A DNA stretch of 64,000 nucleotides from Chloroflexi bacterium B3_Chlor. GTDB taxonomy: Bacteria; Chloroflexota; Anaerolineae; UBA7937; B3-Chlor. Position 1 is the stretch's first letter; each line of letters opens with the position of its first letter. Shown here piece after piece: positions 1-64,000 of this stretch. Both the position numbers and the translations under genes were made by a program. A model generated the notes under the pieces. It ran no database searches and had not been told where the DNA came from. It saw only the letters and a program-made list of their open reading frames with translations. The stretch covers positions 62,001-126,000 of the forward strand of contig NJBK01000002.1 in assembly GCA_005223035.1 (NCBI GenBank), written 5' to 3'.

Positions 1-1
1 T

Positions 2-637
2 ACGATGTCCTTCTTGAGTGGCACTGCCTTCCACTCCCTTGGGGAACGACCATCACACGTGGAAACCCGCTTGGACCCTCGCCTGGGAGTTCTGCTGTTG
101 ATGGTTGTCTTGGCGAGCTACGCCTATACCTTGCCTGAGTACACCGCACCGTCTCCCCGTTCTGAGCAGCCGGTGGCTATCATTGATTTTGAGTCCTTCT
201 ATCCTCCAGACCGGGTGGGGATGACTGTTTGGGTAATGGAACAACCACATAATACGCCTCTGGTGGAGCGATACCTGTCGGGAAAGCCCTTGGTCAAAGC
301 CAGGGCTCTAGCTGAGGGCGCAACGATGGAGACCATCAGGCATGGTGGGGCTTCCGAAGAGATACGCGTCACTTCCCCTGAGGGCACTGAGGTGCAATTC
401 TACACCTACTATTTCCCTGGCTGGAGGGGATATGTCAATGGTAGGGAGGTCGAGATCTATCCTACAGGACCCCACGGGTTGATCACTTTGCAGGTTCCCG
501 CTGGGGGCCACCGCGTATCGATCCGTTTTGGTGACACTCCGGTCCGTGTGCTGGGCACAGCACTCTCAGTGTTTAGCGCTGCGCTGGTGGTTGCTGTGTT
601 GATAGGGGACGTGGTGAGAGGCCGAAGATTGACATAA
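2..637 (+). CDS. C-terminal part of a large membrane protein (6-pyruvoyl-tetrahydropterin-synthase-related/YfhO-like), cut by the window edge
   Basis: The frame is open to the left edge, so this is the tail of a longer protein. A hydrophobic segment (LGVLLLMVVLASYAY) is followed by an extracellular part carrying 'YYFPGWRGYVNG' and 'LQVPAGGHRVSIRF', then a last membrane segment (ALSVFSAALVVAVLIG) and a basic end. The same FPGW...YVNG/VPAGEH block followed by a TM helix occurs in the middle of the 933-residue protein at 18370-21171, so the two are paralogues. This architecture is typical of polytopic envelope proteins related to glycosyltransferases; the activity is not known. This copy lacks the beta-sandwich repeats found after the block in the larger paralogue. 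Confidence 0.75.
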   Translation, partial: TMSFLSGTAFHSLGERPSHVETRLDPRLGVLLLMVVLASYAYTLPEYTAPSPRSEQPVAIIDFESFYPPDRVGMTVWVMEQPHNTPLVERYLSGKPLVKARALAEGATMETIRHGGASEEIRVTSPEGTEVQFYTYYFPGWRGYVNGREVEIYPTGPHGLITLQVPAGGHRVSIRFGDTPVRVLGTALSVFSAALVVAVLIGDVVRGRRLT

Positions 638-735
638 GTTTCACCGGCCATTTCGGCACTTTACATAAGTGTTCCAATAACTGAGTGCGTACCACGGGTG
701 CAGGGTGGTCGGTGGGGCAGGAGCAGAGGGCTCGT

Positions 736-1020
736 TTAGAGTATCTCTATCTGGTAATCCACCACATCGGCATCGAATCGGCTGTTTGTGATGGTCTCCA
801 CAATCCTAGTCAGGATCCCGTGCACATGACTTGCATCGTTGGAAACGCAGGCGATGCCTATTACGGCGGACTGCCAGGCGTCGTTGGCATCCACTTCAGC
901 GATGGAGACGTTGAACTGATTCCTCACCTTGGCCAAGATCGATTTGACGACACGTCGCTTGGCTTTGAGGGAGTGACTGGCAGGTATCTCTAGCACAACC
1001 GTACAGAGGCCGACAACCAT
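736..1020 (-). CDS. ylxP: DUF503 family protein (YlxP-like)
   Basis: A 94-residue protein of the usual DUF503 length. It starts MVVGLCTVVLEIPASHSLK and shows the family landmarks KAKRRVVKSILAKVRNQFNVS, VSNDASHVHGIL and the ending DYQIEIL. The family is small, cytosolic, alpha+beta, and often sits near translation and ribosome-maturation genes; the exact role is not settled. It lies convergent to the membrane-protein fragment and 143 bp downstream of the GT2 gene on the same strand, close to ftsY/prfB. Start ATG at 1020; no obvious competing start. Confidence 0.88.
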   Translation of the reverse strand: MVVGLCTVVLEIPASHSLKAKRRVVKSILAKVRNQFNVSIAEVDANDAWQSAVIGIACVSNDASHVHGILTRIVETITNSRFDADVVDYQIEIL

Positions 1021-1163
1021 AATGTCGTCTATTCAAAGTTGCTAGTGGGTGGCCCAGAGCTTGTGCTCAGCGGCGCCAGAAGTTTATCAGACGAGGCGCT
1101 TGTGCCTGTCGGGCCCCGCTAAGTACATTGCGCATCCATCGGCCGGCCACTGGTGCAGGCGCT

Positions 1164-1880
1164 TTAGCCAAAACGCACCCTGATCAGTCCCTTGAGGTCG
1201 CCCCAAGCGGTCTCGAAGATGTTGACCCGGCTGTCTGGGTCGTCAATCCAGCTCACCGCAACCTCATGAATCCGGTATCCCTTCCGTTCTGCCCTAAGAA
1301 GCAACTCCGTGTCAAAGAACCAACCTTGGTCCTCAACCACCGGAACCAGGTCGTGGACTGCGTGTCGCGTAAGGGCCTTGAACCCACACTGGGCGTCCGA
1401 GAACTTGTTCCGAAACATCAGCCTTATCAGCAGATTGTAACATCGGGAGATGATTTCCCTTTTCAGCTGCCGTTGTACCTGAGCACCTTTCTTCAATCGG
1501 GACCCAATGGCTATGTGATACCCTGCATTTGCGAGTCCATCAATCAACGCAGGAAAGGCGTCCAGGTCGGTGGAAAGATCAACGTCCATGTAGCTCACTA
1601 TATCAGCGTCGCTTTGAAGCCACGCCCGACGCAGGGCTCGGCCGCGGCCCTTCTGATCCAGGTGTATGTAAGAGACCTCAGGATATGAAGACGACAACTC
1701 CCTGGCGACCTCCAGCGTCCGGTCCACGGAGGCATTGTCGGCGATGACGATGCGCCAACGATCAGGGAATCGTTCATGGAGGAACCTTCGTAGGCTCGTG
1801 ACGCTTCCTTCCAGAGTTCGCTCCTCGTTGTAGACTGGGATCACCACATCAACGGTTATCTCATGCTCATTCTCGGACAT
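1164..1880 (-). CDS. GT2 family glycosyltransferase, dolichyl-phosphate mannose/glucose synthase type
   Basis: A 238-residue GT-A fold enzyme that should move a sugar from a nucleotide donor to a polyprenyl phosphate or glycan acceptor at the inner face of the membrane. Visible motifs are VVIPVYNEERTLEGSV at the N-terminus, IADNASVDRT, the DxD-type SYMDVDLSTD, and DAQCGFKALTR near residue 170, typical of DPM1/ALG5-like enzymes. There are no C-terminal TM helices, so it is a soluble or peripheral version. The ATG at 1880 is preferred over one 13 codons upstream: it has GAGGAAC in front, and the longer version would begin just downstream of, and partly inside, the likely promoter. The lipid-linked sugar it makes could feed the DUF2723-like transferase at 15-18 kb (inference). 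Confidence 0.85.
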   Translation of the reverse strand: MSENEHEITVDVVIPVYNEERTLEGSVTSLRRFLHERFPDRWRIVIADNASVDRTLEVARELSSSYPEVSYIHLDQKGRGRALRRAWLQSDADIVSYMDVDLSTDLDAFPALIDGLANAGYHIAIGSRLKKGAQVQRQLKREIISRCYNLLIRLMFRNKFSDAQCGFKALTRHAVHDLVPVVEDQGWFFDTELLLRAERKGYRIHEVAVSWIDDPDSRVNIFETAWGDLKGLIRVRFG

Positions 1881-1907
1881 ACTGTTCCTCTTCCGGTCTG
1901 CAATCCA

Positions 1908-1913
1908 ATTATA
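1908..1913 (-). promoter_or_regulatory. Extended -10 promoter for the GT2 gene
   Basis: On the minus strand TGCTATAAT gives a perfect -10 with a TGn extension. The -35 region is weak. The predicted start of transcription is about 20 nt before the ATG at 1880. Confidence 0.5.
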
Positions 1914-1946
1914 GCACAAGAAAGGGTTCTACGCATTCTCGCGGTC

Positions 1947-1975
1947 TTGCAGGGTGTTCACCCTTCTTGTATAAT
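1947..1975 (+). promoter_or_regulatory. Sigma70-type promoter of ftsY
   Basis: TTGCAG, a 17-nt spacer and TATAAT. The predicted transcript starts near 1982, giving a leader of about 50 nt before the GTG of ftsY. It is divergent from the GT2 promoter. Confidence 0.75.
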
Positions 1976-2031
1976 TCAAGAAGCCCTTCGTTTACGCGGA
2001 GCATCGTGATCCGCCGAGCTGAGGAGAACAA

Positions 2032-2964
2032 GTGTTTGGACGAGGAAAAAAGATCGAGCAGAGCCTGACACGCACGAGGCGCTCGTTCTTCGGACGCATC
2101 AGTAAGCTCTTGGGACAGGACGAACTGGACAACGAAGTCTGGCAGGAGCTTGAGGAGTTGCTAATCCAGGCGGACGTGGGGGTGGCAACGACCATTGATC
2201 TTGTCCAGACCGTGCGCGACCAAGCTCAGTCGCAGGGGCTGGAGAAGGCGGCTCTCGTTGAGGAAGCGGTGCGGCAGGAGCTGCTGGGCATGTTGGGTCC
2301 GGGGAGTACTAGGCCAACCTATACGCAGAACGGCTTGTGGGTCATCCTGGTAGTGGGCGTCAACGGCTCCGGTAAGACGACCAGTATCGCTAAACTGGCT
2401 CGGTACCATCAGCAACAGGGACGGAATGTGCTGCTGGCCGCAGCAGATACCTTCCGGGCCGCGGCCGTAGAACAGTTGAAGATATGGGGACAAAGGCTGG
2501 GTGCCGATGTTGTCGCTCATCAGCCTGGTGCAGATCCTGCTGCTGTAGTATATGATGCGATTCAGGCTGGCCAAGCGCGGGGGGCCGACACCTTGATTGT
2601 GGACACAGCCGGACGTTTGCATACCAAGTACAACCTTATGCAGGAATTGGCAAAGATCTACAGAGTGATCAAGAAGCAGATTCCAGAAGCACCCCAGGAG
2701 ACGCTCCTGGTGCTAGATGCCACGATGGGACAGAATGCTCTCTCACAAGCGAGGACCTTCAAGGAGGCTGTGGATGTCAACGGCATCTTTCTGGCCAAGC
2801 TGGATGGTACCGCCAAGGGAGGCATAGTATTCGCGATCGCAGCCGAGTTGGGTATTCCCATCCGATATGTTGGGACTGGAGAAGGGTTGGACGATGCGGC
2901 GGAGTTTGATGTCCAGGAGTTTGTAGCGGGGCTGTTTGAGGAATCATCACATCCAACCGCGTAG
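2032..2964 (+). CDS. ftsY: Signal recognition particle receptor FtsY
   Basis: SRP-receptor GTPase that docks ribosome-SRP complexes at the membrane for co-translational insertion. The 310-residue protein is the short form: a basic N-terminus (FGRGKKIEQSLTRTRRSF) and N-domain helices, without the long acidic A-domain of enterobacteria. The G domain carries GVNGSGKTT (about residues 109-117), DTFRAAAVEQL, DTAGRLHTKYNLM, TKLDGTAKGG and GTGEGLDDAAEFD. The start is GTG at 2032 with GAGGAG just upstream. A 22-nt gap leads to prfB, so the two are probably one transcript ending at the hairpin after prfB. Confidence 0.97.
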   Translation: MFGRGKKIEQSLTRTRRSFFGRISKLLGQDELDNEVWQELEELLIQADVGVATTIDLVQTVRDQAQSQGLEKAALVEEAVRQELLGMLGPGSTRPTYTQNGLWVILVVGVNGSGKTTSIAKLARYHQQQGRNVLLAAADTFRAAAVEQLKIWGQRLGADVVAHQPGADPAAVVYDAIQAGQARGADTLIVDTAGRLHTKYNLMQELAKIYRVIKKQIPEAPQETLLVLDATMGQNALSQARTFKEAVDVNGIFLAKLDGTAKGGIVFAIAAELGIPIRYVGTGEGLDDAAEFDVQEFVAGLFEESSHPTA

Positions 2965-2986
2965 ATTGAGGATTGTGGAGGTGTGC

Positions 2987-4106
2987 GTGGAAGACCTTGT
3001 GGACGAATTGACTTACATTGAGCTGCGGATAGACAAGATAAAGGAGGGTCTTTGACCTAGCTGCTAAGGAGAAAGAGATCCATCAGCTGGAGAAACGGCT
3101 GATGCAGCCGGACTTGTGGTCTGATCAGATAGAGGCGCAGGAAGCCACCCGCAGACTATCTTCTCTCAAAGAAGAGGTTGAGGAATGGAACGGCTTGGCG
3201 CGGCGAGCCCGGGAGCTCAGTGAACTCCTCGGTTTGGCCTCAGACGAGGGCGACGCATTGCTGCAGACAGAGATACGGGCAGATGTGGAGCAACTAAGCG
3301 CTGATCTGCATCGGTCCGAGTTCCGGTTGCTCTTCCAAGGGGAGTACGGTAGCAGTGACGCCCTGCTGGCGATCCATGCCGGTGCAGGAGGTACCGACTC
3401 CCAGGAGTGGACGGAGAGACTGCTTCGTATGTACCTCCGGTGGGCCGACAGCCGAGGATTCAAGTCTCGCGTGGTTGATAGCTCACCGGGAGAGGAGGCT
3501 GGCTTTAAGAGCGTAACGGTGGAGGTAGCTGGGCGCTACGCCTACGGCTACCTCAGAGCCGAACGGGGAGTGCACCGCTTGGTGCGCCTCTCGCCCTTTG
3601 ATGCAGCCCACCGTCGTCATACTTCTTTCGCTCTAGTGGAAGTACTCCCCAGCATTGACGATCCTACTCAGATCGACATCGATCCCAATGACCTGCGGAT
3701 TGATACGTTCCGCTCAAGCAGCGCAGGTGGTCAGCACGTCAACAAGACCGATTCAGCGGTGCGCATAGTGCATATCCCTACTGGAATCGTAGCCACCTGC
3801 CAGAATGAGCGCTCCCAGGCTCAGAACCGTGCGATGGCCCTCAAGGTAGTAAAGGCACGCCTGTTGGAACGCGAATTGCAGGAAAGGGAAAACGAACAAG
3901 CTCGATTGAAGGGCGTGCACGTATCCGCCGAGTGGGGGAACCAGATTCGGTCGTATGTAATGCACCCGTACACGATGGTCAAGGATCATCGTACCGGCCA
4001 CGAACGTCGTGACATTGACGCTGTACTGGATGGCGATCTGGATGATTTCATAGAGATCTACCTGAGATCGACGATAGACCAGCTTGAGATGGCGCAGGGA
4101 CAGTAG
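2987..4106 (+). CDS. prfB: Peptide chain release factor 2, with +1 programmed frameshift
   Basis: Class I release factor reading UAA/UGA. The mRNA is read from GTG 2987 (GGAGG five nt upstream) for 22 codons to CTT 3050-3052. It then meets TGA 3053-3055 and continues in the +1 frame at GAC 3054, giving about 372 residues, a normal RF2 length. Landmarks: the RF2-specific tripeptide SPF in RLVRLSPFDAAHRRHTSFA, and the catalytic GGQ in SSSAGGQHVNKTDSAVR at about residues 247-249. The GTG at 2981 is an alternative start but sits on top of the SD. Gene callers that ignore frameshifts would start it too late, at 3102. Confidence 0.95.
3042..3056 (+). promoter_or_regulatory. prfB programmed +1 frameshift site
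   Basis: An internal SD-like AGGAGG (3042-3047), the slip codon CTT (3050-3052), the in-frame stop TGA and then C (3053-3056). This is the classical RF2 autoregulatory arrangement: scarce RF2 slows termination at UGA and favours slippage, so the factor regulates its own synthesis. Confidence 0.93.
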
Positions 4107-4121
4107 GAGTTGTCTCAGGCA

Positions 4122-4155
4122 ACAATAGCCCTTTCCCATCAGAAAGGGCTATTGT
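4122..4155 (+). terminator. Perfect 14-bp hairpin after prfB
   Basis: ACAATAGCCCTTTC pairs exactly with GAAAGGGCTATTGT around a 6-nt loop (4136-4141), 15 nt after the prfB stop. There is no run of T after it on the plus strand, so termination efficiency is uncertain; it could also be a 3'-end stabiliser. Confidence 0.65.
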
Positions 4156-4366
4156 CGTGAACAGGGCCGAATCAGGTAGGCTGTAGGTATGAACCGATGG
4201 CGACTAGTGCACGAAGCGGGTGTCGAACTGTGACATGGACGTTTGCGGGTGGTCGTGGCTGACGCTCAGGGTCTGGACGGCGCTGCAATGGACGGTGCAA
4301 TCAGCCTCATCGTGGCCAGAAGTGAGGATTCCTACCCAGACTTCGGCCTGTAGGAGACAGTTCCAG

Positions 4367-4837
4367 ATGGTCAAGACCACTGCGAGGAGAGAAGTCGCCG
4401 CACTCATACTGATTTTTTCGGTGGCGCTTTCGGCTTGCTCAGGGTGGTTAGACTCGGAAAAGGATGCAATTCGCCGGGCCGTGATCGCCCATGAACTGGA
4501 GGAGAGAGGGCTTCGCGTTGACGAACTCATCATCCGACTGTCGCCTGGCGAGTTTCGCGCGGATTTTGGGCACGGTAGCAGGATCGTATGGCTCGTTAGC
4601 GCACAATATGAGAGGCAGCACCGTGAAGGAGAGTACTTCAGGGTGCTTGACCCAAAGCTATCCTACTTGTTTCTCCAGGATGTCACCATTGGCGTATCTC
4701 AGAATCGGGCGACGGTGGGGGTTGTACTGTACTTGGGTAGTGGGCAACCGACCACGAAAGAGATACGTCTACACAAGAGAAATGGTGCATGGGAGGTGAG
4801 TTCGCAGGGGGCGCTAGAGACCGAGGAGGGCCGGTGA
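4367..4837 (+). CDS. Small secreted lipoprotein, function unknown
   Basis: I do not recognise the family. The 156-residue protein starts at ATG 4367 with TAGGAGA nine nt upstream. It has a lipoprotein signal peptide (MVKTTARREVAALILIFSVALSAC) with lipobox LSAC, so the mature protein should be anchored by Cys23 or its neighbour. The rest is mixed alpha/beta with repeated short strands (FRADFGHGSRIVWLVSAQYE, RATVGVVLYLGSGQPTTKEI) and an acidic tail. Upstream in-frame codons exist to 4220, but they are compositionally odd and would bury the signal peptide. It lies between prfB and the amidohydrolase and is read in the same direction. Confidence 0.6.
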   Translation: MVKTTARREVAALILIFSVALSACSGWLDSEKDAIRRAVIAHELEERGLRVDELIIRLSPGEFRADFGHGSRIVWLVSAQYERQHREGEYFRVLDPKLSYLFLQDVTIGVSQNRATVGVVLYLGSGQPTTKEIRLHKRNGAWEVSSQGALETEEGR

Positions 4838-4982
4838 TCTCCCTGGATAGCTCCACAGCAGACAGAACGGGAGTTGCAGTCGTAGCCTGGATGGAGAGTA
4901 CCGGTGTCGAAGCGTGGTGGTTCGTCAAGCAGACATGATGGTGCATCGAACGGATCTCGTGCCAAGTAGGTAGGAGAAAGGA

Positions 4983-6341
4983 GTGAATAACCGAATGTCT
5001 ACCCTTCTTCTAAGAAACGCCAGTCTCGTGGTCACCATGGACGAGCAACGTCGCGAGATACAGGATGGCGCTGTCTTGATAAGAGACAATGTCATTGAGG
5101 CTGTCGGGCCGACCAGTGACCTTCCCACGCAAGCAGATAGGATAATCAATCTCAGGGGAAAGATGGTACTCCCAGGCATGGTCAACACCCATCACCACCT
5201 GTATCAAACGCTCACCCGCTGCCTTCCTTCGACCCAGAACGCGCCTCTCTTCTCCTGGCTGCAAACTCTCTACCCCATATGGGCAAAGTTGAAGCCGGAA
5301 GCCGTCTATGTCAGCGCCCTCGTGGGCCTGGCGGAGTTGGTGCTTTCGGGTTGTACCACCACAGTCGATCAGCTCTACCTTTTCCCCAATGGGGTCAGGA
5401 TCGAGGATGAGCTTCGTGCTGCCCAGGAACTAGGTGTGCGTTTCCACCCTTGTCGAGGCAGCATGTCGTTGGGTGAGTCTGAGGGTGGCTTGCCTCCCGA
5501 TGAGGTGGTGGAGGACGAGGGAAGTATCCTCGCTGACTGCCGGCGAGTGATAGAAGCACACCACGATCCCGATCCGTACTCCATGTGCCGGATCATGATT
5601 GCGCCTTGCTCCCCGTTCTCAGTGACAACTCAGCTGCTGCGAAGCTCGCGTGAGTTAGCCCAGAGCTATGGAGTTCAGTGTCATACCCACCTGGCTGAAA
5701 CTCTGGATGAGGAGGAGTTCTGCCAGGAGAAGTATGGCCGTCGCCCTGTTCAGTACATGGCAGATGTGGGGTGGCTAGGAGATGATGTCTCATACGCTCA
5801 TGGGATTCATCTGGCCGACGAGGAGATGAAGTTGCTCGCTGAGACTGACACTGGTGTCGCTCATTGCCCAACATCCAACATGCGTCTGGGCTCCGGTATT
5901 GCTCCGGTCATGCGGATGCGGGAGATCGGGGTAAAAGTTGGATTGGCGGTGGACGGAAGTGCGAGCAACGATTCTTCTCACATGTTGAACGAGGCCCGCA
6001 TGGCTCTACTGTTGCAACGGGTCAAACACGGCCCCACCGCCCTGAGCGCGCGACAGGTGCTGGAGATGGCTACCCTCGGAGGCGCTGCCGTCCTTGGAAG
6101 AGACGACATTGGGACCGTGGCGACGGGCAAGGCGGCCGACCTGATAGCCATCGACTTGAATAGGATAGAGTACTCGGGCGCAGGAGACATAGTGGCAGCA
6201 CCTGTTTTTTGCGGGCCGGTTAGTGTGGAGCTTTCGATCATAGATGGCCGAGTGTTGGTGGAGGGGGGACGACTCGTGGGATTGGACCTCGACTCAGTCT
6301 TGCGCAGACACAGTGAAATAGCCTCTCAGATGAGGGGATAG
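4983..6341 (+). CDS. Amidohydrolase, 8-oxoguanine deaminase/chlorohydrolase-like
   Basis: A 452-residue metal-dependent hydrolase of the cytosine/guanine deaminase branch. Landmarks: PGMVNTHHHLYQTLTR (metal ligands around residues 70-72), CHTHLAETLDEEEF, SYAHGIHLADEE, AHCPTSNMRLGSGIAPVMRM and GLAVDGSASNDSSHMLNEAR, which carries the catalytic/metal Asp. The SNMRLGSG..VMRMREIG..VGLAVDGSASNDSS stretch and the later GRDDIGTVATGKAADLIAID match what I know of 8-oxoguanine deaminases best. Hydroxy-triazine hydrolases are the near alternative. GTG 4983 has TAGGAG six nt upstream; ATG 4995 is also possible. It probably salvages or detoxifies oxidised purines in the cytosol. Confidence 0.82.
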   Translation: MNNRMSTLLLRNASLVVTMDEQRREIQDGAVLIRDNVIEAVGPTSDLPTQADRIINLRGKMVLPGMVNTHHHLYQTLTRCLPSTQNAPLFSWLQTLYPIWAKLKPEAVYVSALVGLAELVLSGCTTTVDQLYLFPNGVRIEDELRAAQELGVRFHPCRGSMSLGESEGGLPPDEVVEDEGSILADCRRVIEAHHDPDPYSMCRIMIAPCSPFSVTTQLLRSSRELAQSYGVQCHTHLAETLDEEEFCQEKYGRRPVQYMADVGWLGDDVSYAHGIHLADEEMKLLAETDTGVAHCPTSNMRLGSGIAPVMRMREIGVKVGLAVDGSASNDSSHMLNEARMALLLQRVKHGPTALSARQVLEMATLGGAAVLGRDDIGTVATGKAADLIAIDLNRIEYSGAGDIVAAPVFCGPVSVELSIIDGRVLVEGGRLVGLDLDSVLRRHSEIASQMRG

Positions 6342-6369
6342 AAGCTCAGCATTCACCAAGTGGGCTCAT

Positions 6370-6627
6370 TCACTTCTTCTCGACCTGTCGGTAGAAACTG
6401 ATATCTTCCTCTTTGGCTAGCTCTTCGGGGAAGAACTCGATCGAACTCACCCGGTGCATGGGGAAGATGAGCGATGTGGTGCCATCGCTCAGGTAGCGTA
6501 TCGGTTTTCCATCCTTGCGACGGGGATCAAGGATCAGGATGCTAGTGTCGCCCGGCTCTGGCATTCTATCCAGCTCTGCTACCACGGGATCTTCATTCAG
6601 CAGATGAACTATCACCGTCTGGGCCAT
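6370..6627 (-). CDS. Conserved-looking small protein, function unknown
   Basis: An 85-residue soluble protein with a convincing SD (GAGGAGA) seven nt before ATG 6627. It looks like a short beta-rich domain (TVIVHLLNEDPVVAELD, TSILILDPRRKDGKPIRYL, TSLIFPMHRVSSIEFF) followed by a charged helix. No catalytic motif or membrane segment is visible. It follows the PP2C gene by 14 bp on the same strand, so it is probably co-transcribed with the kinase/phosphatase pair and could be a target or modulator (inference only). Confidence 0.6.
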   Translation of the reverse strand: MAQTVIVHLLNEDPVVAELDRMPEPGDTSILILDPRRKDGKPIRYLSDGTTSLIFPMHRVSSIEFFPEELAKEEDISFYRQVEKK

Positions 6628-6641
6628 GGTGTTCTCCTCTG

Positions 6642-7508
6642 TCAGTGGTTGACTCTTGCCAGCAACAAAGTGATGTTATCCTCTCCCCCACGTTCATTGG
6701 CACGGTCAACCAGTCTGTTGCAGGCCTCCTGGGGAGAGGATGAGCTTCTTACTACGTCCACCATTTCTTCCTCGGGCACTGGATTCCACAATCCGTCGCT
6801 GCATAAGATCAGATGACTGCCGACCTTGAGCCGCTGAAAGTAGGTATCCACTTTGAGTTCATGTCCCTGTCCTACGGCACGATACAGGAAATTGCGCTGC
6901 GGGTGCTCGTGTGCCTCTTGGGCCGAGATCTGACCCAACTCAACAAGCCTATTCACCAGCGAGTGATCTTGAGTGATCTGCTTCAACCCGCTATCATCAA
7001 GATAGTAGACTCTGGTGTCGCCGACGTGGGCCACATAGGCGCTATGCCCAACCACGAGGACCGACGTAAGAGTGGTACCCGCATTTGATTCCATTTCCGA
7101 CACGGCCTGGTTTGCGGACATGGTCGCTTCAGTCAGTACTTCGTGAATAGGGCGGTTGGCGACCTTCGAAGCTTGGCCTGTAAGAACGGGCAGCAACACG
7201 TCTCTTACGATCACACCACCCGCTACCCTTGTGGCGAGGGAACTGGCCTCCTTTCCCTTCACATGTCCTCCCATGCCGTCTGCCACGATGAGAAGCCCCA
7301 CTGGAAGCGGCTCAGACTCGGCACCGATGAGCGACTTCAGAGTCAGAAAAGTGTCCTCATTGGCCCGCCGAGCCTTGCCGATATCGGTGCCTTGGCCAAT
7401 CTCGAGGGGATCGACCCTTTGATACTCCCTTGAGATCCCAGCCTTGCGAGATGGAGTGGCTTCCTGCCTCCTTCGTCGCCTGCCGAAAAGCCTTTTCCAG
7501 ATACTCAT
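6642..7508 (-). CDS. PP2C-family Ser/Thr protein phosphatase
   Basis: A 288-residue phosphatase expected to reverse Ser/Thr phosphorylation. Metal-binding motifs of the PPM/PP2C fold are in place: RRANEDTF, VADGMGGHVKGKEAS, HVGDTRVYYL, TQDHSLVNRLVELGQI, CSDGLWNPV and GGEDNITLLLA at the C-terminus. The first 30 residues are very basic (KRLFGRRRRRQ), which may hold it near membrane or nucleic acid. There are no TM helices. It lies 52 bp downstream of the kinase gene on the same strand, the usual cognate kinase-phosphatase arrangement. Confidence 0.93.
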   Translation of the reverse strand: MSIWKRLFGRRRRRQEATPSRKAGISREYQRVDPLEIGQGTDIGKARRANEDTFLTLKSLIGAESEPLPVGLLIVADGMGGHVKGKEASSLATRVAGGVIVRDVLLPVLTGQASKVANRPIHEVLTEATMSANQAVSEMESNAGTTLTSVLVVGHSAYVAHVGDTRVYYLDDSGLKQITQDHSLVNRLVELGQISAQEAHEHPQRNFLYRAVGQGHELKVDTYFQRLKVGSHLILCSDGLWNPVPEEEMVDVVRSSSSPQEACNRLVDRANERGGEDNITLLLARVNH

Positions 7509-7560
7509 TGAGTTCCTCCTACCCGTCTTCTTGCTACCCAGGTAATCCGCACAGGTAGGA

Positions 7561-9618
7561 TCATTTGCTGGGATTGGCAGCGACGGCGTACATCACGTGA
7601 TCAGCGGAACCTACGTAGACGACACCGTTGCTGATTGCGGGCGAACCGGTTATGACGCCCCCGGTGCTGAATCTCCACAGCAGGTCGCCCGTCTTTGCGT
7701 CCAGGCTGTAGAGATACCCATCAGCAGAGCCGATGCAGATGGCCCCTTCAAAGAGCTTGGGTGAGGACACTACAGGTGCCTCGGTGGCGTATTTCCAGAT
7801 GAGGGCACCTCTGCTGCCATCCAGGGCGTAGAGATGATGATCGTTTGAGCCAAAGTAGACCAAGTTGTCGCTGACCAAGGGAGAGGAGATCACCCTCCCC
7901 TTCGTCCGATAGCGCCATACGACCCAGCCGTTGGCCGAATCCAGTGCGTATAGAAAGGAATCTCCCGATCCGACATACACCATGTCCTCGGCCACAATCG
8001 GAGACGATTGCACCGCACTGCCCGTTGGACATTTCCATCTCAGCTCTCCAGTCTGCACGTCAAGGGCATAGACGTTGCCGTCATCAGACCCGAAGACGCT
8101 CAACTCCCCACTGATAACCGGGGAAGAACGTATCGGTGCTCCCCCGTCAAAGCGCCATAGCTCTTGACCGGACTTGGCACTTACGGCGTAGACGTGGTGA
8201 TCATCGGAACCAAAGAAGATGTGATCATATTCCTGCGCCGGTGACGACCGGATTCTTCCATCAGTAGGGCAGGTCCAGACTATGCGCCCTGTGCGCGAAT
8301 AGACGGCATACAATATCTGATCCTCTGAGCCGAAGAAGATCGTCTCATTCCAGACACAGGGCGATGACACGATCCCGCCGTCGGTGGCGTATCTCCAGCG
8401 TTCCTTTCCCGTCTCGGCGTCCAGAGCGTATAGATTGCAGTCATAGGAGCCGAAGTACACGGCGTTCTCGAATACAACAGGCGTGCCTCGTATCTCATCT
8501 TCGCACTCGAAGGACCAAAGGGGTGCCATCTCCGCATGCGGAGCCAGGGGGGAGGACGCTAGGGCTCCAGGGCGCTGGTCGGAAGGTCCCAATAGCCTCA
8601 TCAGGTCTAGCTTCATCTCTTCCGCCGAGGCGTAGCGGTCATCGATTTCATATGCAAGAGCCTTGGATACGGTGGCTTCCAACTGAGGCGTTACGGTGGG
8701 GTTGAAGTCCCTGATGGGGTGATCGTGGAAAGTGAAAGGAGGTTCCTTGCGCGGATCTCGGCGGGTCAAGAGGTGATGCAGGGTGGCTCCCAGAGCGTAG
8801 ATGTCACCCCTGGGCTCGGCAATGCCTCTGTACTGCTCCGGAGGAGAGTAGCCCTCCGTGCCAATCATTGTGCCGCGTTTCCGTGCTTGGAACACCTTAG
8901 CGATGCCGAAGTCTACGAGCACGACCCGCCCGTCGTCTCTGAGCATGATGTTTGACGGTTTCATATCACGGAAGACTATGGGGCTGGGTTGATGGTTATG
9001 CAGATAGGAGAGCACATCGCAGACCTGAGTGCTCCAGTTGACAACTTTCTCCTGAGGCAACGGGAAATCTATCTCTGCCAGAATGGATTCGAGATCCGTG
9101 CCCTCGATGTATTCTATGATCAGGAACACTCGGCGGTCGTGATGGAAATAGTCGAAGACTTTGGGGATGGCCGGGTGGTTAAGACTGGCCAGTATGTTAG
9201 CCTCCCGCTCGAAGGTCTCAAGGCTTATTCTGCTTGTGACGCTGTCCCGAAACGCGCTGATCATCTCCTTCACGGCCACCAGCTTCTTAGCATTGGGAAA
9301 GCGATTGTCACGGGCAAGATAGACGGCTCCCATACCTCCCTTGCTCAGGAACTTCAAAATCTCATACCTATCCTCTAGGGTGTCGCCAGGAGAGAGGAAT
9401 TCTTCGTCCGATCTGACTGTCTCGGGCGTGGCGGCGAGGGTATCAGCCACTGCCTCACCTTCGGCTGCGGGTTGACCCTCGGGCCCCGCCTTCGCCGAGA
9501 GGCTCTCACCTTCAGTGGGTTCCGACGGCTCTGCTATATGCTCTTCGGACCCTTCGCCAGGCGGCTCCGTGCTCTCAAGCCTGTGAAGCAAGCTTTTTCT
9601 TCCGTTCGAGGGTGACAT
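7561..9618 (-). CDS. Ser/Thr protein kinase fused to an eight-repeat PQQ-type beta-propeller
   Basis: A 685-residue soluble kinase. After an acidic, proline-rich N-terminus (about 75 residues) comes a Hanks-type kinase: glycine loop SKGGMGAVYL (about 93-98), VAVKE Lys near 117, catalytic loop FRDMKPSNIML (about 216-226; Phe replaces the His of HRD) and DFG at about 236. Then eight copies of a roughly 40-residue repeat (xxSSPxxxxxxxYFGSxDxxLYALDxxTGxxxWRY) form a complete propeller at the C-terminus. No TM helix is seen, so the sensor is cytosolic. The start is ATG 9618: the upstream ATG at 9663 would lie before the transcription start of the promoter at 9664-9692. The adjacent PP2C gene is the likely antagonist. 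Confidence 0.92.
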   Translation of the reverse strand: MSPSNGRKSLLHRLESTEPPGEGSEEHIAEPSEPTEGESLSAKAGPEGQPAAEGEAVADTLAATPETVRSDEEFLSPGDTLEDRYEILKFLSKGGMGAVYLARDNRFPNAKKLVAVKEMISAFRDSVTSRISLETFEREANILASLNHPAIPKVFDYFHHDRRVFLIIEYIEGTDLESILAEIDFPLPQEKVVNWSTQVCDVLSYLHNHQPSPIVFRDMKPSNIMLRDDGRVVLVDFGIAKVFQARKRGTMIGTEGYSPPEQYRGIAEPRGDIYALGATLHHLLTRRDPRKEPPFTFHDHPIRDFNPTVTPQLEATVSKALAYEIDDRYASAEEMKLDLMRLLGPSDQRPGALASSPLAPHAEMAPLWSFECEDEIRGTPVVFENAVYFGSYDCNLYALDAETGKERWRYATDGGIVSSPCVWNETIFFGSEDQILYAVYSRTGRIVWTCPTDGRIRSSPAQEYDHIFFGSDDHHVYAVSAKSGQELWRFDGGAPIRSSPVISGELSVFGSDDGNVYALDVQTGELRWKCPTGSAVQSSPIVAEDMVYVGSGDSFLYALDSANGWVVWRYRTKGRVISSPLVSDNLVYFGSNDHHLYALDGSRGALIWKYATEAPVVSSPKLFEGAICIGSADGYLYSLDAKTGDLLWRFSTGGVITGSPAISNGVVYVGSADHVMYAVAANPSK

Positions 9619-9663
9619 CGTGAAGTACTCCGCGGGCACGATAGAAGTCAGCCTATCGTACAT

Positions 9664-9692
9664 ATTATACCACCAGCGGTGGATAAACGCAA
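9664..9692 (-). promoter_or_regulatory. Promoter of the kinase operon
   Basis: Minus strand TTGCGT, a 17-nt spacer and TATAAT with an extended TGG in front of the -10. The start of transcription is expected near 9657, which rules out the ATG at 9663 and supports ATG 9618. Confidence 0.75.
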
Positions 9693-9952
9693 TAGGACTC
9701 TAGCTCAATTGCGCTATCTCTCGTGTTACAGCAGGTTCAATCTGCGAAACTCCCGGGCGGTTGCCGGATGCTCAGTTGGCCAGCCAGGTGCCTGACGTGC
9801 GGGACCGAGACCTGCCCGCGCAGAGTGAGGCCTGTGGGCTGAGCAGCCACGAGGGCGTGGAGAAGGGCGCGTGGTGATGGCAGTGCGCCATCGAAGTGTA
9901 GACAGCGGACAGCAACGTGAATCCTCGCAGACGACAAGCATCCGGTGCACGC
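9693..9952. other. 260-bp intergenic stretch without a recognised gene
   Basis: It lies between the kinase promoter and the tRNA-Gln terminator. No reading frame has a convincing SD or domain. Several short inverted repeats are visible, for example CCACGAGGGCGTGG near 9847-9860 and GATGGCAGTGCGCCATC near 9876-9892. On the minus strand all three frames stay open for about 200 bp, as happens in structured RNA or GC-rich spacers. Not assigned. Confidence 0.4.
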
Positions 9953-9981
9953 GTAGAGAAAAGGCCCATCGAGGATGGGCC
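9953..9981 (-). terminator. Intrinsic terminator of the gltX-tRNA-Gln transcript
   Basis: On the minus strand GGCCCATC, loop CTC, GATGGGCC, followed by TTTTCTCT. It lies 15 nt past the tRNA 3' end. Confidence 0.85.
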
Positions 9982-9996
9982 AACTACACATCGGAC

Positions 9997-10070
9997 TGGC
10001 TGGGGGAGGAGGATTCGAACCCCCGCCTACTGATTCAGAGTCAGCTGTCCTACCACTAGACGATCCCCCA
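9997..10070 (-). tRNA. tRNA-Gln (anticodon CUG)
   Basis: A 74-nt cloverleaf with encoded CCA. Acceptor stem TGGGGGA/TCCCCCA, D arm with GTCTAGTGGTAGGAC, anticodon arm GCTGA-CTCTGAA-TCAGT (anticodon CTG, reading CAG), and T arm GGGGG-TTCGAAT-CCTCC. It begins 17 nt after the gltX stop and ends shortly before an intrinsic terminator, so it appears to be made as the tail of the gltX transcript. Confidence 0.95.
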
Positions 10071-10087
10071 GCACCAGCAATATTCTA

Positions 10088-11587
10088 TCACATCTTCTCG
10101 GGATCTACAAGGTCGGCAAGCGCCTTTTCAGCCTTCCAAATACGACTAAGCGCCCGCTCTTTGCCGAGAATGCTCAAAGTGCCAAAGAGAGGGGGAGCTA
10201 CCATCTTGCCGGTGACAGCTACGCGGATGATACCAAAAAGCTGACCTGCCTTCAGCTCAAGCTGCTTGGCCAGATCACGCAGTGTCCTCTCCAGGGTCTC
10301 TTCGTCGAAAGTGGGAACCCGATCCAGAACCTCGTGAACTCTCTTCAATGCGTCCAGCGAATCGGCAGCCTCCATGTTCTTGCCAATGAGTAGCCGAGGG
10401 TCGTAGGACATCTCGTCTTGGAAGAAGAAGTCCACCAGATCCACCGCATCGCTCAGCCGTTTGATGCGCTCCTGAATCAAGGGTACAAGACGAAGCACAG
10501 TCTCTTTGTCTGTTCTCAGCCCAGCCTTCTCCAGGAAAGGTAGCAGACGTGTTCCCAATTCTTCTGGTCGCAAGGTACGGACGTACACGCCGTTCATCCA
10601 ATCCAGCTTGTCTTTGGAGAAGACTGCTGGCGCTGGACTGACTTTTTCCAATATGAATCGTTCGATGATCTGGTTACGGGTCATGATCTCAGTCTTGTCA
10701 TCGTACGCCCAGCCCAGGAGAGCCAGGAAGTTGAACATCGCTTCGGGAAGATACCCAGAGTCTCGGTAATCGCTCAATGAGGCAGCACCGTGCCGTTTCG
10801 AGAGTTTAGTGCGATCCTCACCCAATATCATTGATACATGGGCAAATCGCGGCACCGGAGAGCCAAGGGCCTCGTAGATCCTGATCTGGCGAGGCGTGTT
10901 CGCCAAGTGTTCGTCTGCACGGATAACGTGGCTGATCTTCATCAGGATGTCGTCAACCACCACTGCGAAGTTGTATGTGGGAATGCCATCCGCTTTCATG
11001 ATTACTAGGTCGTCCAGCTGCTCATTGGCGAAGCGTACGCGGCCTCGGATCAGGTCATCCACTATTGTCTCCCCCTCCAGGGGCATGGCGAAGCGCACCG
11101 CCGCCTTCCTATTCTCAGCTTCAAAGGCTGCAGCCTCGCGGCGAGACAGGTACCGACAGCGCCTGTCGTAGCCGGGAGCCCTGCCTTCAGTGAGCGCCGC
11201 TTTCCTGCGGGCTACCAGTTCTTGCTGTGTGCAATAGCAATAGTACGCTTTTCCCTGGTCGAGAATCTGTTCCACCGCAGCTCGATAGAAAGGCAATCGC
11301 TGCATCTGGAAGTATGGTTCGTATTCACCCCCCACTTCAGGACCTTCGTCCCAGTCAAGGCCCAACCAGCGCATGGAGGACAGAATCCCTCCCGTCGACT
11401 CTTCGGTAGACCGCAATCTGTCGGTGTCTTCAATGCGCAAGACAAAGACGCCTCCGTAGTGGCGAGCGAAGAGCCAGTTGAACAGTGCCGTCCGAGCTCC
11501 GCCCACGTGCAGGTAGCCCGTAGGGCTGGGTGCAAACCGGACCCGCACTGGTCGCGAATCTCCAGTCATGCGAGTATCATCTGACAA
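10088..11587 (-). CDS. gltX: Glutamyl-tRNA synthetase
   Basis: Class I aminoacyl-tRNA synthetase charging tRNA-Glu, and in many bacteria also tRNA-Gln for later amidation by GatCAB. The 499-residue protein has RFAPSPTGYLHVGGARTALFNWL (HIGH-type motif), RIEDTDRLRS, and KLSKRHGA as the KMSKS motif near residue 255, then the helical anticodon-binding domain. Start TTG 11587 with GAGG eight nt upstream; ATG 11569 is an alternative without a clear SD. It is followed immediately by tRNA-Gln, which suggests, but does not prove, a non-discriminating enzyme. Confidence 0.96.
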   Translation of the reverse strand: MSDDTRMTGDSRPVRVRFAPSPTGYLHVGGARTALFNWLFARHYGGVFVLRIEDTDRLRSTEESTGGILSSMRWLGLDWDEGPEVGGEYEPYFQMQRLPFYRAAVEQILDQGKAYYCYCTQQELVARRKAALTEGRAPGYDRRCRYLSRREAAAFEAENRKAAVRFAMPLEGETIVDDLIRGRVRFANEQLDDLVIMKADGIPTYNFAVVVDDILMKISHVIRADEHLANTPRQIRIYEALGSPVPRFAHVSMILGEDRTKLSKRHGAASLSDYRDSGYLPEAMFNFLALLGWAYDDKTEIMTRNQIIERFILEKVSPAPAVFSKDKLDWMNGVYVRTLRPEELGTRLLPFLEKAGLRTDKETVLRLVPLIQERIKRLSDAVDLVDFFFQDEMSYDPRLLIGKNMEAADSLDALKRVHEVLDRVPTFDEETLERTLRDLAKQLELKAGQLFGIIRVAVTGKMVAPPLFGTLSILGKERALSRIWKAEKALADLVDPEKM

Positions 11588-11695
11588 GAACCCTGCCTCA
11601 TCATGGATCGGTCAATTCAGGAGCTGCTGCCATCGGACACGGACCGACCAGCGTTGTCCTTGCGCAACACCGCGCTGCTTGGACGGCGGGCGATG

Positions 11696-12808
11696 TTACT
11701 GAAACTCCAGTCTCTTGTGGCGTATGATGATGTTCTGCACGACGCCCTCTCCAATGAGGAGGGCTATCAGAGCACTACCCCCGTAGCTGATGAAGGGTAG
11801 AGGTACACCTGATGAAGGCAATAGACCGACGTTCATGCCTATGTTGGCGATCACCTGAAACGCCACAACTGTGGCGATTCCGCAAGCGATTAGCTGGCCG
11901 AAGGTGTCTCGGGCCATCTCGGCTACTCTCAAGATTCGCCAGATAACCACGAGGAAGAGGATCAAGACAAGGACGACACCGACGAACCCAAGTTCCTCAC
12001 CTAAGACAGAGAAGATGTAGTCCGTGTGCCTAACTCGCAGAAAGTGCAACTGACTCTGACTTCCTCTGGCGAACCCCTGCCCTAGCCAGCCCCCAGAGCC
12101 GACGGCGATACGGGCCTGGTTGATGTTGTATCCAGCGCCCAACGGATCTCGCTCCGGGTTGAAAAACACAAAGATACGCTCTCGCATGTATCCCTGCAGT
12201 GACAGCCAGAGGATTGGTGAGCCTATGACACCCACCAAAGCCATGAGCCCCACGTGTCTGAGACGTACGCCCGCCATAAGCACCATAGCCAGCCAACTCA
12301 CGCCCAGAACGATCGCCGTTCCCAGGTCGGGCTGGATGTATATGAAAATGATTGGCACTGCCACGTAGACCAGAGATAGCAGGAAGTAAGACATTCGCTT
12401 CAGATCCTCTTGCCTGTCCGCCAGGAACTTGGCTAGCACGATAATGAGTAGGACTTTTGCGAGTTCCGAGGGTTGAAGTCGGAAGATACCCAAGTCAATC
12501 CATCGTTGTGCCCCGAAGGAGATCTGACCCACCGCATAGACCAGGATTAGCGATAGGATCGTGAGACCGTAGATGAGATGGTTGACGTTGGCGAAGATGC
12601 TGTAGTCTGTCACGGAGGCCAAGAGCATCAGGCCTATGCCTACCAGGGCGTATATGATCTGGCGGGCGAGGAAGGTGTTCCACCAGTCTTGGCTCACAGG
12701 TGTGGAAGCTAGGGTGGCACTGTAGATCAGCGCTATGCCGAACGCAATGAGAATGATAGTGGCACCGAACAGTATGAAGTCAAAGTGCTGCCACGCTCTT
12801 CCTCTCAT
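11696..12808 (-). CDS. rodA: Rod-shape SEDS peptidoglycan polymerase RodA
   Basis: A 370-residue polytopic SEDS protein that polymerises glycan strands from lipid II with PBP2. About ten hydrophobic segments are visible. Family signatures: GAQRWIDLGIFRLQPSELAK, QPDLGTAIVLGVSWLAM, ERDPLGAGYNINQARIAVGSGG, FSVLGEELGFVG and LLPSSGVPLPFISYGGSALIA near the C-terminus. Its start overlaps the minC-like gene by 4 nt (ATGA-type coupling), and mrdA lies just upstream, so PBP2, the MinC-like protein and RodA are one unit. RodA is preferred to FtsW because of the mre/mrdA context. Confidence 0.94.
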   Translation of the reverse strand: MRGRAWQHFDFILFGATIILIAFGIALIYSATLASTPVSQDWWNTFLARQIIYALVGIGLMLLASVTDYSIFANVNHLIYGLTILSLILVYAVGQISFGAQRWIDLGIFRLQPSELAKVLLIIVLAKFLADRQEDLKRMSYFLLSLVYVAVPIIFIYIQPDLGTAIVLGVSWLAMVLMAGVRLRHVGLMALVGVIGSPILWLSLQGYMRERIFVFFNPERDPLGAGYNINQARIAVGSGGWLGQGFARGSQSQLHFLRVRHTDYIFSVLGEELGFVGVVLVLILFLVVIWRILRVAEMARDTFGQLIACGIATVVAFQVIANIGMNVGLLPSSGVPLPFISYGGSALIALLIGEGVVQNIIIRHKRLEFQ

Positions 12809-13074
12809 CTGTGACTACTGTCTCCTTCTGGGGCTGCGGATGGGTATTGCGGCAATGACCGTCTTACGTCCTCTGTGGTCAGTTCCCGTGGACCCGTGTC
12901 CAGGATCGCTCGGGCTCCCCTAGAGAAGGGGGCTTTGTGCTGGAGATGTCCAGCCAGTTCGTTCATCAGAGGAGGCAATTCGCCTTCCCCGACAGTCACC
13001 ACCAAGCCCTCTTTTGTGCCCTTCATGGATATCCTATGGTCGGGTTCTGGCTTCGGTTTCCTCGCCATGAGCAC
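12805..13074 (-). CDS. Short MinC N-terminal-domain-like protein
   Basis: An 89-residue protein between mrdA and rodA. The stretch ISMKGTKEGLVVTVGEGELPPLMNELAGHLQ, followed by FSRGARAILDTGPRELTTEDV, resembles the N-terminal FtsZ-antagonising domain of MinC. The C-terminal MinD-binding beta-helix domain is absent and the frame ends in a short polar tail. Start GTG 13074 (GAGG about ten nt upstream) or ATG 13068. It overlaps rodA by 4 nt and follows mrdA by 12 nt, so it is translated in step with the wall synthases. It could be a decayed minC or a free-standing domain with its own role. Confidence 0.6.
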   Translation of the reverse strand: MLMARKPKPEPDHRISMKGTKEGLVVTVGEGELPPLMNELAGHLQHKAPFSRGARAILDTGPRELTTEDVRRSLPQYPSAAPEGDSSHR

Positions 13075-13086
13075 TGTGGTCTTGCC

Positions 13087-15030
13087 TCATTCAGACCATT
13101 GTACATTGAAATAGTGACTTAGAATCTCTGCTGCTACCGGAGCTGCCACCATGCTGCCTTCTCCCCCGCCTTCGACAAAGACCACAACGGCGATCTGAGG
13201 ATCATCAAAGGGGGCGAAAGCGGTGAACCAGGCGTGGGTTGGCAGGTTTCCTTCCCAGTCACGCTGTCCTGGGTATTCCGCCGTACCTGTCTTGCCAGCC
13301 ACGGCGACCCCACCGATCCTGCCCTCCCAGGCGGTGCCGTGTGTCACCGCTCCTCTCATCCCCTGCCTGACTATGGCTATCGTCTCGTCGGAGACGGGTA
13401 GCTTGCGAATCAGCCGGGGACTGAAAGGCCTCACCACGTTTCCATCGGTATCTCTGATTTCACGAACAATCTGGGGTCGATACAGACTTCCGCCGTTCGC
13501 TACGGCAGCTGTAGCATTCAGGATCTGGAGAGGCGTGGCCAGGATGAAGCCCTGACCGATGGCTGCATTGTAGGTGTCCCCTGTGACCCAGGTTTCACCA
13601 TAGGTTAGACGCTTCCAGGTTTCGTCAGGAACCAGGCCCGCGCTTTCACCAGGCAGATCTATGCCGGTTGGCCGTCCCACACCAAAGTAGAGGCCATAGT
13701 TGTGCAGTGCTTCTTGTCCTAGCCCTTCGAACTTCCCATGGCCCCCGGCGACCATGCCGAAGTAGATGTCACAGGACTGGGCAATTGCTTCGACGATACT
13801 GAGCGAGCGGTGCCCATCCCTGGCCCAGCAATTGAAGGGTTGGGCAAGTTCGGGGTCGTCGGGCGCAAAGCGGTGCGGAATCCATATGGTTCCGGGGCAA
13901 AAAAGGAGTGATGTGCGACTCACGATCCCCTGTTCCAGGCCTGCGGCAGCCGTCACTATCTTGAAGGTGGATCCAGGTGGGTACTGTCCGCTGATGGCGT
14001 GGTTCACCAGGGGATGGTGTGGATCCTCGCTCAGCTGAGCATAGTCTTCCTCGGAGATGCCGCCGACGAAAAGGTTGTTGTCATAGGTCGGTAAGGAGAC
14101 CATGGCGAGAATCTCGCCCGTCTTGGGGTCCATCGCGATTGCCACCGCTGATTCGGAATCGGCTTCTACCATCGCTTTCTGCAGCGCTTCCTGTGCGACC
14201 GATTGCAGATCGACGTCAATGGTTAGAACCAGGTTGTGTCCGGCTACAGGTTCGAGCGGACCCCCGATGATCCCTACCTCACGTCCAGTCACGTCAACTT
14301 CTATGTGTCTTTGCCCCTTGCGCCCTCTCAGCTGGTCTTCGAAGGTAAGCTCCACTCCGGTGAGTCCTACGATGTCATTCGCATCATAGTCGGCATCTCT
14401 GCGATCTAGGTAGCTTTCCACCTCCTGTTCGGGAATGTGTCCGACATAACCGATGACGTGAGAGACTAGGGTGGTAGAGAGGTACTCCCGCAAGGGCTCA
14501 ATCTGGACGATCACGCCGGGCAACTGAAGACGTTCTTCCTCTATCGTGAAGGCGAGATCCCGTGGTACGTTGGATCTGATGGTTACTGGAGTAAGGGGAG
14601 TTGCCCTTCCGGCTTGCACCAGCTCCATCATTTGGGGCTCAGGTTGGTACCCTCCTGATTCGGAGGGATAGTGACGGTCTACTGCGGGTAGCTCGCCAGC
14701 GCCACGGTCGTGGCTGCTGATCGGGGTTTGCAGCAGTGTGGACAACCATTGGAAGACGTAGTCCTGGTCCTCGTCCGGTAAGTCGGCTGGGACAATCGAA
14801 ACGGTGAAGCTGGGCATGTTACCAGCCAGGAGACGCCCTTTTCGGTCATAGATGACGCCCCTGGCAGCGTCGATAGATCTGAGACGAAATCGGTTACGCC
14901 CTGCCCTTTCAAGGTACTGCTCACCTTGGACGATCTGAAGTTGCCAGCTTTGAAAGACCAGTAGCGCGAAACTCGCAACGACGAACCCCTTGAATATGAT
15001 CACCTTAATGTTTCGTTGTTGGCTTTCCAT
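13087..15030 (-). CDS. mrdA: Penicillin-binding protein 2, elongation transpeptidase
   Basis: A 647-residue class B PBP that cross-links new peptidoglycan during elongation. It has one N-terminal membrane anchor (VIIFKGFVVASFALLVF), a dimerisation/pedestal region (RSIDAARGVIYDRKGRLLAGN) and the transpeptidase domain with PPGSTFKIVTA (SxxK), AQSCDIYFG (SxN position filled by SCD) and AGKTGTAEYPG (KTG). It heads a tight unit with the minC-like gene, rodA, gltX and tRNA-Gln. Its promoter puts the transcription start only about four nt before the ATG, and no SD is visible, so the message is probably leaderless. Confidence 0.95.
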   Translation of the reverse strand: MESQQRNIKVIIFKGFVVASFALLVFQSWQLQIVQGEQYLERAGRNRFRLRSIDAARGVIYDRKGRLLAGNMPSFTVSIVPADLPDEDQDYVFQWLSTLLQTPISSHDRGAGELPAVDRHYPSESGGYQPEPQMMELVQAGRATPLTPVTIRSNVPRDLAFTIEEERLQLPGVIVQIEPLREYLSTTLVSHVIGYVGHIPEQEVESYLDRRDADYDANDIVGLTGVELTFEDQLRGRKGQRHIEVDVTGREVGIIGGPLEPVAGHNLVLTIDVDLQSVAQEALQKAMVEADSESAVAIAMDPKTGEILAMVSLPTYDNNLFVGGISEEDYAQLSEDPHHPLVNHAISGQYPPGSTFKIVTAAAGLEQGIVSRTSLLFCPGTIWIPHRFAPDDPELAQPFNCWARDGHRSLSIVEAIAQSCDIYFGMVAGGHGKFEGLGQEALHNYGLYFGVGRPTGIDLPGESAGLVPDETWKRLTYGETWVTGDTYNAAIGQGFILATPLQILNATAAVANGGSLYRPQIVREIRDTDGNVVRPFSPRLIRKLPVSDETIAIVRQGMRGAVTHGTAWEGRIGGVAVAGKTGTAEYPGQRDWEGNLPTHAWFTAFAPFDDPQIAVVVFVEGGGEGSMVAAPVAAEILSHYFNVQWSE

Positions 15031-15040
15031 CTCGAAGCCG

Positions 15041-15069
15041 ATTATACGTCAGTCCAGCCTCTCTTACAA
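15041..15069 (-). promoter_or_regulatory. Promoter of mrdA-minC'-rodA-gltX-tRNA-Gln
   Basis: Minus strand TTGTAA, a 17-nt spacer and TATAAT. It places the 5' end of the message near 15034, a few nt from the start codon of mrdA at 15030. Confidence 0.7.
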
Positions 15070-15159
15070 GATCAAGGTGATGAAGATTCCCCACATCTAG
15101 TACCTTGATGTTCAAAGCCCACAACGTACAGAATCCGACTGCGGAAGTTTACATAACTT

Positions 15160-18100
15160 CTAAGGCACTATTTCCATCAGCTCAATCAATACTCTGTTGT
15201 CGGTGGGGGTACCTGAAGGACTGAGAACTTGCAGCCGTTCCATGGTCCGGAGGAGGTACAAACCGACCTCGATTTGGTAGAGTCCCAAGGGTGCACTCTT
15301 GTCAGTCCATACGGTGTGAGAGTCCAGCACCATCTCTCCTTCTCGCCACCGGCTGGTAGGGTAGGTGCCGTAGACAGGCTGTATGTCCTCCTGGCCCCAG
15401 ATCTGGTCATTCTCGTCCAGGATATGAACAAATACTGTGTAGTCTTCGTCCACGGAGGTCAGGGCTTGCCAGGTTAGGGTCAGTTGCAGGCCTCCGCCCT
15501 TTCTCACGTGGACATTGTGAAGTTCGTAATCAACGAGTAGGATCTTGTTCTCGAAATTGACAGGCAAGTGCTCTCTATTGCCAGATCTCCTGGGCAGGTC
15601 CTCGACGTGAATGCTGGCAAGGACGGCCCGATCCTCCTGACGAGCCAGCCAGCCGTTGAATACCGGCACAGTACGGTTGCTCGCGGAATCCTGCAGGGCA
15701 ATTCGTAAACAGAGTTCGCCGGAGGCTCTGGAAGGTATCGTCACCTGGTGGGTGTCGGCCAGCAACTGACCCTCGGTCCAGCCGGAGGTTGGATACTCGC
15801 CGAATAGAGGGGGTTCGATGCTTTGCCAAGAGATGTCGCCGTTGGATTCCATCAACTCCAGCGCCACATTGTAATCGTGAGTGACCTGGCCAACCCCTTG
15901 CCAGTACAGCGTCAAGGGGATTTCCGCTGCAGGATGGCCAGTTGATGGGAAGTCGTATCCAAGGAGCATAATCTGGTTATCGAAATTGGCTCGCAAGGGA
16001 TGCTGGATGGGGGGAAACCATGCCGCCGGGTGAGAGATGGAGACTTCTGCCAGGGTTAGATAGTCCTCCCCAGTATCGAGCGGGGCGAGGCCCTCCTGGC
16101 CGAAAGGGGTGAACAAACCTGCCTGCAAGGCATACTTACCAGGGGGCAGCAGACCTGCCAGATCCAGCTCATGGAAATCGGGTATGATCTCTCCAGGATG
16201 CCAGGCCGCAGTCGGGTACAGGCCTTTCACGGGCGGCCTCCCCTTGGTCTGATACCAGATGTGGCCGCTAGGGCTCTTCAGACGTAGTCGAACATCGTAG
16301 TTCTGTGGGGCACTTTCTGGGGCTTGCCAATATAAGGTGACACGCAAGGTGTCCGTAGCACTGACGTCGGGCGAATCGAGACGATAGCCTCGCAGTAGGA
16401 TCTTGCCTCCAAAGTCGCTGTCCAAGCGTGAGAGGTTGGAGGGCAATTCCGTCAGCATTTGAGGATTCACCTCTACAAGGGGGCCCAGGGAGCGCAGGTG
16501 GTAGGTCGTCTCTAGGCCCGGCAGGAAGCGAGCCAGGAAAACGCGCCTACCCTCGCTCAGCCTCCTTTCCAGCTCCCCGCGGTTACTCTCCTCGTCCGGA
16601 AAGACTCCGGCTTCGGTGTCTGGCCGCACTCCCTCCACCTTTTGAAGATAGTAAAGCGGCGCTATCCTCTGACTGTCAGCCAGGATGACAGCCGCCGGAG
16701 GAAGTTCCTGCTCTAGGACGTATCGACCCCAGTCGTACCACGCGTATTCGTCGCTTCTGTCCACCCTTGGCATGTTGATCCAGACAAGACCCATGGGAAG
16801 TAGGCCAGCAAGGGTCAACGTGGTAGACTGAACTAGGAGTCTTCTCGTTGACAGCGCTATTCCAGGTATGCGAGCTAGGAACTTCTCCGCCAATTCACCT
16901 AGTGAAGTGACGCCAATCCCCAAAGCTATGGCGATGATCAGGTGGGATGGGATTAGGAAAAGGGAGACATCGGGGACGTAGTAGCCCAAGCCGAAGAGAA
17001 CGTAGGCGATGAAAGCCGTCACCAGGAAGACACCCTCCTTCCAGCCGGGATACCGAGCCGGGGATCTGTTGGGCCAGAGCAACCAGATGATGCCAGCGAG
17101 AGCCAGGACTAGCGCAGGGACTGGGTACTGTTCCAAGAGGATTCGCAGGTAGATGAGCAATCGATCGGGTCCTCGTAGCCAAGCATCCCACCGTAGTGCT
17201 GCGGAGAACTGAGTGCCCAGCACAAGGTTGGTGAACTCTGTCCATGTGATCATCCTGCCGTGGATTTGCCACCACCTGAGCGGTATATAGAGATGAACAC
17301 CTAGGAGCGGTGCAACGAAGGCGCTCGCCAAAGTGGCGATGCGCCGGACATTCAGCAGAGAGCGCCCTCTCTTGAGCAGCACATAGGCTACAATGGCAGG
17401 GCCCAACAGAACCATGGTACGATGATGGGTCAGGCTGAGACCATAGATGAAAGATGTTGCACATATGAGTGCTAGCACCTGATTTGCGGCGCCGAACGCT
17501 GTGATCCTCGTGATGGCCGTGGGTGGCGTGGCCTGGGTCTGGGCATCTGACGCATCAACTGGCTTCTCGTGGAAGCAGCGGAGCAGCAGGTAGCAGATCG
17601 ACACGACGAAAAGGGCGTTGAGAGCATACACCTCGGCCACAACTGCCTGAGACCAGAGCGAGTGGCTGAAGGCAAAGGTTAGCGCGGCCAGGGCACTCGT
17701 GGATCGGTGCCCTGTCAGATGATAGATGGTGGCGTGCACTACGGCTGCCGTGGTCGCAGCAAATAGAGCCGATGATAGGTTCACGCGATAGGCCACGTTT
17801 CCAAGAGGCAGGAGCGTGAAGAGCTTCCCCAGCAGGATGTACAACGGATACCCGGTAGGATGAGCGACGCCCAATTCGTAGGACAAGACCTGGAATTCGA
17901 AGGTGTCATGCTCCCCCACTGTAGGAGCCAACGTGATCAAGTATATCGCAAGGGGCACCAGGAAGACGGTTGCCAGGACTGCCCTGTCAAGCCACTCTCT
18001 CCCCAGGAACTCGGCCAGCTTCTGTGATGCCACCAGTGCAACGGAGCCGAGAAGGAGCACACGGGCCTGAATAGGGTTTACCTGTGGACGAAGCAAATAG

Positions 18101-18369
18101 AGGACCAGAAGGAGAAGGGGGAGATAGGAGAGTGCATCGGCCAGCAGCGTATCTGTTCTGGAAGCGCGCCTGCTCAGCAGGAAACGACCAAGCCACATGG
18201 TGAAAGTCACTAGTGCCATCAGGAAGACCGTCGGCATCCAGTGGTAGAAGACTGAGAAGTAGGAATGACCGCTTTCGGCCAGGAAACGACTTAAGAAGGC
18301 TCCCACTATCAAGCTCGTGAGCAAGACAAGGGGGAAACCACTGCTTGGCTTGTAGGCCGTGCTGTGCAT
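15160..18369 (-). CDS. DUF2723-type membrane glycosyltransferase-like protein with three C-terminal beta-sandwich repeats
   Basis: A 1069-residue protein. Residues 1 to about 550 hold many TM helices and the DUF2723 signature LAPTVGEHDTFEFQVLSYE followed by LGVAHPTGYPLYILLGKLF, with an acidic residue in the first outer loop, as in protein O-mannosyltransferase-like GT-C enzymes. The outer part after residue about 640 contains three copies of a roughly 120-residue domain (NFxNKILLxxY, LTLxWQA, GxYPTSxWxEGE, DxHxV). It should sit in the membrane with the repeats outside. Its ATG directly follows the TAG of the upstream gene (0 bp), with GGGGGA as SD. A lipid-linked sugar donor is likely (family knowledge); acceptor unknown. 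Confidence 0.8.
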   Translation of the reverse strand: MHSTAYKPSSGFPLVLLTSLIVGAFLSRFLAESGHSYFSVFYHWMPTVFLMALVTFTMWLGRFLLSRRASRTDTLLADALSYLPLLLLVLYLLRPQVNPIQARVLLLGSVALVASQKLAEFLGREWLDRAVLATVFLVPLAIYLITLAPTVGEHDTFEFQVLSYELGVAHPTGYPLYILLGKLFTLLPLGNVAYRVNLSSALFAATTAAVVHATIYHLTGHRSTSALAALTFAFSHSLWSQAVVAEVYALNALFVVSICYLLLRCFHEKPVDASDAQTQATPPTAITRITAFGAANQVLALICATSFIYGLSLTHHRTMVLLGPAIVAYVLLKRGRSLLNVRRIATLASAFVAPLLGVHLYIPLRWWQIHGRMITWTEFTNLVLGTQFSAALRWDAWLRGPDRLLIYLRILLEQYPVPALVLALAGIIWLLWPNRSPARYPGWKEGVFLVTAFIAYVLFGLGYYVPDVSLFLIPSHLIIAIALGIGVTSLGELAEKFLARIPGIALSTRRLLVQSTTLTLAGLLPMGLVWINMPRVDRSDEYAWYDWGRYVLEQELPPAAVILADSQRIAPLYYLQKVEGVRPDTEAGVFPDEESNRGELERRLSEGRRVFLARFLPGLETTYHLRSLGPLVEVNPQMLTELPSNLSRLDSDFGGKILLRGYRLDSPDVSATDTLRVTLYWQAPESAPQNYDVRLRLKSPSGHIWYQTKGRPPVKGLYPTAAWHPGEIIPDFHELDLAGLLPPGKYALQAGLFTPFGQEGLAPLDTGEDYLTLAEVSISHPAAWFPPIQHPLRANFDNQIMLLGYDFPSTGHPAAEIPLTLYWQGVGQVTHDYNVALELMESNGDISWQSIEPPLFGEYPTSGWTEGQLLADTHQVTIPSRASGELCLRIALQDSASNRTVPVFNGWLARQEDRAVLASIHVEDLPRRSGNREHLPVNFENKILLVDYELHNVHVRKGGGLQLTLTWQALTSVDEDYTVFVHILDENDQIWGQEDIQPVYGTYPTSRWREGEMVLDSHTVWTDKSAPLGLYQIEVGLYLLRTMERLQVLSPSGTPTDNRVLIELMEIVP

Positions 18370-21171
18370 CTAGTCCCCCGCTCCGATCGCTGCGAGTTCA
18401 AGCCAGCCGTCTAAGACGCCTGCGTCAGCCGCCGTTGTCACAGGTACCTTCTTCTCGTGTGAGTCGAGCAGCGCTAACTGCAGTACGTAGTTGCTCGGAG
18501 GGAAATCCTTGCCGATCCAAATGCTGTGATTATCCCTCACAATCTCTCCCTCTTCCCACAGCCTGGTGGGATACCTGCCCGCCGAGGGCTCGGCGGAGTG
18601 ATCCAGCGCCACTTCGTCATCCTGATTCAGGAGGCGAATGGCTACGGAATAGTTGCTATCCAGTGGCTTCCTCGCTCGCCAGAACAGCGCCAAGCGGTAG
18701 AAATCCCCACGGATCAGATGATCTCGTTCCGCGGTATAACCAAGTAGGGTCATGCCATTATCGAAGTCCATTGTGACCCGTTCTTGGATTCCCAAGGCCT
18801 CAATGCTCGGAGGTCTATCGCCTTTGAAGATGGTGATATCTTGTAGGAAGTACATGCCCGCCTGATGCTGCTCTTGTCCTATCACGGGAAGGCGCGTCAA
18901 GGTTACGGGGTTGTATAGCCCCACACCGAGAAGGTATTTCCCCGGCGGGGTGCCTGGCGGCACGACGATTTGGTGAGGATCCTTGTTGTACTCATCCAGT
19001 TCCCAATACCGCGTGGGATACCGACCGGGGTTGAGGCTATCCTTCTGAGCGTAGATGTTCATCTCTTCGTCAGCGAGATGTGCAAACGTGCTATAGTCGG
19101 TGGTAAAGCTCTGGCGGGCCTTCCAGTACAGATTGAGGCTCAAGGTATCTCCGGGATGCAAGTCAGCTGACGGCGGGTCGTACCCCAAGAGCGTGATCTG
19201 GTCACCGAAGTTGACCTGCAGTGGAGTGTGCGCTCCCGCAACCTGGGAACCATCGAAGTCTTTCTTGAACCACGTAGCGTACCTATCTATGCATGCTACT
19301 TTGAGGCCCAAGAGCGTGATAGCTATGAGGGCCAGAACTACCCCCTGTTGGCCATTAACCCGGTCGGGCCTTCCCTTTTGGCGGGCAAAGGTGCACCTCG
19401 TCTCGAAGACGGAGTTGGCCAATCTTGCCAGTGATGGAGTTAGTACTGGGCCCAAGCCCAGCAGAACAAGCACCATGGCGCTCAGTCCGGTGATGAGTTT
19501 GGACAGCGTGTGGACTGGCAAGTCTTCAAAGCGAAGGCGGACAACGTGTTCACCGGCTGGCACGAGGACGCTGATCAGACCCTGTCCATGGGTTGGTGTG
19601 ATGCTGGTCTTCTGTCCGTCCACATAGGCCTGCCAGCCTGGAAAGTAGAGACTATTAAAGGTGGCCTGGAAACTCCCTGGCGTGGCCAGCCGTACTGTCA
19701 TGGAAGTGGGTTCGTACTGGGCACTCGTAACTCGAACTCCAAGGGGAAGGCTGGCTAGGTCCAATCTCTCGATCGTAGCGGACGACCGGTACATGGGTTC
19801 CAGAGGCGAGTTGCTGGGTATCCATTCTGCCCAAATGGGAAGGTACTCGCCAAAAGAGGTTGTTCCAATGGTGCCAGTTCGTCGTTCGAACTCCATCATG
19901 TGGACAAATGAGGGGTTGAGAGGTAGGTCACGATACAAAGGCGGGTAGAGGAGCGAGAATGTGGAGACAATGATCATCGCTATGGAGATGATCGTCACCG
20001 CGAAGGACGGGGAAAAGGTGCGGTTGTTGTCGGGGAAGAGGCGGGCGACGGTGCCACACAGAATGGCCACAACGAGGCTCCCAAGACGCAAGAAACGGTG
20101 TGGAAACACCAGGTACTTCAGCAGAGGCAGATTCTCCCAAACGAAAGCTGACTGAGGCAGAAGCATGAATACGACAACGGCCAAGCTGACCATGGATATG
20201 CTCAAGTGTACGAGTTCGTGAGACCGACGATGCCTCCACAGGCCAACCACGGAGACAACCGAGAGCGATACGAAGACTGGGCCTAGGTTGTTGGGCACGC
20301 CCGGGTTCATCAGTCCTGTATCCGCTGTTGGCGAAGGGGCAAGCAGTTCGCCTGGGGAGACGAAATGGGTGTGATAATCGAGATCAGGGGGAGTGATCAT
20401 GCGATCCAGTTGCACAAACTGCCTGTGCGAAAGGGCGGGTACCCAGAAAAAGGCGGCGAGTCCCGCGCCGACGAGCACGGCAATAGCTGTGCGAGTGGCC
20501 GCACTTGCGCGCTCTTGCGCTTTCAGAGAAATGAGGACTACTACGAAGAATGTCAGGAAGGGTATGAATGTCAGGCTGGCCGGGTTATGTGTAAGAATCG
20601 AAGCAGCAAACAGGAGGGTGCCCGCCATGAAGTACCGTGTCGCGCCTGTTTCGATCAGGCGCCGAAAGCTCCACAGCACCAGCGGATAGAGCACCATGGA
20701 CCATGCTCCTGGAAGGTGACCACGGAAGAGAATGTCATAGAGGTGAAACGGAGCATACATATAGGCTACTGCGGATAGCATCCCCGCCTTGGGGCCAAAA
20801 ATGTCTTCCACAAAGAAGTACATCGCCACCCCGGACGCCAGAAGGCTCAAAGCAAAGGAGAGGAGCAAGGTCTGAATCAGACTCAGCCCCAACACATGGA
20901 GTATCTCCGTGAGATAGTATGGCAGAGCAGGGACGTATTCGAAGATGGGGTAGCCGTAGCCGAAGAAGAGGTCTGGTGCCCAGCGCGGAAACAGAGTCCC
21001 TTGCCCCAGCAAGTGACGCAGTTCAAGGAGACGGTAGAGATGGAACAGCCCATCAAAGCTGCGCGGCAGGCTTGATTTCCATAGCGGCCAGGATGCTGGC
21101 AAGCCCAACAGGCAGATGATGATAGGTGCCCTGGCACACAGAGCTGCGTTCTTCAGTCGTGTCCTGATCAC
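18370..21171 (-). CDS. Large polytopic membrane protein (PTPS-related/YfhO-like) with two beta-sandwich repeats
   Basis: A 933-residue protein. The first about 400 residues are polytopic (for example LAVVVFMLLPQSAFVWENL) with an early outer-loop DGLFHLYRLLELRHLLGQG motif of GT-C-like proteins. Around residues 490-580 comes a periplasmic-type domain with LYFPGWQAYVDG and VLVPAGEHVVRLRF and then a TM helix. After another TM segment two copies of the YPTRxW/DxH domain follow, the same as in the downstream gene. GTG start at 21171; it begins 15 bp after mreD and abuts the next gene. The whole looks like an envelope glycan-building pair placed inside the shape operon. Confidence 0.75.
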   Translation of the reverse strand: MIRTRLKNAALCARAPIIICLLGLPASWPLWKSSLPRSFDGLFHLYRLLELRHLLGQGTLFPRWAPDLFFGYGYPIFEYVPALPYYLTEILHVLGLSLIQTLLLSFALSLLASGVAMYFFVEDIFGPKAGMLSAVAYMYAPFHLYDILFRGHLPGAWSMVLYPLVLWSFRRLIETGATRYFMAGTLLFAASILTHNPASLTFIPFLTFFVVVLISLKAQERASAATRTAIAVLVGAGLAAFFWVPALSHRQFVQLDRMITPPDLDYHTHFVSPGELLAPSPTADTGLMNPGVPNNLGPVFVSLSVVSVVGLWRHRRSHELVHLSISMVSLAVVVFMLLPQSAFVWENLPLLKYLVFPHRFLRLGSLVVAILCGTVARLFPDNNRTFSPSFAVTIISIAMIIVSTFSLLYPPLYRDLPLNPSFVHMMEFERRTGTIGTTSFGEYLPIWAEWIPSNSPLEPMYRSSATIERLDLASLPLGVRVTSAQYEPTSMTVRLATPGSFQATFNSLYFPGWQAYVDGQKTSITPTHGQGLISVLVPAGEHVVRLRFEDLPVHTLSKLITGLSAMVLVLLGLGPVLTPSLARLANSVFETRCTFARQKGRPDRVNGQQGVVLALIAITLLGLKVACIDRYATWFKKDFDGSQVAGAHTPLQVNFGDQITLLGYDPPSADLHPGDTLSLNLYWKARQSFTTDYSTFAHLADEEMNIYAQKDSLNPGRYPTRYWELDEYNKDPHQIVVPPGTPPGKYLLGVGLYNPVTLTRLPVIGQEQHQAGMYFLQDITIFKGDRPPSIEALGIQERVTMDFDNGMTLLGYTAERDHLIRGDFYRLALFWRARKPLDSNYSVAIRLLNQDDEVALDHSAEPSAGRYPTRLWEEGEIVRDNHSIWIGKDFPPSNYVLQLALLDSHEKKVPVTTAADAGVLDGWLELAAIGAGD

Positions 21172-21186
21172 CTAATCTCTTCTTAC

Positions 21187-21660
21187 TCAGAGCTCCATCT
21201 CTTCCGGGAGCGTTCTCCGGTGAAGCCAGGCCAGGGCCCGATAGACGACAGGTATCAAGAGGCTGCCAAGTAAGGCGGTTGGCATCGTAATCTGTAGCAG
21301 CACGTCGCGCCAAGGCACGAAATGCCCGGTCACGGAAAGCACTGTCATCAGGATGCTGTCGTGGACGATGGTCGCTGCGAGAGCCACAGCGGAGGGGAAC
21401 AGCGGACTCGTGCGGTACAGGGTCAGTTGACCAAGGCTGGGGAGATATCCAATGAGGGTCAGGGCGAAAGCGCAACTACCAAGCGGTGCGCCCGACAGAA
21501 AGTCAAGAGCCAGGCCGCCCAGGAATCCCCAAACAATGCCTTCTCTTGCTCCCCTCAACAGGCTCCAAGACACCACTACGAGAAGCATGAGGTTAAGGCG
21601 TGCGCCTCCCAGGGAGAAGCGGAACAGCACAGACGATTGTATAAGGGCCAGGCCAGCCAT
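21187..21660 (-). CDS. mreD: Rod shape-determining protein MreD
   Basis: A 157-residue hydrophobic protein with about five to six TM segments (LMLLVVVSWSLLRGAREGIVWGFLGGLALDFLSGAPLGSCAFAL is the MreD core with its G..LDxxSG..LG pattern). It is the membrane partner of MreC in the elongasome. It lies 48 bp after mreC and 15 bp before the 933-residue membrane protein gene. Identification rests on the fold pattern plus the mreB-mreC-mreD order. Confidence 0.88.
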   Translation of the reverse strand: MAGLALIQSSVLFRFSLGGARLNLMLLVVVSWSLLRGAREGIVWGFLGGLALDFLSGAPLGSCAFALTLIGYLPSLGQLTLYRTSPLFPSAVALAATIVHDSILMTVLSVTGHFVPWRDVLLQITMPTALLGSLLIPVVYRALAWLHRRTLPEEMEL

Positions 21661-21708
21661 TAACGGGACGACGGCGTAAGTCCTGATAGGTAGCTACCTC
21701 TGCAGAGC

Positions 21709-22545
21709 CTACTCGCCACTCTCGAAGTCGATGGGCTCGAAGCTTGTGAGGACCATGACCATTTCCAGCTGCCGGAAATCCACGGCGGGTCTTACCTCGG
21801 CTTCTTGGAACGTTTCGACATCCTTCTTCATTACTGCTGTTACTTGTCCAATGATCATCCTGGTAGGGAAGTTGCCGCCCAGTCCAGAGGTAAGGACTAA
21901 GTCGCCGTCTTTGATCTCCTCCGTTTGCTGGATGTACCTCATGACCAGTTCTTGCCCTATCCGTCCTTGCACTACTCCTGTGGCGCGCGAATCTTGAATC
22001 AGGGCATTGACTGAACTGCTTGGGTCGGTTATGAGAAGAACTTTGGAGGAGTGCGGGTTGGATTCCGTTACCCTTCCCACCAAGCCCCTATGCGTCAGTG
22101 CCGGCATGTCTACGGCAACGCCCTCTGCGGTGCCACGATCAATGATAAGATAGCCCACGAGACCACTAGGGTCGTGGCCGATGACCTCGGCTGACAGGAG
22201 TTCGAAGGAGGGGTTGGCCTGCTTGAAGTTCAGATGTTCTCGCAGAGTCACGTTTTCGATCTCAGCCTCACGCAGGCGCACATTCTCAATGATGAGTTGA
22301 TCGACAAGCTTCTGCAGATCCTCGTTCTGCGCCCTGCAAGCCTCAACATCCGTGAGGAACTGGCGTACGTTAGTGACTCTTCCCCCAAGGGAGGTAAGTC
22401 CCTCCTGTATGGGAGCAGCGACCTGGGCCACGAGGTTCTTCACGGGCTGCAAGCGGTTCGTTCGGTCAAGGATCAAACCCATTACGGCCAGTGAGAGAAA
22501 AAGGAGGAGGAACAACGCGATTCCTCCTCGCTGAAACCGAGACAA
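21709..22545 (-). CDS. mreC: Rod shape-determining protein MreC
   Basis: A 278-residue bitopic protein that links MreB inside to PBP2/RodA outside. It has a short cytosolic N-terminus, one TM helix (IALFLLLFLSLAVMGLIL), a coiled-coil stretch (about residues 60-110: CRAQNEDLQKLVDQLIIENVRLREAEIENVTLREH) and the double beta-barrel with the typical AEVIGHDPSGLVGYLIIDRGTAEGV, LVGRVTESNPHSSKVLLITDP and DLVLTSGLGGNFPTRMIIG. It follows mreB by 15 bp. Confidence 0.94.
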   Translation of the reverse strand: MSRFQRGGIALFLLLFLSLAVMGLILDRTNRLQPVKNLVAQVAAPIQEGLTSLGGRVTNVRQFLTDVEACRAQNEDLQKLVDQLIIENVRLREAEIENVTLREHLNFKQANPSFELLSAEVIGHDPSGLVGYLIIDRGTAEGVAVDMPALTHRGLVGRVTESNPHSSKVLLITDPSSSVNALIQDSRATGVVQGRIGQELVMRYIQQTEEIKDGDLVLTSGLGGNFPTRMIIGQVTAVMKKDVETFQEAEVRPAVDFRQLEMVMVLTSFEPIDFESGE

Positions 22546-22560
22546 GAGCGCCTCCTCGCA

Positions 22561-23622
22561 TTAGCGCCGTGTATTGCGGCGTTGAGTGGTGGTGAGCACG
22601 TGGCTCAACGTGTCCAGGTGTTCGAGGACTATTCCTCCACCTCGCACTACGCAGGTGATCGCATCATCGGCCACGTACACGCGCATCTTGGTCTCATCGG
22701 CGAGGCGTTCGGCTATCCCCTTGAGAAGAGCGCCACCGCCTGCCAGAGCTACCCCTTGTTCCATCAAGTCAGCGATCAACTCTGGTGGGGTTTCCTCAAG
22801 AGTGGTCTTGACCTCATCGACGATCATGCCGACAGGAGGCGACAGAGCTTCGCGGACCTCGACGCTGCTGATCTCCACCGCTTCCGGCAGGCCAGTAATG
22901 AGGTTGCGCCCTCGTAGGGTCATAGTCTGTTCCTCCTGAAGAGGATAGGCTGAGCCAATGGCTATCTTGATCCGTTCCGCCATGCGTTGGCCGATCAGTA
23001 GATTGTACTTCTCGCGGGCATAGCGCATGATCTCCTCATCCATCTCGTCTCCGGCTATCCGGAGAGAGCGGCTGGCGACTATGCCTCCAAGGGAGAAGAC
23101 AGCCATCTCCGACGTTCCTCCTCCGATGTCGACGATCATGCTTCCCACCGCCTCGTTGATCGGGAGGTCGGCTCCTATCGCTGCGGCGGTAGGTTGCTCA
23201 ATGAGCAGAGTCTGCCGCGCACCGGCGTTGCTACACGCGTCGTGTACGGCTCTCTTCTCTACCTCGGTGACTCCACTGGGTAGACCCACCACGACGCGAG
23301 GCCGTGGAACGGGCAGGAGGGCACGCTCGTGGACCTTCCTTATGAAGTAGTGAAGCATTCTCTCGGTGACATCAAAGTCCGAGATCACTCCGTCACGAAG
23401 AGGCCTGATCGCCACTATGTTGGCCGGCGTACGCCCTACCATTTCCTTGGCTTCGTCGCCAACGGCGAGAACCTTCTTGCTCTTCTTCTCAATGGCGACG
23501 ACGGATGGTTCGTTGATCACGATTCCTTGACCTCGCACCAATACAAGTGTGGTGGCCGTGCCCAAGTCAATGCTGATATCCCGGGAGAACAATCCCAAGA
23601 TGGCGTTCAAAGGACTAAACAC
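22561..23622 (-). CDS. mreB: Actin-like rod shape-determining protein MreB
   Basis: A 353-residue bacterial actin that guides lateral wall synthesis. Actin-fold nucleotide motifs: IDLGTATTLVLVRG at the N-terminus, VDIGGGTSEMAVFSLGG near residue 165, and LAGGGALLKGIAERL at the C-terminus; VVGLPSGVTEVEKRAV is a typical MreB stretch. Start GTG 23622 with GAGGAG seven nt upstream. It lies 43 bp after rplY, whose promoter probably also drives the mre genes. Confidence 0.97.
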   Translation of the reverse strand: MFSPLNAILGLFSRDISIDLGTATTLVLVRGQGIVINEPSVVAIEKKSKKVLAVGDEAKEMVGRTPANIVAIRPLRDGVISDFDVTERMLHYFIRKVHERALLPVPRPRVVVGLPSGVTEVEKRAVHDACSNAGARQTLLIEQPTAAAIGADLPINEAVGSMIVDIGGGTSEMAVFSLGGIVASRSLRIAGDEMDEEIMRYAREKYNLLIGQRMAERIKIAIGSAYPLQEEQTMTLRGRNLITGLPEAVEISSVEVREALSPPVGMIVDEVKTTLEETPPELIADLMEQGVALAGGGALLKGIAERLADETKMRVYVADDAITCVVRGGGIVLEHLDTLSHVLTTTQRRNTRR

Positions 23623-23665
23623 AGATATCTCCTCTCTTTGGCCGCCGGTCTATGAAGGACGACCC

Positions 23666-24376
23666 CTATTCCGCCTCACCTTCTGGCTCCTCGTCCTCCA
23701 CCTGCTCCGCCTCTTCTAACACTTCCTCGGGTTCCTCTTCGCGTTCTTTCGCTACGGCTATTACTTCTACTTCAGCAGGTTCGACTTCTTCCTCCACGAC
23801 CTCCTCAACCTCCAGCTCCCTTAGCGGGAGCACCTTGACGACCACTTCCTCGGGGTTGGCCAAGATCTCAACGGCCTCGTCTACTACGAGATCCTTGACT
23901 AGAATAGCCTGGTCTTTCTCTTCGAGCGCGCTGACGTCCACGGCTATGAATTCGGGCAACTCACTGGGCAGACATTGTACCTGCACAGAGGCAAGGCCTC
24001 TCACCAGCAGCCCGGCTTTCGTAGCGACGGCGGGTGCCTCCCCCACAAGAGTGAGGGGTGTCTCGGCAGTGATCTTCTCAGTCATGACCACTTCGTATAG
24101 ATCAACGTGAAGTAGCGAGTGGGTGATGAGGTCGCGTTGGACTTCACGGGCCAGGGTCATTCGTGGTCTATCAGCCTGGTCGATCCACAGGCTGATCAGC
24201 TGATTCATGCCGGCTCTGTCTAGGACTGACCGCAAGTCTCGCTCTCGCACCTGGAGGGAGACAGGCTCGGCTCTTGGTCCATATAAGATTGCAGGGACAA
24301 GGCCAGATCTTCGAAGCCGCTTCGTTTTCTTGCCGAACACATCTCGGGTTTCTGCTCTTAGCTCAATCTGCTCCAT
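23666..24376 (-). CDS. rplY: 50S ribosomal protein L25, long (Ctc/TL5) form
   Basis: A 236-residue 5S-rRNA-binding protein. The L25 domain is at the N-terminus (IELRAETRDVFGKKTKRLRRSGLVPAILYG), followed by the Ctc beta domain (LHVDLYEVVMTEKITAETPLTLVGEAP) and a very acidic C-terminal tail of about 50 residues rich in Glu. The ATG at 24376 is chosen over the one at 24382, because AAGGTG lies at the right distance only for the former. It heads the unit leading into mreB. Confidence 0.93.
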   Translation of the reverse strand: MEQIELRAETRDVFGKKTKRLRRSGLVPAILYGPRAEPVSLQVRERDLRSVLDRAGMNQLISLWIDQADRPRMTLAREVQRDLITHSLLHVDLYEVVMTEKITAETPLTLVGEAPAVATKAGLLVRGLASVQVQCLPSELPEFIAVDVSALEEKDQAILVKDLVVDEAVEILANPEEVVVKVLPLRELEVEEVVEEEVEPAEVEVIAVAKEREEEPEEVLEEAEQVEDEEPEGEAE

Positions 24377-24414
24377 GAACATGCACCTTTCGTTCTTTCA
24401 CTCCCAAGAACTTC

Positions 24415-24442
24415 ATTATACCACCACAGAATGATTCATCAA
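24415..24442 (-). promoter_or_regulatory. Promoter of rplY-mreBCD
   Basis: Minus strand TTGATG, a 16-nt spacer and TATAAT with a TGG extension. The leader to the ATG at 24376 would be about 32 nt. Confidence 0.7.
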
Positions 24443-24555
24443 GTCTTGATTCTCAGCTTCTCACTCGTAACCTGTCCTGCCAGTAGTGCCTCGTTGGACA
24501 CGAGGATTGTATGCCAACCCTGTCAATAAGTCAAAGGGTCGAGGGCCGCGAAGGT

Positions 24556-24584
24556 TTGACATTGCTAGATAGTTATCCTAAAAT
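24556..24584 (+). promoter_or_regulatory. Promoter of alaS
   Basis: TTGACA, a 17-nt spacer and TAAAAT, close to the sigma70 consensus. The start of transcription near 24591 fits the ATG at 24632. It is divergent from the rplY promoter, with about 110 bp between them. Confidence 0.8.
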
Positions 24585-24631
24585 GTCTACTAAACTCAGG
24601 CCACACGTTGGCATCATTGGAGAATATGTGG

Positions 24632-27256
24632 ATGAAGCCGACGAGCAGCGCAGAGATAAGGGAAGCCTTCTTGGATTTCTTTGCTCAGAGAGGGCACTTA
24701 GTTGTTCCTAGTTCTTCTTTGGTGCCAGAGGGCGATCCGACTCTGCTCTTCACCGGAGCTGGAATGGTGCAGTTCAAACCGTATTTCTCTGGTGAAGTGG
24801 AGCCGCCCTCGACACGTCTCGCTTCCGTGCAGAAGTGCTTTCGCACCACAGACATAGACAAAGTGGGTAACGAGCGGAGCCTGACTTTCTTCGAGATGCT
24901 CGGCAACTTCTCTATCGGGGACTACTTCAAGAGAGGCGCCATCGAACTTGCGTGGGAGTTCGTGACGGAATCCTTGGAGTTGGCCGAAGACAGTCTCTGG
25001 GCTAGCATTTTCCATGACGATGAGGAAGCCTTTATCTTATGGCAGGAAATCGCCTTGCCGGCCACAAGAATAGTGCGCCATGGCAAGGAAGACAATTTCT
25101 GGGGCCCTGCCGGCGACACGGGGCCCTGCGGCCCCTGTTCGGAGATCTTCTATGACCGTGGTCCTGACGTAGGTTGTGGGCAAGAAGACTGTGCACCTGG
25201 CTGCGACTGTGAGCGCTTTCTAGAGGTTTGGAATCTGGTTTTCATGGAGTATGACCAAGACTCGGAGGGCGGCCTTACGGCTCTGCCACGACAGAACATT
25301 GACACGGGGATGGGGCTGGAGCGAACTGCGGTGGCGATACAGAACGTTGGGTCGGTTTATGAAACCGATCTCTTTGCTCCTATTGTGGCCAAGGCTGGTG
25401 ACCTGGTGCAGAGATCGTACGGAGACAACGATGTGGCGGATCGTTCGCTGCGCATTATTGCAGAGCACGCGCGTGCGGTCACTTTCCTCGTCGCAGATGG
25501 CGTCCTGCCGAGCAACGAAGGCCGCGGATACGTTCTACGGCGCATCTTGCGTCGCGCCGTGCGGCACGGAAAGGTATTGGGAAGGGAAGAGCCCTTCTTG
25601 GAGGAGATCACCCGGGCAGTGATCGGGCTGATGGGAGAGCAATACCCCGAGCTGAGCGACCGACAAGACTTCATCTTGGGGGTGCTGGCCCAAGAGGAGA
25701 AGGGTTTTCAGTATACCCTGGGTGTCGGCTCGGCCCTCTTGGAAGACTTGCTCGCCGACATCTCTTATTCAGGGAAGGCCCAGATCCCAGGAGAGGAGGT
25801 CTTTCGGCTGTATGACACCTATGGGTTTCCTGTGGAGCTAACCAGAGAGATGGCTGCCGAGAAGGGGCTCGAGCTCGACGAAGAGGGCTTCGCGAAAGCC
25901 ATGGTCGAGCAACGCGAACGGGCGAGGAAGGCGCAGGCCTTCGGATTGGCGAGGGAGAGTGAATTCTACCGCCCCTTAGAGCTGCCGCCCACCGATTTCC
26001 TCGGCCACGAAAGAGTCGAGACGACGACCGAGGTCATCGACTTGGCGACGGATGACCGAGTTGTGGATGAGGTGGTCGAGGGGGAGCAAGTTGCGGTGGT
26101 CCTCAAGGAGACGCCCTTCTATGCCGAGGCTGGCGGACAAGTTGGTGACACTGGCAAACTGAGCGATGCTGGCGGCGAGATAGCGGTGTCGGACACCCAG
26201 AGCCCATTGCCGGGGCTTATCGTCCACTATGGCAACGTCGGGCGCGGATCGCTCCACGTGGGCGACGTGGTAGTCGCCAAGGTGGATGTGGACAGACGTC
26301 TGGACATAGCGCGCAATCATACAGCCACCCATCTGTTACACAAGGCTCTGCGGGAGATCTTGGGAGAGCACGCACAGCAATCCGGATCTGAGGTCGCGCC
26401 CGAGCGGCTACGCTTCGACTTCACACATCTGCAAGCTCTGAGCGACGATGAGCTGCACTTGATAGAGAGGCGAGTCAACGCCAGGATCAGAGACAACCTC
26501 CCGGTAGTGACTCGAGTCACAGATTATCAGACGGCGATCGCTTCTGGTGCTTTTGCCATTTTCGGCGAGAAGTATGGCGAGAGGGTTCGGATGGTTAGTA
26601 CGGGTGACTACACTCGCGAACTCTGTGGCGGGACGCACCTGCAGGCCACTGGTCAGATAGGCGTCTTTCACATCTTGAATGAGGGTAGCATCGGGAGGGG
26701 CCTACGTCGTATCGAGGCCTTGACAGGTCGCGGAGCCGAGGATTACGTACACCGAAGCCTACTTCTCCTCGATGGGATAGCCTCCAAACTGGGAGGGTCG
26801 ACCGCTGAGGTTGAAGTCAACTTGAGCGCCCTCTTGTCTGACATGGAGTCTCTACGAAAGGAGATACTGGAGCTGCGGCGACGGCTGGGCAGAATCGAGA
26901 TGAGTAGGGTGCTGGAGGAAGTCCGCGAAGTGGATGGCATGAAGGTGCTCGCCGCTGAGGTTGAAGCCTCCAGTATGGAGACACTGCGGGAGATGATTGA
27001 TTGGCTGAGAGACCGGTTAGGATCAGCAGTAATAGTGTTGGGCGCTGTGATGGATGGAAAGCCAGGCTTCGTCGCCGCGGTCACCCCCGACCTCGTTGAC
27101 AAGGGCCTGAAGGCTGACCGTCTTATTAGGGAGGTTGCAGCAGTGGTCGGTGGAGGGGGGGGCGGGCGCGCAACCTTAGCTCAGGCGGGAGGAAAGCACC
27201 CTGAGCGGATAAACGAGGCTTTGAGCTTGGTGCCCGACTTGGTGACCGGGCGCTAG
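24632..27256 (+). CDS. alaS: Alanyl-tRNA synthetase
   Basis: An 874-residue class II synthetase. N-terminal MKPTSSAEIREAFLDFFAQRGH and the catalytic core (CFRTTDIDKVGNERSLTFFEMLGNFSIGDYFK), then the editing domain with its zinc site HTATHLLHKALRE and CGGTHLQATGQIG, and the C-terminal DHHA1/C-Ala part with a glycine-rich GGGGGGRATLAQAGG. ATG 24632 is used because GGAG lies nine nt upstream and the protein then begins as AlaRS usually does; TTG 24608 and ATG 24626 have poor spacing. It is transcribed alone or with the following FtsA-like gene (73 bp gap). Confidence 0.97.
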   Translation: MKPTSSAEIREAFLDFFAQRGHLVVPSSSLVPEGDPTLLFTGAGMVQFKPYFSGEVEPPSTRLASVQKCFRTTDIDKVGNERSLTFFEMLGNFSIGDYFKRGAIELAWEFVTESLELAEDSLWASIFHDDEEAFILWQEIALPATRIVRHGKEDNFWGPAGDTGPCGPCSEIFYDRGPDVGCGQEDCAPGCDCERFLEVWNLVFMEYDQDSEGGLTALPRQNIDTGMGLERTAVAIQNVGSVYETDLFAPIVAKAGDLVQRSYGDNDVADRSLRIIAEHARAVTFLVADGVLPSNEGRGYVLRRILRRAVRHGKVLGREEPFLEEITRAVIGLMGEQYPELSDRQDFILGVLAQEEKGFQYTLGVGSALLEDLLADISYSGKAQIPGEEVFRLYDTYGFPVELTREMAAEKGLELDEEGFAKAMVEQRERARKAQAFGLARESEFYRPLELPPTDFLGHERVETTTEVIDLATDDRVVDEVVEGEQVAVVLKETPFYAEAGGQVGDTGKLSDAGGEIAVSDTQSPLPGLIVHYGNVGRGSLHVGDVVVAKVDVDRRLDIARNHTATHLLHKALREILGEHAQQSGSEVAPERLRFDFTHLQALSDDELHLIERRVNARIRDNLPVVTRVTDYQTAIASGAFAIFGEKYGERVRMVSTGDYTRELCGGTHLQATGQIGVFHILNEGSIGRGLRRIEALTGRGAEDYVHRSLLLLDGIASKLGGSTAEVEVNLSALLSDMESLRKEILELRRRLGRIEMSRVLEEVREVDGMKVLAAEVEASSMETLREMIDWLRDRLGSAVIVLGAVMDGKPGFVAAVTPDLVDKGLKADRLIREVAAVVGGGGGGRATLAQAGGKHPERINEALSLVPDLVTGR

Positions 27257-27329
27257 ATCGTCTCGTGCTTTACACTGATTCTAGAGATCCCCACATTCGT
27301 GCGAGCAATTCGGCGGCTGGGAGCGTTCA

Positions 27330-28628
27330 TTGCGTAAGTTATGGTCCACGGTAGTGCACGGACGTGTGACCGACGGGGAGCGGCCGGCCTACAGCAGTGT
27401 CCTCGACCTAGGCACTGAGCAGGTCAAGGCGCTCGTGTTGGAGTTGCACGAAGGCGAATGTATCGTGGTTGGTGTGGGCAGGGCGCTCTGCGAGCAGCAC
27501 GATTCACGGGCGCATGGAGCAGTCGCGGACCTTCCGACGCTGGCAAGATCCTGTGATCGGGCTCTTCGTGAAGCGGAGGATATGACTGAGCGGCACTGCG
27601 ATACACAGGTTGTGCCCGACTGCGCGGTAGTTGGTCTGCCCAACCATGTGACCACTGCCCAAACTCTCTCGGTTACGAATCAGCGCTCGAATCCGGAGAA
27701 ACGGGTGAGTGATGGGGAATTGACGGAGCTTCTAAAACGGGCTCAGCGTCTGGCTCTACGACAGCTGGGCCGAAGAATTCGTCACATCCAGCGCGCTCAG
27801 CAGGAAGAGGTCGAGTTGTTGGAAACATCGGTGGCAGATATTCAGATTGACGGGCGCCGTGTAACCACCCCCCTCGGTTTCCGCGGCCGAAGGCTTACGA
27901 TCTCAGTGAGTAACGTCGTGGTTTCGTCTTCCTATCTGAGAGCCATCGAAGCGATGACCGAAGAGCTGGGTTTGGAGCTCATGGCGACAGCATCGGGTTG
28001 GCAAGCACTGGCTTCCATATTGAGCGAGAAAGAAGGGATATGCATAGATATCGGCGGTATGGCTAGCGACGTTGTGGTGGTCCGCAACGGCAAGGCCTGG
28101 GAGACCGCCAGCATTCCCTTGGGAGGTAGGCACTTCACAAGACATCTGGCCCAGACTCTTGGACTCTCTTGGAGGGATGCGGAGAGCTTGAAGTTAGCCT
28201 ACAGTCGTGGAAGGGTCCAAATGCCTGCCGAGGACGACGTGCGCGCGGCCATGAGTCGGGTGCTGGACGCATGGGTGGGAGAAGTTGAAGGGACTCTGAG
28301 GAGACTCTGCGGCCCTGCTTCTCTGCCACATCGCTTCTGTCTCTGTGGCGGAGGAAGCAGCTTGCCCGGTATTGTGAATACCCTACGTTCTTATCCTTGG
28401 ATGGAAAGACTGGATTTCTCGCGCCATCCTGAGGTGCAATTGATGCAACCCTGGGAAATCGCCACTGTACTTGACAGAACTGGCCGGTTGGCGGACCAGC
28501 AGGACATCTCGCCTATGGCTGTCGCCAGCTACGTGATGAGTGGCGATTCCAAGACAGATCCCTTGGGACGAGTGTTGTGGGCCGTCAAGAGACCTCCGAT
28601 CTTCACGGGCAGGGGAGGGAACGCTTGA
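27330..28628 (+). CDS. FtsA-like actin-fold ATPase
   Basis: A 432-residue actin-superfamily protein. Phosphate-1 motif in SSVLDLGTEQVKALVLEL (about residues 22-39), phosphate-2 in ICIDIGGMASDVVVVRNG (about 230), and adenosine motif CLCGGGSSLPGIVNTL (about 338). Between the first two is an insertion like the SHS2/1C domain of FtsA (VVGLPNHVTT ... LLETSVADIQIDG). The C-terminal tail is not clearly amphipathic. Start TTG 27330 with GGGAG eight nt upstream. Its stop overlaps the TTG of the next gene, an envelope protein with one TM helix, so the pair looks like a cytosolic ATPase plus membrane partner. True FtsA, PilM-like or a separate branch are all possible. Confidence 0.7.
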   Translation: MRKLWSTVVHGRVTDGERPAYSSVLDLGTEQVKALVLELHEGECIVVGVGRALCEQHDSRAHGAVADLPTLARSCDRALREAEDMTERHCDTQVVPDCAVVGLPNHVTTAQTLSVTNQRSNPEKRVSDGELTELLKRAQRLALRQLGRRIRHIQRAQQEEVELLETSVADIQIDGRRVTTPLGFRGRRLTISVSNVVVSSSYLRAIEAMTEELGLELMATASGWQALASILSEKEGICIDIGGMASDVVVVRNGKAWETASIPLGGRHFTRHLAQTLGLSWRDAESLKLAYSRGRVQMPAEDDVRAAMSRVLDAWVGEVEGTLRRLCGPASLPHRFCLCGGGSSLPGIVNTLRSYPWMERLDFSRHPEVQLMQPWEIATVLDRTGRLADQQDISPMAVASYVMSGDSKTDPLGRVLWAVKRPPIFTGRGGNA

Positions 28629-30181
28629 ACCAGCTAGAAGTGATATACCTCGACCCCAGCGACACTTCTGGGGTCATCCGCGAGCACGTCAGGGGCGCGG
28701 AAGAGAAACGGATACTCCTGGTGGTTCCGAAGAACTGCCCCGGACTTGATAGCCTGGTTGATCTGAAACTCTTGGGGCGATACGTCATTGCCTTGGACAA
28801 AGAAGTTGCTCTGGTGACCCGAAATCGCGAGTTGGTACAGTCAGCTCGAGGGCTCGGCTTTCGCACCTTTTCGTCCGTACGGGCAGGGCAACGAGCAAAG
28901 TGGAAGGGCTCCCATACTCTTGTCCTTGATTCGTTTGGCATACAACCTTCACAGGGCCTGCTAGGCAGGGCGATCCCCGCTCAGTCGAGATCGCAGCCTC
29001 TGAGGCTCGGCGAGATCGGAGTCTTTTCTCTAGCGTTCCTGGCAATGGTAGTTTTCATGGCTTTCATCCTAGTAGTACTTGTGCCCACAGCGACAGTGAC
29101 TCTTGAGCCAGTAGCCTATCCGGTCAGTACCACGCTCACTGTACAAGCCAATCCCGATCTGGAGAGTATCGACTTCATCAGTCTTCGCATACCAGCCCGG
29201 GTGGTGGAGATGGACCTCGTCGGTAGCGAGGAGATGGCGACTACAGCCATCAGGGACGAACCCGACGCAACGGCTACCGGAGAGGTGGTCTTCACGAACA
29301 AGCGCACCCAGGCTACCACCGTCTTGTCTGACACGATTGTGAGCACCAGCGCCGGTACCACCATTCGCTTCCGCACTACCGAGCCAGTCACCCTTCCGCC
29401 AGGAGTGGGCACCAGGCGTAGGGCCCCGATAGAGGCCATTGAGCCTGGACCGAGCGGCAACGTCCCCGCATACTCCATTAACAGGGTGGAAGGGCCAATG
29501 GATCGGCAAGTGAATGTCATCAACGTCGCCCCCACTGAGGAAGGGGGCATGAGTGAAGTCAGATATGTGACTAATGCCGACAAAGATCAGCTCAGAGAAT
29601 CCTCGTTGCAGCGGCTCAGGGAAGAGGGGTACGACGCTTTGATGGTGGAACTCACCGGGGAAGAGTTCTTGCCCCCCGAGTCCTTGATGACCTTTGCGTT
29701 GTCGGAGACGTATGACAAGTTCCCGGACGAGGTTGCTGATTCTCTCAGCCTGCACATGCGGGCCTTGGTCAGGGGAACGGTCATTGACAGGGCAGATGTC
29801 GAACTCCTGGGGTCGCGTATGCTCCAGTTCGAGGTGCGAGAAGGATTTCAGCTTCTGTCTGAAGAGACGGAGTTTCACGTAGAGGAAGTTAGTGAGGCTC
29901 AGTATGATGGGACTCTGACTTTCCGGATGAGGGCCGAAGGCGTAACCTGGGTGGAGATTGACGAAGCTAATATCAGAGAGGGCATAAGAGGTAAGTCTGT
30001 GAGCCTGGCGGAGGAGTATCTAGCGCGACATCTGAGCCTTGTGCAAGGCCCATCGGTCCGAGTTTCACCAGAATGGTGGGGTCGGGTTCCATGGCTACCT
30101 TTTCGCATTGCCATACAGGTGCTGTCGGGTGGAGGCACGGGTGACGAGGCAACCAGATCACGGAGGACCGTGTGCGTTTGA
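28625..30181 (+). CDS. Single-pass envelope protein ('baseplate J/gp47-like' annotation class)
   Basis: A 518-residue protein starting at TTG 28625, overlapping the previous stop, with GGGGAGGGA as SD. Residues 1-110 form an alpha/beta cytosolic domain (KRILLVVPKNCPGLDSLVDLKLLGR, EVALVTRNRELVQSARGLGF). A TM helix follows at about 140-165 (IGVFSLAFLAMVVFMAFILVVL), then a large beta-rich outer part with repeated strands (TATVTLEPVAYPVSTTLTVQ, ATGEVVFTNK, AGTTIRFRT). Proteins of this shape are often labelled baseplate J/gp47-like, but there are no phage genes here. It is coupled to the FtsA-like gene, and yqgF overlaps its end by 10 nt. Confidence 0.6.
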   Translation: MNQLEVIYLDPSDTSGVIREHVRGAEEKRILLVVPKNCPGLDSLVDLKLLGRYVIALDKEVALVTRNRELVQSARGLGFRTFSSVRAGQRAKWKGSHTLVLDSFGIQPSQGLLGRAIPAQSRSQPLRLGEIGVFSLAFLAMVVFMAFILVVLVPTATVTLEPVAYPVSTTLTVQANPDLESIDFISLRIPARVVEMDLVGSEEMATTAIRDEPDATATGEVVFTNKRTQATTVLSDTIVSTSAGTTIRFRTTEPVTLPPGVGTRRRAPIEAIEPGPSGNVPAYSINRVEGPMDRQVNVINVAPTEEGGMSEVRYVTNADKDQLRESSLQRLREEGYDALMVELTGEEFLPPESLMTFALSETYDKFPDEVADSLSLHMRALVRGTVIDRADVELLGSRMLQFEVREGFQLLSEETEFHVEEVSEAQYDGTLTFRMRAEGVTWVEIDEANIREGIRGKSVSLAEEYLARHLSLVQGPSVRVSPEWWGRVPWLPFRIAIQVLSGGGTGDEATRSRRTVCV

Positions 30182-30618
30182 TGGCGCTGGACATCGGGGA
30201 TAGACGGATAGGAGTTGCCCTGAGTGATCCTGGACAGACATTGGCGCGTACTCTCCAGGTGATTCGACGTCGCTCTCTGAACGCAGATATGTCGGTTATC
30301 GTAGCCCTCGTGACAGAGCACGAGGTCGAGAAGATCATTGTGGGTCACCCACTTCAGTTGGACGGGACATCGGGAGAGCAAGCGTGCAGCGTCGAAGCGT
30401 TTGCTGCAGAGTTGCGGGAAGTGCTGGCCATCCCGGTCATTCTATGGGATGAGGGATTCTCCACGATTCGCGCCCGTCAGCTGATGATTGAGGCTGGCAC
30501 AAAGCGGAAGGACCGCAAAAGCCGGATTGACGCGGTTGCGGCCGCTGTGATCCTACAAGACTACCTGGATTCCCTCAAACTGGAGAGGGCTATCCCTTGG
30601 GAGGAGACAACGTTGTGA
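30172..30618 (+). CDS. yqgF: YqgF/RuvX family nuclease (putative pre-16S rRNA nuclease)
   Basis: A 148-residue RNase H-fold protein. It shows ALDIGDRRIGVALSDP at the N-terminus (first acidic residue), IVGHPLQLDGTSGEQ, LWDEGFSTIRARQLM and the C-terminal SRIDAVAAAVILQDYL with the last catalytic Asp. The family is implicated in 16S rRNA 5'-end maturation and was earlier proposed as a Holliday junction resolvase. GTG 30172 has GGAGGA upstream and overlaps the preceding gene by 10 nt. Its TGA overlaps the GTG of mltG. Confidence 0.95.
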   Translation: MRLMALDIGDRRIGVALSDPGQTLARTLQVIRRRSLNADMSVIVALVTEHEVEKIIVGHPLQLDGTSGEQACSVEAFAAELREVLAIPVILWDEGFSTIRARQLMIEAGTKRKDRKSRIDAVAAAVILQDYLDSLKLERAIPWEETTL

Positions 30619-31754
30619 GAAGTGCGCTTCGTTGGGGACTCATACTTCTAGCTTTGGTGTTGACCATAGTTGTCATATCTGTCGGGGGCCAGTATCTCCT
30701 GGGCGGGAGAGGCTCTAGCGAGGTAGCTACTGGAGCGATAGAAACCTCGACACTGGAGAGGAGTCTGATAGGCATCTATCTTAACATCCGCCGGAACGAC
30801 ATAGAAACTCCGGCCAGTGATGACTCCACAGCAGTGGTATTCAGCATCAACCCCGGGGAAACGGCAGCCACGATTGGACCTCGCCTACAGCGTGAGGGTT
30901 TGATCAAAGATGCTCAGTTGTTCCTGTGGTTGGTTCGCTATCGAGGAGTCGATGCGCAGCTGGAGGCTGGAGAGTACGAACTGCGGCCCAGCATGACGAT
31001 AGGTGAGATTGTGGAAGCCTTGCAGCACGGGCGTCTGCGCGAGGTCTCGGTTACTATCCCCGAAGGGAAGAGAGCGGAGGAGGTCGCTGCTCTATTGGAG
31101 GAGCGAGGTTTGGTGGACAGCGAGGTCTTCATGTCCTTGGTGGGTTCAGGTGCTTTTGTACATGATTTCCTGTCTGATCACCCAGACGAAGCTCCTTCCT
31201 CGTTGGAGGGATTCCTGTTCCCCGAAACCTACAGGATACCTGTTGACTACGATGCTACGCAGCTGTTAGACCTCATGTTGACCACCTTCGGGGAGCGTTT
31301 CACACCGGAGAGGCGCCAACTGGCGGCTCAGAAGGGTTGGACTATCTACGAGGTGGTCACTCTCGCGTCGATAGTCGAACGTGAGGCGGTGATACCCGAA
31401 GAGCGCCCCATCATCGCCGGCGTATACCTCAACCGGTTGGAGCAGGGCATGTACCTTCAGTCCGATCCCACGGTACAGTACGCCCTCGGCTACCAGGAAG
31501 ACACGGGACAGTGGTGGAAGATCCCGATGTCGTTGGAGGAGGACGTGCCGTTCGACTCGCTTTACAATACCTATCTCTACCCAGGATTACCGCAGGGCCC
31601 GATATGCAGTCCTGGGTTAGCGTCGCTACAGGCAGTTCTGGAACCGGCTGAGACCGCGTACCTATTCTTCTTCTCCAAGTTTGATGGGTCCCACGCGTTT
31701 GCCGAGACCTATGAGGAGCACCTGCGCAACCAAGAGTTGTATCAGGGCCAGTAA
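30615..31754 (+). CDS. mltG: Endolytic murein transglycosylase MltG
   Basis: A 379-residue bitopic enzyme that cuts nascent glycan strands and is thought to terminate their growth. One N-terminal TM helix (LRWGLILLALVLTIVVIS), a LysM-like region (VFSINPGETAATIGPRLQREGLI) and the YceG domain with EGKRAEEVAALL, LEGFLFPETYRIP, the catalytic Glu in ASIVEREA, QSDPTVQYALG and the ending LFFFSKFDGSHAFAETYEEH. GTG 30615 overlaps the yqgF stop (GTGA) and has GGGAGGAG eight nt upstream; a TTG at 30597 would overlap the SD. Confidence 0.95.
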   Translation: MRSALRWGLILLALVLTIVVISVGGQYLLGGRGSSEVATGAIETSTLERSLIGIYLNIRRNDIETPASDDSTAVVFSINPGETAATIGPRLQREGLIKDAQLFLWLVRYRGVDAQLEAGEYELRPSMTIGEIVEALQHGRLREVSVTIPEGKRAEEVAALLEERGLVDSEVFMSLVGSGAFVHDFLSDHPDEAPSSLEGFLFPETYRIPVDYDATQLLDLMLTTFGERFTPERRQLAAQKGWTIYEVVTLASIVEREAVIPEERPIIAGVYLNRLEQGMYLQSDPTVQYALGYQEDTGQWWKIPMSLEEDVPFDSLYNTYLYPGLPQGPICSPGLASLQAVLEPAETAYLFFFSKFDGSHAFAETYEEHLRNQELYQGQ

Positions 31755-32882
31755 TTGCATCTCGTGAGAAAACTGTCTGTCCCTATTCTGATCTTCTCCC
31801 TGTTAGGATTCATCACAGGTTGCGGGCCTTGGGGATCCACACAACCCACGGTCAAGATCGGCTTGGTGGCTCCCTTCGAGGGCCTGTACCGTCCCTTGGG
31901 CTATGAGGTCTTGTCAGCAGTGAAGCTCGCGATAAGTGAGCGGAATCAGGCGGGTGGCGTGGAAGGCCACATGGTGGAACTGGTGGCACTGAATGACGAC
32001 CAAGACCCCACAGTGGCCGTCCGGCGCGCCCGAGAGATGGCTGTTGATGGGGACGTCGTAGGCGTCATCGGGCATTTCGGTGAGCAGACCACTCTGGCGG
32101 TCCTGTCAAGCTATTGCGAGGCTGGATTGGCGTTGGTGGTCCCAGCTTCCACGGCCACAGATGTCACAGAGAGTGGCTGTGGTCAGACGTTTCGCCTCGT
32201 AGCTGACGACGGTGTGCTTGGCGCGGCGGCGGCGCGCTATGCAGTGGTGCAGAGGGGTGCAAGGCGTCTAGCTGTTATTGGAGGCTCTGTAGATCTAGTA
32301 GATTCCTTCGCGTTCAGGGCGCGGCAGGAGGGCGCACTAGTCTCTCAACACCTTGACGATGATCGCGTAGCACTGTTGGCCGCGCTCGAGAGCGAAGGGC
32401 CCGACATGATCTTCTTTGGAGGAGAGGCTCTGGAGGGCGCGGAGCTGCTGCTGGAGCTAAGGGCGGCGGGATTGGACATCCCCTTACTGGGAAGCAATGG
32501 CCTGAACAGCCCTCACTTTGTTCAGGTTGCGGGGAATACCGCTGTCGGGACAGCTTATCTCAGCATCACTCCGCCGCTTGAGAGCGAGCACTTCAGCGAG
32601 GGATACGTGGCACCCGCGGGTGGTCCACCAGGGCCTTATGCAGCCTTGGCCTACGATGCTGCCCGTTTGCTTCTAGACGCTGTGGAGAGATCTATTGCCG
32701 TTGAGGGTAGGGCCACTAGGGAAGCTGTTGTGGTGGCACTCTCCGAGACTGAGGAATACGAGGGGCTAACCGGTCGTATCTCTTTCGACGAGAGAGGACA
32801 GGCACGCGAGCCACGGATCTACATATACGAAATCGTCGACGGGAAGTACCCCGGCCAGCTGCAAAGCTGTCCAGACTGTTAG
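31755..32882 (+). CDS. Branched-chain amino acid-type substrate-binding lipoprotein
   Basis: A 375-residue periplasmic-binding-protein fold I (LivJ/receptor-family) protein. It has a signal peptide with lipobox ITGC (KLSVPILIFSLLGFITGC), then KIGLVAPFEGLYRPLGYEVLSAVKLAI, QAGGVEGHMVELVALNDDQDPTVAVRRAREM, the ligand-cleft loop VVPASTATDVT and a C-terminal lobe. The TTG start at 31755 follows the mltG stop directly; GTG 31764 is an alternative. No permease or ATPase genes lie beside it. The ligand cannot be read from the sequence. Confidence 0.85.
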   Translation: MHLVRKLSVPILIFSLLGFITGCGPWGSTQPTVKIGLVAPFEGLYRPLGYEVLSAVKLAISERNQAGGVEGHMVELVALNDDQDPTVAVRRAREMAVDGDVVGVIGHFGEQTTLAVLSSYCEAGLALVVPASTATDVTESGCGQTFRLVADDGVLGAAAARYAVVQRGARRLAVIGGSVDLVDSFAFRARQEGALVSQHLDDDRVALLAALESEGPDMIFFGGEALEGAELLLELRAAGLDIPLLGSNGLNSPHFVQVAGNTAVGTAYLSITPPLESEHFSEGYVAPAGGPPGPYAALAYDAARLLLDAVERSIAVEGRATREAVVVALSETEEYEGLTGRISFDERGQAREPRIYIYEIVDGKYPGQLQSCPDC

Positions 32883-32925
32883 CGGTGTTGTCTGCCGAAT
32901 GCCCGAATCTGACAGGTGCGAAGGG

Positions 32926-34230
32926 CTAGCGGACTATCCGATATGCTGATGGTGAGAAGTCAACGGGCTCACCCTGCCACGAATAGGCGCCCAACAGCCT
33001 CGCTTCTGCCCGCTCCAAGGCTTCCTGGCTTTGAGCGTGAATGGTGCACAGCGTCTCACCCGTTCTCACGCGCTCACCAATCTTCTTGTTCAAAACAACG
33101 CCCACCGCATGGTCCACTGGCTCACCCTTCTTCTTCCGACCAGCTCCCAGGTCAACGGCCGTCAGCCCCACTTCCATGGGATTCAACTGAGAGACGTAGC
33201 CCTCTCTCGGTGAGGCCACTGTGTGTGCAATGCTGGCTTGCGGGAGCAGCGTGGGGTCCTCAATAGGAGCAGTATCTCCCCCTTGGGCTCTCACCAGATC
33301 CCTTAGCCTGGCGATGGCCTGTCCAGATGCTAGAAGGTTCTCGAGCTTCTCTTGCGCTTCCTGCTCGTTCTCGGCTTCCCCAGCCAGGAGGAGCATGTGC
33401 GCTCCAATGGTGAGGCAATGAGCGGTGAAGTCTGCAGGGCCGCCCCCATTTAGTGTGTCTATCGCTTCCTTCACCTCCAGAGCATTACCCACTGCTCGGC
33501 CCAGGGGCTGGTTCATGTCGCTGATGACGGCCGTCGCGCGTTTGCCTAGCTTCTTGGTAAGATCTACCAAGGTCTGTGCCAACTCAAGCGCCTCCGCCTC
33601 GGTCTTCATGAACGCCCCTGTGCCAACCTTGACATCAAAGACGATGCCGCTCGCTCCGACGGCCAGTTTCTTGCTCACGATGCTGCTGGCTATCAGCGGG
33701 ATCGAACTTATGGTGGCCGTGACGTCTCGGAGAGCATACAGCCTGCCATCTGCCGGGGCCAACTCTGGAGTCTGGCCGACTACCACAATGCGATAGCGGG
33801 CAAGGTTCTCCAAGAAGCGGGCAGGGGACAGCTCGGAGGTGAAACCAGGAAATGACTCTAGCTTGTCCATGGTTCCCCCGGTGAAACCCAGCCCATGGCC
33901 GGAGATCTTGGCGACTGCCAGACCAGCGGCGACGACCAGAGGAGCGACCACCAGCGTGGTCTTGTCTCCCACTCCACCCGTGCTGTGCTTATCCACGACC
34001 ATGGGTACGGTTTTTGCCACGTCCAGTGTGCGACCCGAATGAGCCATGGCGTGGGTGAGGTGGGCGGTTTCGTCGGTGCTCATACCTCTAAGGTAGACAG
34101 CCATCAGCCACGCCGCCGCTTGATAGTCTGGTATGTCGCCGCGTGTGAATCCCTGCACCAAAAAGTCCAGCTCTTCCGCCGACAGGGCCTCTCCGTCGCG
34201 CTTCTTGGCGATGATTTCGACTACATTCAT
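32926..34230 (-). CDS. pdp: Pyrimidine-nucleoside phosphorylase
   Basis: A 434-residue enzyme that splits uridine/thymidine-type nucleosides with phosphate. Family signature MVVDKHSTGGVGDKTTLVVAPLVVAAGLAVAKISGHGLGFTGGTMDKLES near residues 80-130, phosphate/base contacts in VATISS-like DVTATISSIPLIASSIVSKKLA, and the C-terminal PYNP beta domain (LNPMEVGLTAVDLGAGRKKKGEPVDHAVGVVL). GGAGG precedes ATG 34230 at the normal distance. It is a stand-alone gene convergent with the lipoprotein and divergent from trmFO. Confidence 0.95.
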   Translation of the reverse strand: MNVVEIIAKKRDGEALSAEELDFLVQGFTRGDIPDYQAAAWLMAVYLRGMSTDETAHLTHAMAHSGRTLDVAKTVPMVVDKHSTGGVGDKTTLVVAPLVVAAGLAVAKISGHGLGFTGGTMDKLESFPGFTSELSPARFLENLARYRIVVVGQTPELAPADGRLYALRDVTATISSIPLIASSIVSKKLAVGASGIVFDVKVGTGAFMKTEAEALELAQTLVDLTKKLGKRATAVISDMNQPLGRAVGNALEVKEAIDTLNGGGPADFTAHCLTIGAHMLLLAGEAENEQEAQEKLENLLASGQAIARLRDLVRAQGGDTAPIEDPTLLPQASIAHTVASPREGYVSQLNPMEVGLTAVDLGAGRKKKGEPVDHAVGVVLNKKIGERVRTGETLCTIHAQSQEALERAEARLLGAYSWQGEPVDFSPSAYRIVR

Positions 34231-34430
34231 TGTCAGAAACCTCCGATAGAGATGGTATCATCCATGCCCGCAATCCGCAACCAGTGTGACGGAGGTGAGG
34301 CAAGCGCTATTGTTGGGTCAATCGTCAGCACGCATCGGGCCCTCGTCCGCTAGAATGGACGGCTCGCGGGCAGTAGATCTCTGAGGACAGATGACGACAA
34401 GCGCCCGCTTTTTCGTTTGGGCCTTGGATA

Positions 34431-34439
34431 TGATATACT
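34431..34439 (+). promoter_or_regulatory. Extended -10 promoter of trmFO
   Basis: TGATATACT; no good -35. The transcript would start near 34446, leaving a leader of only about 8 nt before ATG 34454, so the message may be nearly leaderless. Confidence 0.45.
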
Positions 34440-34453
34440 TCATAGTGAGAGGG

Positions 34454-35851
34454 ATGAGTTTGAAGAAGGTCACGGTGATTGGTGGAGGGTTGGCAGGTTG
34501 TGAAGCCGCTTGGCAAGTGGCCCGCCACAATCTGTCAGTCGACCTCTACGAGATGCGGCCTCACACAATGACGCCGGCCCATGGAACAGGCAAACTGGCG
34601 GAGCTGGTCTGCAGTAATTCGCTGGGTTCCAACCTGCTAGACAGGGCGATGGGACTGCTGAAAGAGGAACTCCGTGGGCTCGGCTCGCTGGTTGTCGCCT
34701 GTGCGGATGAGACGGCACTGCCAGCCGGGGGTGCCCTGGCGGTGGGCCGCGAGGCTTTCTCCGACCTGGTGAACGAGCGAATCGAGGCTCATCCGGGCAT
34801 CAAGGTGGTTCGGCAGGAGGTGCAGGAGATACCCGATGCGAGGCCCGTGGTCATTGCCACGGGGCCTCTGACCTCTGACGGTCTGAGCCAGGCCATCGCC
34901 AGGTTGACGGGGGAGCAGCATCTCCACTTCTATGATGCGATGGCTCCCATCCTGGCCTCGGAATCCATCAACGAAGAAAGGGTCTTCCGAGGCTCGCGAT
35001 ACGGCCGTGGGAATGGGGACTACATCAACTGTCCCCTGGACGAGGAACAATATCATCGCTTCGTGGACGAACTGCTGACGGCAGAGACCATCCCGCTGCG
35101 ACAATTCGAGAGGGAGGACGAACGATTCTTCGAGGCCTGTTTGCCTGTGGAGGTGATTGCTGGGCGAGGGCGGGAAGCCCTGGCCTATGGTCCGCTCCGG
35201 CCTGTGGGGCTGATTGATCCTCGCACCGGCAAACGTCCCTATGCGGTGGTTCAACTGCGCCAAGACGACTTGGCAGGTACCCTGTACAACATAGTTGGTT
35301 TCCAGACCAACCTGCGGTGGGGCGAGCAAGAGCGGGTTTTCCAGTTGATCCCAGGCCTGGAGCAGGCTGAATTCGTCCGATATGGCCAGATGCATCGGAA
35401 CACGTTCATCAATTCGCCGGTGGTGCTGGAGCGTACCCTTGAGTGCAGGGTAGGGGAGGGCCTGTTCTTCGCCGGCCAGATCACGGGGAGCGAAGGATAT
35501 GTGGCCGCCATCGCGGGGGGCTACCTGTCTGGCGTGAACGCGTCGCGCCTGGTTAGAGGCGAAGCAGCGCTCGTCTTCCCGGCGACGACCATGATAGGTG
35601 CTCTGTTCAGGTATGTCACCTCGGCTGAGCCTGAGCGCTTTCAGCCGATGAAGCCCAACTTTGGGCTGGTGACTCCATTGAAGCGCAAGGTCAGGGGCAA
35701 GAAACGAAGGTACCAGGCGTACTCCCAGCGTGCCCTTCGGGACCTGCAGACCTACCTGATTGCCCCTTCCTCGAGCGCTCAAGGCTACCCGCGACGTGCC
35801 GCCAGCCTGGCGCAGAAGGACACAGGCAGTGCAGGGTTGTCGAAGAGGTAA
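34454..35851 (+). CDS. trmFO: Folate-dependent tRNA (uracil-54-C5) methyltransferase TrmFO
   Basis: A 465-residue flavoenzyme making T54 in the tRNA T-loop with methylenetetrahydrofolate. N-terminal FAD loop [18 protein letters not shown], then [76 protein letters not shown], and the second FAD region [24 protein letters not shown]: a canonical TrmFO/Gid. The C-terminus has an extra tail of about 20 residues. Start ATG 34454; TTG 34460 has better SD spacing (AGAGGG) and is possible. Confidence 0.95.
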
Positions 35852-35937
35852 CAGGGCCGCCGTCGTCAGCTATTCCGCACAGATGTTGATGAAGCGCACA
35901 CCGCATCGCCTGTGGCTGCTGGTGTTTGAGTAGGTAC

Positions 35938-36879
35938 ATGAAGGGGACGGGCGACGAGAGTTCGCCGGGCAACGGGCGCCGCAAAGAACTGGGCGTGGTT
36001 GGCCTGGTCTTGGGGCTGACGGCCGTCGTTGTGGGGGGAGCATACGTCTACCAGAGACTGGATGCCCGAGGAGAGGCCGGTGGGGGGCATGCGCTCGGAT
36101 TTGACGGGGAGCGAGCATATCAGTACGCGTTGGACCAGTGTGCGATAGGGCCGCGACCCCCGGGATCAGAGGCTGGCTGGATGACGGGGGAGTACATCAT
36201 CGACCAGTTGCAGGGACTGGGCTGGGAGGTTGACACTCAGGCGTTCCGTTACGAGGGCGTGCCGTTGCGGAACATAATCGGGAAGTTCGGACAGGGACCT
36301 GTAGTCATCTTGGGCGCTCACTATGACACCCGACCGGTGGCCGATCGAGACCCTGAGCACTCCGATGAGCCCATACTAGGCGGGAATGATGGCGCCAGCG
36401 GAGTGGCGGTGCTCCTGGAGTTGGCTGCCGTTCTTCCCCAGCACCAACTCAGCAACGAGGTATGGCTGGCCTTTTTCGACGCCGAGGATAGCGGCCGCCT
36501 GGATGGCTGGCCATGGTGCGTGGGCTCGACCTACGTGGCTGAAGAACTTGCGGTAGAGCCAGCCTATGTCATAGTGGTGGACATGGTAGGGGATAGGGAC
36601 CAACAGCTGTGTTTTGAAGGGAACTCGGACGTAGCTCTCCGTGAGACGCTCTGGGAAATTGCTGCAGACCGGGGGTACGACGAGTTCATCCCGCAGGTCC
36701 GCCACACTGTCATCGACGACCATCTGCCCTTCGCCCGCAAGGGGATTCCGGCGGTTGACATAATTGATTTCGACTATCCGTACTGGCATACCGTCGAGGA
36801 CACTTGCGAGAGGGTGGGCCCCGAGAGCCTGGAGAGGGTGGGGAGAGTGCTGGAAGAGTTCCTGACGGGAGGCCAATGA
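35938..36879 (+). CDS. Membrane-anchored M28-family metallopeptidase/glutaminyl cyclase-like
   Basis: A 313-residue protein with one N-terminal TM helix (LGVVGLVLGLTAVVVGGAYVY), so the catalytic domain lies outside. M28 zinc-binding features: VILGAHYDTRP (His, Asp), GGNDGASGVAVLLELA (bridging Asp), FDAEDSG (Glu pair), VVDMVGD and YWHTVEDT (His). The ProSerGlu pattern IGPRPPGSEAGWMTGEYI and the short single-domain layout recall glutaminyl-peptide cyclotransferases as much as aminopeptidases; motif reading alone does not separate them. ATG 35938 is used; TTG 35926 is a weak alternative. Confidence 0.8.
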   Translation: MKGTGDESSPGNGRRKELGVVGLVLGLTAVVVGGAYVYQRLDARGEAGGGHALGFDGERAYQYALDQCAIGPRPPGSEAGWMTGEYIIDQLQGLGWEVDTQAFRYEGVPLRNIIGKFGQGPVVILGAHYDTRPVADRDPEHSDEPILGGNDGASGVAVLLELAAVLPQHQLSNEVWLAFFDAEDSGRLDGWPWCVGSTYVAEELAVEPAYVIVVDMVGDRDQQLCFEGNSDVALRETLWEIAADRGYDEFIPQVRHTVIDDHLPFARKGIPAVDIIDFDYPYWHTVEDTCERVGPESLERVGRVLEEFLTGGQ

Positions 36880-37055
36880 GAGACTGTTGTTGAGCGCCCG
36901 CGTCGAAGGGGGGTGCAGAATGACCCGGCCACGCGTGGTGTACGGCCAATCGTGGCCCTGCACTGCCTATTGGGAATAGCGAGGCGCCTGGAGCACTGAA
37001 GCAACTGAACAGAATGAACAGAGTTGCGGTCGCAGCAATCTGAAAGGGAGACACG

Positions 37056-39053
37056 ATGTCCTCTGCGGCGGGGGGTGCGATAATCACCATCCTTGCTCGG
37101 CCCGCGGGCTGGATCATTAACACCCTGAGGCATCGGTGGAGATTCAGGGTGACGGCCCCTCTGGGTGGCGTTGTGACTGCGCGCGAGCCTGAGCCGCTGG
37201 AGATCTCGCTTCGAGGCCGGGAGGAGGAACTGGCGGGACTTGAAGCCGCCCTTGAGGCAAAGAAGCTGATAGTGATCGGCGGGTGGGCCGGCATTGGCAA
37301 GACCACGCTAGGTCGCGCGCTGGCGGAGCGCCTGGCCCCAACCCAAACCTGCATCTGGGTAGACTGCAAGCCCGGGATGGGCCTGGAATCACTGATCAAT
37401 GCTTTGGCGAACTACTTTGGCGTGAGCTACGAGGGTTTTGCATTCATCCTGAAGGAGAATCTGGTCAAGAACCCTGAGTTGGGCGTAGCGGCTTTCGTGA
37501 GAACGTTGGACCACCAAAGGAATGTCCTCTTCCTTGACGATTTTCACCTGGTTGAGGATCGCATCATTGTCAACGACCTGCTCCGGGCACTGAGGCTCAG
37601 GCCGCGTCAAGGTCGTACTGTGGTGCTGACCCGCGAGGTCGACAGAATCAAGGAGGGGTTGGCTCCCGAAGGCGTCCAAGAGACCTATGCCCATGCGTTG
37701 ACGTTACTGGATCTGGATAGAGCGAGCGCGGTGCAGTTGCTGCGCGACCGAGGCCTGCGTGAGACGACGGAGGACGAACTCGGCCGCCTGCACGAGAAGA
37801 CGGGGGGACACCCCAAGGGGCTGGAGTTGTGCGCGGGGCTGCTAAGGAGCGGTATGCCAATGGAGGGAATAGAAAAGCTGCCCCTCTTCCAGCATAGTGG
37901 CGACGAGCAGAGATCTCTGAGACGGATACTCCAGGAGACGGAGAGAAGGCTCTCCAGAGATGAGTTGCGCCTTCTCGCGCGCTGCTCGGTCTTCGATGAG
38001 CCGTTCAGTGCTCAGGCCATGGAGTGTGTGTATCAGACGGAGACGTCCAGGCGGGTCGCCGCCACCCTGGAGGAGAAGTTCTTGCTCTCCCGTACCGACG
38101 ACCACCACGAACTTCACCCCCTCCTTCGGGAGTACTTCCACGCTCGGCTGAAGGACGACTCTGCTCTTGTGCATGGCCTCGCAGGCCACCATTACCTCTC
38201 GGAGACCGATGAGGCTCCCGACGACCCTTTGGGACTGACGCTTACACTGAAGGCGCACCGTCACTTCGAGCTGGCCGGGGACCACCGTCAGCTCCTTGAA
38301 CTCTTCTGGCGCGTGTTCAACCCGCTGGAGCTGTCCGTCCGTTTGGGAGAGGCAGAGCGCATCTGCGAACTGACGCTGGACGCGAGCGGGCCACTGAGGG
38401 ACAGAGGCCGCCAGTCCGACACCCTCGGGGCCCTTGGCATCATCTGCGCCAGGCAGGGCGAGATGCAGAAGGCGATAGAGTACTACGAACAAGCCCTCGA
38501 CATCGCGAGGGAGATCGGTGACCGGCGGGGCGAAGGGAACCATCTGGGCAACCTGGGGAATGCCTATGCCGACCTGGGGCAGCTCGAGAAGGCGATAGAG
38601 TATCACAAGCAAGCACTGGTCATATCCAAGGAGATCGGCGACCGGCGGGGCGAAGGGAGTGATCTGGGCAACCTGGGGTTGGCCTATGCCGCCCTGGGGC
38701 AGGTGGAGAAGGCGATAGAGTATTATCAGCAGGCCCTGGAGATCGCCAGGGAGATCGGCGACCGGCGGGGCGAAGGGAGTCACCTGAACAACTTGGGCGA
38801 GGTGTGGAAGGAGCAGGGGGAGTACGAATGCGCGCTGGCCTCATATCTATTGGCCCTCGAGGTCGGCCAGGCTATCAACGATCCGAGGGTGGACAGCAGA
38901 GAGGCAAACATCGAAGCATTGAAGGAGGAATTGGGCGACGACCAGTTCGCCGAGCTGCTTGAACGGGTCCAACCCAACAAGGAGAGCATAGTGCAACAGA
39001 TGCTGGAGAGCGGCAGCGCGCATCGCGCAGCGCTCCGGACAGAAACCAGTTGA
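37056..39053 (+). CDS. STAND (NB-ARC/NACHT-type) ATPase with TPR repeats
   Basis: A 665-residue signalling ATPase. Residues 1-50 hold a weakly hydrophobic start (GGAIITILARPAGWIINTL). NTPase core: GGWAGIGKTTLGRAL (Walker A, about 76-85), NVLFLDDFHLVED (Walker B, about 160), TVVLTREVDRI (sensor), GGHPKGLELC (GxP). A winged-helix-like region follows, then at least four TPR units of 40 residues (AIEYYxQALxIAREIGDRRGEGxxLxNLGxxYAxLGQxEK), and an acidic helical tail. Such proteins gate an effector by ATP-driven oligomerisation (family knowledge). No separate effector domain is recognised. SD AAAGGGAGA precedes ATG 37056. Confidence 0.8.
   Translation: MSSAAGGAIITILARPAGWIINTLRHRWRFRVTAPLGGVVTAREPEPLEISLRGREEELAGLEAALEAKKLIVIGGWAGIGKTTLGRALAERLAPTQTCIWVDCKPGMGLESLINALANYFGVSYEGFAFILKENLVKNPELGVAAFVRTLDHQRNVLFLDDFHLVEDRIIVNDLLRALRLRPRQGRTVVLTREVDRIKEGLAPEGVQETYAHALTLLDLDRASAVQLLRDRGLRETTEDELGRLHEKTGGHPKGLELCAGLLRSGMPMEGIEKLPLFQHSGDEQRSLRRILQETERRLSRDELRLLARCSVFDEPFSAQAMECVYQTETSRRVAATLEEKFLLSRTDDHHELHPLLREYFHARLKDDSALVHGLAGHHYLSETDEAPDDPLGLTLTLKAHRHFELAGDHRQLLELFWRVFNPLELSVRLGEAERICELTLDASGPLRDRGRQSDTLGALGIICARQGEMQKAIEYYEQALDIAREIGDRRGEGNHLGNLGNAYADLGQLEKAIEYHKQALVISKEIGDRRGEGSDLGNLGLAYAALGQVEKAIEYYQQALEIAREIGDRRGEGSHLNNLGEVWKEQGEYECALASYLLALEVGQAINDPRVDSREANIEALKEELGDDQFAELLERVQPNKESIVQQMLESGSAHRAALRTETS
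38469..38805 (+). repeat. 120-bp in-frame tandem repeat (three near-identical copies) in the TPR region
   Basis: The blocks AAGGCGATAGAGTA (38469, 38589, 38709) and GAGATCGGYGACCGGCGGGG (38511, 38631, 38751) recur at exactly 120-bp spacing. Each unit encodes one 40-residue TPR. DNA identity is far above that needed to keep the protein motif, indicating recent duplication or gene conversion. Confidence 0.9.
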
Positions 39054-39080
39054 CGGGGGAGGTTCACCATTCCAAGGAGA

Positions 39081-40421
39081 GTGAGATCCATAGACACCCC
39101 CAGCGAGAGAGGATTCCTGGTGGGGGTGGAACTGAAGCGCAAGAGAGAGCTCTGGCGTGCGGAAGACTCCGTGGAGGAGCTGGCACAGCTCGCCCGTACG
39201 GCGGGAATCGAGGTCCTGGGGAGTACGATTCAACGGTTGCAGGCGCCCAACTCAGCCACGTTTGTCGGCAGCGGCAAAGTGGAGGAGCTGCGGGCCTGGG
39301 GGAGGGAGCTGGAGTACGATGTGTTGCTCTTCGACGATGAACTGCGGCCCCGCCAGCAACGGAACCTGGAGCAGGAGCTCGACGTCAAGGTAGTGGACCG
39401 CACAGCTCTGATACTAGACATTTTCGCCAGGCACGCCCGCACGAAAGAAGGGCGGCTGCAGGTTGAGTTGGCCCAGTATGAGTACCGCTTGCCCCGCTTG
39501 ACGCGCATGTGGACCCACCTCTCGAGGCAGGGAGTGGGTGGCGTGGGCCTGCGCGGACCTGGTGAGACCCAGTTGGAGAGTGACAGACGGGAGATCGGGC
39601 GGCGTATTGCCTCGCTCAAGAAGCAGCTGGAAGACGTGCGTGTCCATCGCCGCCAGTACAGGAACCGCAGGAAGAAGGCAGGGGTTCCGGTAGTAGCTAT
39701 CGTGGGGTACACTAACGCTGGCAAGTCCACTCTGCTTAATGCTCTGTCGGGGGCGGACGTGCTCGTGGAAGACAAGCTGTTTGCCACGCTAGATCCCACC
39801 ACCAGGCGCGTCACGCTACCGGACGGTAGACCGGTTCTGTTCACTGACACCGTTGGCTTCATTCACAAGCTGCCCACGCAGCTAGTGGCCTCGTTTCGAG
39901 CTACCCTCGAAGAAATCAACGAGGCTGACTTGCTGCTCCACATTCTTGACATAACGCACCCCAATGTAGAGGAGCAGAGCGCGACGGTGGAGAGGGTGCT
40001 GAGGGAACTTGGTGCACATAACAAGCCCGTGGTGACGGCGCTCAACAAGATAGATCTGCTGGAGAACGGATCGTTCGAGGAAGGGGAGGAGGAAGTGGGC
40101 GAGGAGCCGCCAGAGGAAGGAGACGTGATCGAGCGGGTCCTAGAGACAATGGTAGCCTATCCGAACTGCGTGGCGATCTCGGCGGAAGAGCGGATCGGAT
40201 TGGAGCAGCTGCTACAACGAGTCCAGGAGGTCCTGTGGGAGGGATTCCGCTCTGTAATGGTTGTTCTACCTTATAGCAACGATGGCCTGCTGAGCCTCTT
40301 CCACCAACAGGGACTGGTGGACCGGGAAGAATACTCCGAGAGGGGAGTGACCGTGGAAGGAAGAGTGCCCGACAGGCTGATTCACCGTTTCGAGCCTTAT
40401 CTCGTGCAGAGCACAGACTGA
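39081..40421 (+). CDS. hflX: Ribosome-splitting GTPase HflX
   Basis: A 446-residue OBG-HflX-family GTPase. N-terminal nucleotide-binding domain (LARTAGIEVLGSTIQRLQAPNSATFVGSGKVEEL, DVLLFDDELRPRQQRNLEQEL), the linker GGVGLRGPGETQLESDRR, and the G domain with GYTNAGKSTLLNAL, FATLDPTTR, FTDTVGFIHKLP and NKID. A negatively charged insert (EEGEEEVGEEPPEEGD) follows NKID. GTG 39081 is listed as the start, but AAGGAGA abuts it. An ATT at 39069, seven nt after GGGAGG, extends the protein by four residues and fits better. It lies 27 bp after the STAND gene. Confidence 0.95.
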   Translation: MRSIDTPSERGFLVGVELKRKRELWRAEDSVEELAQLARTAGIEVLGSTIQRLQAPNSATFVGSGKVEELRAWGRELEYDVLLFDDELRPRQQRNLEQELDVKVVDRTALILDIFARHARTKEGRLQVELAQYEYRLPRLTRMWTHLSRQGVGGVGLRGPGETQLESDRREIGRRIASLKKQLEDVRVHRRQYRNRRKKAGVPVVAIVGYTNAGKSTLLNALSGADVLVEDKLFATLDPTTRRVTLPDGRPVLFTDTVGFIHKLPTQLVASFRATLEEINEADLLLHILDITHPNVEEQSATVERVLRELGAHNKPVVTALNKIDLLENGSFEEGEEEVGEEPPEEGDVIERVLETMVAYPNCVAISAEERIGLEQLLQRVQEVLWEGFRSVMVVLPYSNDGLLSLFHQQGLVDREEYSERGVTVEGRVPDRLIHRFEPYLVQSTD

Positions 40422-40556
40422 GCCACGTACTTTACGATAATCTAATAGTGTGAAGGTCAATGTGTCCAGCAGGCAATCATATTTCGCTCGGTCACACGGC
40501 TTTTTTGGTATGTCGCGGGGAGGAGTGGCGTTGGGCGTGAAAGAGTGGGAGGGTAG

Positions 40557-41165
40557 GTGAAGAAGTCCATATCGTATTTCCCTGAATATGGAGAGAGCAA
40601 CACCGCTGACCTGATAGATGTGGTCACGGAACGGCTGGCGGAGGGAGGCATCGAGGCGCTGGTGGTGGCGTCCACCAGCGGCAAGACGGGTGTTTCCCTG
40701 GCAAGGAAGGTGCGGCCTGAAAGCGACGTGCCTATTGTCTGCGTGTCTGACCCGCCGTGGGCCAAGTACTATCCCGGCATAACAGCGGAGAACAGGGAAG
40801 CACTGGAAGACCTGCAGGTTCAGATCGTGGATCGTGTGCCATACGCGTCTCATTCTCATTCGGTAGGGGCCAGCAAGAACATGTACGGGGCCCCAGATCT
40901 TCGGGTCATGATCTTTGATGCATTTCGCCTCATAGGCGGACAGGGCCTGAAGGTAGCCATGGAAGTAGGCATGATGGCTACCGATGGAGGCCGGGTCAAG
41001 CCTGGGGCGCGTATCCTGTGCGTAGGCGGCACTGGTACCGGCGCTGACTGCGCCATAGTGATGAAGGCTGGCTTCTCTGTGGACCTCCTCTCTCGAGACC
41101 CTGACAGAAGGCCCCATGTGCGAGAGATCCTCGCCATGCCCCTGGACAAGAAATGGCGGTGGTAG
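40557..41165 (+). CDS. Stand-alone pyruvate-kinase C-terminal (alpha/beta) domain-like protein
   Basis: A 202-residue protein. The stretch GGIEALVVASTSGKTGVSLARKVRPESDVPIVCVSDP resembles the allosteric C-terminal domain of pyruvate kinase (TxSGxTAxxxSxxRPxxPI) but without any catalytic barrel. A glycine-rich turn (ILCVGGTGTGADCAIVMK) could bind a phosphate or nucleotide. Related free-standing domains are known in archaea and some bacteria without an assigned reaction. GTG 40557 with GGGAGGG upstream. It is flanked by hflX and the S41 proteases. Confidence 0.6.
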   Translation: MKKSISYFPEYGESNTADLIDVVTERLAEGGIEALVVASTSGKTGVSLARKVRPESDVPIVCVSDPPWAKYYPGITAENREALEDLQVQIVDRVPYASHSHSVGASKNMYGAPDLRVMIFDAFRLIGGQGLKVAMEVGMMATDGGRVKPGARILCVGGTGTGADCAIVMKAGFSVDLLSRDPDRRPHVREILAMPLDKKWRW

Positions 41166-41242
41166 CAGCAGGGGGACCCTCCACGTGAGCCCACTCGATG
41201 TTCACACTATAGTTGTTATGTAAACGCTGGGCTGCCCGACTA

Positions 41243-41251
41243 TGCTATACT
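41243..41251 (+). promoter_or_regulatory. Extended -10 promoter for the S41-protease/smpB run
   Basis: TGCTATACT without a clear -35. The transcript would start near 41258 and carry a leader of about 210 nt before ATG 41472. Confidence 0.4.
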
Positions 41252-41292
41252 TGACATAAACACTACCAACCTCGACGTTGATCTCAAGGGTT

Positions 41293-41375
41293 GTGATCGG
41301 CCGGATGGGTTGCCTGCGTGACGCTTCTTGGCTTCGCTCAGAAAGCCGATGGCCTCGAAAACGGTTCCCGATCAC
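41293..41375 (+). other. Leader with long-range inverted repeat upstream of the first S41 protease
   Basis: GTGATCGG (41293-41300) and CCGATCAC (41368-41375) can close an 8-bp stem around about 67 nt that contains a smaller GGCTT...AAGCC hairpin. I do not recognise a riboswitch class. The in-frame codons in this stretch lack coding character. Confidence 0.35.
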
Positions 41376-41471
41376 GCTCCTGGGGCCAGCGCCAGGTTCC
41401 TTGAGCCGAAGTCTGTAGTTGATGTCAGAGAAGAATCGAGGTTGGGCCGATTCCGGAGACGGAAGAACGCA

Positions 41472-42728
41472 ATGGAACAAGGGAAACAAAAGAACGTGGT
41501 GCAACGAATACTGGGTATAACGCTGCTGTCCTGTCTTCTGGTGACGGTGTGCTTGGGTGCGTATGTGGTAGGTTTCGCCGCTCAGTGGCTTAGCTACGAC
41601 GCGCACGAGCTCGGGCAGATACCGTCCTTCGTTCTTCATCCTACTGCTGATGAGCCACCGGAGTTTGAGGTCTTCTGGGAGGCCTGGGAGCACGTGGAAG
41701 GTGACTTCTACGGAGAACTGCCGAATTCCAAGGCCCTCGCCTATGGCGCCATCCGAGGTATGCTGCGGGCGCTTGGTGATCCCTACACCTTTCTCATAGA
41801 ACCCAGTGATCACGAAATAGAAGAAGCTCAGCTGGAAGGCCGCCATGGAGGCATAGGAGCCGAATACGTGATGGCCGATGGTTATCTCGTCGTAGTCGCC
41901 GTGCTCGAGGACTCGCCAGCCATCCGAGCCAACATCCGAAGCGGCGACATAATCATCGAGATCGACGGCTCCGACGTCATGGGACTGTCGCAGAACGAGG
42001 CCATCCTGCTCATCCGGGGAAAAGAGGTTGCAACCAGGGCGACGCTGACTATTGTGCGTCAAGGTGAGGCGGAGCCCTTGACTGTAAGTGTGGTCAGGGA
42101 GGAAGTAGAAGTACCTACAGTCGTCTGGGAGCTCAAGGAAGCCGACATAGGCTATGTGCGCATCTCCTTCTTTGGAGCGCGCACAAGCGGGGAACTCAAC
42201 CGCGCCCTGGAAGACCTGAGGGACAAGGGAGCGTCCAAGTTGATTCTGGACCTCCGGGACAACCCCGGCGGCTTGGTGACTGCGGCCGTAGATGTAGCCG
42301 GGCAGTTCATCGACACGGGCGTGGTCTTCTACGAGCGGGACAAGGATGGCAACGACAAGGTGTTCAACGCCAGCCGCGGTGGCGCAGCCGTCTACATGCC
42401 CTTGGCTGTCCTCATAAACCGCGGCACCGCCAGTGCCTCTGAAATCGTCGGTGGCGCTATCCAGGATCACGAGCGAGGCGTTCTCATCGGCGAGCGAACC
42501 TTTGGGAAGGGCTCCCTGCAGAGCATCCACGAGCTGAGTGACAACTCTAGCGTACATGTAACCATAGCTCATTGGCTCACCCCTGACCGGCACGAGATTC
42601 AGGATGGCGGTTTGGTCCCAGATACGGAGGTCGTGCCCTCTCAGGAAGCTCTGGACCGTGGCGACGACCCTCAGCTCGCGACAGCCCTGGCCTACCTCTC
42701 TGATCTCAGTATCTCTTTGGTGCAATGA
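41472..42728 (+). CDS. S41 family C-terminal processing protease (CtpA-like), copy 1
   Basis: A 418-residue exported serine protease. One N-terminal membrane anchor (ILGITLLSCLLVTVCLGAYVVGF), a helical YGAIRGMLRALGDPYTFL region, a PDZ domain (GIGAEYVMADGYLVVVAVLEDSPAIRANIRSGDIIIEIDG) and the catalytic domain LILDLRDNPGGLV, with the Ser/Lys dyad in GTASASEIVGGAIQDHERGVLIGERTFGKGSLQ. ATG 41472 is chosen; the 48 in-frame codons upstream look non-coding and would precede the membrane anchor. It is a paralogue of the next gene. Confidence 0.92.
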   Translation: MEQGKQKNVVQRILGITLLSCLLVTVCLGAYVVGFAAQWLSYDAHELGQIPSFVLHPTADEPPEFEVFWEAWEHVEGDFYGELPNSKALAYGAIRGMLRALGDPYTFLIEPSDHEIEEAQLEGRHGGIGAEYVMADGYLVVVAVLEDSPAIRANIRSGDIIIEIDGSDVMGLSQNEAILLIRGKEVATRATLTIVRQGEAEPLTVSVVREEVEVPTVVWELKEADIGYVRISFFGARTSGELNRALEDLRDKGASKLILDLRDNPGGLVTAAVDVAGQFIDTGVVFYERDKDGNDKVFNASRGGAAVYMPLAVLINRGTASASEIVGGAIQDHERGVLIGERTFGKGSLQSIHELSDNSSVHVTIAHWLTPDRHEIQDGGLVPDTEVVPSQEALDRGDDPQLATALAYLSDLSISLVQ

Positions 42729-42763
42729 TGCGTTATGTAAAGCGCCAGACTGGGGAAAGCTGA

Positions 42764-43951
42764 ATGCGTGGGTTTCTGCGGTTCATGGTGTTCGTTCTGA
42801 CCGTGATATTCGTGACATCCTGTGCTTACGTAGGCGGGTACGGTACCGGCATCTTGCTACAACCCGCTCCACCGCCAGCGGCATCAGTGGAACTCGACGA
42901 TGACTTCAGAGTTTTCTGGGAAGCCTGGCACATCGTGCAGGAGAGGTACTACGGCGCTCCGATCGAGGCGAAGGAGCTGACCCATGGAGCGATTCGCGGG
43001 GCGATCGAGACTCTGGGCGATCCCTACACTTGGTTTGCCGATCCGGTGATGGCGGAAAGGATACGGGAGGATGCCACAGGTCGTTACTCTGGAATCGGGT
43101 CTGTGGTTGACCTGAACGATGCTGGCCACGTGGTCATTGTCCATCCTTTCCCCGGTGGTCCTGCTCATCACGCTGGCCTGATGGCTGGGGACGTTGTCTT
43201 GGAAGTCGAGGGCCTCAACACTATGGGGCTGACTCTGGAGCAGGCCGTGAGCATGATTCGAGGGCCTGTGGGCACTCCCGTTCGCCTGCTCGTGCACCGG
43301 GAGGGCCTTGAGGAGCCCTTTGAGGTTGAGATCGCGAGGGGTGAGATCGAGATTCCTGCCGTTGAGTACGAAGTACTGGACGACGGAATCGCCTACCTGA
43401 AGGTGAACAGCTTCCGGACCAATGCGCCAGCCCAGGTGCACGCAGCACTGGCTGAGCTTCTGGCGCAGGAACCCCAGAGTCTGATCCTGGATTTGAGGGA
43501 TAACCCCGGAGGATTGCTCTCCGCCTCTATCGACATCGGCAGCGAGTTCATCGCCGAAGGGCTGATCGCCTCGGAGAAAGGGAGCAATGGTCTGGACGAG
43601 GAGCATTTGGCCCAGGGCGACGGGCTGGCCACCGAGATCCCCCTGGTGGTGTTGGTGAACGGCGGAACAGCCAGCGCCGCAGAGATCGTCGCCGGAGCGA
43701 TACGAGATCACGAGAGGGGCGCCCTGATCGGGGAGCATACCCTCGGAAAGGGAGCGGTGCAAAGCCCCATAGACCTGAGTGATGGCTCTCACCTGCGTCT
43801 CACCATCGCCCACTGGTTCACGCCCGATGGTCATCTCATCGTGGACGGTGGTATCGCTCCGGACATAGAGGTCGCCCTGAGCGATGAGGATCTCGCGAGC
43901 GGCTCCGACCCCCAGTTGGAGATGGCCATCAGCTATTTGCTCGATCGGTGA
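42764..43951 (+). CDS. S41 family C-terminal processing protease (CtpA-like), copy 2
   Basis: A 395-residue paralogue of the preceding gene with the same order: signal/anchor (FMVFVLTVIFVTSCAYVGG), GAIRGAIETLGDPYTWF, PDZ (GIGSVVDLNDAGHVVIVHPFPGGPAHHAGLMAGDVVLEVEG), LILDLRDNPGGLL and the dyad in GTASAAEIVAGAIRDHERGALIGEHTLGKGAVQ. The TSC near the end of the hydrophobic part may be a lipobox, unlike copy 1. GGGGAAAG precedes ATG 42764. smpB begins at its end, so the two are translationally close. Confidence 0.92.
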   Translation: MRGFLRFMVFVLTVIFVTSCAYVGGYGTGILLQPAPPPAASVELDDDFRVFWEAWHIVQERYYGAPIEAKELTHGAIRGAIETLGDPYTWFADPVMAERIREDATGRYSGIGSVVDLNDAGHVVIVHPFPGGPAHHAGLMAGDVVLEVEGLNTMGLTLEQAVSMIRGPVGTPVRLLVHREGLEEPFEVEIARGEIEIPAVEYEVLDDGIAYLKVNSFRTNAPAQVHAALAELLAQEPQSLILDLRDNPGGLLSASIDIGSEFIAEGLIASEKGSNGLDEEHLAQGDGLATEIPLVVLVNGGTASAAEIVAGAIRDHERGALIGEHTLGKGAVQSPIDLSDGSHLRLTIAHWFTPDGHLIVDGGIAPDIEVALSDEDLASGSDPQLEMAISYLLDR

Positions 43952-43956
43952 GGCAG

Positions 43957-44424
43957 ATGGGAGACAAGACTGTAGTCACAAATCGCCGCGCTCGCCGCGA
44001 GTATTTCACTGAGGAGACCTACGAAGCGGGCCTCGTCCTAACCGGCTCCGAGATAAAGTCGGTACGAGCGGGCCGGGCCAATCTACAGGACAGTTACGTG
44101 ACCATAAGGGACGGCGAGGCCTGGCTGCTCAACTCCCACATCGCCCCCTACAAGCAGGCCAGCGATCAGAACTACGTGCCCAAGCGAGAGCGCAAGCTGC
44201 TTCTTCACCGCCGCCAGATAGACCGGCTGGCCGGCCAGGTCCAGGCCAAGGGCTATACCATTATCCCTCTGCGTCTCTACCTCAAGAACAAACGTGCCAA
44301 GGTCGAGATAGCGCTGGCGAAGGGAAAGAAGCTCTACGACAAGCGGGACGACCTGGCCAAGCGGCAGGCGCAGCGAGACATAGAGAGGGCCTTGCGCAGA
44401 CGCAGGGACGAGGTAGTGCGGTAG
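43957..44424 (+). CDS. smpB: tmRNA-binding protein SmpB
   Basis: A 155-residue small basic protein that brings tmRNA to stalled ribosomes. Motifs: NRRARREYFTEETYEAGLVLTGSEIKSVRAGRANLQDSYV, AWLLNSHIAPYKQAS, RKLLLHRRQIDRL, YTIIPLRLYLKNKRAKVEIALAKGKKLYDKR and a basic C-terminal helix. ATG 43957 has GGTGA five nt upstream; GTG 43948, overlapping the previous stop, is the alternative. The tmRNA gene itself (ssrA) is not in the following sequence. Confidence 0.97.
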   Translation: MGDKTVVTNRRARREYFTEETYEAGLVLTGSEIKSVRAGRANLQDSYVTIRDGEAWLLNSHIAPYKQASDQNYVPKRERKLLLHRRQIDRLAGQVQAKGYTIIPLRLYLKNKRAKVEIALAKGKKLYDKRDDLAKRQAQRDIERALRRRRDEVVR

Positions 44425-44461
44425 CTGAGGTGGCTCCGGGTGACTGTCGCGTGAACCGCAC

Positions 44462-44490
44462 TTGCCGTTGTTTTCGTCCTGTGGTATAAT
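44462..44490 (+). promoter_or_regulatory. Strong promoter downstream of smpB
   Basis: TTGCCG, a 17-nt spacer and TATAAT with TGG before the -10. It drives the candidate small RNA/leader and perhaps the TPR lipoprotein. Confidence 0.75.
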
Positions 44491-44496
44491 CTACGT

Positions 44497-44640
44497 AGAA
44501 ACAGAACATCGCGAAAAGAAAGTACCGGCGCCGGCGCAGTACACTGGGCGGCGACTGAACACGAGCAGAGCAGTTCGATACCATACTCTGCACGGCAAGG
44601 CTCATCTCACGCCCCGTGAGGATGGGCCTTTGTTGCTTGT
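44497..44640 (+). ncRNA. Candidate ~140-nt small RNA or regulatory leader
   Basis: It runs from the predicted start of the promoter at 44462-44490 to an intrinsic terminator. It holds three hairpins: GTAC-CGGCGCCGGCGCA-GTAC (about 44522-44542), GCAGAG...CTCTGC with a 15-nt loop (44565-44591), and the terminator stem (44597-44630). No SD-plus-frame is convincing inside. It does not look like tmRNA, 6S, SRP RNA or RNase P. It may act in trans or attenuate the TPR lipoprotein gene 74 nt downstream. Confidence 0.45.
44597..44640 (+). terminator. Intrinsic terminator ahead of the TPR lipoprotein
   Basis: Fourteen pairs with one bulged G (44621): AAGGCTCATCTCAC pairs with GTGAG(G)ATGGGCCTT around a short C-rich loop, then TGTTGCTT. 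Confidence 0.75.
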
Positions 44641-44713
44641 GGGTTCTGAGGTAGGGGCGGCACGCTTGGTCCGACACCCTGTCCTTGGCCCTCTACATCT
44701 CACGGAAAGGGGG

Positions 44714-45616
44714 TTGCCCCTGGGAAAGATCCCCGTGCTTACGATAATGTTGGCTGTCTGTGTCTTGCTCGTCGGGTGCGTGTCACCCTCAGACATGGGC
44801 GGGCCCTTCGGGGAACTGCGTTTCCCTACTCCGTCGGACGAGGCCACAGCGCATTATCATCGTGGGATCGACCACCATTTCTCTGGTGAATACGAGCATG
44901 CGATCGCCGAGTTCACCGAGGCTATTGACATCGACTCAACGTATGCCTTGGCCTATCTTGATCGTGGCTCGGTCTACGCTATGCTAGGTCGGTGGGAGGA
45001 CGCCGTTGCTGATTTCACCGAGGTGGTACGCATTGACCCGCAGTACGATTGGGGCTACTGGGAACGGGGCCGTGCCTATGCCAACCTGGGGCGCTACGAG
45101 GAGGCCATCGCGGACTACACACAGGTAATTCGCATCAATCCTGAATTCGCGGACGCATTTTACCATCGTGGCGGTCTCTACGACCAAGTTGGCAGACACC
45201 AGGATGCCATACTCGACTACTCGGAGGCTATCCGGCTTGAGCCTGACCATGCAGGGGCCTACTACTCTCGGGCCCACGCGCACCATCGCATCGAAGAATA
45301 CGACAAAGCCATCGCAGACTACACCGAAGCCATCCGACTGAAGCCTGGCTACGCACGTTTCTACAACAGCCGAGGGGGTCTCTACGCTCAACTGGCCCAG
45401 CATGAGGAAGCCATTGCGGACTATACCCAAGCGATCGGCATTGAGCCGGAGTACGCGGACCCCTACTACAACCGAGGTATCACTTGCTACGAAATCGGCA
45501 ATTATGACCAGGTAATTGAGGATCTGGAGGCTTACTTGGCGCTGGCATCGCCTGATGATGAAGTCTGGCGAACCCGTGCGCAGCAGTACATCCAGGACAT
45601 GAGGGCCCAAGACTAG
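44714..45616 (+). CDS. TPR-repeat lipoprotein
   Basis: A 300-residue protein. Start TTG 44714 with GGAAAGG upstream gives a lipoprotein signal peptide ending in LLVGC. The rest is seven 34-residue TPR units of the type AYxxRGxxYxxLGxYExAIADYTxAIRIxPxYA, ending in a degenerate eighth. It should act as an outer-face scaffold that binds protein partners. The frame is open further upstream, but that part contains the promoter and terminator at 44462-44640. The smpB-proximal location says little about its role; it opens the accessory island. Confidence 0.8.
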   Translation: MPLGKIPVLTIMLAVCVLLVGCVSPSDMGGPFGELRFPTPSDEATAHYHRGIDHHFSGEYEHAIAEFTEAIDIDSTYALAYLDRGSVYAMLGRWEDAVADFTEVVRIDPQYDWGYWERGRAYANLGRYEEAIADYTQVIRINPEFADAFYHRGGLYDQVGRHQDAILDYSEAIRLEPDHAGAYYSRAHAHHRIEEYDKAIADYTEAIRLKPGYARFYNSRGGLYAQLAQHEEAIADYTQAIGIEPEYADPYYNRGITCYEIGNYDQVIEDLEAYLALASPDDEVWRTRAQQYIQDMRAQD

Positions 45617-45639
45617 AGGTACTGCCGCAGAGCCGGGCG

Positions 45640-45852
45640 AGCCCGAGACGAACGAGGTGAACGTGGAGACCACCTACACGTATGACGAGGTGGGCAATCG
45701 CAAGACCGTAACCGACGCCATCTACCTCTACGGCCTGGACATCATCGCGGAGCAACTGGCTGACCGGCGACTGGTGGGGGACCACCGTGTACCACCACTT
45801 CTACTGGTACGAGCGCGATCCGCTGGCGGTCGGGAGGCTTGGTGAACCATGA
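45640..45852 (+). pseudogene. RHS/YD-repeat remnant 1, frameshifted
   Basis: One frame reads ...VETTYTYDEVGNRKTVTDA then IYLYGLDIIAEQLA (about 45657-45768), the typical YD repeat and core-end motif of RHS proteins. Sense then continues in another frame as WWGTTVYHHFYWYERDPLAVGRLGEP (45769-45852). The N-terminal thousands of residues of an RHS protein are missing, so this is a decayed tip. Its final TGA overlaps the ATG of the next gene (ATGA). Confidence 0.65.
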
Positions 45853-46478
45853 GTACTCGCACGCGGCTAGCTGTCACGCTCGTCGGCATGGCACTGTCGG
45901 GATCCAGTCTGGCCTGCCAGTGCGGCTGGCTAATACCCTGGCCGCCTACGGATCCCCTGTGCGCCGAGGCTCCGTTTTCGCCCCCTGCTCTCGAGCTGGA
46001 GGAGTCCGATCTCATGGGCACCTGGGAGGCGCACTATCGCTCCAGGGTTGACACGCTGATCTTGAAGGGCGACGGCAGCTTCAAACAAGTGTATCGCGAC
46101 CCGACCGCTTGGGACTATGTGTACGAGACCGGATGGAACCAGTGGTGGCTGGAGCGCTTTGCGGACGGGAGGGTTCGCTTGCACCTGCAGGGCGCCCGAT
46201 ACTACATCAGTGGCATCACCACAGGCGAACTTGACGGATTCACATATCCTGGCCCCAAAAGAGACCCTGATTCCCGGGGCAACCCGGGGGCACTTCGGTG
46301 GCTTTTCTATGACCCATTCGCTCACGAGCACTTGGAGATGCTCCGAGAACTGGTCCTGACAGTCCGGGTCGATTCAGGCCGGGAGGTTCTTCTGCACCAC
46401 ATGTCGTATAGCTCTGACGAAGGATTCGGCCTGACTGGTTGTCAGGACCGGCACTTCCGACGTATCGACGGCCCGTGA
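45849..46478 (+). CDS. Secreted protein, function unknown
   Basis: I do not recognise the family. 209 residues with a signal peptide (LAVTLVGMALSGSSLACQCGW); Cys at LAC or QC could be lipidated. The middle has a lipocalin/META-like strand pattern (DLMGTWEAHYRSRVDTLILKGDGSFKQVYRD), reminiscent of small beta-barrel domains, then Trp-rich and polar stretches. ATG 45849 overlaps the stop of the RHS remnant. A terminator-like hairpin follows at 46526-46565. An immunity-type role for an RHS element is possible but unsupported by homology. Confidence 0.6.
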   Translation: MSTRTRLAVTLVGMALSGSSLACQCGWLIPWPPTDPLCAEAPFSPPALELEESDLMGTWEAHYRSRVDTLILKGDGSFKQVYRDPTAWDYVYETGWNQWWLERFADGRVRLHLQGARYYISGITTGELDGFTYPGPKRDPDSRGNPGALRWLFYDPFAHEHLEMLRELVLTVRVDSGREVLLHHMSYSSDEGFGLTGCQDRHFRRIDGP

Positions 46479-46525
46479 CGTGTCCCGAAACCGTCGTGCC
46501 CCGAGCAGTCAAGGCTGCTGGCCGA

Positions 46526-46565
46526 GCCGCGAGGCCCCACCGAACCCGTGGGGCGGCTTGCGCTT
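46526..46565 (+). terminator. Hairpin after the 209-residue secreted protein
   Basis: GCCCCAC (46534-46540), loop CGAACCC, GTGGGGC (46548-46554), extended by an outer GCC/GGC pairing; the tail is only moderately T-rich (TTGCGCTTCTT). Confidence 0.55.
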
Positions 46566-46608
46566 CTTAACCTGAGACTGACTTTGCGATCTGAGAGGTG
46601 CGAGGTAG

Positions 46609-47295
46609 ATGAGGATTCACGTTAGCGCGGCGATTGGCGCCTGCTCAGTAGCCGCGGCAGCGCTTCTCGGCTCTTGCGGTCCAAGGACACCAGACCTTGT
46701 GGCGCAAGGCCTCCTGTTTGGTGCGCCGTGCGCACCCCCTTGTTGGCAGGGTCTCGTGCCTGGCGTGTCCACAATAGACCAGATCAATGAATTCCTAAGG
46801 GACGCAGCTACCTATGGTTACGTAGACTTCCACAGTGTGGAGAGAAGCACGGATGGGGAAGACGCGATGATACTGTGGCGCCGCAGAGGCGAGACTCGGC
46901 GTGAGAATTGGTTTGACGTACAGAACGGCGTGCTCGAGGTCATGAACCTACACCTTGACTCCGAAGTTACCTTGGGGCAGCTAGTAGACACGTATGGTTT
47001 GCCAGACAAGTTTGAGGCTGGCCTCTCGCTCCATCCGGGACCTGTCTGCGTTGTGGTCGACCTGTTCTATGGAACGGTTGGCATGATGCCAGAACTGCGC
47101 CCGGAGAGCGAGCATCCTGTGCTGAGGGAAGATACACGGGTCGTGAGAAGTTGGTATTTCGAACCCACTACGTTGGAGGGCTTCTATGCCGCAGTCGCTC
47201 GGAACAAAGGCGAACCGTTGCAGGACTACCAGTTTGACTGGCTTGACGACTGGGGCGACTGGCCCGGTTACGGACCCGTCGAGCTGACGTACTGA
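46609..47295 (+). CDS. Lipoprotein, function unknown
   Basis: 228 residues, not recognised. Signal peptide with lipobox GSC (AAIGACSVAAAALLGSC). The mature part begins with a Cys-containing motif (LFGAPCAPPCWQGLVPGVSTIDQINEFL) seen in other island-type lipoproteins that start with 'PCWQGLxPGxST', followed by a region that may be SmpA/BamE-like (VTLGQLVDTYGLPDKFEAG). It ends with a Trp/Asp-rich tail (DWLDDWGDWPGYG). ATG 46609 follows CGAGGTAG. The neighbours are other orphan secreted proteins. Confidence 0.6.
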   Translation: MRIHVSAAIGACSVAAAALLGSCGPRTPDLVAQGLLFGAPCAPPCWQGLVPGVSTIDQINEFLRDAATYGYVDFHSVERSTDGEDAMILWRRRGETRRENWFDVQNGVLEVMNLHLDSEVTLGQLVDTYGLPDKFEAGLSLHPGPVCVVVDLFYGTVGMMPELRPESEHPVLREDTRVVRSWYFEPTTLEGFYAAVARNKGEPLQDYQFDWLDDWGDWPGYGPVELTY

Positions 47296-47447
47296 TTTTC
47301 CACGTTCATTGTCCCGAAAGTACCGTTCTTGACATCGGCGCTAACCGCCAATAACACAGTTCCCATACAACGTGGGCTACTTCAATGCACCAAACTAGGG
47401 CACCGGGGTTCCGGCGATGTAGATCGGTGATTCGGCAGGACATGAGC

Positions 47448-48047
47448 ATGAGAATCCGGCTGTTCCCAACAAGGCGGCTTGGTCTTGTTGGGCTGATCGC
47501 CGTTCTCGTCAGTTCGACCCTCTCTTGCGTTGACATCACAGTGGACGGCGGGCCGGTGCCGACGCCCTCGTTCCCTATCGAGAGTCTGCTACTCGACGAA
47601 TCGGCGTTTCCAGAGGGCTGGACGGCTTACGAAGCTTTCGAGCCTCGAGACGGCTTCGGCCTGCCCATCGCGATTACCTACTCCTCCCCTGGTTATGGCG
47701 GCGGCATAGCGGTTCACGAAGTGGACATATCCAGGAATCGGGAAGAAGCTGCTGAGCGGTATCAAGAGGCGGTCCGTTTCTGGTTCACGGATGATGAGCG
47801 CTACACGGCCTGGAGCGCACCTGCTGAGTTGCGGCATCGGAGTGCCGTGGCAGACCAGTTTCGAATCGGGTGCCACATCCACCAAGAATCAGGCATACGA
47901 TTCTGTCAAGCGGTGACTCAGTACGGCCGATATGTAGTCTGGTTTCACACATACATGTCCCCATACATAACCTTCGCTGACCTGGAGCGGATTCTGCTAG
48001 CCATCGACGAGCGGATGGCGTCTTATTTGGAGAAAGACATCGACTGA
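47448..48047 (+). CDS. Lipoprotein, function unknown
   Basis: 199 residues, not recognised. The signal peptide (MRIRLFPTRRLGLVGLIAVLVSSTLSC) ends in lipobox TLSC. The mature protein has a PAP2-independent 'LLLDESAFPEGWTAYE' segment of the kind found in secreted sensors that compare charge/ions, and a C-terminal helix (ITFADLERILLAIDERMASYLE). ATG 47448 has AGGA seven nt upstream and is preferred over ATG 47442. A weak TTGACA at 47329 may be its promoter; a terminator follows. Confidence 0.6.
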   Translation: MRIRLFPTRRLGLVGLIAVLVSSTLSCVDITVDGGPVPTPSFPIESLLLDESAFPEGWTAYEAFEPRDGFGLPIAITYSSPGYGGGIAVHEVDISRNREEAAERYQEAVRFWFTDDERYTAWSAPAELRHRSAVADQFRIGCHIHQESGIRFCQAVTQYGRYVVWFHTYMSPYITFADLERILLAIDERMASYLEKDID

Positions 48048-48068
48048 GTACCTCGCTGCCGTGAGCAG

Positions 48069-48120
48069 ACAGCTCTGGTCAGTCGTCGGAGGGGCGGCAC
48101 CAGGGCTGTCCCTTTTCCTT
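48069..48120 (+). terminator. Intrinsic terminator after the 199-residue lipoprotein
   Basis: ACAGCTCTGGT (48069-48079) pairs with ACCAGGGCTGT (48099-48109), an 11-bp stem, followed by CCCTTTTCCTTTC. Confidence 0.7.
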
Positions 48121-48155
48121 TCCCGCGGACGCAGTGTCCTGTGACAGACCGGTGA

Positions 48156-48480
48156 ACCGTCGAATATGCTTGGGACAACAACGGCAATCTGACCTGGGAC
48201 GGGGTCCGCAGCTACCAGTACGACCATGCCAACCGGCTGAAACAATCGATTGAGGGCAGGTTGACAACTCAGTTCGCCTACAACGGGGATGGGGCAAGAA
48301 CCAGCAAGACGGTGAACGGAACGAGCACTGACTACGTCCTCGACCTTGCGGCGACCCTGCCCGTGGTGATCAGCGACACGGATGCCATCTACCTCTACGG
48401 GCTTGACATCATCGAGGTCGAAAAACGCTCGATGACCGGCACTCTTGTAGGAACCACACGTAGGTCACCGAGGAGTGGCT
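48156..48480 (+). pseudogene. RHS/YD-repeat remnant 2
   Basis: Read in one frame after a stop at 48153: TVEYAWDNNGNLTWDGVRSY then QYDHANRLKQ, FAYNGDGARTSKTVNGTSTDYVLD and DAIYLYGLDIIEVEK. These are classic YD repeats and the same core-end sequence as remnant 1. There is no start codon and no upstream RHS body. Coding sense fades after about 48440 and runs into the hpt 3' end. Both remnants probably derive from one ancestral RHS array split by the lipoprotein genes. Confidence 0.75.
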
Positions 48481-48495
48481 TCCCAACATACACGG

Positions 48496-49077
48496 CTACT
48501 GGACGTCGACTTCGGTCCTCAAGGTGGCAAGATAAGGGAGGTTCCTGTACTTCTGCTCAAAGTCCAGACCATACCCTACGACGAACACATCCGGGAGGTC
48601 GAACCCAACGTAGTCCAGTGGCAGATCTACGACACGCTGCGCTGGTTTGTTGAAGAGAGTGCATACCTTGAGGCTCGCTGGCTCTCTGCCCCGCAGGTTC
48701 TCGAGTATGTACTCCATGGTGCGCCCGCTATCTATCACGTCCTCCACCAACAGGGCGTGCTTGCCCGTGATGCTCAAGTCCAGGTCTTTCAGCAGGCGGA
48801 CAGCCGACGTGGTCTCCGAGGTAGGGTCGTACTTGGAGATTGCCATATAGTCCGTGGAGACCGGGATAGTGATGGCGCGCATCAAATCTGCCATGAACGG
48901 TGCGACTCCCTTGAGAATGCCGATCAACCGAGGTTCGAGCCCAGCATAGTCCCCCGAAATGGCAGCACCAAGCTCTGCCACCCGCTGCCCTATCTCTTCG
49001 GCGGACAAAAGCATCTCGCCTACCTCGTGACGCCTGGGCCAGACTCGTCCGCTCGGGGCTTTCGACTCGTTCACCAT
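48496..49077 (-). CDS. hpt: Hypoxanthine phosphoribosyltransferase
   Basis: A 193-residue type I PRTase for purine salvage. SAEEIGQRVAELGAAISGDY, LIGILKGVAPFMADLMRAI, the PRPP loop LLVEDVIDSGRTMEYI, and YVGFDLPDVFVVGYGLDFEQKYRNLPYLATL are all standard. ATG 49077 has GGGGG five nt upstream. ATG 49014, with GAGGT, would give a 172-residue form that starts nearer the family norm, so the start is uncertain. It closes the accessory island and is convergent with RHS remnant 2. Confidence 0.95.
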   Translation of the reverse strand: MVNESKAPSGRVWPRRHEVGEMLLSAEEIGQRVAELGAAISGDYAGLEPRLIGILKGVAPFMADLMRAITIPVSTDYMAISKYDPTSETTSAVRLLKDLDLSITGKHALLVEDVIDSGRTMEYILENLRGREPASLKVCTLFNKPAQRVVDLPLDYVGFDLPDVFVVGYGLDFEQKYRNLPYLATLRTEVDVQ

Positions 49078-49170
49078 ACTCTGCCCCCACACATGCCAGA
49101 GACTACGTTTGATCCACTCAGGTCCTTATGTCAACTTTGTGAATGATCATCACCACAAAATCGGGCCAGG

Positions 49171-49665
49171 CTACGGCAGAAAACGCTCCACGATGAGGTC
49201 AGCGACTCCTGCTACGTCATCGAGATCGAAGTGAGGCACGGACATGTCGAAGCTGTGGTCGGAGACGATGGCGATCAGATGCTGAGGAGCAGATATCAAC
49301 TGCTGGCTTCGCTCCCGTCGCGACACCTCGATTTTCATCTTTGGGCCCGACTTGTAGCCTTCTGTCAGTACGAGGTCTACATCGCGCAGATACCGAGCCA
49401 CCAAGTCGTCCAGGGACAGCTCCTCTTCGAGGCGCTTGATGACAGCTACTTTTCGGGGTGACGAAATGACCACCGTGTCGCTACCCGCCTGAGCGTGTCG
49501 CCAGGAATCCTTCCCCGACTGGTCTATCTCAAATCCGTGCACATCATGCTTCACCGTCCCTATTCGAAGCCCCCTACCCTTCAATTCGGCGATGAGCTTC
49601 TCTAGGAAGACAGTCTTCCCCACGCCCGATTTGCCAACGACCGAAATCACGGGAGGTAGTTTCAC
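49171..49665 (-). CDS. mobB: Molybdopterin-guanine dinucleotide biosynthesis protein MobB
   Basis: A 164-residue P-loop GTPase-like partner of MobA. VISVVGKSGVGKTVFLEKLIAEL (Walker A), RIGTVKHDVHGFEIDQSGKDSWRHAQAGSDTVVISS (family block with the HD motif), LVLTEGYKSGPKMKIEV (the conserved EGxK). It lies 4 bp after moeA on the minus strand, so the Mo-cofactor genes and the hydroxylase form one unit. Confidence 0.94.
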   Translation of the reverse strand: MKLPPVISVVGKSGVGKTVFLEKLIAELKGRGLRIGTVKHDVHGFEIDQSGKDSWRHAQAGSDTVVISSPRKVAVIKRLEEELSLDDLVARYLRDVDLVLTEGYKSGPKMKIEVSRRERSQQLISAPQHLIAIVSDHSFDMSVPHFDLDDVAGVADLIVERFLP

Positions 49666-49669
49666 ACAG

Positions 49670-50911
49670 TCACCCCCAGTGCCAGTCCAGCATCTGCGCC
49701 TCTAACCTGTCGCCAGCCTTCACCCGATCGACACCCTCTGGCACGACCAGCAGCGCGTTGGCCCGCACCATGGAGGTCAATACCCCGGAGCCGCGCGGAC
49801 CACGCACGACCTGCGCATGATACCCATCATCTCGGTGCTCAACAACTGCCCGCAGGAAATCGCGTCGCTTGCCAGAGTCAATATCGTGGTCCACGATAAC
49901 CTTCACCGTCGGCATCTCCCAACTAGACCTCCCCAGCATCTTCAACATAGCAGGCCGCACAAACTGTTCGAATGATACCATAGCCGACACAGGGTTACCG
50001 GGAAGTCCGATCAGGGGCACCCCACGTATCTCGCCGAACGCCAGTGGCTTTCCCGGTTTCATCTTGACCTGCCAGAAGTGCATCTTGCCCTCGGCGCCGA
50101 GCACATCTTTCACGATATCATAATCTCCCACCGAGACCCCGGCTGACGTAAGAAAGAGATCTACCCCGGCGGCCAAACCTTCTTCTATCTTGGACCTCAG
50201 CTCCTGAACCTCGTCTCTGGCAATGCCAAGGCGGACAGGTATCCCTCCGTACTTCTGCACCAGCGCCGCGTTGGAGTACTCATTGCTGCTCCGAATCTGG
50301 CCTGGGCCGACCTCCTCCTCTACACCCACCAACTCGTCACCTGTGGCCAGGATCGCGACCCTGGGGCGTTTCGTGACCAGGCACTGAGGTCGCCCCAGAG
50401 AGGCCAGTACACCAATCTCCTGAGCTCGCAACAGGGTTCCCTTGTTGAGCACCAGCTCACCACGGCGGATGTCCTCACCGCGCGGTCTGACGTTTGCGCC
50501 CAGACGGACTTCGTTGTACAGCTCTACTTGCTCTCCCAACTCCCATTTGCCGGTACGATACTCGCTCGTTTCCTCAAAGCGTACCACTGTGTCGGCACCT
50601 GCAGCCAGCGGCGCGCCCGTCATGATCCGAATAGCTGTACCTGGTTCAACGACCACATCCGTGGTGTGCCCTGCTGCGAGATTGGCGACTACTCGCAGGC
50701 GGGCTGGGTCTTCTGTGGTGGCTCCCTGGGTGTCCGCTGCCTGTATGGCATAGCCGTCCATCGCAGAATTGTCGAAGGGCGGGATGTCCACGTCTGAGTA
50801 AATGTCTTCCGCCAACACTCGCCCCAAGCCCTCCAGGATGTGGACCCTCTCGGGCTCCAGAGGCTGGACGTGATCCAGGATCAACCGCAGAGCCTCATCC
50901 ACAGGAATCAT
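49670..50911 (-). CDS. moeA: Molybdopterin molybdenumtransferase MoeA
   Basis: A 413-residue enzyme inserting molybdate into adenylylated molybdopterin. N-terminal PVDEALRLILDHVQPL, DIPPFDNSAMDGYAI, PRGEDIRRGELVLNKGTLLRAQEIGVLASLG, the MoCF domain with ILATGDELVG, SAGVSVGDYDIVKDVL, and GLPGNPVSAMVSFEQFVRP; the C-terminal beta domain follows. Its ATG overlaps the end of the Mo-hydroxylase gene by 4 nt (ATGA-type), so it is translated with its client enzyme. Confidence 0.96.
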   Translation of the reverse strand: MIPVDEALRLILDHVQPLEPERVHILEGLGRVLAEDIYSDVDIPPFDNSAMDGYAIQAADTQGATTEDPARLRVVANLAAGHTTDVVVEPGTAIRIMTGAPLAAGADTVVRFEETSEYRTGKWELGEQVELYNEVRLGANVRPRGEDIRRGELVLNKGTLLRAQEIGVLASLGRPQCLVTKRPRVAILATGDELVGVEEEVGPGQIRSSNEYSNAALVQKYGGIPVRLGIARDEVQELRSKIEEGLAAGVDLFLTSAGVSVGDYDIVKDVLGAEGKMHFWQVKMKPGKPLAFGEIRGVPLIGLPGNPVSAMVSFEQFVRPAMLKMLGRSSWEMPTVKVIVDHDIDSGKRRDFLRAVVEHRDDGYHAQVVRGPRGSGVLTSMVRANALLVVPEGVDRVKAGDRLEAQMLDWHWG

Positions 50912-53661
50912 GTAGGCCTCCCTTCTCCCATCGCTTTCAGCCCCGCCCGTATCATCTCCGGTGTAGCAGGCAGCGAGAGGATCCGCACTCCAGTAGCATT
51001 GTAGATCGCGTTGGTGATCGCTGGCGCGGTGGGAATGGAGGTTATCTCCCCAACTCCCTTGGCCCCATATGGTCCCTCCGCTGTGGGATGTTCAACCAGG
51101 ATCGGGAGTATCTCTGGCATCTCTTTGGCCGTCGGGATTCTGTATTTCGTCAGAGTCGTCTTTCGTGGCACCCCCTGCTCCACGACAAAATCCTCCATCA
51201 GGGCGTACCCCAAGCCCATCACCACACCACCTTCCAGCTGTCCCTCCACAGCTCGTGGATTCATCGCCGCCCCCACGTCGTGTGCAGCAATAACCTGTAG
51301 CACTTTCACCTCACCTGAGTTTATGTCAACTTCCACCTCAGCCGCCTGAGTCGCATAACCGAAGGCGAAATGCATGTCACCATCCCCTCCCAGAGGAACG
51401 GTTTTGGGTGGAGTATACACCTCTGAGCCCACAAGGGAGTGACCCTCGGCCTGAGCCAGGCCTATGGCCTCCTGCAAAGAGATGGCTTTTCCATCTGGCC
51501 CCTGCACCTGGCCTGCACGAAAAGTCAACTCGTCGGGTGAGGCATCCAGTTCCTCGCCTGCCACCCGGGCCAGAGCTTCTCTCAGCCTGCGAGCCGCCAG
51601 ACGGGCCGCGTTGCCCGTAATGTAGCTCTGACGGGAAGCGGTGGTAGGGCCGCCGTCAGGGGTCAGATCGGTGTCGCCCACCAACACATCTATCTTGTCG
51701 TACTCCAACCCCAGCTCCTCCGCTACGATCTGCGCCAGCACCAGGACAATCCCCTGGCCTACCTCCGCCGCTCCCGCCCGCACCTGAGCTCGCCCGTCAT
51801 CAAGAAGTTCCACCTCAACCGCGGCGCTATCGGGCACACCGCCCCCGAGTCCTACATTCTTGTAAGCACAGGCCACGCCCCAGCCTCTTCGTTTCCCTGG
51901 CACGGCGGACAGGGGCGCCCCCCCGGTATCCATAGCCTCGGCGACGCGATCTATGGTCTCCAGAAGCCCCACGCTCTCGCGCAGCTTCTGCCCCGTGGCC
52001 GTAGCCGCACCTATCCGCAACGCGTTCTTTCGGCGCAGATCCAACGGTGAAAGGCCCAGCTTGTCAGCCAGTATATCCATTTGTGTCTCGGCCGCGAAGT
52101 GGGCCTGCGGTGCGCCGAAACCCCTGTAGGCTCCCGCCGGGGGATTATTGGTGTACATGGCATAACAGTCCACCTTGAGGTTGGGAACCTGATAAGGGCC
52201 CAGCGAATGGGTAGCAACTCTCGTCATCACATAGGGCCCCAGAGACGCATACGCCCCGCTATCCCCTAGGATGCGAGCTTCGACAGCGGTCAGCGTGCCG
52301 TCCTTCTTCGCCCCTGTCTTCAGTGTGATCACGCATGCGTGCCGCTTGGGATGGGCAATCATCGACTCCTCACGGGTATAGACCAGCTTCACCGGTCTTC
52401 CCGTGACCTTCGCCAACAGAGCCACATGGATCTGCCCTGCGATGTCCTCCTTGCCACCGAAGGCTCCGCCCACCTTGGTTTGTGTCACACGCACCTGATC
52501 CTCTGGCAGGCCTAGCGAGGCAGCGATTTGGGCCCGGTCTGAGAAAGGTATTTGCGAGCCAACGTAGACCACCACTCGACCATCATCGTCGACCACTCCC
52601 ACCGCAGCCTCTGGTTCCAAGAACGCGTGATCTCCGCTGGGAGTCCTGTATCGCTGCTCAACAATGACGTCTGCGTCCGCGAACCCCCTCTCCAAATCAC
52701 CCTGACGCAACCTTATGTGTTCGAGGATGTTGCCGCCCTCGTGGACCAGAGGTGCGTCCGTCCCAAGAGCCTCCTCCGCCGAGGCAACCACCGGCAGGGG
52801 CTCATAGTCCACTTCGATGAGCTTTGCCGCCTTCTCCGCTATCTCCTCCGATTCAGCCGCCACGACCGCTATAGCGTCGCCTACGTACCGCACCTTGTCA
52901 TAGGCCAGCACGGGCCAGTCCTGGCGTGCAAGACCATGGTTCTTCTCTCCTGGCACATCGTCGGCGGTGATAACCGCCACCACACCTGGCACGGCCCTCG
53001 CTCGCTCGGGATTGACTCCCAGAATCCTGGCGTGCGGGTACTCGCTGCGCAAGACTTTCGCAGACAGCACGTCGTCGAAATGCAAATCTGCGGCGAAAAT
53101 GGCCTCCCCGGTTACCTTGGCCCGAGCGTCTGGTCGAGGCATCTCATGGCCCACCACCTCCAGCGGCAGTTCGCGCCGTTCCTCTCGTGGCTTGCCCAAG
53201 CCCGCAATCGTTTCCACCGCTTCTATGATCTTGGCGTACCCTGTGCAGCGGCACAGATTCCCTGCCAGAGCATCAATGACCTCCTCCCTGCTGGGTCGGG
53301 GGTCGCCATCCAGCAAAGCCTTGGCCGCCATTATCATTCCAGGGGTGCAGTAACCACACTGAATAGCACCCGCGTCTATGAAGGCTTGTTGCAGGGGATG
53401 TAGTTGGCCATTCTCGACCAGGCCCTCGATCGTCTGTACTCTCTTCCCGTCAGCCCTCGACGCCGGGTATACGCATGACCTGACTGCCTCAGCGTCGACG
53501 ATCACAGTGCATGAGCCACAGGCGTTATGACCGCAGCCCTTCTTGGTGCCCGTGAGCCGCAATTGGTCCCGCAGAACATCGAGCAGCATGGCTCCGGGCG
53601 AGATCTCGAGCTCCCGGAACTCACCGTTGACCCAGAATCCTATTTGCCTTGGTTCCGACAT
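50908..53661 (-). CDS. Fused molybdenum hydroxylase: [2Fe-2S] subunit joined to Mo-binding subunit (aldehyde oxidoreductase/xanthine dehydrogenase family)
   Basis: A 917-residue soluble enzyme. The N-terminal part (about 1-155) has two [2Fe-2S] sites: CGHNACGSC with a later C, then CGYCTPGMIMAAKALL and CRCTGYAKIIEAV. The rest is the Mo subunit: FLEPEAAVGV, GGAFGGKED, AYRGFGAPQAHFAAE, GAAEVGQGIVLVLAQ and the catalytic Glu in YGAKGVGEITSIPTAPA. No FAD domain is present, so electrons must leave to a ferredoxin-like or quinone acceptor, as in the Desulfovibrio Mop type. ATG 53661 has GGGAGGAAG about 11 nt upstream. Substrate (aldehyde, purine, nicotinate or other) not decidable by eye. Confidence 0.9.
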   Translation of the reverse strand: MSEPRQIGFWVNGEFRELEISPGAMLLDVLRDQLRLTGTKKGCGHNACGSCTVIVDAEAVRSCVYPASRADGKRVQTIEGLVENGQLHPLQQAFIDAGAIQCGYCTPGMIMAAKALLDGDPRPSREEVIDALAGNLCRCTGYAKIIEAVETIAGLGKPREERRELPLEVVGHEMPRPDARAKVTGEAIFAADLHFDDVLSAKVLRSEYPHARILGVNPERARAVPGVVAVITADDVPGEKNHGLARQDWPVLAYDKVRYVGDAIAVVAAESEEIAEKAAKLIEVDYEPLPVVASAEEALGTDAPLVHEGGNILEHIRLRQGDLERGFADADVIVEQRYRTPSGDHAFLEPEAAVGVVDDDGRVVVYVGSQIPFSDRAQIAASLGLPEDQVRVTQTKVGGAFGGKEDIAGQIHVALLAKVTGRPVKLVYTREESMIAHPKRHACVITLKTGAKKDGTLTAVEARILGDSGAYASLGPYVMTRVATHSLGPYQVPNLKVDCYAMYTNNPPAGAYRGFGAPQAHFAAETQMDILADKLGLSPLDLRRKNALRIGAATATGQKLRESVGLLETIDRVAEAMDTGGAPLSAVPGKRRGWGVACAYKNVGLGGGVPDSAAVEVELLDDGRAQVRAGAAEVGQGIVLVLAQIVAEELGLEYDKIDVLVGDTDLTPDGGPTTASRQSYITGNAARLAARRLREALARVAGEELDASPDELTFRAGQVQGPDGKAISLQEAIGLAQAEGHSLVGSEVYTPPKTVPLGGDGDMHFAFGYATQAAEVEVDINSGEVKVLQVIAAHDVGAAMNPRAVEGQLEGGVVMGLGYALMEDFVVEQGVPRKTTLTKYRIPTAKEMPEILPILVEHPTAEGPYGAKGVGEITSIPTAPAITNAIYNATGVRILSLPATPEMIRAGLKAMGEGRPT

Positions 53662-53747
53662 GATACAATAGCTTCCTCCCGTGCTCTGCTCGCGGAATCT
53701 CCCTTGTGCCAAGACGGAGGTGCAATCCTCACTGCCATGCGAGGACC

Positions 53748-54467
53748 TCAGCGAGAGCGCTGCCGTGATACTTCGTCATCGGTAGCAGAACTCCCCCGGC
53801 GGCCGCTGCGAACAGACGCACCTTCCAGATGCGTCGCCTCTGTCCCAGAGGCCGGTTCTTTGCGACGCCAAATCTCGCTGGCTTTTCTTAGATCTGCTTC
53901 ACTGTTGATGTTGAAGAAGGAAAGGTGTTCGGGGTCGAAGATCTCTATCTCCTCTTGCTCCACGTATCGTACCCGTACGTGAGGGAAGAAATGGACGATC
54001 CTCAGATCTCCGGCCTGTAGCTGCTTCTCGACGAAAGGCAGGCAATCTTGGGAATAGATGGAGTGCAGCGCTTCTGTCAGTCGCCCCATCCGGGGGATCA
54101 CTACGTCGTATGGCGCGGCCAAGCCCTGCATGTAGCGCAACAGCGACATATTGAGGAAGGGCATATCGCAAGCCACCACCAGGCTATGATGATTGGTGGC
54201 TCTGTTCAGCCCTGAGAATATCCCCCCTAGTGCCCCCTTGCCTGGATAGACGTCGCTGACCACAATGGCTTCAAAGGCATCATACCTGTCCACCTCATCA
54301 GCGACGATGATTATCTCCTCACTGACTTGGCCCAGCCTGTCGATAATCCTTTCTATCAGGAACTGGCCCTTCACTTCGAGGAAAGCCTTGTCCCTGCCTA
54401 AACGTGAGCTCTGACCACCAGCCAGGATTATCGAACTGATGGCAATGGTCTGCCCTGGCTTTGCCAT
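53748..54467 (-). CDS. mobA: Molybdenum cofactor guanylyltransferase MobA
   Basis: A 239-residue nucleotidyltransferase that makes MGD from Moco and GTP. N-terminal SSIILAGGQSSRLGRDKAFLEVKGQFLIERI (signature LAGGxSxRxGxDKA), GALGGIFSGLNRA, VVACDMPFLNMSLL and a C-terminal FFNINSEADLRKA. The last about 40 residues are a charged tail of low complexity. It lies 86 bp upstream of the hydroxylase on the same strand. For xanthine-oxidase-family enzymes the cofactor is often the cytosine form, so MobA here may serve another Mo enzyme or act as MocA (inference). Confidence 0.92.
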   Translation of the reverse strand: MAKPGQTIAISSIILAGGQSSRLGRDKAFLEVKGQFLIERIIDRLGQVSEEIIIVADEVDRYDAFEAIVVSDVYPGKGALGGIFSGLNRATNHHSLVVACDMPFLNMSLLRYMQGLAAPYDVVIPRMGRLTEALHSIYSQDCLPFVEKQLQAGDLRIVHFFPHVRVRYVEQEEIEIFDPEHLSFFNINSEADLRKASEIWRRKEPASGTEATHLEGASVRSGRRGSSATDDEVSRQRSR

Positions 54468-54546
54468 TGGTTTTGCCCTGCCGCCCCGATTTGACCCAGC
54501 TACCTAAGTATACATCAGAATCGGTGAGGTGTCTACGCTCGAGACC

Positions 54547-55833
54547 TCATTTTCCCCCTGTGGCCACTGCGAAGGCCCGTAGGAAACCATGTGAGGTCCG
54601 CTCGGCAGCTGAGAAACGACTCTTCAGGCGGTAGTTTCGCGCCGTCTTCCGGCCCCTGCCGTCCGTCCAACGCCTCTGGTACTCCTTGAGCAAGTCCCGG
54701 GACATATTTCCCTGTTCCAGCGCTTCGGCTGCCACCTCCGCCGCCAGTTGCGCAGCGATCATCGCATTTGCGATGCCTCCCCCTGTCAGCGGGTCGGCCT
54801 GTCTGGCCGCGTCGCCGATCAACATCAACCCGTCGCTCACAATATCACCGCGGGCGATGCCGACGGGCACGTTTCCTGTGACGAGTGTGCCCGGACTTCC
54901 CTGCTCGAGAAAAGCATACCGGGCGATAAAGCGGTGTAGATATTCTAGAGCCGAGAGACGGGCTAGGTCCGCCTGCACACCGAGGCCCACATTGGCCTTT
55001 CCCTCGCCTTTGGGAAAAACCCACGCGTACCCTCCAGGAGCCAGGTCTTCTCCGAGGTACTAGTAGCAAGAGCCAGGATCCACGTCAATACCCGCCAAGA
55101 GGAATTGGGCACAAACCAGACAGTCCTGTTGTGGGAGGATGCACTCCAGACCACTCCATTGTCCCACCTTGGCCTCCGTTCCATCGGCGCCGATGACTAC
55201 TTGAGCCTCAATCTCGAATCTGGTCCGGCCACTGGTCGCCTCAACCCCCCTTGTCACACCATCCTCCATGATGAGCCCCTCGACGGCCGTTTTGACCATG
55301 ACCTGCACCCCAGCGGCTACAGCCCTCTCGGCCAGAGCCCTGTCGAGCACCCGGCGCTCCAACACGTAGCCCATTTCGTCCCCCACGAACAAGTGGGCCT
55401 CGCCGGTGTCCACAGTCACAATCTGAGACCTATTCACCTTGGCAGATATCCATCGTTCCTCTGGTTCCAGGAAAGGAAGAAGCATCTCCCGATTGATCCC
55501 CTCTGCACAGCGCACGGGGCTGCCTATCTCCTGTCGCTTTTCCAGCATGAGTACGTCCAAACCCCGTTCTGCGGCTAATCGCGCGGCCGTGGAACCAGCA
55601 GGCCCGGCTCCCACGACCACCAGGTCATACTTCTGCCGCACAGAAGAGAGACGGGGCGCTTCCCCTTCCACTGTCAAAGCTCCCGCAGGACAGGCTTGGA
55701 TACAAAGCACGCAGGTGTTGCATAGCCCGTCGTCGATGACCAGCCTAGTCTCTGCCAACTCTAGCGCGCCGGAAGGGCAAACACAGACGCATCCTCCGCA
55801 ATAGGTGCATAGTGCCGTTAGAGACCCTATCAT
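54547..55833 (-). pseudogene. Ferredoxin-fused geranylgeranyl reductase-type flavoprotein, interrupted by an in-frame TAG
   Basis: Starting at ATG 55833 (GGAGG upstream): two [4Fe-4S] clusters (CTYCGGCVCVCP, CNTCVLCIQACP), then an FAD reductase (YDLVVVGAGPAGSTAARLAAERG, GSPVRCAEGINRE, VIGADGTEAKVG). Codon 258 (55060-55062) is TAG. After it the same frame resumes as YLGEDLAPGGYAWVFPKG and later LMIGDAARQADPLTGGGIANAM, exactly what the family needs, to a stop at 54547 (428 codons). No frame change is required. The enzyme would hydrogenate geranylgeranyl chains. Either a nonsense mutation, a base error, or a read-through/recoded codon. Gene finders would report two pieces (from 55866 and 54990). 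Confidence 0.85.
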
Positions 55834-55872
55834 CTCCTCGCACCTCCACTCGGCATGTGCGCGCACAACAAG

Positions 55873-55899
55873 AAAGGGATGCCCTCAGGCATCCCCTTT
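55873..55899 (-). terminator. Intrinsic terminator after acpP
   Basis: On the minus strand AAAGGGGATGCC, loop TGAG, GGCATCCCTTT, then CTTGTT. It separates acpP from the reductase gene. Confidence 0.8.
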
Positions 55900-55922
55900 C
55901 CATCAAGCCGGTTGCGACTACT

Positions 55923-56207
55923 CTATGCCAGCCCTTCTTCTGCTATGCGTTTCTCTATGTAGCTCACGGCTTGCCCCACGGTGGTTATCTCCTGAGCCTC
56001 TTCATCGGAAATCTCAACCGTACGGCCGAATTTCTCCTCAAAGTACTCCTCAAACGCCATGATTAGTTCGACAAGATCGAGGGAATCGGCCTCCAGATCC
56101 TCCTTGAAGTTCGCCTCAGGCAGAACCTTAGCTTCGTCTGCACCAAGTTGCTCGACGATGATCGCCTTGATCACAGAGAAGACGTCGCCTTCACGCGCTT
56201 CGCTCAT
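55923..56207 (-). CDS. acpP: Acyl carrier protein
   Basis: A 94-residue acidic four-helix protein carrying the phosphopantetheine Ser in [20 protein letters not shown]. The rest ([42 protein letters not shown]) matches fatty-acid ACPs; there is a slightly long N-terminus. ATG 56207 is chosen because GGGGGTGA sits six nt upstream. It has its own promoter and terminator, so it is a single-gene unit beside the reductase and divergent from fni. Confidence 0.95.
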
Positions 56208-56254
56208 CCCTTTCACCCCCTTCGTACTCTCAATGTGACTGCGCTATGCTCCCA

Positions 56255-56283
56255 AGTATAACAGCGTTCGACCAGCTAGTCAA
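56255..56283 (-). promoter_or_regulatory. Promoter of acpP
   Basis: Minus strand TTGACT, a 17-nt spacer and TATACT. Its -35 box is two bases from the -35 of the fni promoter on the other strand. Confidence 0.75.
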
Positions 56284-56285
56284 GC

Positions 56286-56314
56286 TTGACAAGGCCCACC
56301 AAAACGCTGATAAT
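56286..56314 (+). promoter_or_regulatory. Promoter of fni
   Basis: TTGACA, a 17-nt spacer and GATAAT. The transcript would start near 56321, about 55 nt before ATG 56377. Confidence 0.7.
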
Positions 56315-56376
56315 ACTTCGGAGGACCTCACTATCATACCAACACCCGACGGATTCAGAAGTTACGAAGGCAGCCA

Positions 56377-57405
56377 ATGCACCAGCAGCGCAAGCTCGAT
56401 CATCTTCGCATCTGCCTGGACAAGGATCCCCAATTCACCCATCTAACCACAGGCCTCGAACGCTATCGTTTCGTCCATCAGGCCCTGCCAGAGATCGACC
56501 TCGCTGAGGTGCGATTATCGTCCAGACTTCTGGGCAAGGATTTGAGGGCCCCCTTGATCATATCATCCATGACTGGAGGAACGAAAGAAGCCGAGCACAT
56601 CAACCTGAGTCTAGCGGAAGCTGCCCAGGAAATGCGAGTGGCCATGGGGGTGGGTTCCCAACGAGCAGCGCTGGAGGATCCAACTCTAGCACACAGCTAT
56701 CAGGTTCGCAGGGTGGCACCAGACATCCTGCTCCTGGCCAACCTGGGCGCTGTGCAACTTAACTACGAGTACGACTTGGAGGACTGCCATCGAGCGGTGG
56801 AGATGATAGATGCGGACGCTCTGATCCTGCATTTGAACCCCTTGCAGGAGTGCCTCCAACCTGGTGGCAACACAGACTTCTCCTCTCTGCTGACGAAGAT
56901 CGAGGAGGTGTGCCACCATCTCCCCGTGCCCGTGGTAGTCAAAGAAGTGGGCTGGGGGATTTCCAAGCGGGTGGCCGAGATGCTGGTCAAGGCTGGCGTC
57001 GCAGCCATAGACGTAGCTGGCTCGGGAGGAACCTCGTGGAGCGAGGTAGAACAGTACAGAGCTCTCGATGAAAAAACGGGCAATATCGCGCAAGCCTTTG
57101 CCGATTGGGGTATTCCCACCGCCGAATCCATTCAGATGGGGCGCCAAGGTGCGCCGAAGACGACCATCATCGGCAGTGGAGGCATCCGCACCGGCGTGGA
57201 TGTGGCAAAGGTCATAGCTCTCGGCGCCCATGCCGGGGGAATAGCAGCGCCGCTGCTTGAGCCTTCCACAATCGGTGCCGCTGCAGTTGTCTCCAAGCTG
57301 GAGGAAGTGATCGAGGAGCTGCGCATAGCGATGTTCTTGATAGGCGCCACGAACATAGATACTCTGAGGGATACCCCACTGCTGCGCAAGGTCGATCAGG
57401 CATAG
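56377..57405 (+). CDS. fni: Type 2 isopentenyl-diphosphate isomerase (FMN-dependent)
   Basis: A 342-residue TIM-barrel flavoenzyme interconverting IPP and DMAPP. RKLDHLRICL, PLIISSMTGGTKEAEHINLSLAEAAQEM, AMGVGSQRAAL, LLANLGAVQL, LHLNPLQECLQPGGNTDFS, VVVKEVGWGISKRVAEML, IDVAGSGGTSW and the FMN phosphate-binding IGSGGIRTGVDVAKVIALGA are diagnostic. It is followed after 8 bp by a polyprenyl synthase, so substrate supply and chain elongation are co-expressed. Confidence 0.96.
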   Translation: MHQQRKLDHLRICLDKDPQFTHLTTGLERYRFVHQALPEIDLAEVRLSSRLLGKDLRAPLIISSMTGGTKEAEHINLSLAEAAQEMRVAMGVGSQRAALEDPTLAHSYQVRRVAPDILLLANLGAVQLNYEYDLEDCHRAVEMIDADALILHLNPLQECLQPGGNTDFSSLLTKIEEVCHHLPVPVVVKEVGWGISKRVAEMLVKAGVAAIDVAGSGGTSWSEVEQYRALDEKTGNIAQAFADWGIPTAESIQMGRQGAPKTTIIGSGGIRTGVDVAKVIALGAHAGGIAAPLLEPSTIGAAAVVSKLEEVIEELRIAMFLIGATNIDTLRDTPLLRKVDQA

Positions 57406-57413
57406 GACGAGCC

Positions 57414-58433
57414 ATGGCATTCGATAACCTGAGCAAGTACCTGACGGCCATCGAGGCAGAAATGAAGGCCGCGATGGCGGTTTCTGAAGAGACACTGGCC
57501 CCCTACTACGGCATGATGTTCTACCACCTCGGATGGGCAGATGAGAGCTTTTCTCCGCGGGAGCAGAAATCGGGCAAACGGGTGCGCCCTCTCCTGTGCC
57601 TGCTATCCTGCCAAGCGTGTGGAGGAGATTGGCAGCAAGCCCTCCCGGCTGCGGCAGCGGTCGAGCTGATTCACAATTTCTCCCTTATCCACGATGACAT
57701 CGAGGACGGCAGCCTCGAACGACGTCACCGTCCAACCCTGTGGAGTATCTGGGGTCAGGCCCAGGCGATCAACGCGGGCGACGGTCTGTTCGTCGTTGGC
57801 CGTCTTGCCCTCCAGCGCCTCCTCGAGCTGGGCGTCTCTCCCGCAAAGGCGGTTCTCGCCTTCGGAACTGTTGATGACACCTGCCTATCCCTAACCGAGG
57901 GTCAGTATCTGGACCTGGCCTTTGAGGAACAGGAGGATGTCACCGTCGAGATGTACATGCAAATGATCAGCAAGAAAACCGCTGCGCTGATTGCATGTGC
58001 TACCCACCTGGGGGCACTCTTGGGTACTGAAAGCGAGGAAGCAGTACAGCACTATGGGACGTTCGGTCGCCAGTTGGGACTGGCCTTTCAGATAGTTGAT
58101 GACATCCTGGGGATCTGGGGAGAAGAAGAGACTACCGGCAAGGGGGTGGGAGAAGATATCGTCAACAGGAAGAAATCCCTGCCGGTCGTCTACGCCCTGC
58201 AAAAGGGGGACCGCGAGCTGCGGGAAATATACAGTCAGGAAAGCATCTCACCTCGAGAAGTGCAGATGGTTATGGAGAAACTGGATAGCCTAGGCGCTCG
58301 GGAATACGTGCACCAGATGGCCACCCAGCACTGGCAACTGGCCTTGGATACTCTAGAGAAGACCGGAATACGGAACCCGGCTCAGGACAGGTTACGAGAG
58401 TTGGCTCTCTTTCTAGTCGAGAGACAGTACTAG
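57414..58433 (+). CDS. Polyprenyl (farnesyl/geranylgeranyl) diphosphate synthase
   Basis: A 339-residue all-helical trans-prenyltransferase. First Asp-rich motif in LIHDDIEDGSLERRHRPTLW, second in QIVDDILGIWG; the second lacks the final Asp of DDxxD. Further features are GKRVRPLLCLLSCQA near residue 60, MQMISKKTAALIACATHLGALLG, and DIVNRKKSLPVVYAL. It elongates IPP/DMAPP from Fni. Together with the neighbouring geranylgeranyl reductase, a C20 product is a reasonable guess. Its last 4 nt overlap the 3' end of hemW on the other strand. Confidence 0.92.
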   Translation: MAFDNLSKYLTAIEAEMKAAMAVSEETLAPYYGMMFYHLGWADESFSPREQKSGKRVRPLLCLLSCQACGGDWQQALPAAAAVELIHNFSLIHDDIEDGSLERRHRPTLWSIWGQAQAINAGDGLFVVGRLALQRLLELGVSPAKAVLAFGTVDDTCLSLTEGQYLDLAFEEQEDVTVEMYMQMISKKTAALIACATHLGALLGTESEEAVQHYGTFGRQLGLAFQIVDDILGIWGEEETTGKGVGEDIVNRKKSLPVVYALQKGDRELREIYSQESISPREVQMVMEKLDSLGAREYVHQMATQHWQLALDTLEKTGIRNPAQDRLRELALFLVERQY

Positions 58434-59578
58434 CTATTCGAAACAGGGAGAAACCTCTCAAAAACCTCATTCCCCAGCAAACGGCCCCGCACGGTTAGTC
58501 TCGCCCCTCTCCCGTTTACATCCAAGAGCCCCTGCGCGACCAACTCCCTTATCTGGTCCCCGTAGACCGCAGCCAGCGGCAGGTGAAACCGGTCTTCAAA
58601 GTCGTGGAAAGACACACCTTCACACAAGCGAAGACCCATGATCATGGTCTCGCTCATCTCGAGGGAGCCGTGAATCTCCTCCCTCTCGGCCACGCAGCTT
58701 TGTCCCCGCTCCATCCGCCTGACGTATTCTTGAGGCCGGGCAACGTTGCGATACCTGCTTCCACCATGGAGCGAATGTGCCCCAGCCCCGAAACCGAGAT
58801 ACGGCCGGTTGCGCCAATACGTGATGTTGTGCTGGCATTCGTAACCATTCCTGGCCCAGTTCGAGATCTCGTAATGACCGTACCCAGCCTCTCTTAGCTT
58901 CTCCTCCGCCCAGGAATACATGTCGGCAGCCAGATCCGGGTCGGCAAAGGGAAGCTGTCCCGTGGAGATCATTTCAGCCAAGGGAGTTCCTTCCTCTACG
59001 GTGAGGCAGTATAGCGATAGATGTTCAGGTTTCAAGTCGATCGCCTCGGCAAGGTCGGCCTTCCACTGGTCAAGGGTCTGCGTCGGCAAAGAGTAGATCA
59101 AATCCAGGTTGACGTTCTCGAAACCGGTCTTCCGCGCCAAATGGTACGTCTCTCTAGTCTCGGCCGCTGTGTGTGCCCTCCCCAGGAGTGCCAGCATCTC
59201 GTCAGAGAAGCTCTGGACCCCCAGGCTCAAGCGGTTGACACCTAGCTCCCTCAGGGCCGACAGATAGCCAACGTCAACCGTCCCAGGGTTGGCTTCGACG
59301 CTGATCTCCGCATCCTCAGGCAGGACGAAGTGCTGCTTGCAGGCCTGCAATAGCCTCGCCACGAGTTCAACACTCAGTACCGTCGGCGTGCCACCGCCCA
59401 CATACACGGTCCCCGCTTCCACACGGCCCACGCCTTCGCCGTACAGGCCAATCTCCTCTTCCAGTGCCTCAGCATACCTCTCGTATAGATGACTCAATCC
59501 AGCGTAGGAGTTGAAGCTACAATACCTGCACTTGGATGCACAGAAAGGAACGTGGATGTATAGACTCACGGAGTTCAT
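58430..59578 (-). CDS. hemW: Heme chaperone HemW (radical SAM, formerly 'coproporphyrinogen oxidase-like')
   Basis: A 382-residue radical-SAM protein that binds heme and a [4Fe-4S] cluster. SLYIHVPFCASKCRYCSFNSY (CxxxCxxC), VYVGGGTPTVLS, ISVEANPGTVD, NRLSLGVQSFSDEMLALLGRAHTA and the HemW-type HNxxYW in CQHNITYWRNRPYLGFGAGAHS. The C-terminal part carries the HemN_C-like winged helix. It is not a true HemN, because it lacks the HemN-type extra N-terminal Cys pattern. It follows yqeB by 23 bp on the minus strand. Confidence 0.94.
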   Translation of the reverse strand: MNSVSLYIHVPFCASKCRYCSFNSYAGLSHLYERYAEALEEEIGLYGEGVGRVEAGTVYVGGGTPTVLSVELVARLLQACKQHFVLPEDAEISVEANPGTVDVGYLSALRELGVNRLSLGVQSFSDEMLALLGRAHTAAETRETYHLARKTGFENVNLDLIYSLPTQTLDQWKADLAEAIDLKPEHLSLYCLTVEEGTPLAEMISTGQLPFADPDLAADMYSWAEEKLREAGYGHYEISNWARNGYECQHNITYWRNRPYLGFGAGAHSLHGGSRYRNVARPQEYVRRMERGQSCVAEREEIHGSLEMSETMIMGLRLCEGVSFHDFEDRFHLPLAAVYGDQIRELVAQGLLDVNGRGARLTVRGRLLGNEVFERFLPVSNS

Positions 59579-59601
59579 AAGCTGTCAACTCACAGAGAAG
59601 G

Positions 59602-60408
59602 TCACTTTGATTGATTCCGGTGAAGATAGAGAATCGCTTCCAAGACTCCGCCACCGATGGCCAGCGCCTTGTCGGAAATGGTGAAACAGTGCCTCCTGAC
59701 ACCACGGGGATCAATGTCACCTACCTTGAGGCTCTCGCTCACTGCCAGTCCATCGGCCAGCAACCCCCTGAGCACCCCGGTGATGCCAGCGACCACCGGT
59801 GCGCCGTCAACATGACCCACTACTTCTCCCTCTCTCACTTCATCACCGATTTGTCTCTCGCCCTGAAACACGCCCGAACGGGGAGCTCGGAGGACCCGTT
59901 CGACCGTGTAACCCATGACCGCACCCGGCACGCCCGTATCCGGAGCGGCGCTCCCTTCGAGAATGACTCTCCCCAGGTAGTGGCCCCGCTTTGTCTCGAT
60001 TACCGCGTGGACATCGACACCGGCGACAAATCCCGGTCCCAACCCGATCACGATGGGTGCGTCGGTGATCTTGGTGCCGAGATTCCTCTTGGCCAGAATG
60101 CCGTCCACGAGAACGTCCGGGCTCCACTCAGGGATCACTTTGCCCTCGGGGTCAGCCATTACGGGGACCTCACATGCTTCAAGGGACGCCTGAGCTTCCT
60201 CCAGAGACGATACTCGCCGACCCACTATTCCCTCGATCTCCAGTGCGTCCTCATACAAGGCACTCGCGAAGGCCACAACTCGGCGAATGACCGTGGGCTG
60301 TGGCAGTTCTGTGACCATCACTTGCATCCCAGTTCGGTGTAGGCGGTACACTACCCCACTCGCCAAATCACCGCCCCCCTTGACCAACACTCTGACGTCT
60401 TCCAGCAC
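59602..60408 (-). CDS. yqeB: Selenium-dependent molybdenum hydroxylase maturation protein YqeB (EF2563 family)
   Basis: A 268-residue protein of the EF2563/YqeB family, found with the xanthine-dehydrogenase-type hydroxylases that carry labile selenium. VLVKGGGDLASGVVYRLHRTGMQVMVTELPQPTVIRRVVAFASALYE, ITDAPIVIGLGPGFVAGVDVHAVIETKRGHYLGRVI, GYTVERVLRAPRSGVF, and the end DKALAIGGGVLEAIL. GTG 60408 has GGAGGA four nt upstream; GTG 60420 has none. It is 6 kb from the Mo-hydroxylase but functionally linked to it. A switch-like leader lies just upstream. Confidence 0.9.
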   Translation of the reverse strand: MLEDVRVLVKGGGDLASGVVYRLHRTGMQVMVTELPQPTVIRRVVAFASALYEDALEIEGIVGRRVSSLEEAQASLEACEVPVMADPEGKVIPEWSPDVLVDGILAKRNLGTKITDAPIVIGLGPGFVAGVDVHAVIETKRGHYLGRVILEGSAAPDTGVPGAVMGYTVERVLRAPRSGVFQGERQIGDEVREGEVVGHVDGAPVVAGITGVLRGLLADGLAVSESLKVGDIDPRGVRRHCFTISDKALAIGGGVLEAILYLHRNQSK

Positions 60409-60431
60409 GCTCTCCTCCACTCAGCGTTCGC

Positions 60432-60482
60432 AAAAAAGCCCGGGCTCAAGGCCCGTTGCCCCATCACTTTGGGGTGCCGGGC
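60432..60482 (-). promoter_or_regulatory. Possible terminator/antiterminator leader of yqeB
   Basis: On the minus strand hairpin B (CGGGC 60455-60451, loop CTTGA, GCCCG 60445-60441) precedes GGC and TTTTTT (60437-60432), a good intrinsic terminator 24 nt before the start codon. Hairpin A (60482-60451, about 11 pairs) uses the same CGGGC at 60455-60451, so the two structures exclude each other. Confidence 0.5.
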
Positions 60483-60545
60483 TCATGGCGCCTTGCTCAC
60501 CAGGTGCAGCGACCACATTGTAGTCAAGCCAGACCGAAAAAGCTA

Positions 60546-60575
60546 TTGGACACGGCACCCGGAACCGACTATAAT
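60546..60575 (+). promoter_or_regulatory. Promoter of the Nudix-lpdD-ubiX operon
   Basis: TTGGAC, an 18-nt spacer and TATAAT. The start of transcription is near 60582, 27 nt before ATG 60609. Confidence 0.65.
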
Positions 60576-60608
60576 TGACCCACCCAGTTCTCAGCGCGCG
60601 AGGTCCGT

Positions 60609-61157
60609 ATGCCCAAACCTTGGCCCCTCATACGTTCAACAGTTGACAAGTCGTACTCGGTCTTCTCTGTCCGCACTGACACAGCTTGTTGCCCCCGGAC
60701 GGGCCAGGAACACGATTTCTATGTACTGGAATCCCCTGACTGGGTCAACGTCATTCCATTGACGCCGGACGAGCAGGTCGTCATGGTCAGGCAGTATCGC
60801 CACGGCACCCGTGACATGTGCCTGGAAATCCCGGGGGGCCTCGCCAAGCCTGCGGACTCGGTGGAAGATGCCGCCCGCCGGGAACTCCTGGAGGAGACCG
60901 GCTACGAGGCAAATGAACTCATCTTTCTGGGTTCCGCATGCCCGCAACCCGCCATCTTGAACAACCGCTCCGTCACTTATCTGGCCCGGAACGTGCGGAA
61001 AGTTGGGGCGCCCCAATTGGACCAAACCGAGGACATCGAGGTAGTCCTGGTGTCTCTGTCCGACATTCCCGACCTGATCCGCAGACGTGAAATCACCAAC
61101 GCCATGGTGATATTGGCCTTCTACTGGTACTTCATGGGCGGACAGACCCAGGAGTAG
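60609..61157 (+). CDS. Nudix hydrolase, ADP-ribose pyrophosphatase-like
   Basis: A 182-residue enzyme that hydrolyses a nucleoside diphosphate linked to another group. The layout (long N-terminal beta region with FYVLESPDWVNVIPLTPDEQVVMVRQYRHG, then the Nudix box) is that of ADP-ribose pyrophosphatases. The box reads GGLAKPADSVEDAARRELLEETGY: G-x5-D-x7-REL-x-EE-x-G, with Asp in place of the first consensus Glu. GAGGT precedes ATG 60609. It is 9 bp before the LpdD-like gene; the shared transcript suggests but does not prove a common pathway. Confidence 0.88.
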   Translation: MPKPWPLIRSTVDKSYSVFSVRTDTACCPRTGQEHDFYVLESPDWVNVIPLTPDEQVVMVRQYRHGTRDMCLEIPGGLAKPADSVEDAARRELLEETGYEANELIFLGSACPQPAILNNRSVTYLARNVRKVGAPQLDQTEDIEVVLVSLSDIPDLIRRREITNAMVILAFYWYFMGGQTQE

Positions 61158-61166
61158 ACATCCCCT

Positions 61167-61550
61167 ATGAAGAGAGTTGAGCTTTCGGCACTAGAGGGCG
61201 ACTACCCGATACATTCACTCTCCATCCTGGTGGGAGAAGATCTTTTGACCTGCCTCTGGGGCGGCCCACAGCCTCACATTGGCGCGGTGGCTGTGGCTTT
61301 GCCCCGCGCCAGCCTCGCCGATGCCAGTGTCACCAGTGCGACGTCCTCGGTGTTTACGCTGCTGGGGCACAAAGAGGACGAACTAGTCAAAGTAGTATCT
61401 GAGAGGCTCTCCGCCAGGCTCAACAAGAATGTGATAGTAACCGCGGGCATCCATTGGGACCACCTCGATGAGGATGCCATCGCCGAGATCATGGACAACT
61501 GTCAAGGGCTGGCCGAGAAGATAGGAGACGTGGTAGAGAGGGAAGGATGA
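61167..61550 (+). CDS. LpdD-like protein (putative prenylated-flavin chaperone)
   Basis: A 127-residue soluble protein. The motif GEDLLTCLWGGPQPHIGAVAVALPR matches what I recall of LpdD-type small proteins, which accompany UbiD-type decarboxylases and the UbiX flavin prenyltransferase. The rest has a Ser/Thr-rich strand (SVTSATSSVFTLLGHKEDE), a helix (LVKVVSERLSARLNKNVIVTAGIHWDH) and a C-terminal helix. Its stop overlaps the ATG of ubiX (ATGA), the strongest support for the role. The name is a recollection rather than a search result. Confidence 0.6.
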   Translation: MKRVELSALEGDYPIHSLSILVGEDLLTCLWGGPQPHIGAVAVALPRASLADASVTSATSSVFTLLGHKEDELVKVVSERLSARLNKNVIVTAGIHWDHLDEDAIAEIMDNCQGLAEKIGDVVEREG

Positions 61551-62116
61551 AAAAGCTGGTGGTGGGCATATCTGGCGCATCAGCCGCCATCTACGGGATA
61601 AGAATGCTGGAAGCCTTGCAGCAGACCGGAGTGGAATCGCACCTGGTTATCACCGAACCAGCTCGGAAGATCATCGCCTTGGAAACCGATTACCGGGTCC
61701 CCCAGGTGGAGGCCCTGGCCACTCACGTCTATTCCGTTGACGATATCGGGGCCGCCATCGCCAGCGGTTCTTTCAAAACCAACGGCATGGTGATCATTCC
61801 CTGTTCCATAAAGACGTTGTCTGCGGTAGCCAACTCCTACAATAACAACCTCCTGGTCCGCGCCGCCGATGTCACTCTGAAAGAGAGAAGACCCTTAGTG
61901 ATGGTCGTAAGGGAGACGCCTTTGCACAAGGGGCATCTGCGACTGATGCACACCGTTTCCGACATGGGAGCGGTGATCTATCTCCCCGTTCCGGCGTTCT
62001 ACACCAAGCCCAAGACCATAGATGACCTAGTAGGTCATTCGGTGGGCAAGATCCTCGACCTCCTCGACATCGAGCACAACCTCCTGAACAGATGGCATGG
62101 GTTCCCGGAACTTTGA
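61547..62116 (+). CDS. ubiX: Flavin prenyltransferase UbiX
   Basis: A 189-residue enzyme that makes prenylated FMN for UbiD-family decarboxylases. LVVGISGASAAIYGIRMLEAL (FMN binding), FKTNGMVIIPCSIKTLSAVANSYNNNLLVRAADVTLKERRPLVMVVRETPLHKGHLRLMHTVSDMGAVIYLPVPAFYTKP and LVGHSVGKILDLLDI are all diagnostic. It is translationally coupled to the LpdD-like gene. Isoprenoid supply is near by (Fni and prenyl synthase). No ubiD is seen in the window. Confidence 0.96.
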   Translation: MKKLVVGISGASAAIYGIRMLEALQQTGVESHLVITEPARKIIALETDYRVPQVEALATHVYSVDDIGAAIASGSFKTNGMVIIPCSIKTLSAVANSYNNNLLVRAADVTLKERRPLVMVVRETPLHKGHLRLMHTVSDMGAVIYLPVPAFYTKPKTIDDLVGHSVGKILDLLDIEHNLLNRWHGFPEL

Positions 62117-62150
62117 GCTCACAGGAAGCCCCCCACAATTCATCGGGAGC

Positions 62151-62179
62151 TTGACACTGAGTTTGATCGAGAGTATACT
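62151..62179 (+). promoter_or_regulatory. Promoter upstream of the PaaK-type ligase
   Basis: TTGACA, a 17-nt spacer and TATACT, near consensus. The transcript would start near 62186, about 200 nt before ATG 62384. Confidence 0.8.
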
Positions 62180-62255
62180 AGTCGCAAACTGTTCGCAGCG
62201 GCAACGTTGCGTATCGTTCCATCCACACCTGACCTGTTCCATACGGAGTGAATCG

Positions 62256-62300
62256 ATGCTCTATGAGCGCACCAGAGAGTTGACCAGGGTAAGGAACTAG
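62256..62300 (+). CDS. Putative 14-residue leader peptide
   Basis: Reads MLYERTRELTRVRN, with CGGAGTG six nt upstream of the ATG. It has four Arg of 14 residues, three with AGA/AGG codons. The stop codon ends one nt before the 5' arm of an intrinsic terminator. It is too short for family recognition; the placement between promoter and terminator is the argument for a regulatory leader peptide. Confidence 0.45.
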   Translation: MLYERTRELTRVRN

Positions 62301-62301
62301 G

Positions 62302-62341
62302 AGCTGGCTAGCCACGAACGCGTGGGCTAGCCAGCTTTGTT
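62302..62341 (+). terminator. Strong intrinsic terminator in the ligase leader
   Basis: AGCTGGCTAGCCACG pairs with CGTG(G)GCTAGCCAGCT (15 pairs, one bulge, loop AACG at 62317-62320), followed by TTGTTTAT. It lies 185 nt past ubiX and 43 nt before the ligase gene. Confidence 0.85.
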
Positions 62342-62383
62342 TATCAGTCGACCATGAAAGACTAACGGATCAGGGGGCAAACA

Positions 62384-63727
62384 ATGGCGCAGGTGGAGGG
62401 GGCAGAGAGATACTGGAATCCAGTGTTGGAAACCCTGCCCAGAGACAAGCTCATGGCACTACAACTCAAGAAGTTCAAGAAGATAGTTCAGTGGGCCTAT
62501 AACAACTCCAAGTTCCACCGCCGGCTCTACCAAGATGCCGGTCTGGAACCGGGTGACATCAAGACCTGGGAAGATGTCAGGAAGGTGCCCAAGGTGGAAA
62601 AAGGGATGATGCGAGAGATCCAGAGGAAGGATCCGTTTCCCTATGGTGAGATGCTCTGTGTCCCACTGGAGAGAGTGACCGAATTCCACCAGACCAGCGG
62701 CACCACCGGGCAAGCGGTCTACCAGCCCGATACCTGGCAGGACTGGGAATGGTGGGCTGAAGCCTGGTCCTACATTATGTACGCCCAGGGGTTCAGAGAC
62801 ACCGATCGCATCTTCATTCCTTTCGGCTACAACATCTTCGTCGCCTACTGGGCAGGCCACTACGGAGGCGAGAAGATGGGCTGTGAGATTGTTCCCGGTG
62901 GGGTGCTCGACACGGAGGCCCGTATCCTGAAGATCCAGGAATTGAACGCTACTGCCTTGATGGCCACTCCTACCTACGTTCTGGGTATGGCTGACAAGGC
63001 GCGGAGCATGGGCATTGATCCCGCCAGGGACCTCAATATCAGCAAGATTCTATGCGCTGGGGAGCCTGGAGCGAGCATCCCGGCGACGAAGAACAGGATG
63101 CAAGAGGCATGGGGCGCAAAAGTATACGACCACGTGGGGGCAACCGAGATCGGCGCATGGGCCTATGAGTGCACAGCCCAGCCCGGAGGAGTACACGTCA
63201 ACGAGGCCCTATTCCTGGTCGAGTTGGAGGACATAGAAACTGGCAAGCCCATCACTGAGCCAGGCAGGAGAGGAAAGCTCGTGTTGACCGCCCTGGACAG
63301 AGAGGCGCAGCCTTGCATCCGCTTCGACTCGAAAGACGTGGCCGAATGGGCCGAGGAACCATGCCCGTGCGGGCGCACCTTCCGCTGGATCAAAGGCGGC
63401 GTCGTGGGACGTGCAGACGACATCACCAAGGTAAAGGGAGTCCTCCTCGCACCCTCCGCCATCGAAGAGGTAGTCAGAAGCTTCTCCGAGTTGAGCGATG
63501 AGTTCGAGGTGGAGGTTACCAAGAAAGGCGACCTGGACGATATCACGTTGAGGGTCGAATTGATGCCCGAAGAGGCAGGACACCGCGAGTCTGTGGAGGC
63601 GAGGTTGGTGGACCAGCTGAGGCTGAAGACCAACCTTCGATACAACATCGAGTTCCACGACCACGGTACGCTGCCCAGATACACCCTCAAAGCCAAGCGG
63701 TTCAAGGACTTGCGCCCCAAGCACTAG
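62384..63727 (+). CDS. Phenylacetate-CoA ligase (PaaK) family adenylate-forming enzyme
   Basis: A 447-residue ANL-superfamily CoA ligase activating an aryl or related acid by adenylation. Features: FHQTSGTTGQAVYQPDTWQDW (phosphate loop, about residue 102), YNIFVAYWAGHYGGEKMGCEIVPGG, CAGEPGASIPATKNRMQEAWGAKVYDHVGATEIGAWAYEC (substrate pocket and A5 region), CGRTFRWIKGGVVGRADDITKVKGVLLAPSAIEE (A8 hinge) and a short C-terminal domain. A CPCG zinc-like motif precedes the hinge, as in PaaK. AGGGGG precedes ATG 62384. Substrate not known; phenylacetate is the family default only. Confidence 0.88.
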   Translation: MAQVEGAERYWNPVLETLPRDKLMALQLKKFKKIVQWAYNNSKFHRRLYQDAGLEPGDIKTWEDVRKVPKVEKGMMREIQRKDPFPYGEMLCVPLERVTEFHQTSGTTGQAVYQPDTWQDWEWWAEAWSYIMYAQGFRDTDRIFIPFGYNIFVAYWAGHYGGEKMGCEIVPGGVLDTEARILKIQELNATALMATPTYVLGMADKARSMGIDPARDLNISKILCAGEPGASIPATKNRMQEAWGAKVYDHVGATEIGAWAYECTAQPGGVHVNEALFLVELEDIETGKPITEPGRRGKLVLTALDREAQPCIRFDSKDVAEWAEEPCPCGRTFRWIKGGVVGRADDITKVKGVLLAPSAIEEVVRSFSELSDEFEVEVTKKGDLDDITLRVELMPEEAGHRESVEARLVDQLRLKTNLRYNIEFHDHGTLPRYTLKAKRFKDLRPKH

Positions 63728-63742
63728 GGAGGATGAAGACCC

Positions 63743-63931
63743 ATGAACACCGATGTAGAGAAAGAGTTCCTGAGAGAGATGGACCAGAGAATCCAAGCCA
63801 TCAAGACAGCAGCTCTCGAACTTCAGGATCTCTCCGATGGCATCCAGGCTGTGTACCGAAACGCGGACAGAATCCTGGCCAGCGTGAAGATGCTCGAGAT
63901 AAACGTCTCTGACGTGCTGGACCTGTTGTGA
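63743..63931 (+). CDS. Small helical protein, function unknown
   Basis: A 62-residue protein directly after the ligase (15-bp gap), with GGGAGGA before ATG 63743. It is predicted by eye to be two amphipathic helices (VEKEFLREMDQRIQAIKTAALELQDL and IQAVYRNADRILASVKMLEINVSDVLDLL). No motif is recognised. Co-transcription with the CoA ligase suggests a partner or assembly role. Confidence 0.6.
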   Translation: MNTDVEKEFLREMDQRIQAIKTAALELQDLSDGIQAVYRNADRILASVKMLEINVSDVLDLL

Positions 63932-63982
63932 TGACACGTCCTTTCGGTTCCTTTGGGGGGCCGTTGTCATCGATCGAATCGA

Positions 63983-63992
63983 AGGAAGGAGG
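63983..63992 (+). promoter_or_regulatory. Strong SD for a gene starting at or past the window end
   Basis: GAAGGAGGTGA is nearly perfectly complementary to the 16S rRNA 3' end. A start codon would fall at about 63996 (TTG) or just outside the window. Confidence 0.5.
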
Positions 63993-64000
63993 TGATTGAA

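Follow-up and report, generated by a model that had tools for sequence, protein, structure and literature searches.

Two adjoining genes, here called A and B, lie between alaS and mltG in the window, the 64,000-nucleotide stretch of Chloroflexi bacterium B3_Chlor DNA that we analysed, and they raise the question of whether an actin-fold protein and a single-pass membrane protein form an unrecognised cell-wall or division complex at this locus, as an initial annotation had proposed. The envelopes and division of Chloroflexota are poorly understood, and a near-universal protein B with an optional FtsA-paralogue partner is a candidate for such a wall complex. The A–B pair, which has been kept across Chloroflexota, appears to be a wall-associated complex of a kind not described before. 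The wall part of the proposal is supported in part, by the coupling of the two genes and by the absence of B from wall-less lineages, but a role in division is unsupported.

As the initial annotation had it, gene A encodes an actin-fold ATPase with an SHS2-like insert. The protein matched the Pfam FtsA family at 9.1e-17 and, weakly, SHS2_FTSA (0.021), and profile searches against solved structures reached FtsA (down to 7e-21) and PilM (1.5e-11). Its AF2 model (pLDDT 86.9) combines an actin fold with a 1C/SHS2 domain, and Foldseek placed FtsA first (7q6i_D, E 4.4e-26, TM 0.76 on target) and PilM next. By motif alignment, the phosphate-1, phosphate-2 and adenosine motifs are intact in the window copy (VLDLGTEQVKA, CIDIGGMASDVVV and LCGGGSSLP).

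Despite these likenesses to FtsA (TIGR01174 / PF14450), A is an FtsA paralogue that is distinct from the FtsA of this cell. The genome has a canonical murC-murB-ftsQ-ftsA-ftsZ cluster on another contig (C70), and its own FtsA scored 441.1 bits with the TIGR01174 equivalog model, whereas gene A scored 94.3 bits, far below the cut-off of 175.85. In an LG+C20 tree, A formed a separate clade (94/95) and canonical FtsA a clade of its own (100/100). Taken together, these results rule out A as the canonical FtsA, in keeping with the proposal of the initial annotation. Subdomain 2B is also shorter in A by about 19 residues, with a median of 26 residues compared with 45 in FtsA. In most A proteins from outside Anaerolineae, the C-terminus is a basic amphipathic helix (for example, LYGLMRKVLKAMKV) that resembles the membrane tail of FtsA. 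The window copy has an altered tail, in which a related segment, PLGRVLWAVKR, is followed by a short extension, and its N-terminus is amphipathic; this copy, too, may have a membrane tail. The nucleotide motifs are intact in nearly all rows of a slowly evolving, non-Anaerolineae subclade. In the fast subclade, which includes the window copy, they have decayed in about 7 of 22 rows. Some lineages can probably do without ATP turnover by A.

Features of the A–B locus; coordinates are positions in the window, and residue numbers of B follow the 534-residue open reading frame
Feature	Coordinates	Strand	Evidence
alaS, conserved upstream neighbour, housekeeping	24608..27256	+	Pfam, synteny
Gene A (432 aa), actin-fold protein of the FtsA/PilM type	27330..28628	+	Pfam, AF2 and Foldseek, motif alignment
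RBS GGGGAGGGA and the 4-bp TTGA in which the B start and the A stop overlap	28612..28628	+	Sequence read directly
Gene B (about 518 aa), membrane protein with one transmembrane helix	28625..30181	+	ORF, RBS, homologue alignment, AF2
B cytosolic alpha/beta domain, residues 20-106	28634..28894	+	AF2
B transmembrane helix, residues 144-168	29006..29080	+	AF2 helix and hydropathy
B outer beta-rich domain, residues 171-515, baseplate J/gp47-type fold	29087..30121	+	Pfam, PHROG, Foldseek
ruvX, ATG start at 30181 overlapping the B stop (TGATG)	30181..30618	+	Pfam RuvX 1.1e-42, synteny
mltG, endolytic transglycosylase, conserved neighbour	30597..31754	+	Pfam YceG 1.2e-87, synteny

The overlap of A and B is real, but it is shorter than the listed reading frames suggest. 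As listed, the B reading frame starts at a GTG (28577) and overlaps A by 52 bp. The true start is probably the TTG at 28625, which lies inside the stop of A (TTGA), 4 nt past GGGGAGGGA, and at which the closest relatives of B begin, so that the overlap is about 4 bp. Residues 1-17 of the longer frame are disordered in the AF2 model and missing from close relatives. This arrangement suggests that A and B are translationally coupled. The AF2 model of B (pLDDT 89.2) confirmed the predicted architecture of a cytosolic alpha/beta domain, one transmembrane helix and a large outer beta-rich part, with a low-confidence linker between the alpha/beta domain and the helix. The cytosolic domain gave no significant family in Pfam or in a PDB profile search.

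The outer domain of B has, in its predicted structure, the baseplate J/gp47 wedge fold. The Pfam Baseplate_J core (PF04865) was matched at residues 231-324 (3.5e-7; 30.2 bits against a gathering score of 21.1), and also in 30 of 34 relatives of B at E up to 1. The outer domain further matched the PHROG baseplate wedge family (PHROG 6, 1.6e-11), solved baseplate J proteins in a profile search (9.3e-6), PDB structures in Foldseek (8kea_b, 2.7e-8; 9g8s, 28% identity and 2.8 A over 103 columns) and viral models in BFVD (up to 9.2e-10). Alignments with wedge proteins extended over about 335 columns with a whole-length rmsd of 15-40 A; given this poor superposition, only the Baseplate_J core is firmly homologous, and the rest keeps the same order of elements. 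In an NCBI-type annotation, A would presumably be listed as FtsA-like and B as a 'baseplate J/gp47 family protein'. In the literature that we searched, no paper links baseplate J with FtsA or PilM, with Chloroflexota peptidoglycan or with kinases in this sense.

One possible explanation for this fold is that B is part of a contractile injection system or a remnant of a prophage, and a Roseiflexus contractile injection system does include a baseplate J-like protein, although one different from B (PMC12998442). In contrast to phage wedge proteins, B is membrane anchored, with a cytosolic domain and a transmembrane helix ahead of the outer domain, and it stands in a fixed housekeeping synteny with no tail genes around it. 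The genome has no second Baseplate_J protein, and tblastn with B gave weak similarity to the core alone in a phage collection and no relative among plasmids. Synteny and copy number thus largely refute this explanation, which is almost certainly wrong. PADLOC gave no defence-system match.

To follow the pair across the phylum, we used 121 Chloroflexota genomes that were at least 90% complete (the window's own genome is 85% complete), calling A present at E below 1e-80. B was found in 96 of these genomes and MltG in 107, and the same 107 have a PBP transpeptidase. B therefore occurs in 96 of 107 genomes with MltG and PBP and in none of the 14 that lack both, the B-less status of the last of these being deduced from its absence among the 96. 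A single loss of peptidoglycan genes has been inferred within Dehalococcoidia (PMC10284905), so the absence of B from the 14 wall-less genomes probably goes back to one evolutionary loss, or to few at most, and the Fisher test of B against the wall (p 6e-12) does not count as independent evidence. Among 59 relatives besides the window's own genome, most of them at class level, 53 have B, and the order alaS-(A)-B-ruvX-mltG is nearly constant; it is also conserved in the phylum-wide set. A scan of genome contigs with a peptide pattern returned 16 loci, all from Chloroflexota, the pattern being too narrow to exclude other phyla.

Protein A is rarer than B. It was found in 33 of the 121 genomes, in all of which B lies directly downstream, and in none without B; across 60 loci, the gap between the two genes has a median of 38 bp, and in some of them the genes overlap. 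The co-occurrence that the initial annotation had put forward as a check thus holds in one direction only: about 63 of the 96 B genomes retain B without A, which makes A accessory and the pair not obligate. The alaS–B gap is about 1.3 kb with A and mostly 4-160 bp without it, and this close abutment indicates that A is usually cleanly absent. One locus (L120) has a 1.3-kb gap and no detectable A, and diverged remnants of A lie between alaS and B in two others, L187 and L193 (L193:5798-7024); the L193 copy has lost its nucleotide motifs. These remnants look like stages on the way to the loss of A. On the B tree, the presence of A changes at least 11 times. The pair offers a picture of how an actin-fold ATPase degenerates and disappears from genomes that keep its membrane partner.

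The pairing of an actin-fold protein in the cytosol with a partner that crosses the membrane once recalls PilM-PilN of type IV pili, as the initial annotation pointed out, and the related GspL of type II secretion. In addition, a Chloroflexota archaellum has been proposed to have PilN/PilO scaffolds (PMC13319060). The pair could on these grounds be an alignment complex for an appendage (a type IV pilus, Tad pilus or archaellum). The likeness ends at the general geometry, since B joins an alpha/beta cytosolic domain to a baseplate-J-like outer domain, unlike PilN-type partners, and is itself near-universal. A did not pass the PilM models (29.6 against 133 bits for TIGR01175; 15.3 against 27 for PilM_2). 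PilM was found in 11 of the 121 genomes, none of which has A, and is absent from the window's own genome; a gene there that had been taken for PilM (G000:C24:29209-30180, at 29.3k of its contig) turned out to be a second MreB. Nor does the conserved neighbourhood of A and B contain any pilus genes. The PilM scores and the distribution of PilM rule out A as a PilM or pilus component, and we consider an appendage complex very improbable.

The neighbourhood of the pair includes a wall enzyme. The TTGA overlap of A with B and the TGATG overlap of B with ruvX suggest that A, B, ruvX and mltG are read as one translationally coupled unit, and the proposed linkage to mltG proved to be conserved across the phylum. 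Synteny of alaS, ruvX and mltG is old and general, so this linkage could be inherited and alone is weak evidence. MltG, a membrane-anchored wall enzyme, is not homologous to A or B, and its conserved position hints at a possible functional link. Directly after mltG, at 31755-32882, is a gene for a branched-chain amino-acid type substrate-binding lipoprotein, which is kept there in many Anaerolineae.

The reported lack of pilus and ftsZ genes holds for the neighbourhood within the window, but a minus-strand mreB-mreC-mreD...PBP2-rodA cluster lies 4 kb from A and B, and a second ftsZ is found some 30 kb ahead of the window on the same contig (C57; L012:6483-7778). The second FtsZ has GTPase and C-terminal domains, and its gene adjoins LysM and other envelope-type genes. 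The mre cluster raised the possibility of an elongasome-specific pair, but MreB is not required, as 12 of the genomes with A lack it and yet have a wall. A was enriched in MreB-less genomes (Fisher p 0.002), an association that is confounded by relatedness. Two MreB copies are usual among the MreB-bearing Chloroflexota of the set.

The second ftsZ bears on whether the pair is an alternative divisome module, in which A would act as an additional FtsA and anchor FtsZ, perhaps the second copy, at the membrane, and B would be an FtsN/ZipA-like division protein. FtsA is the closest fold of A, the A family has an FtsA-like amphipathic tail, and both FtsZ proteins of the genome end in a D[IV]PTFLR-type tail (DIPTFLRQRK in the canonical cluster and DVPTFLRRR in the second copy). 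MltG has itself been linked to division. However, binding of the FtsZ tail is the job of FtsA subdomain 2B, the part that is short in A. In addition, A is encoded with B, ruvX and mltG and not beside ftsZ, the canonical ftsA-ftsZ genes and the separate clade of A stand against a second FtsA, and A is often lost while FtsA stays. A divisome module is thus quite unlikely.

We also asked whether A depends on the cytosolic domain of B. In 12 genomes, which fall into three families, the part of B that the profile matches starts after, or late within, this domain, and none of these genomes has A. At equal divergence of the outer domain, the cytosolic domains were more alike in A-positive pairs than in the others (for example, 0.285 against 0.215 at an outer identity of 0.20-0.25). 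This likeness was associated with A (Mann–Whitney p 5e-4) but was not significant when relatedness was controlled for (three supported independent pairs). These sequence comparisons are no more than suggestive of contact between A and the cytosolic domain of B.

The outer domain is not confined to B. Among the loci examined, we found 19 cases, in two families with large genomes, in which a B-type outer domain and one transmembrane helix are joined to a Ser/Thr kinase (L197:3452-6178, L197:14037-16559, L255, L256, L260 and others); such fusions often adjoin paralogues with the alpha/beta domain. These fusions show that the baseplate fold has been reused as a kinase ectodomain, and they point to a receptor-like or assembly role for the outer domain, as a module that can be exchanged between cytosolic outputs. 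PASTA domains play such a role in PknB-type kinases. The ectodomain here is baseplate-J-like rather than PASTA, and the B protein of the window carries the alpha/beta domain and no kinase. In the two families (f58 and f73), tandem clusters hold up to four B-like paralogues.

By analogy with PASTA kinases, B could be a receptor-type signalling protein, with A a mere cytoskeletal passenger or output adaptor that has no fixed role in wall synthesis. The kinase fusions beside alpha/beta-type paralogues, the persistence of B without A and the decay of the nucleotide motifs of A in several lineages fit this possibility. By contrast, a single-copy B locus that is found with ruvX and mltG nearly phylum-wide suits a core role, and the alpha/beta domain matches no known signalling family. 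We regard a purely signalling role as unlikely, if worth keeping in mind.

The reading that we prefer, and hold with moderate confidence, is that A and B form an ancestral Chloroflexota envelope module, in which B is a wall-facing sensor or scaffold and A a membrane-bound, FtsA-derived organiser, the two working with remodelling of the MltG type. B would be inserted in a type-II-like manner, with the alpha/beta domain at the inner face and the baseplate-J-type domain towards the wall. The latter domain probably acts there as a sensor of, or scaffold for, peptidoglycan or an enzyme of the wall, MltG being the obvious candidate; B may also oligomerise. A would lie on the membrane through its amphipathic tail and dock on the cytosolic domain of B, clustering or positioning B as FtsA or PilM do their partners. 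Such a pair would add a third type of partner to the FtsA/PilM family. A broader scenario, which we offer as a tentative and somewhat doubtful extension, is that a phage baseplate-type domain was recruited in Chloroflexota as the extracellular half of a family of wall-sensing transmembrane proteins. The cytosolic side of these proteins would be read or clustered by a dedicated FtsA paralogue at sites of wall remodelling by MltG, in the ancestral and near-universal form, or by a fused Ser/Thr kinase in some large genomes, making up a second actin-fold envelope system that is independent of FtsZ and MreB.

The nearby mre/PBP2-rodA cluster (window positions 11699-23622, minus strand) is interrupted by two large membrane protein genes, one YfhO/PTPS-related (18370-21171) and one TMEM260-like, mannosyltransferase-like (15160-18369). 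This layout suggests that elongation is tied to surface glycosylation.
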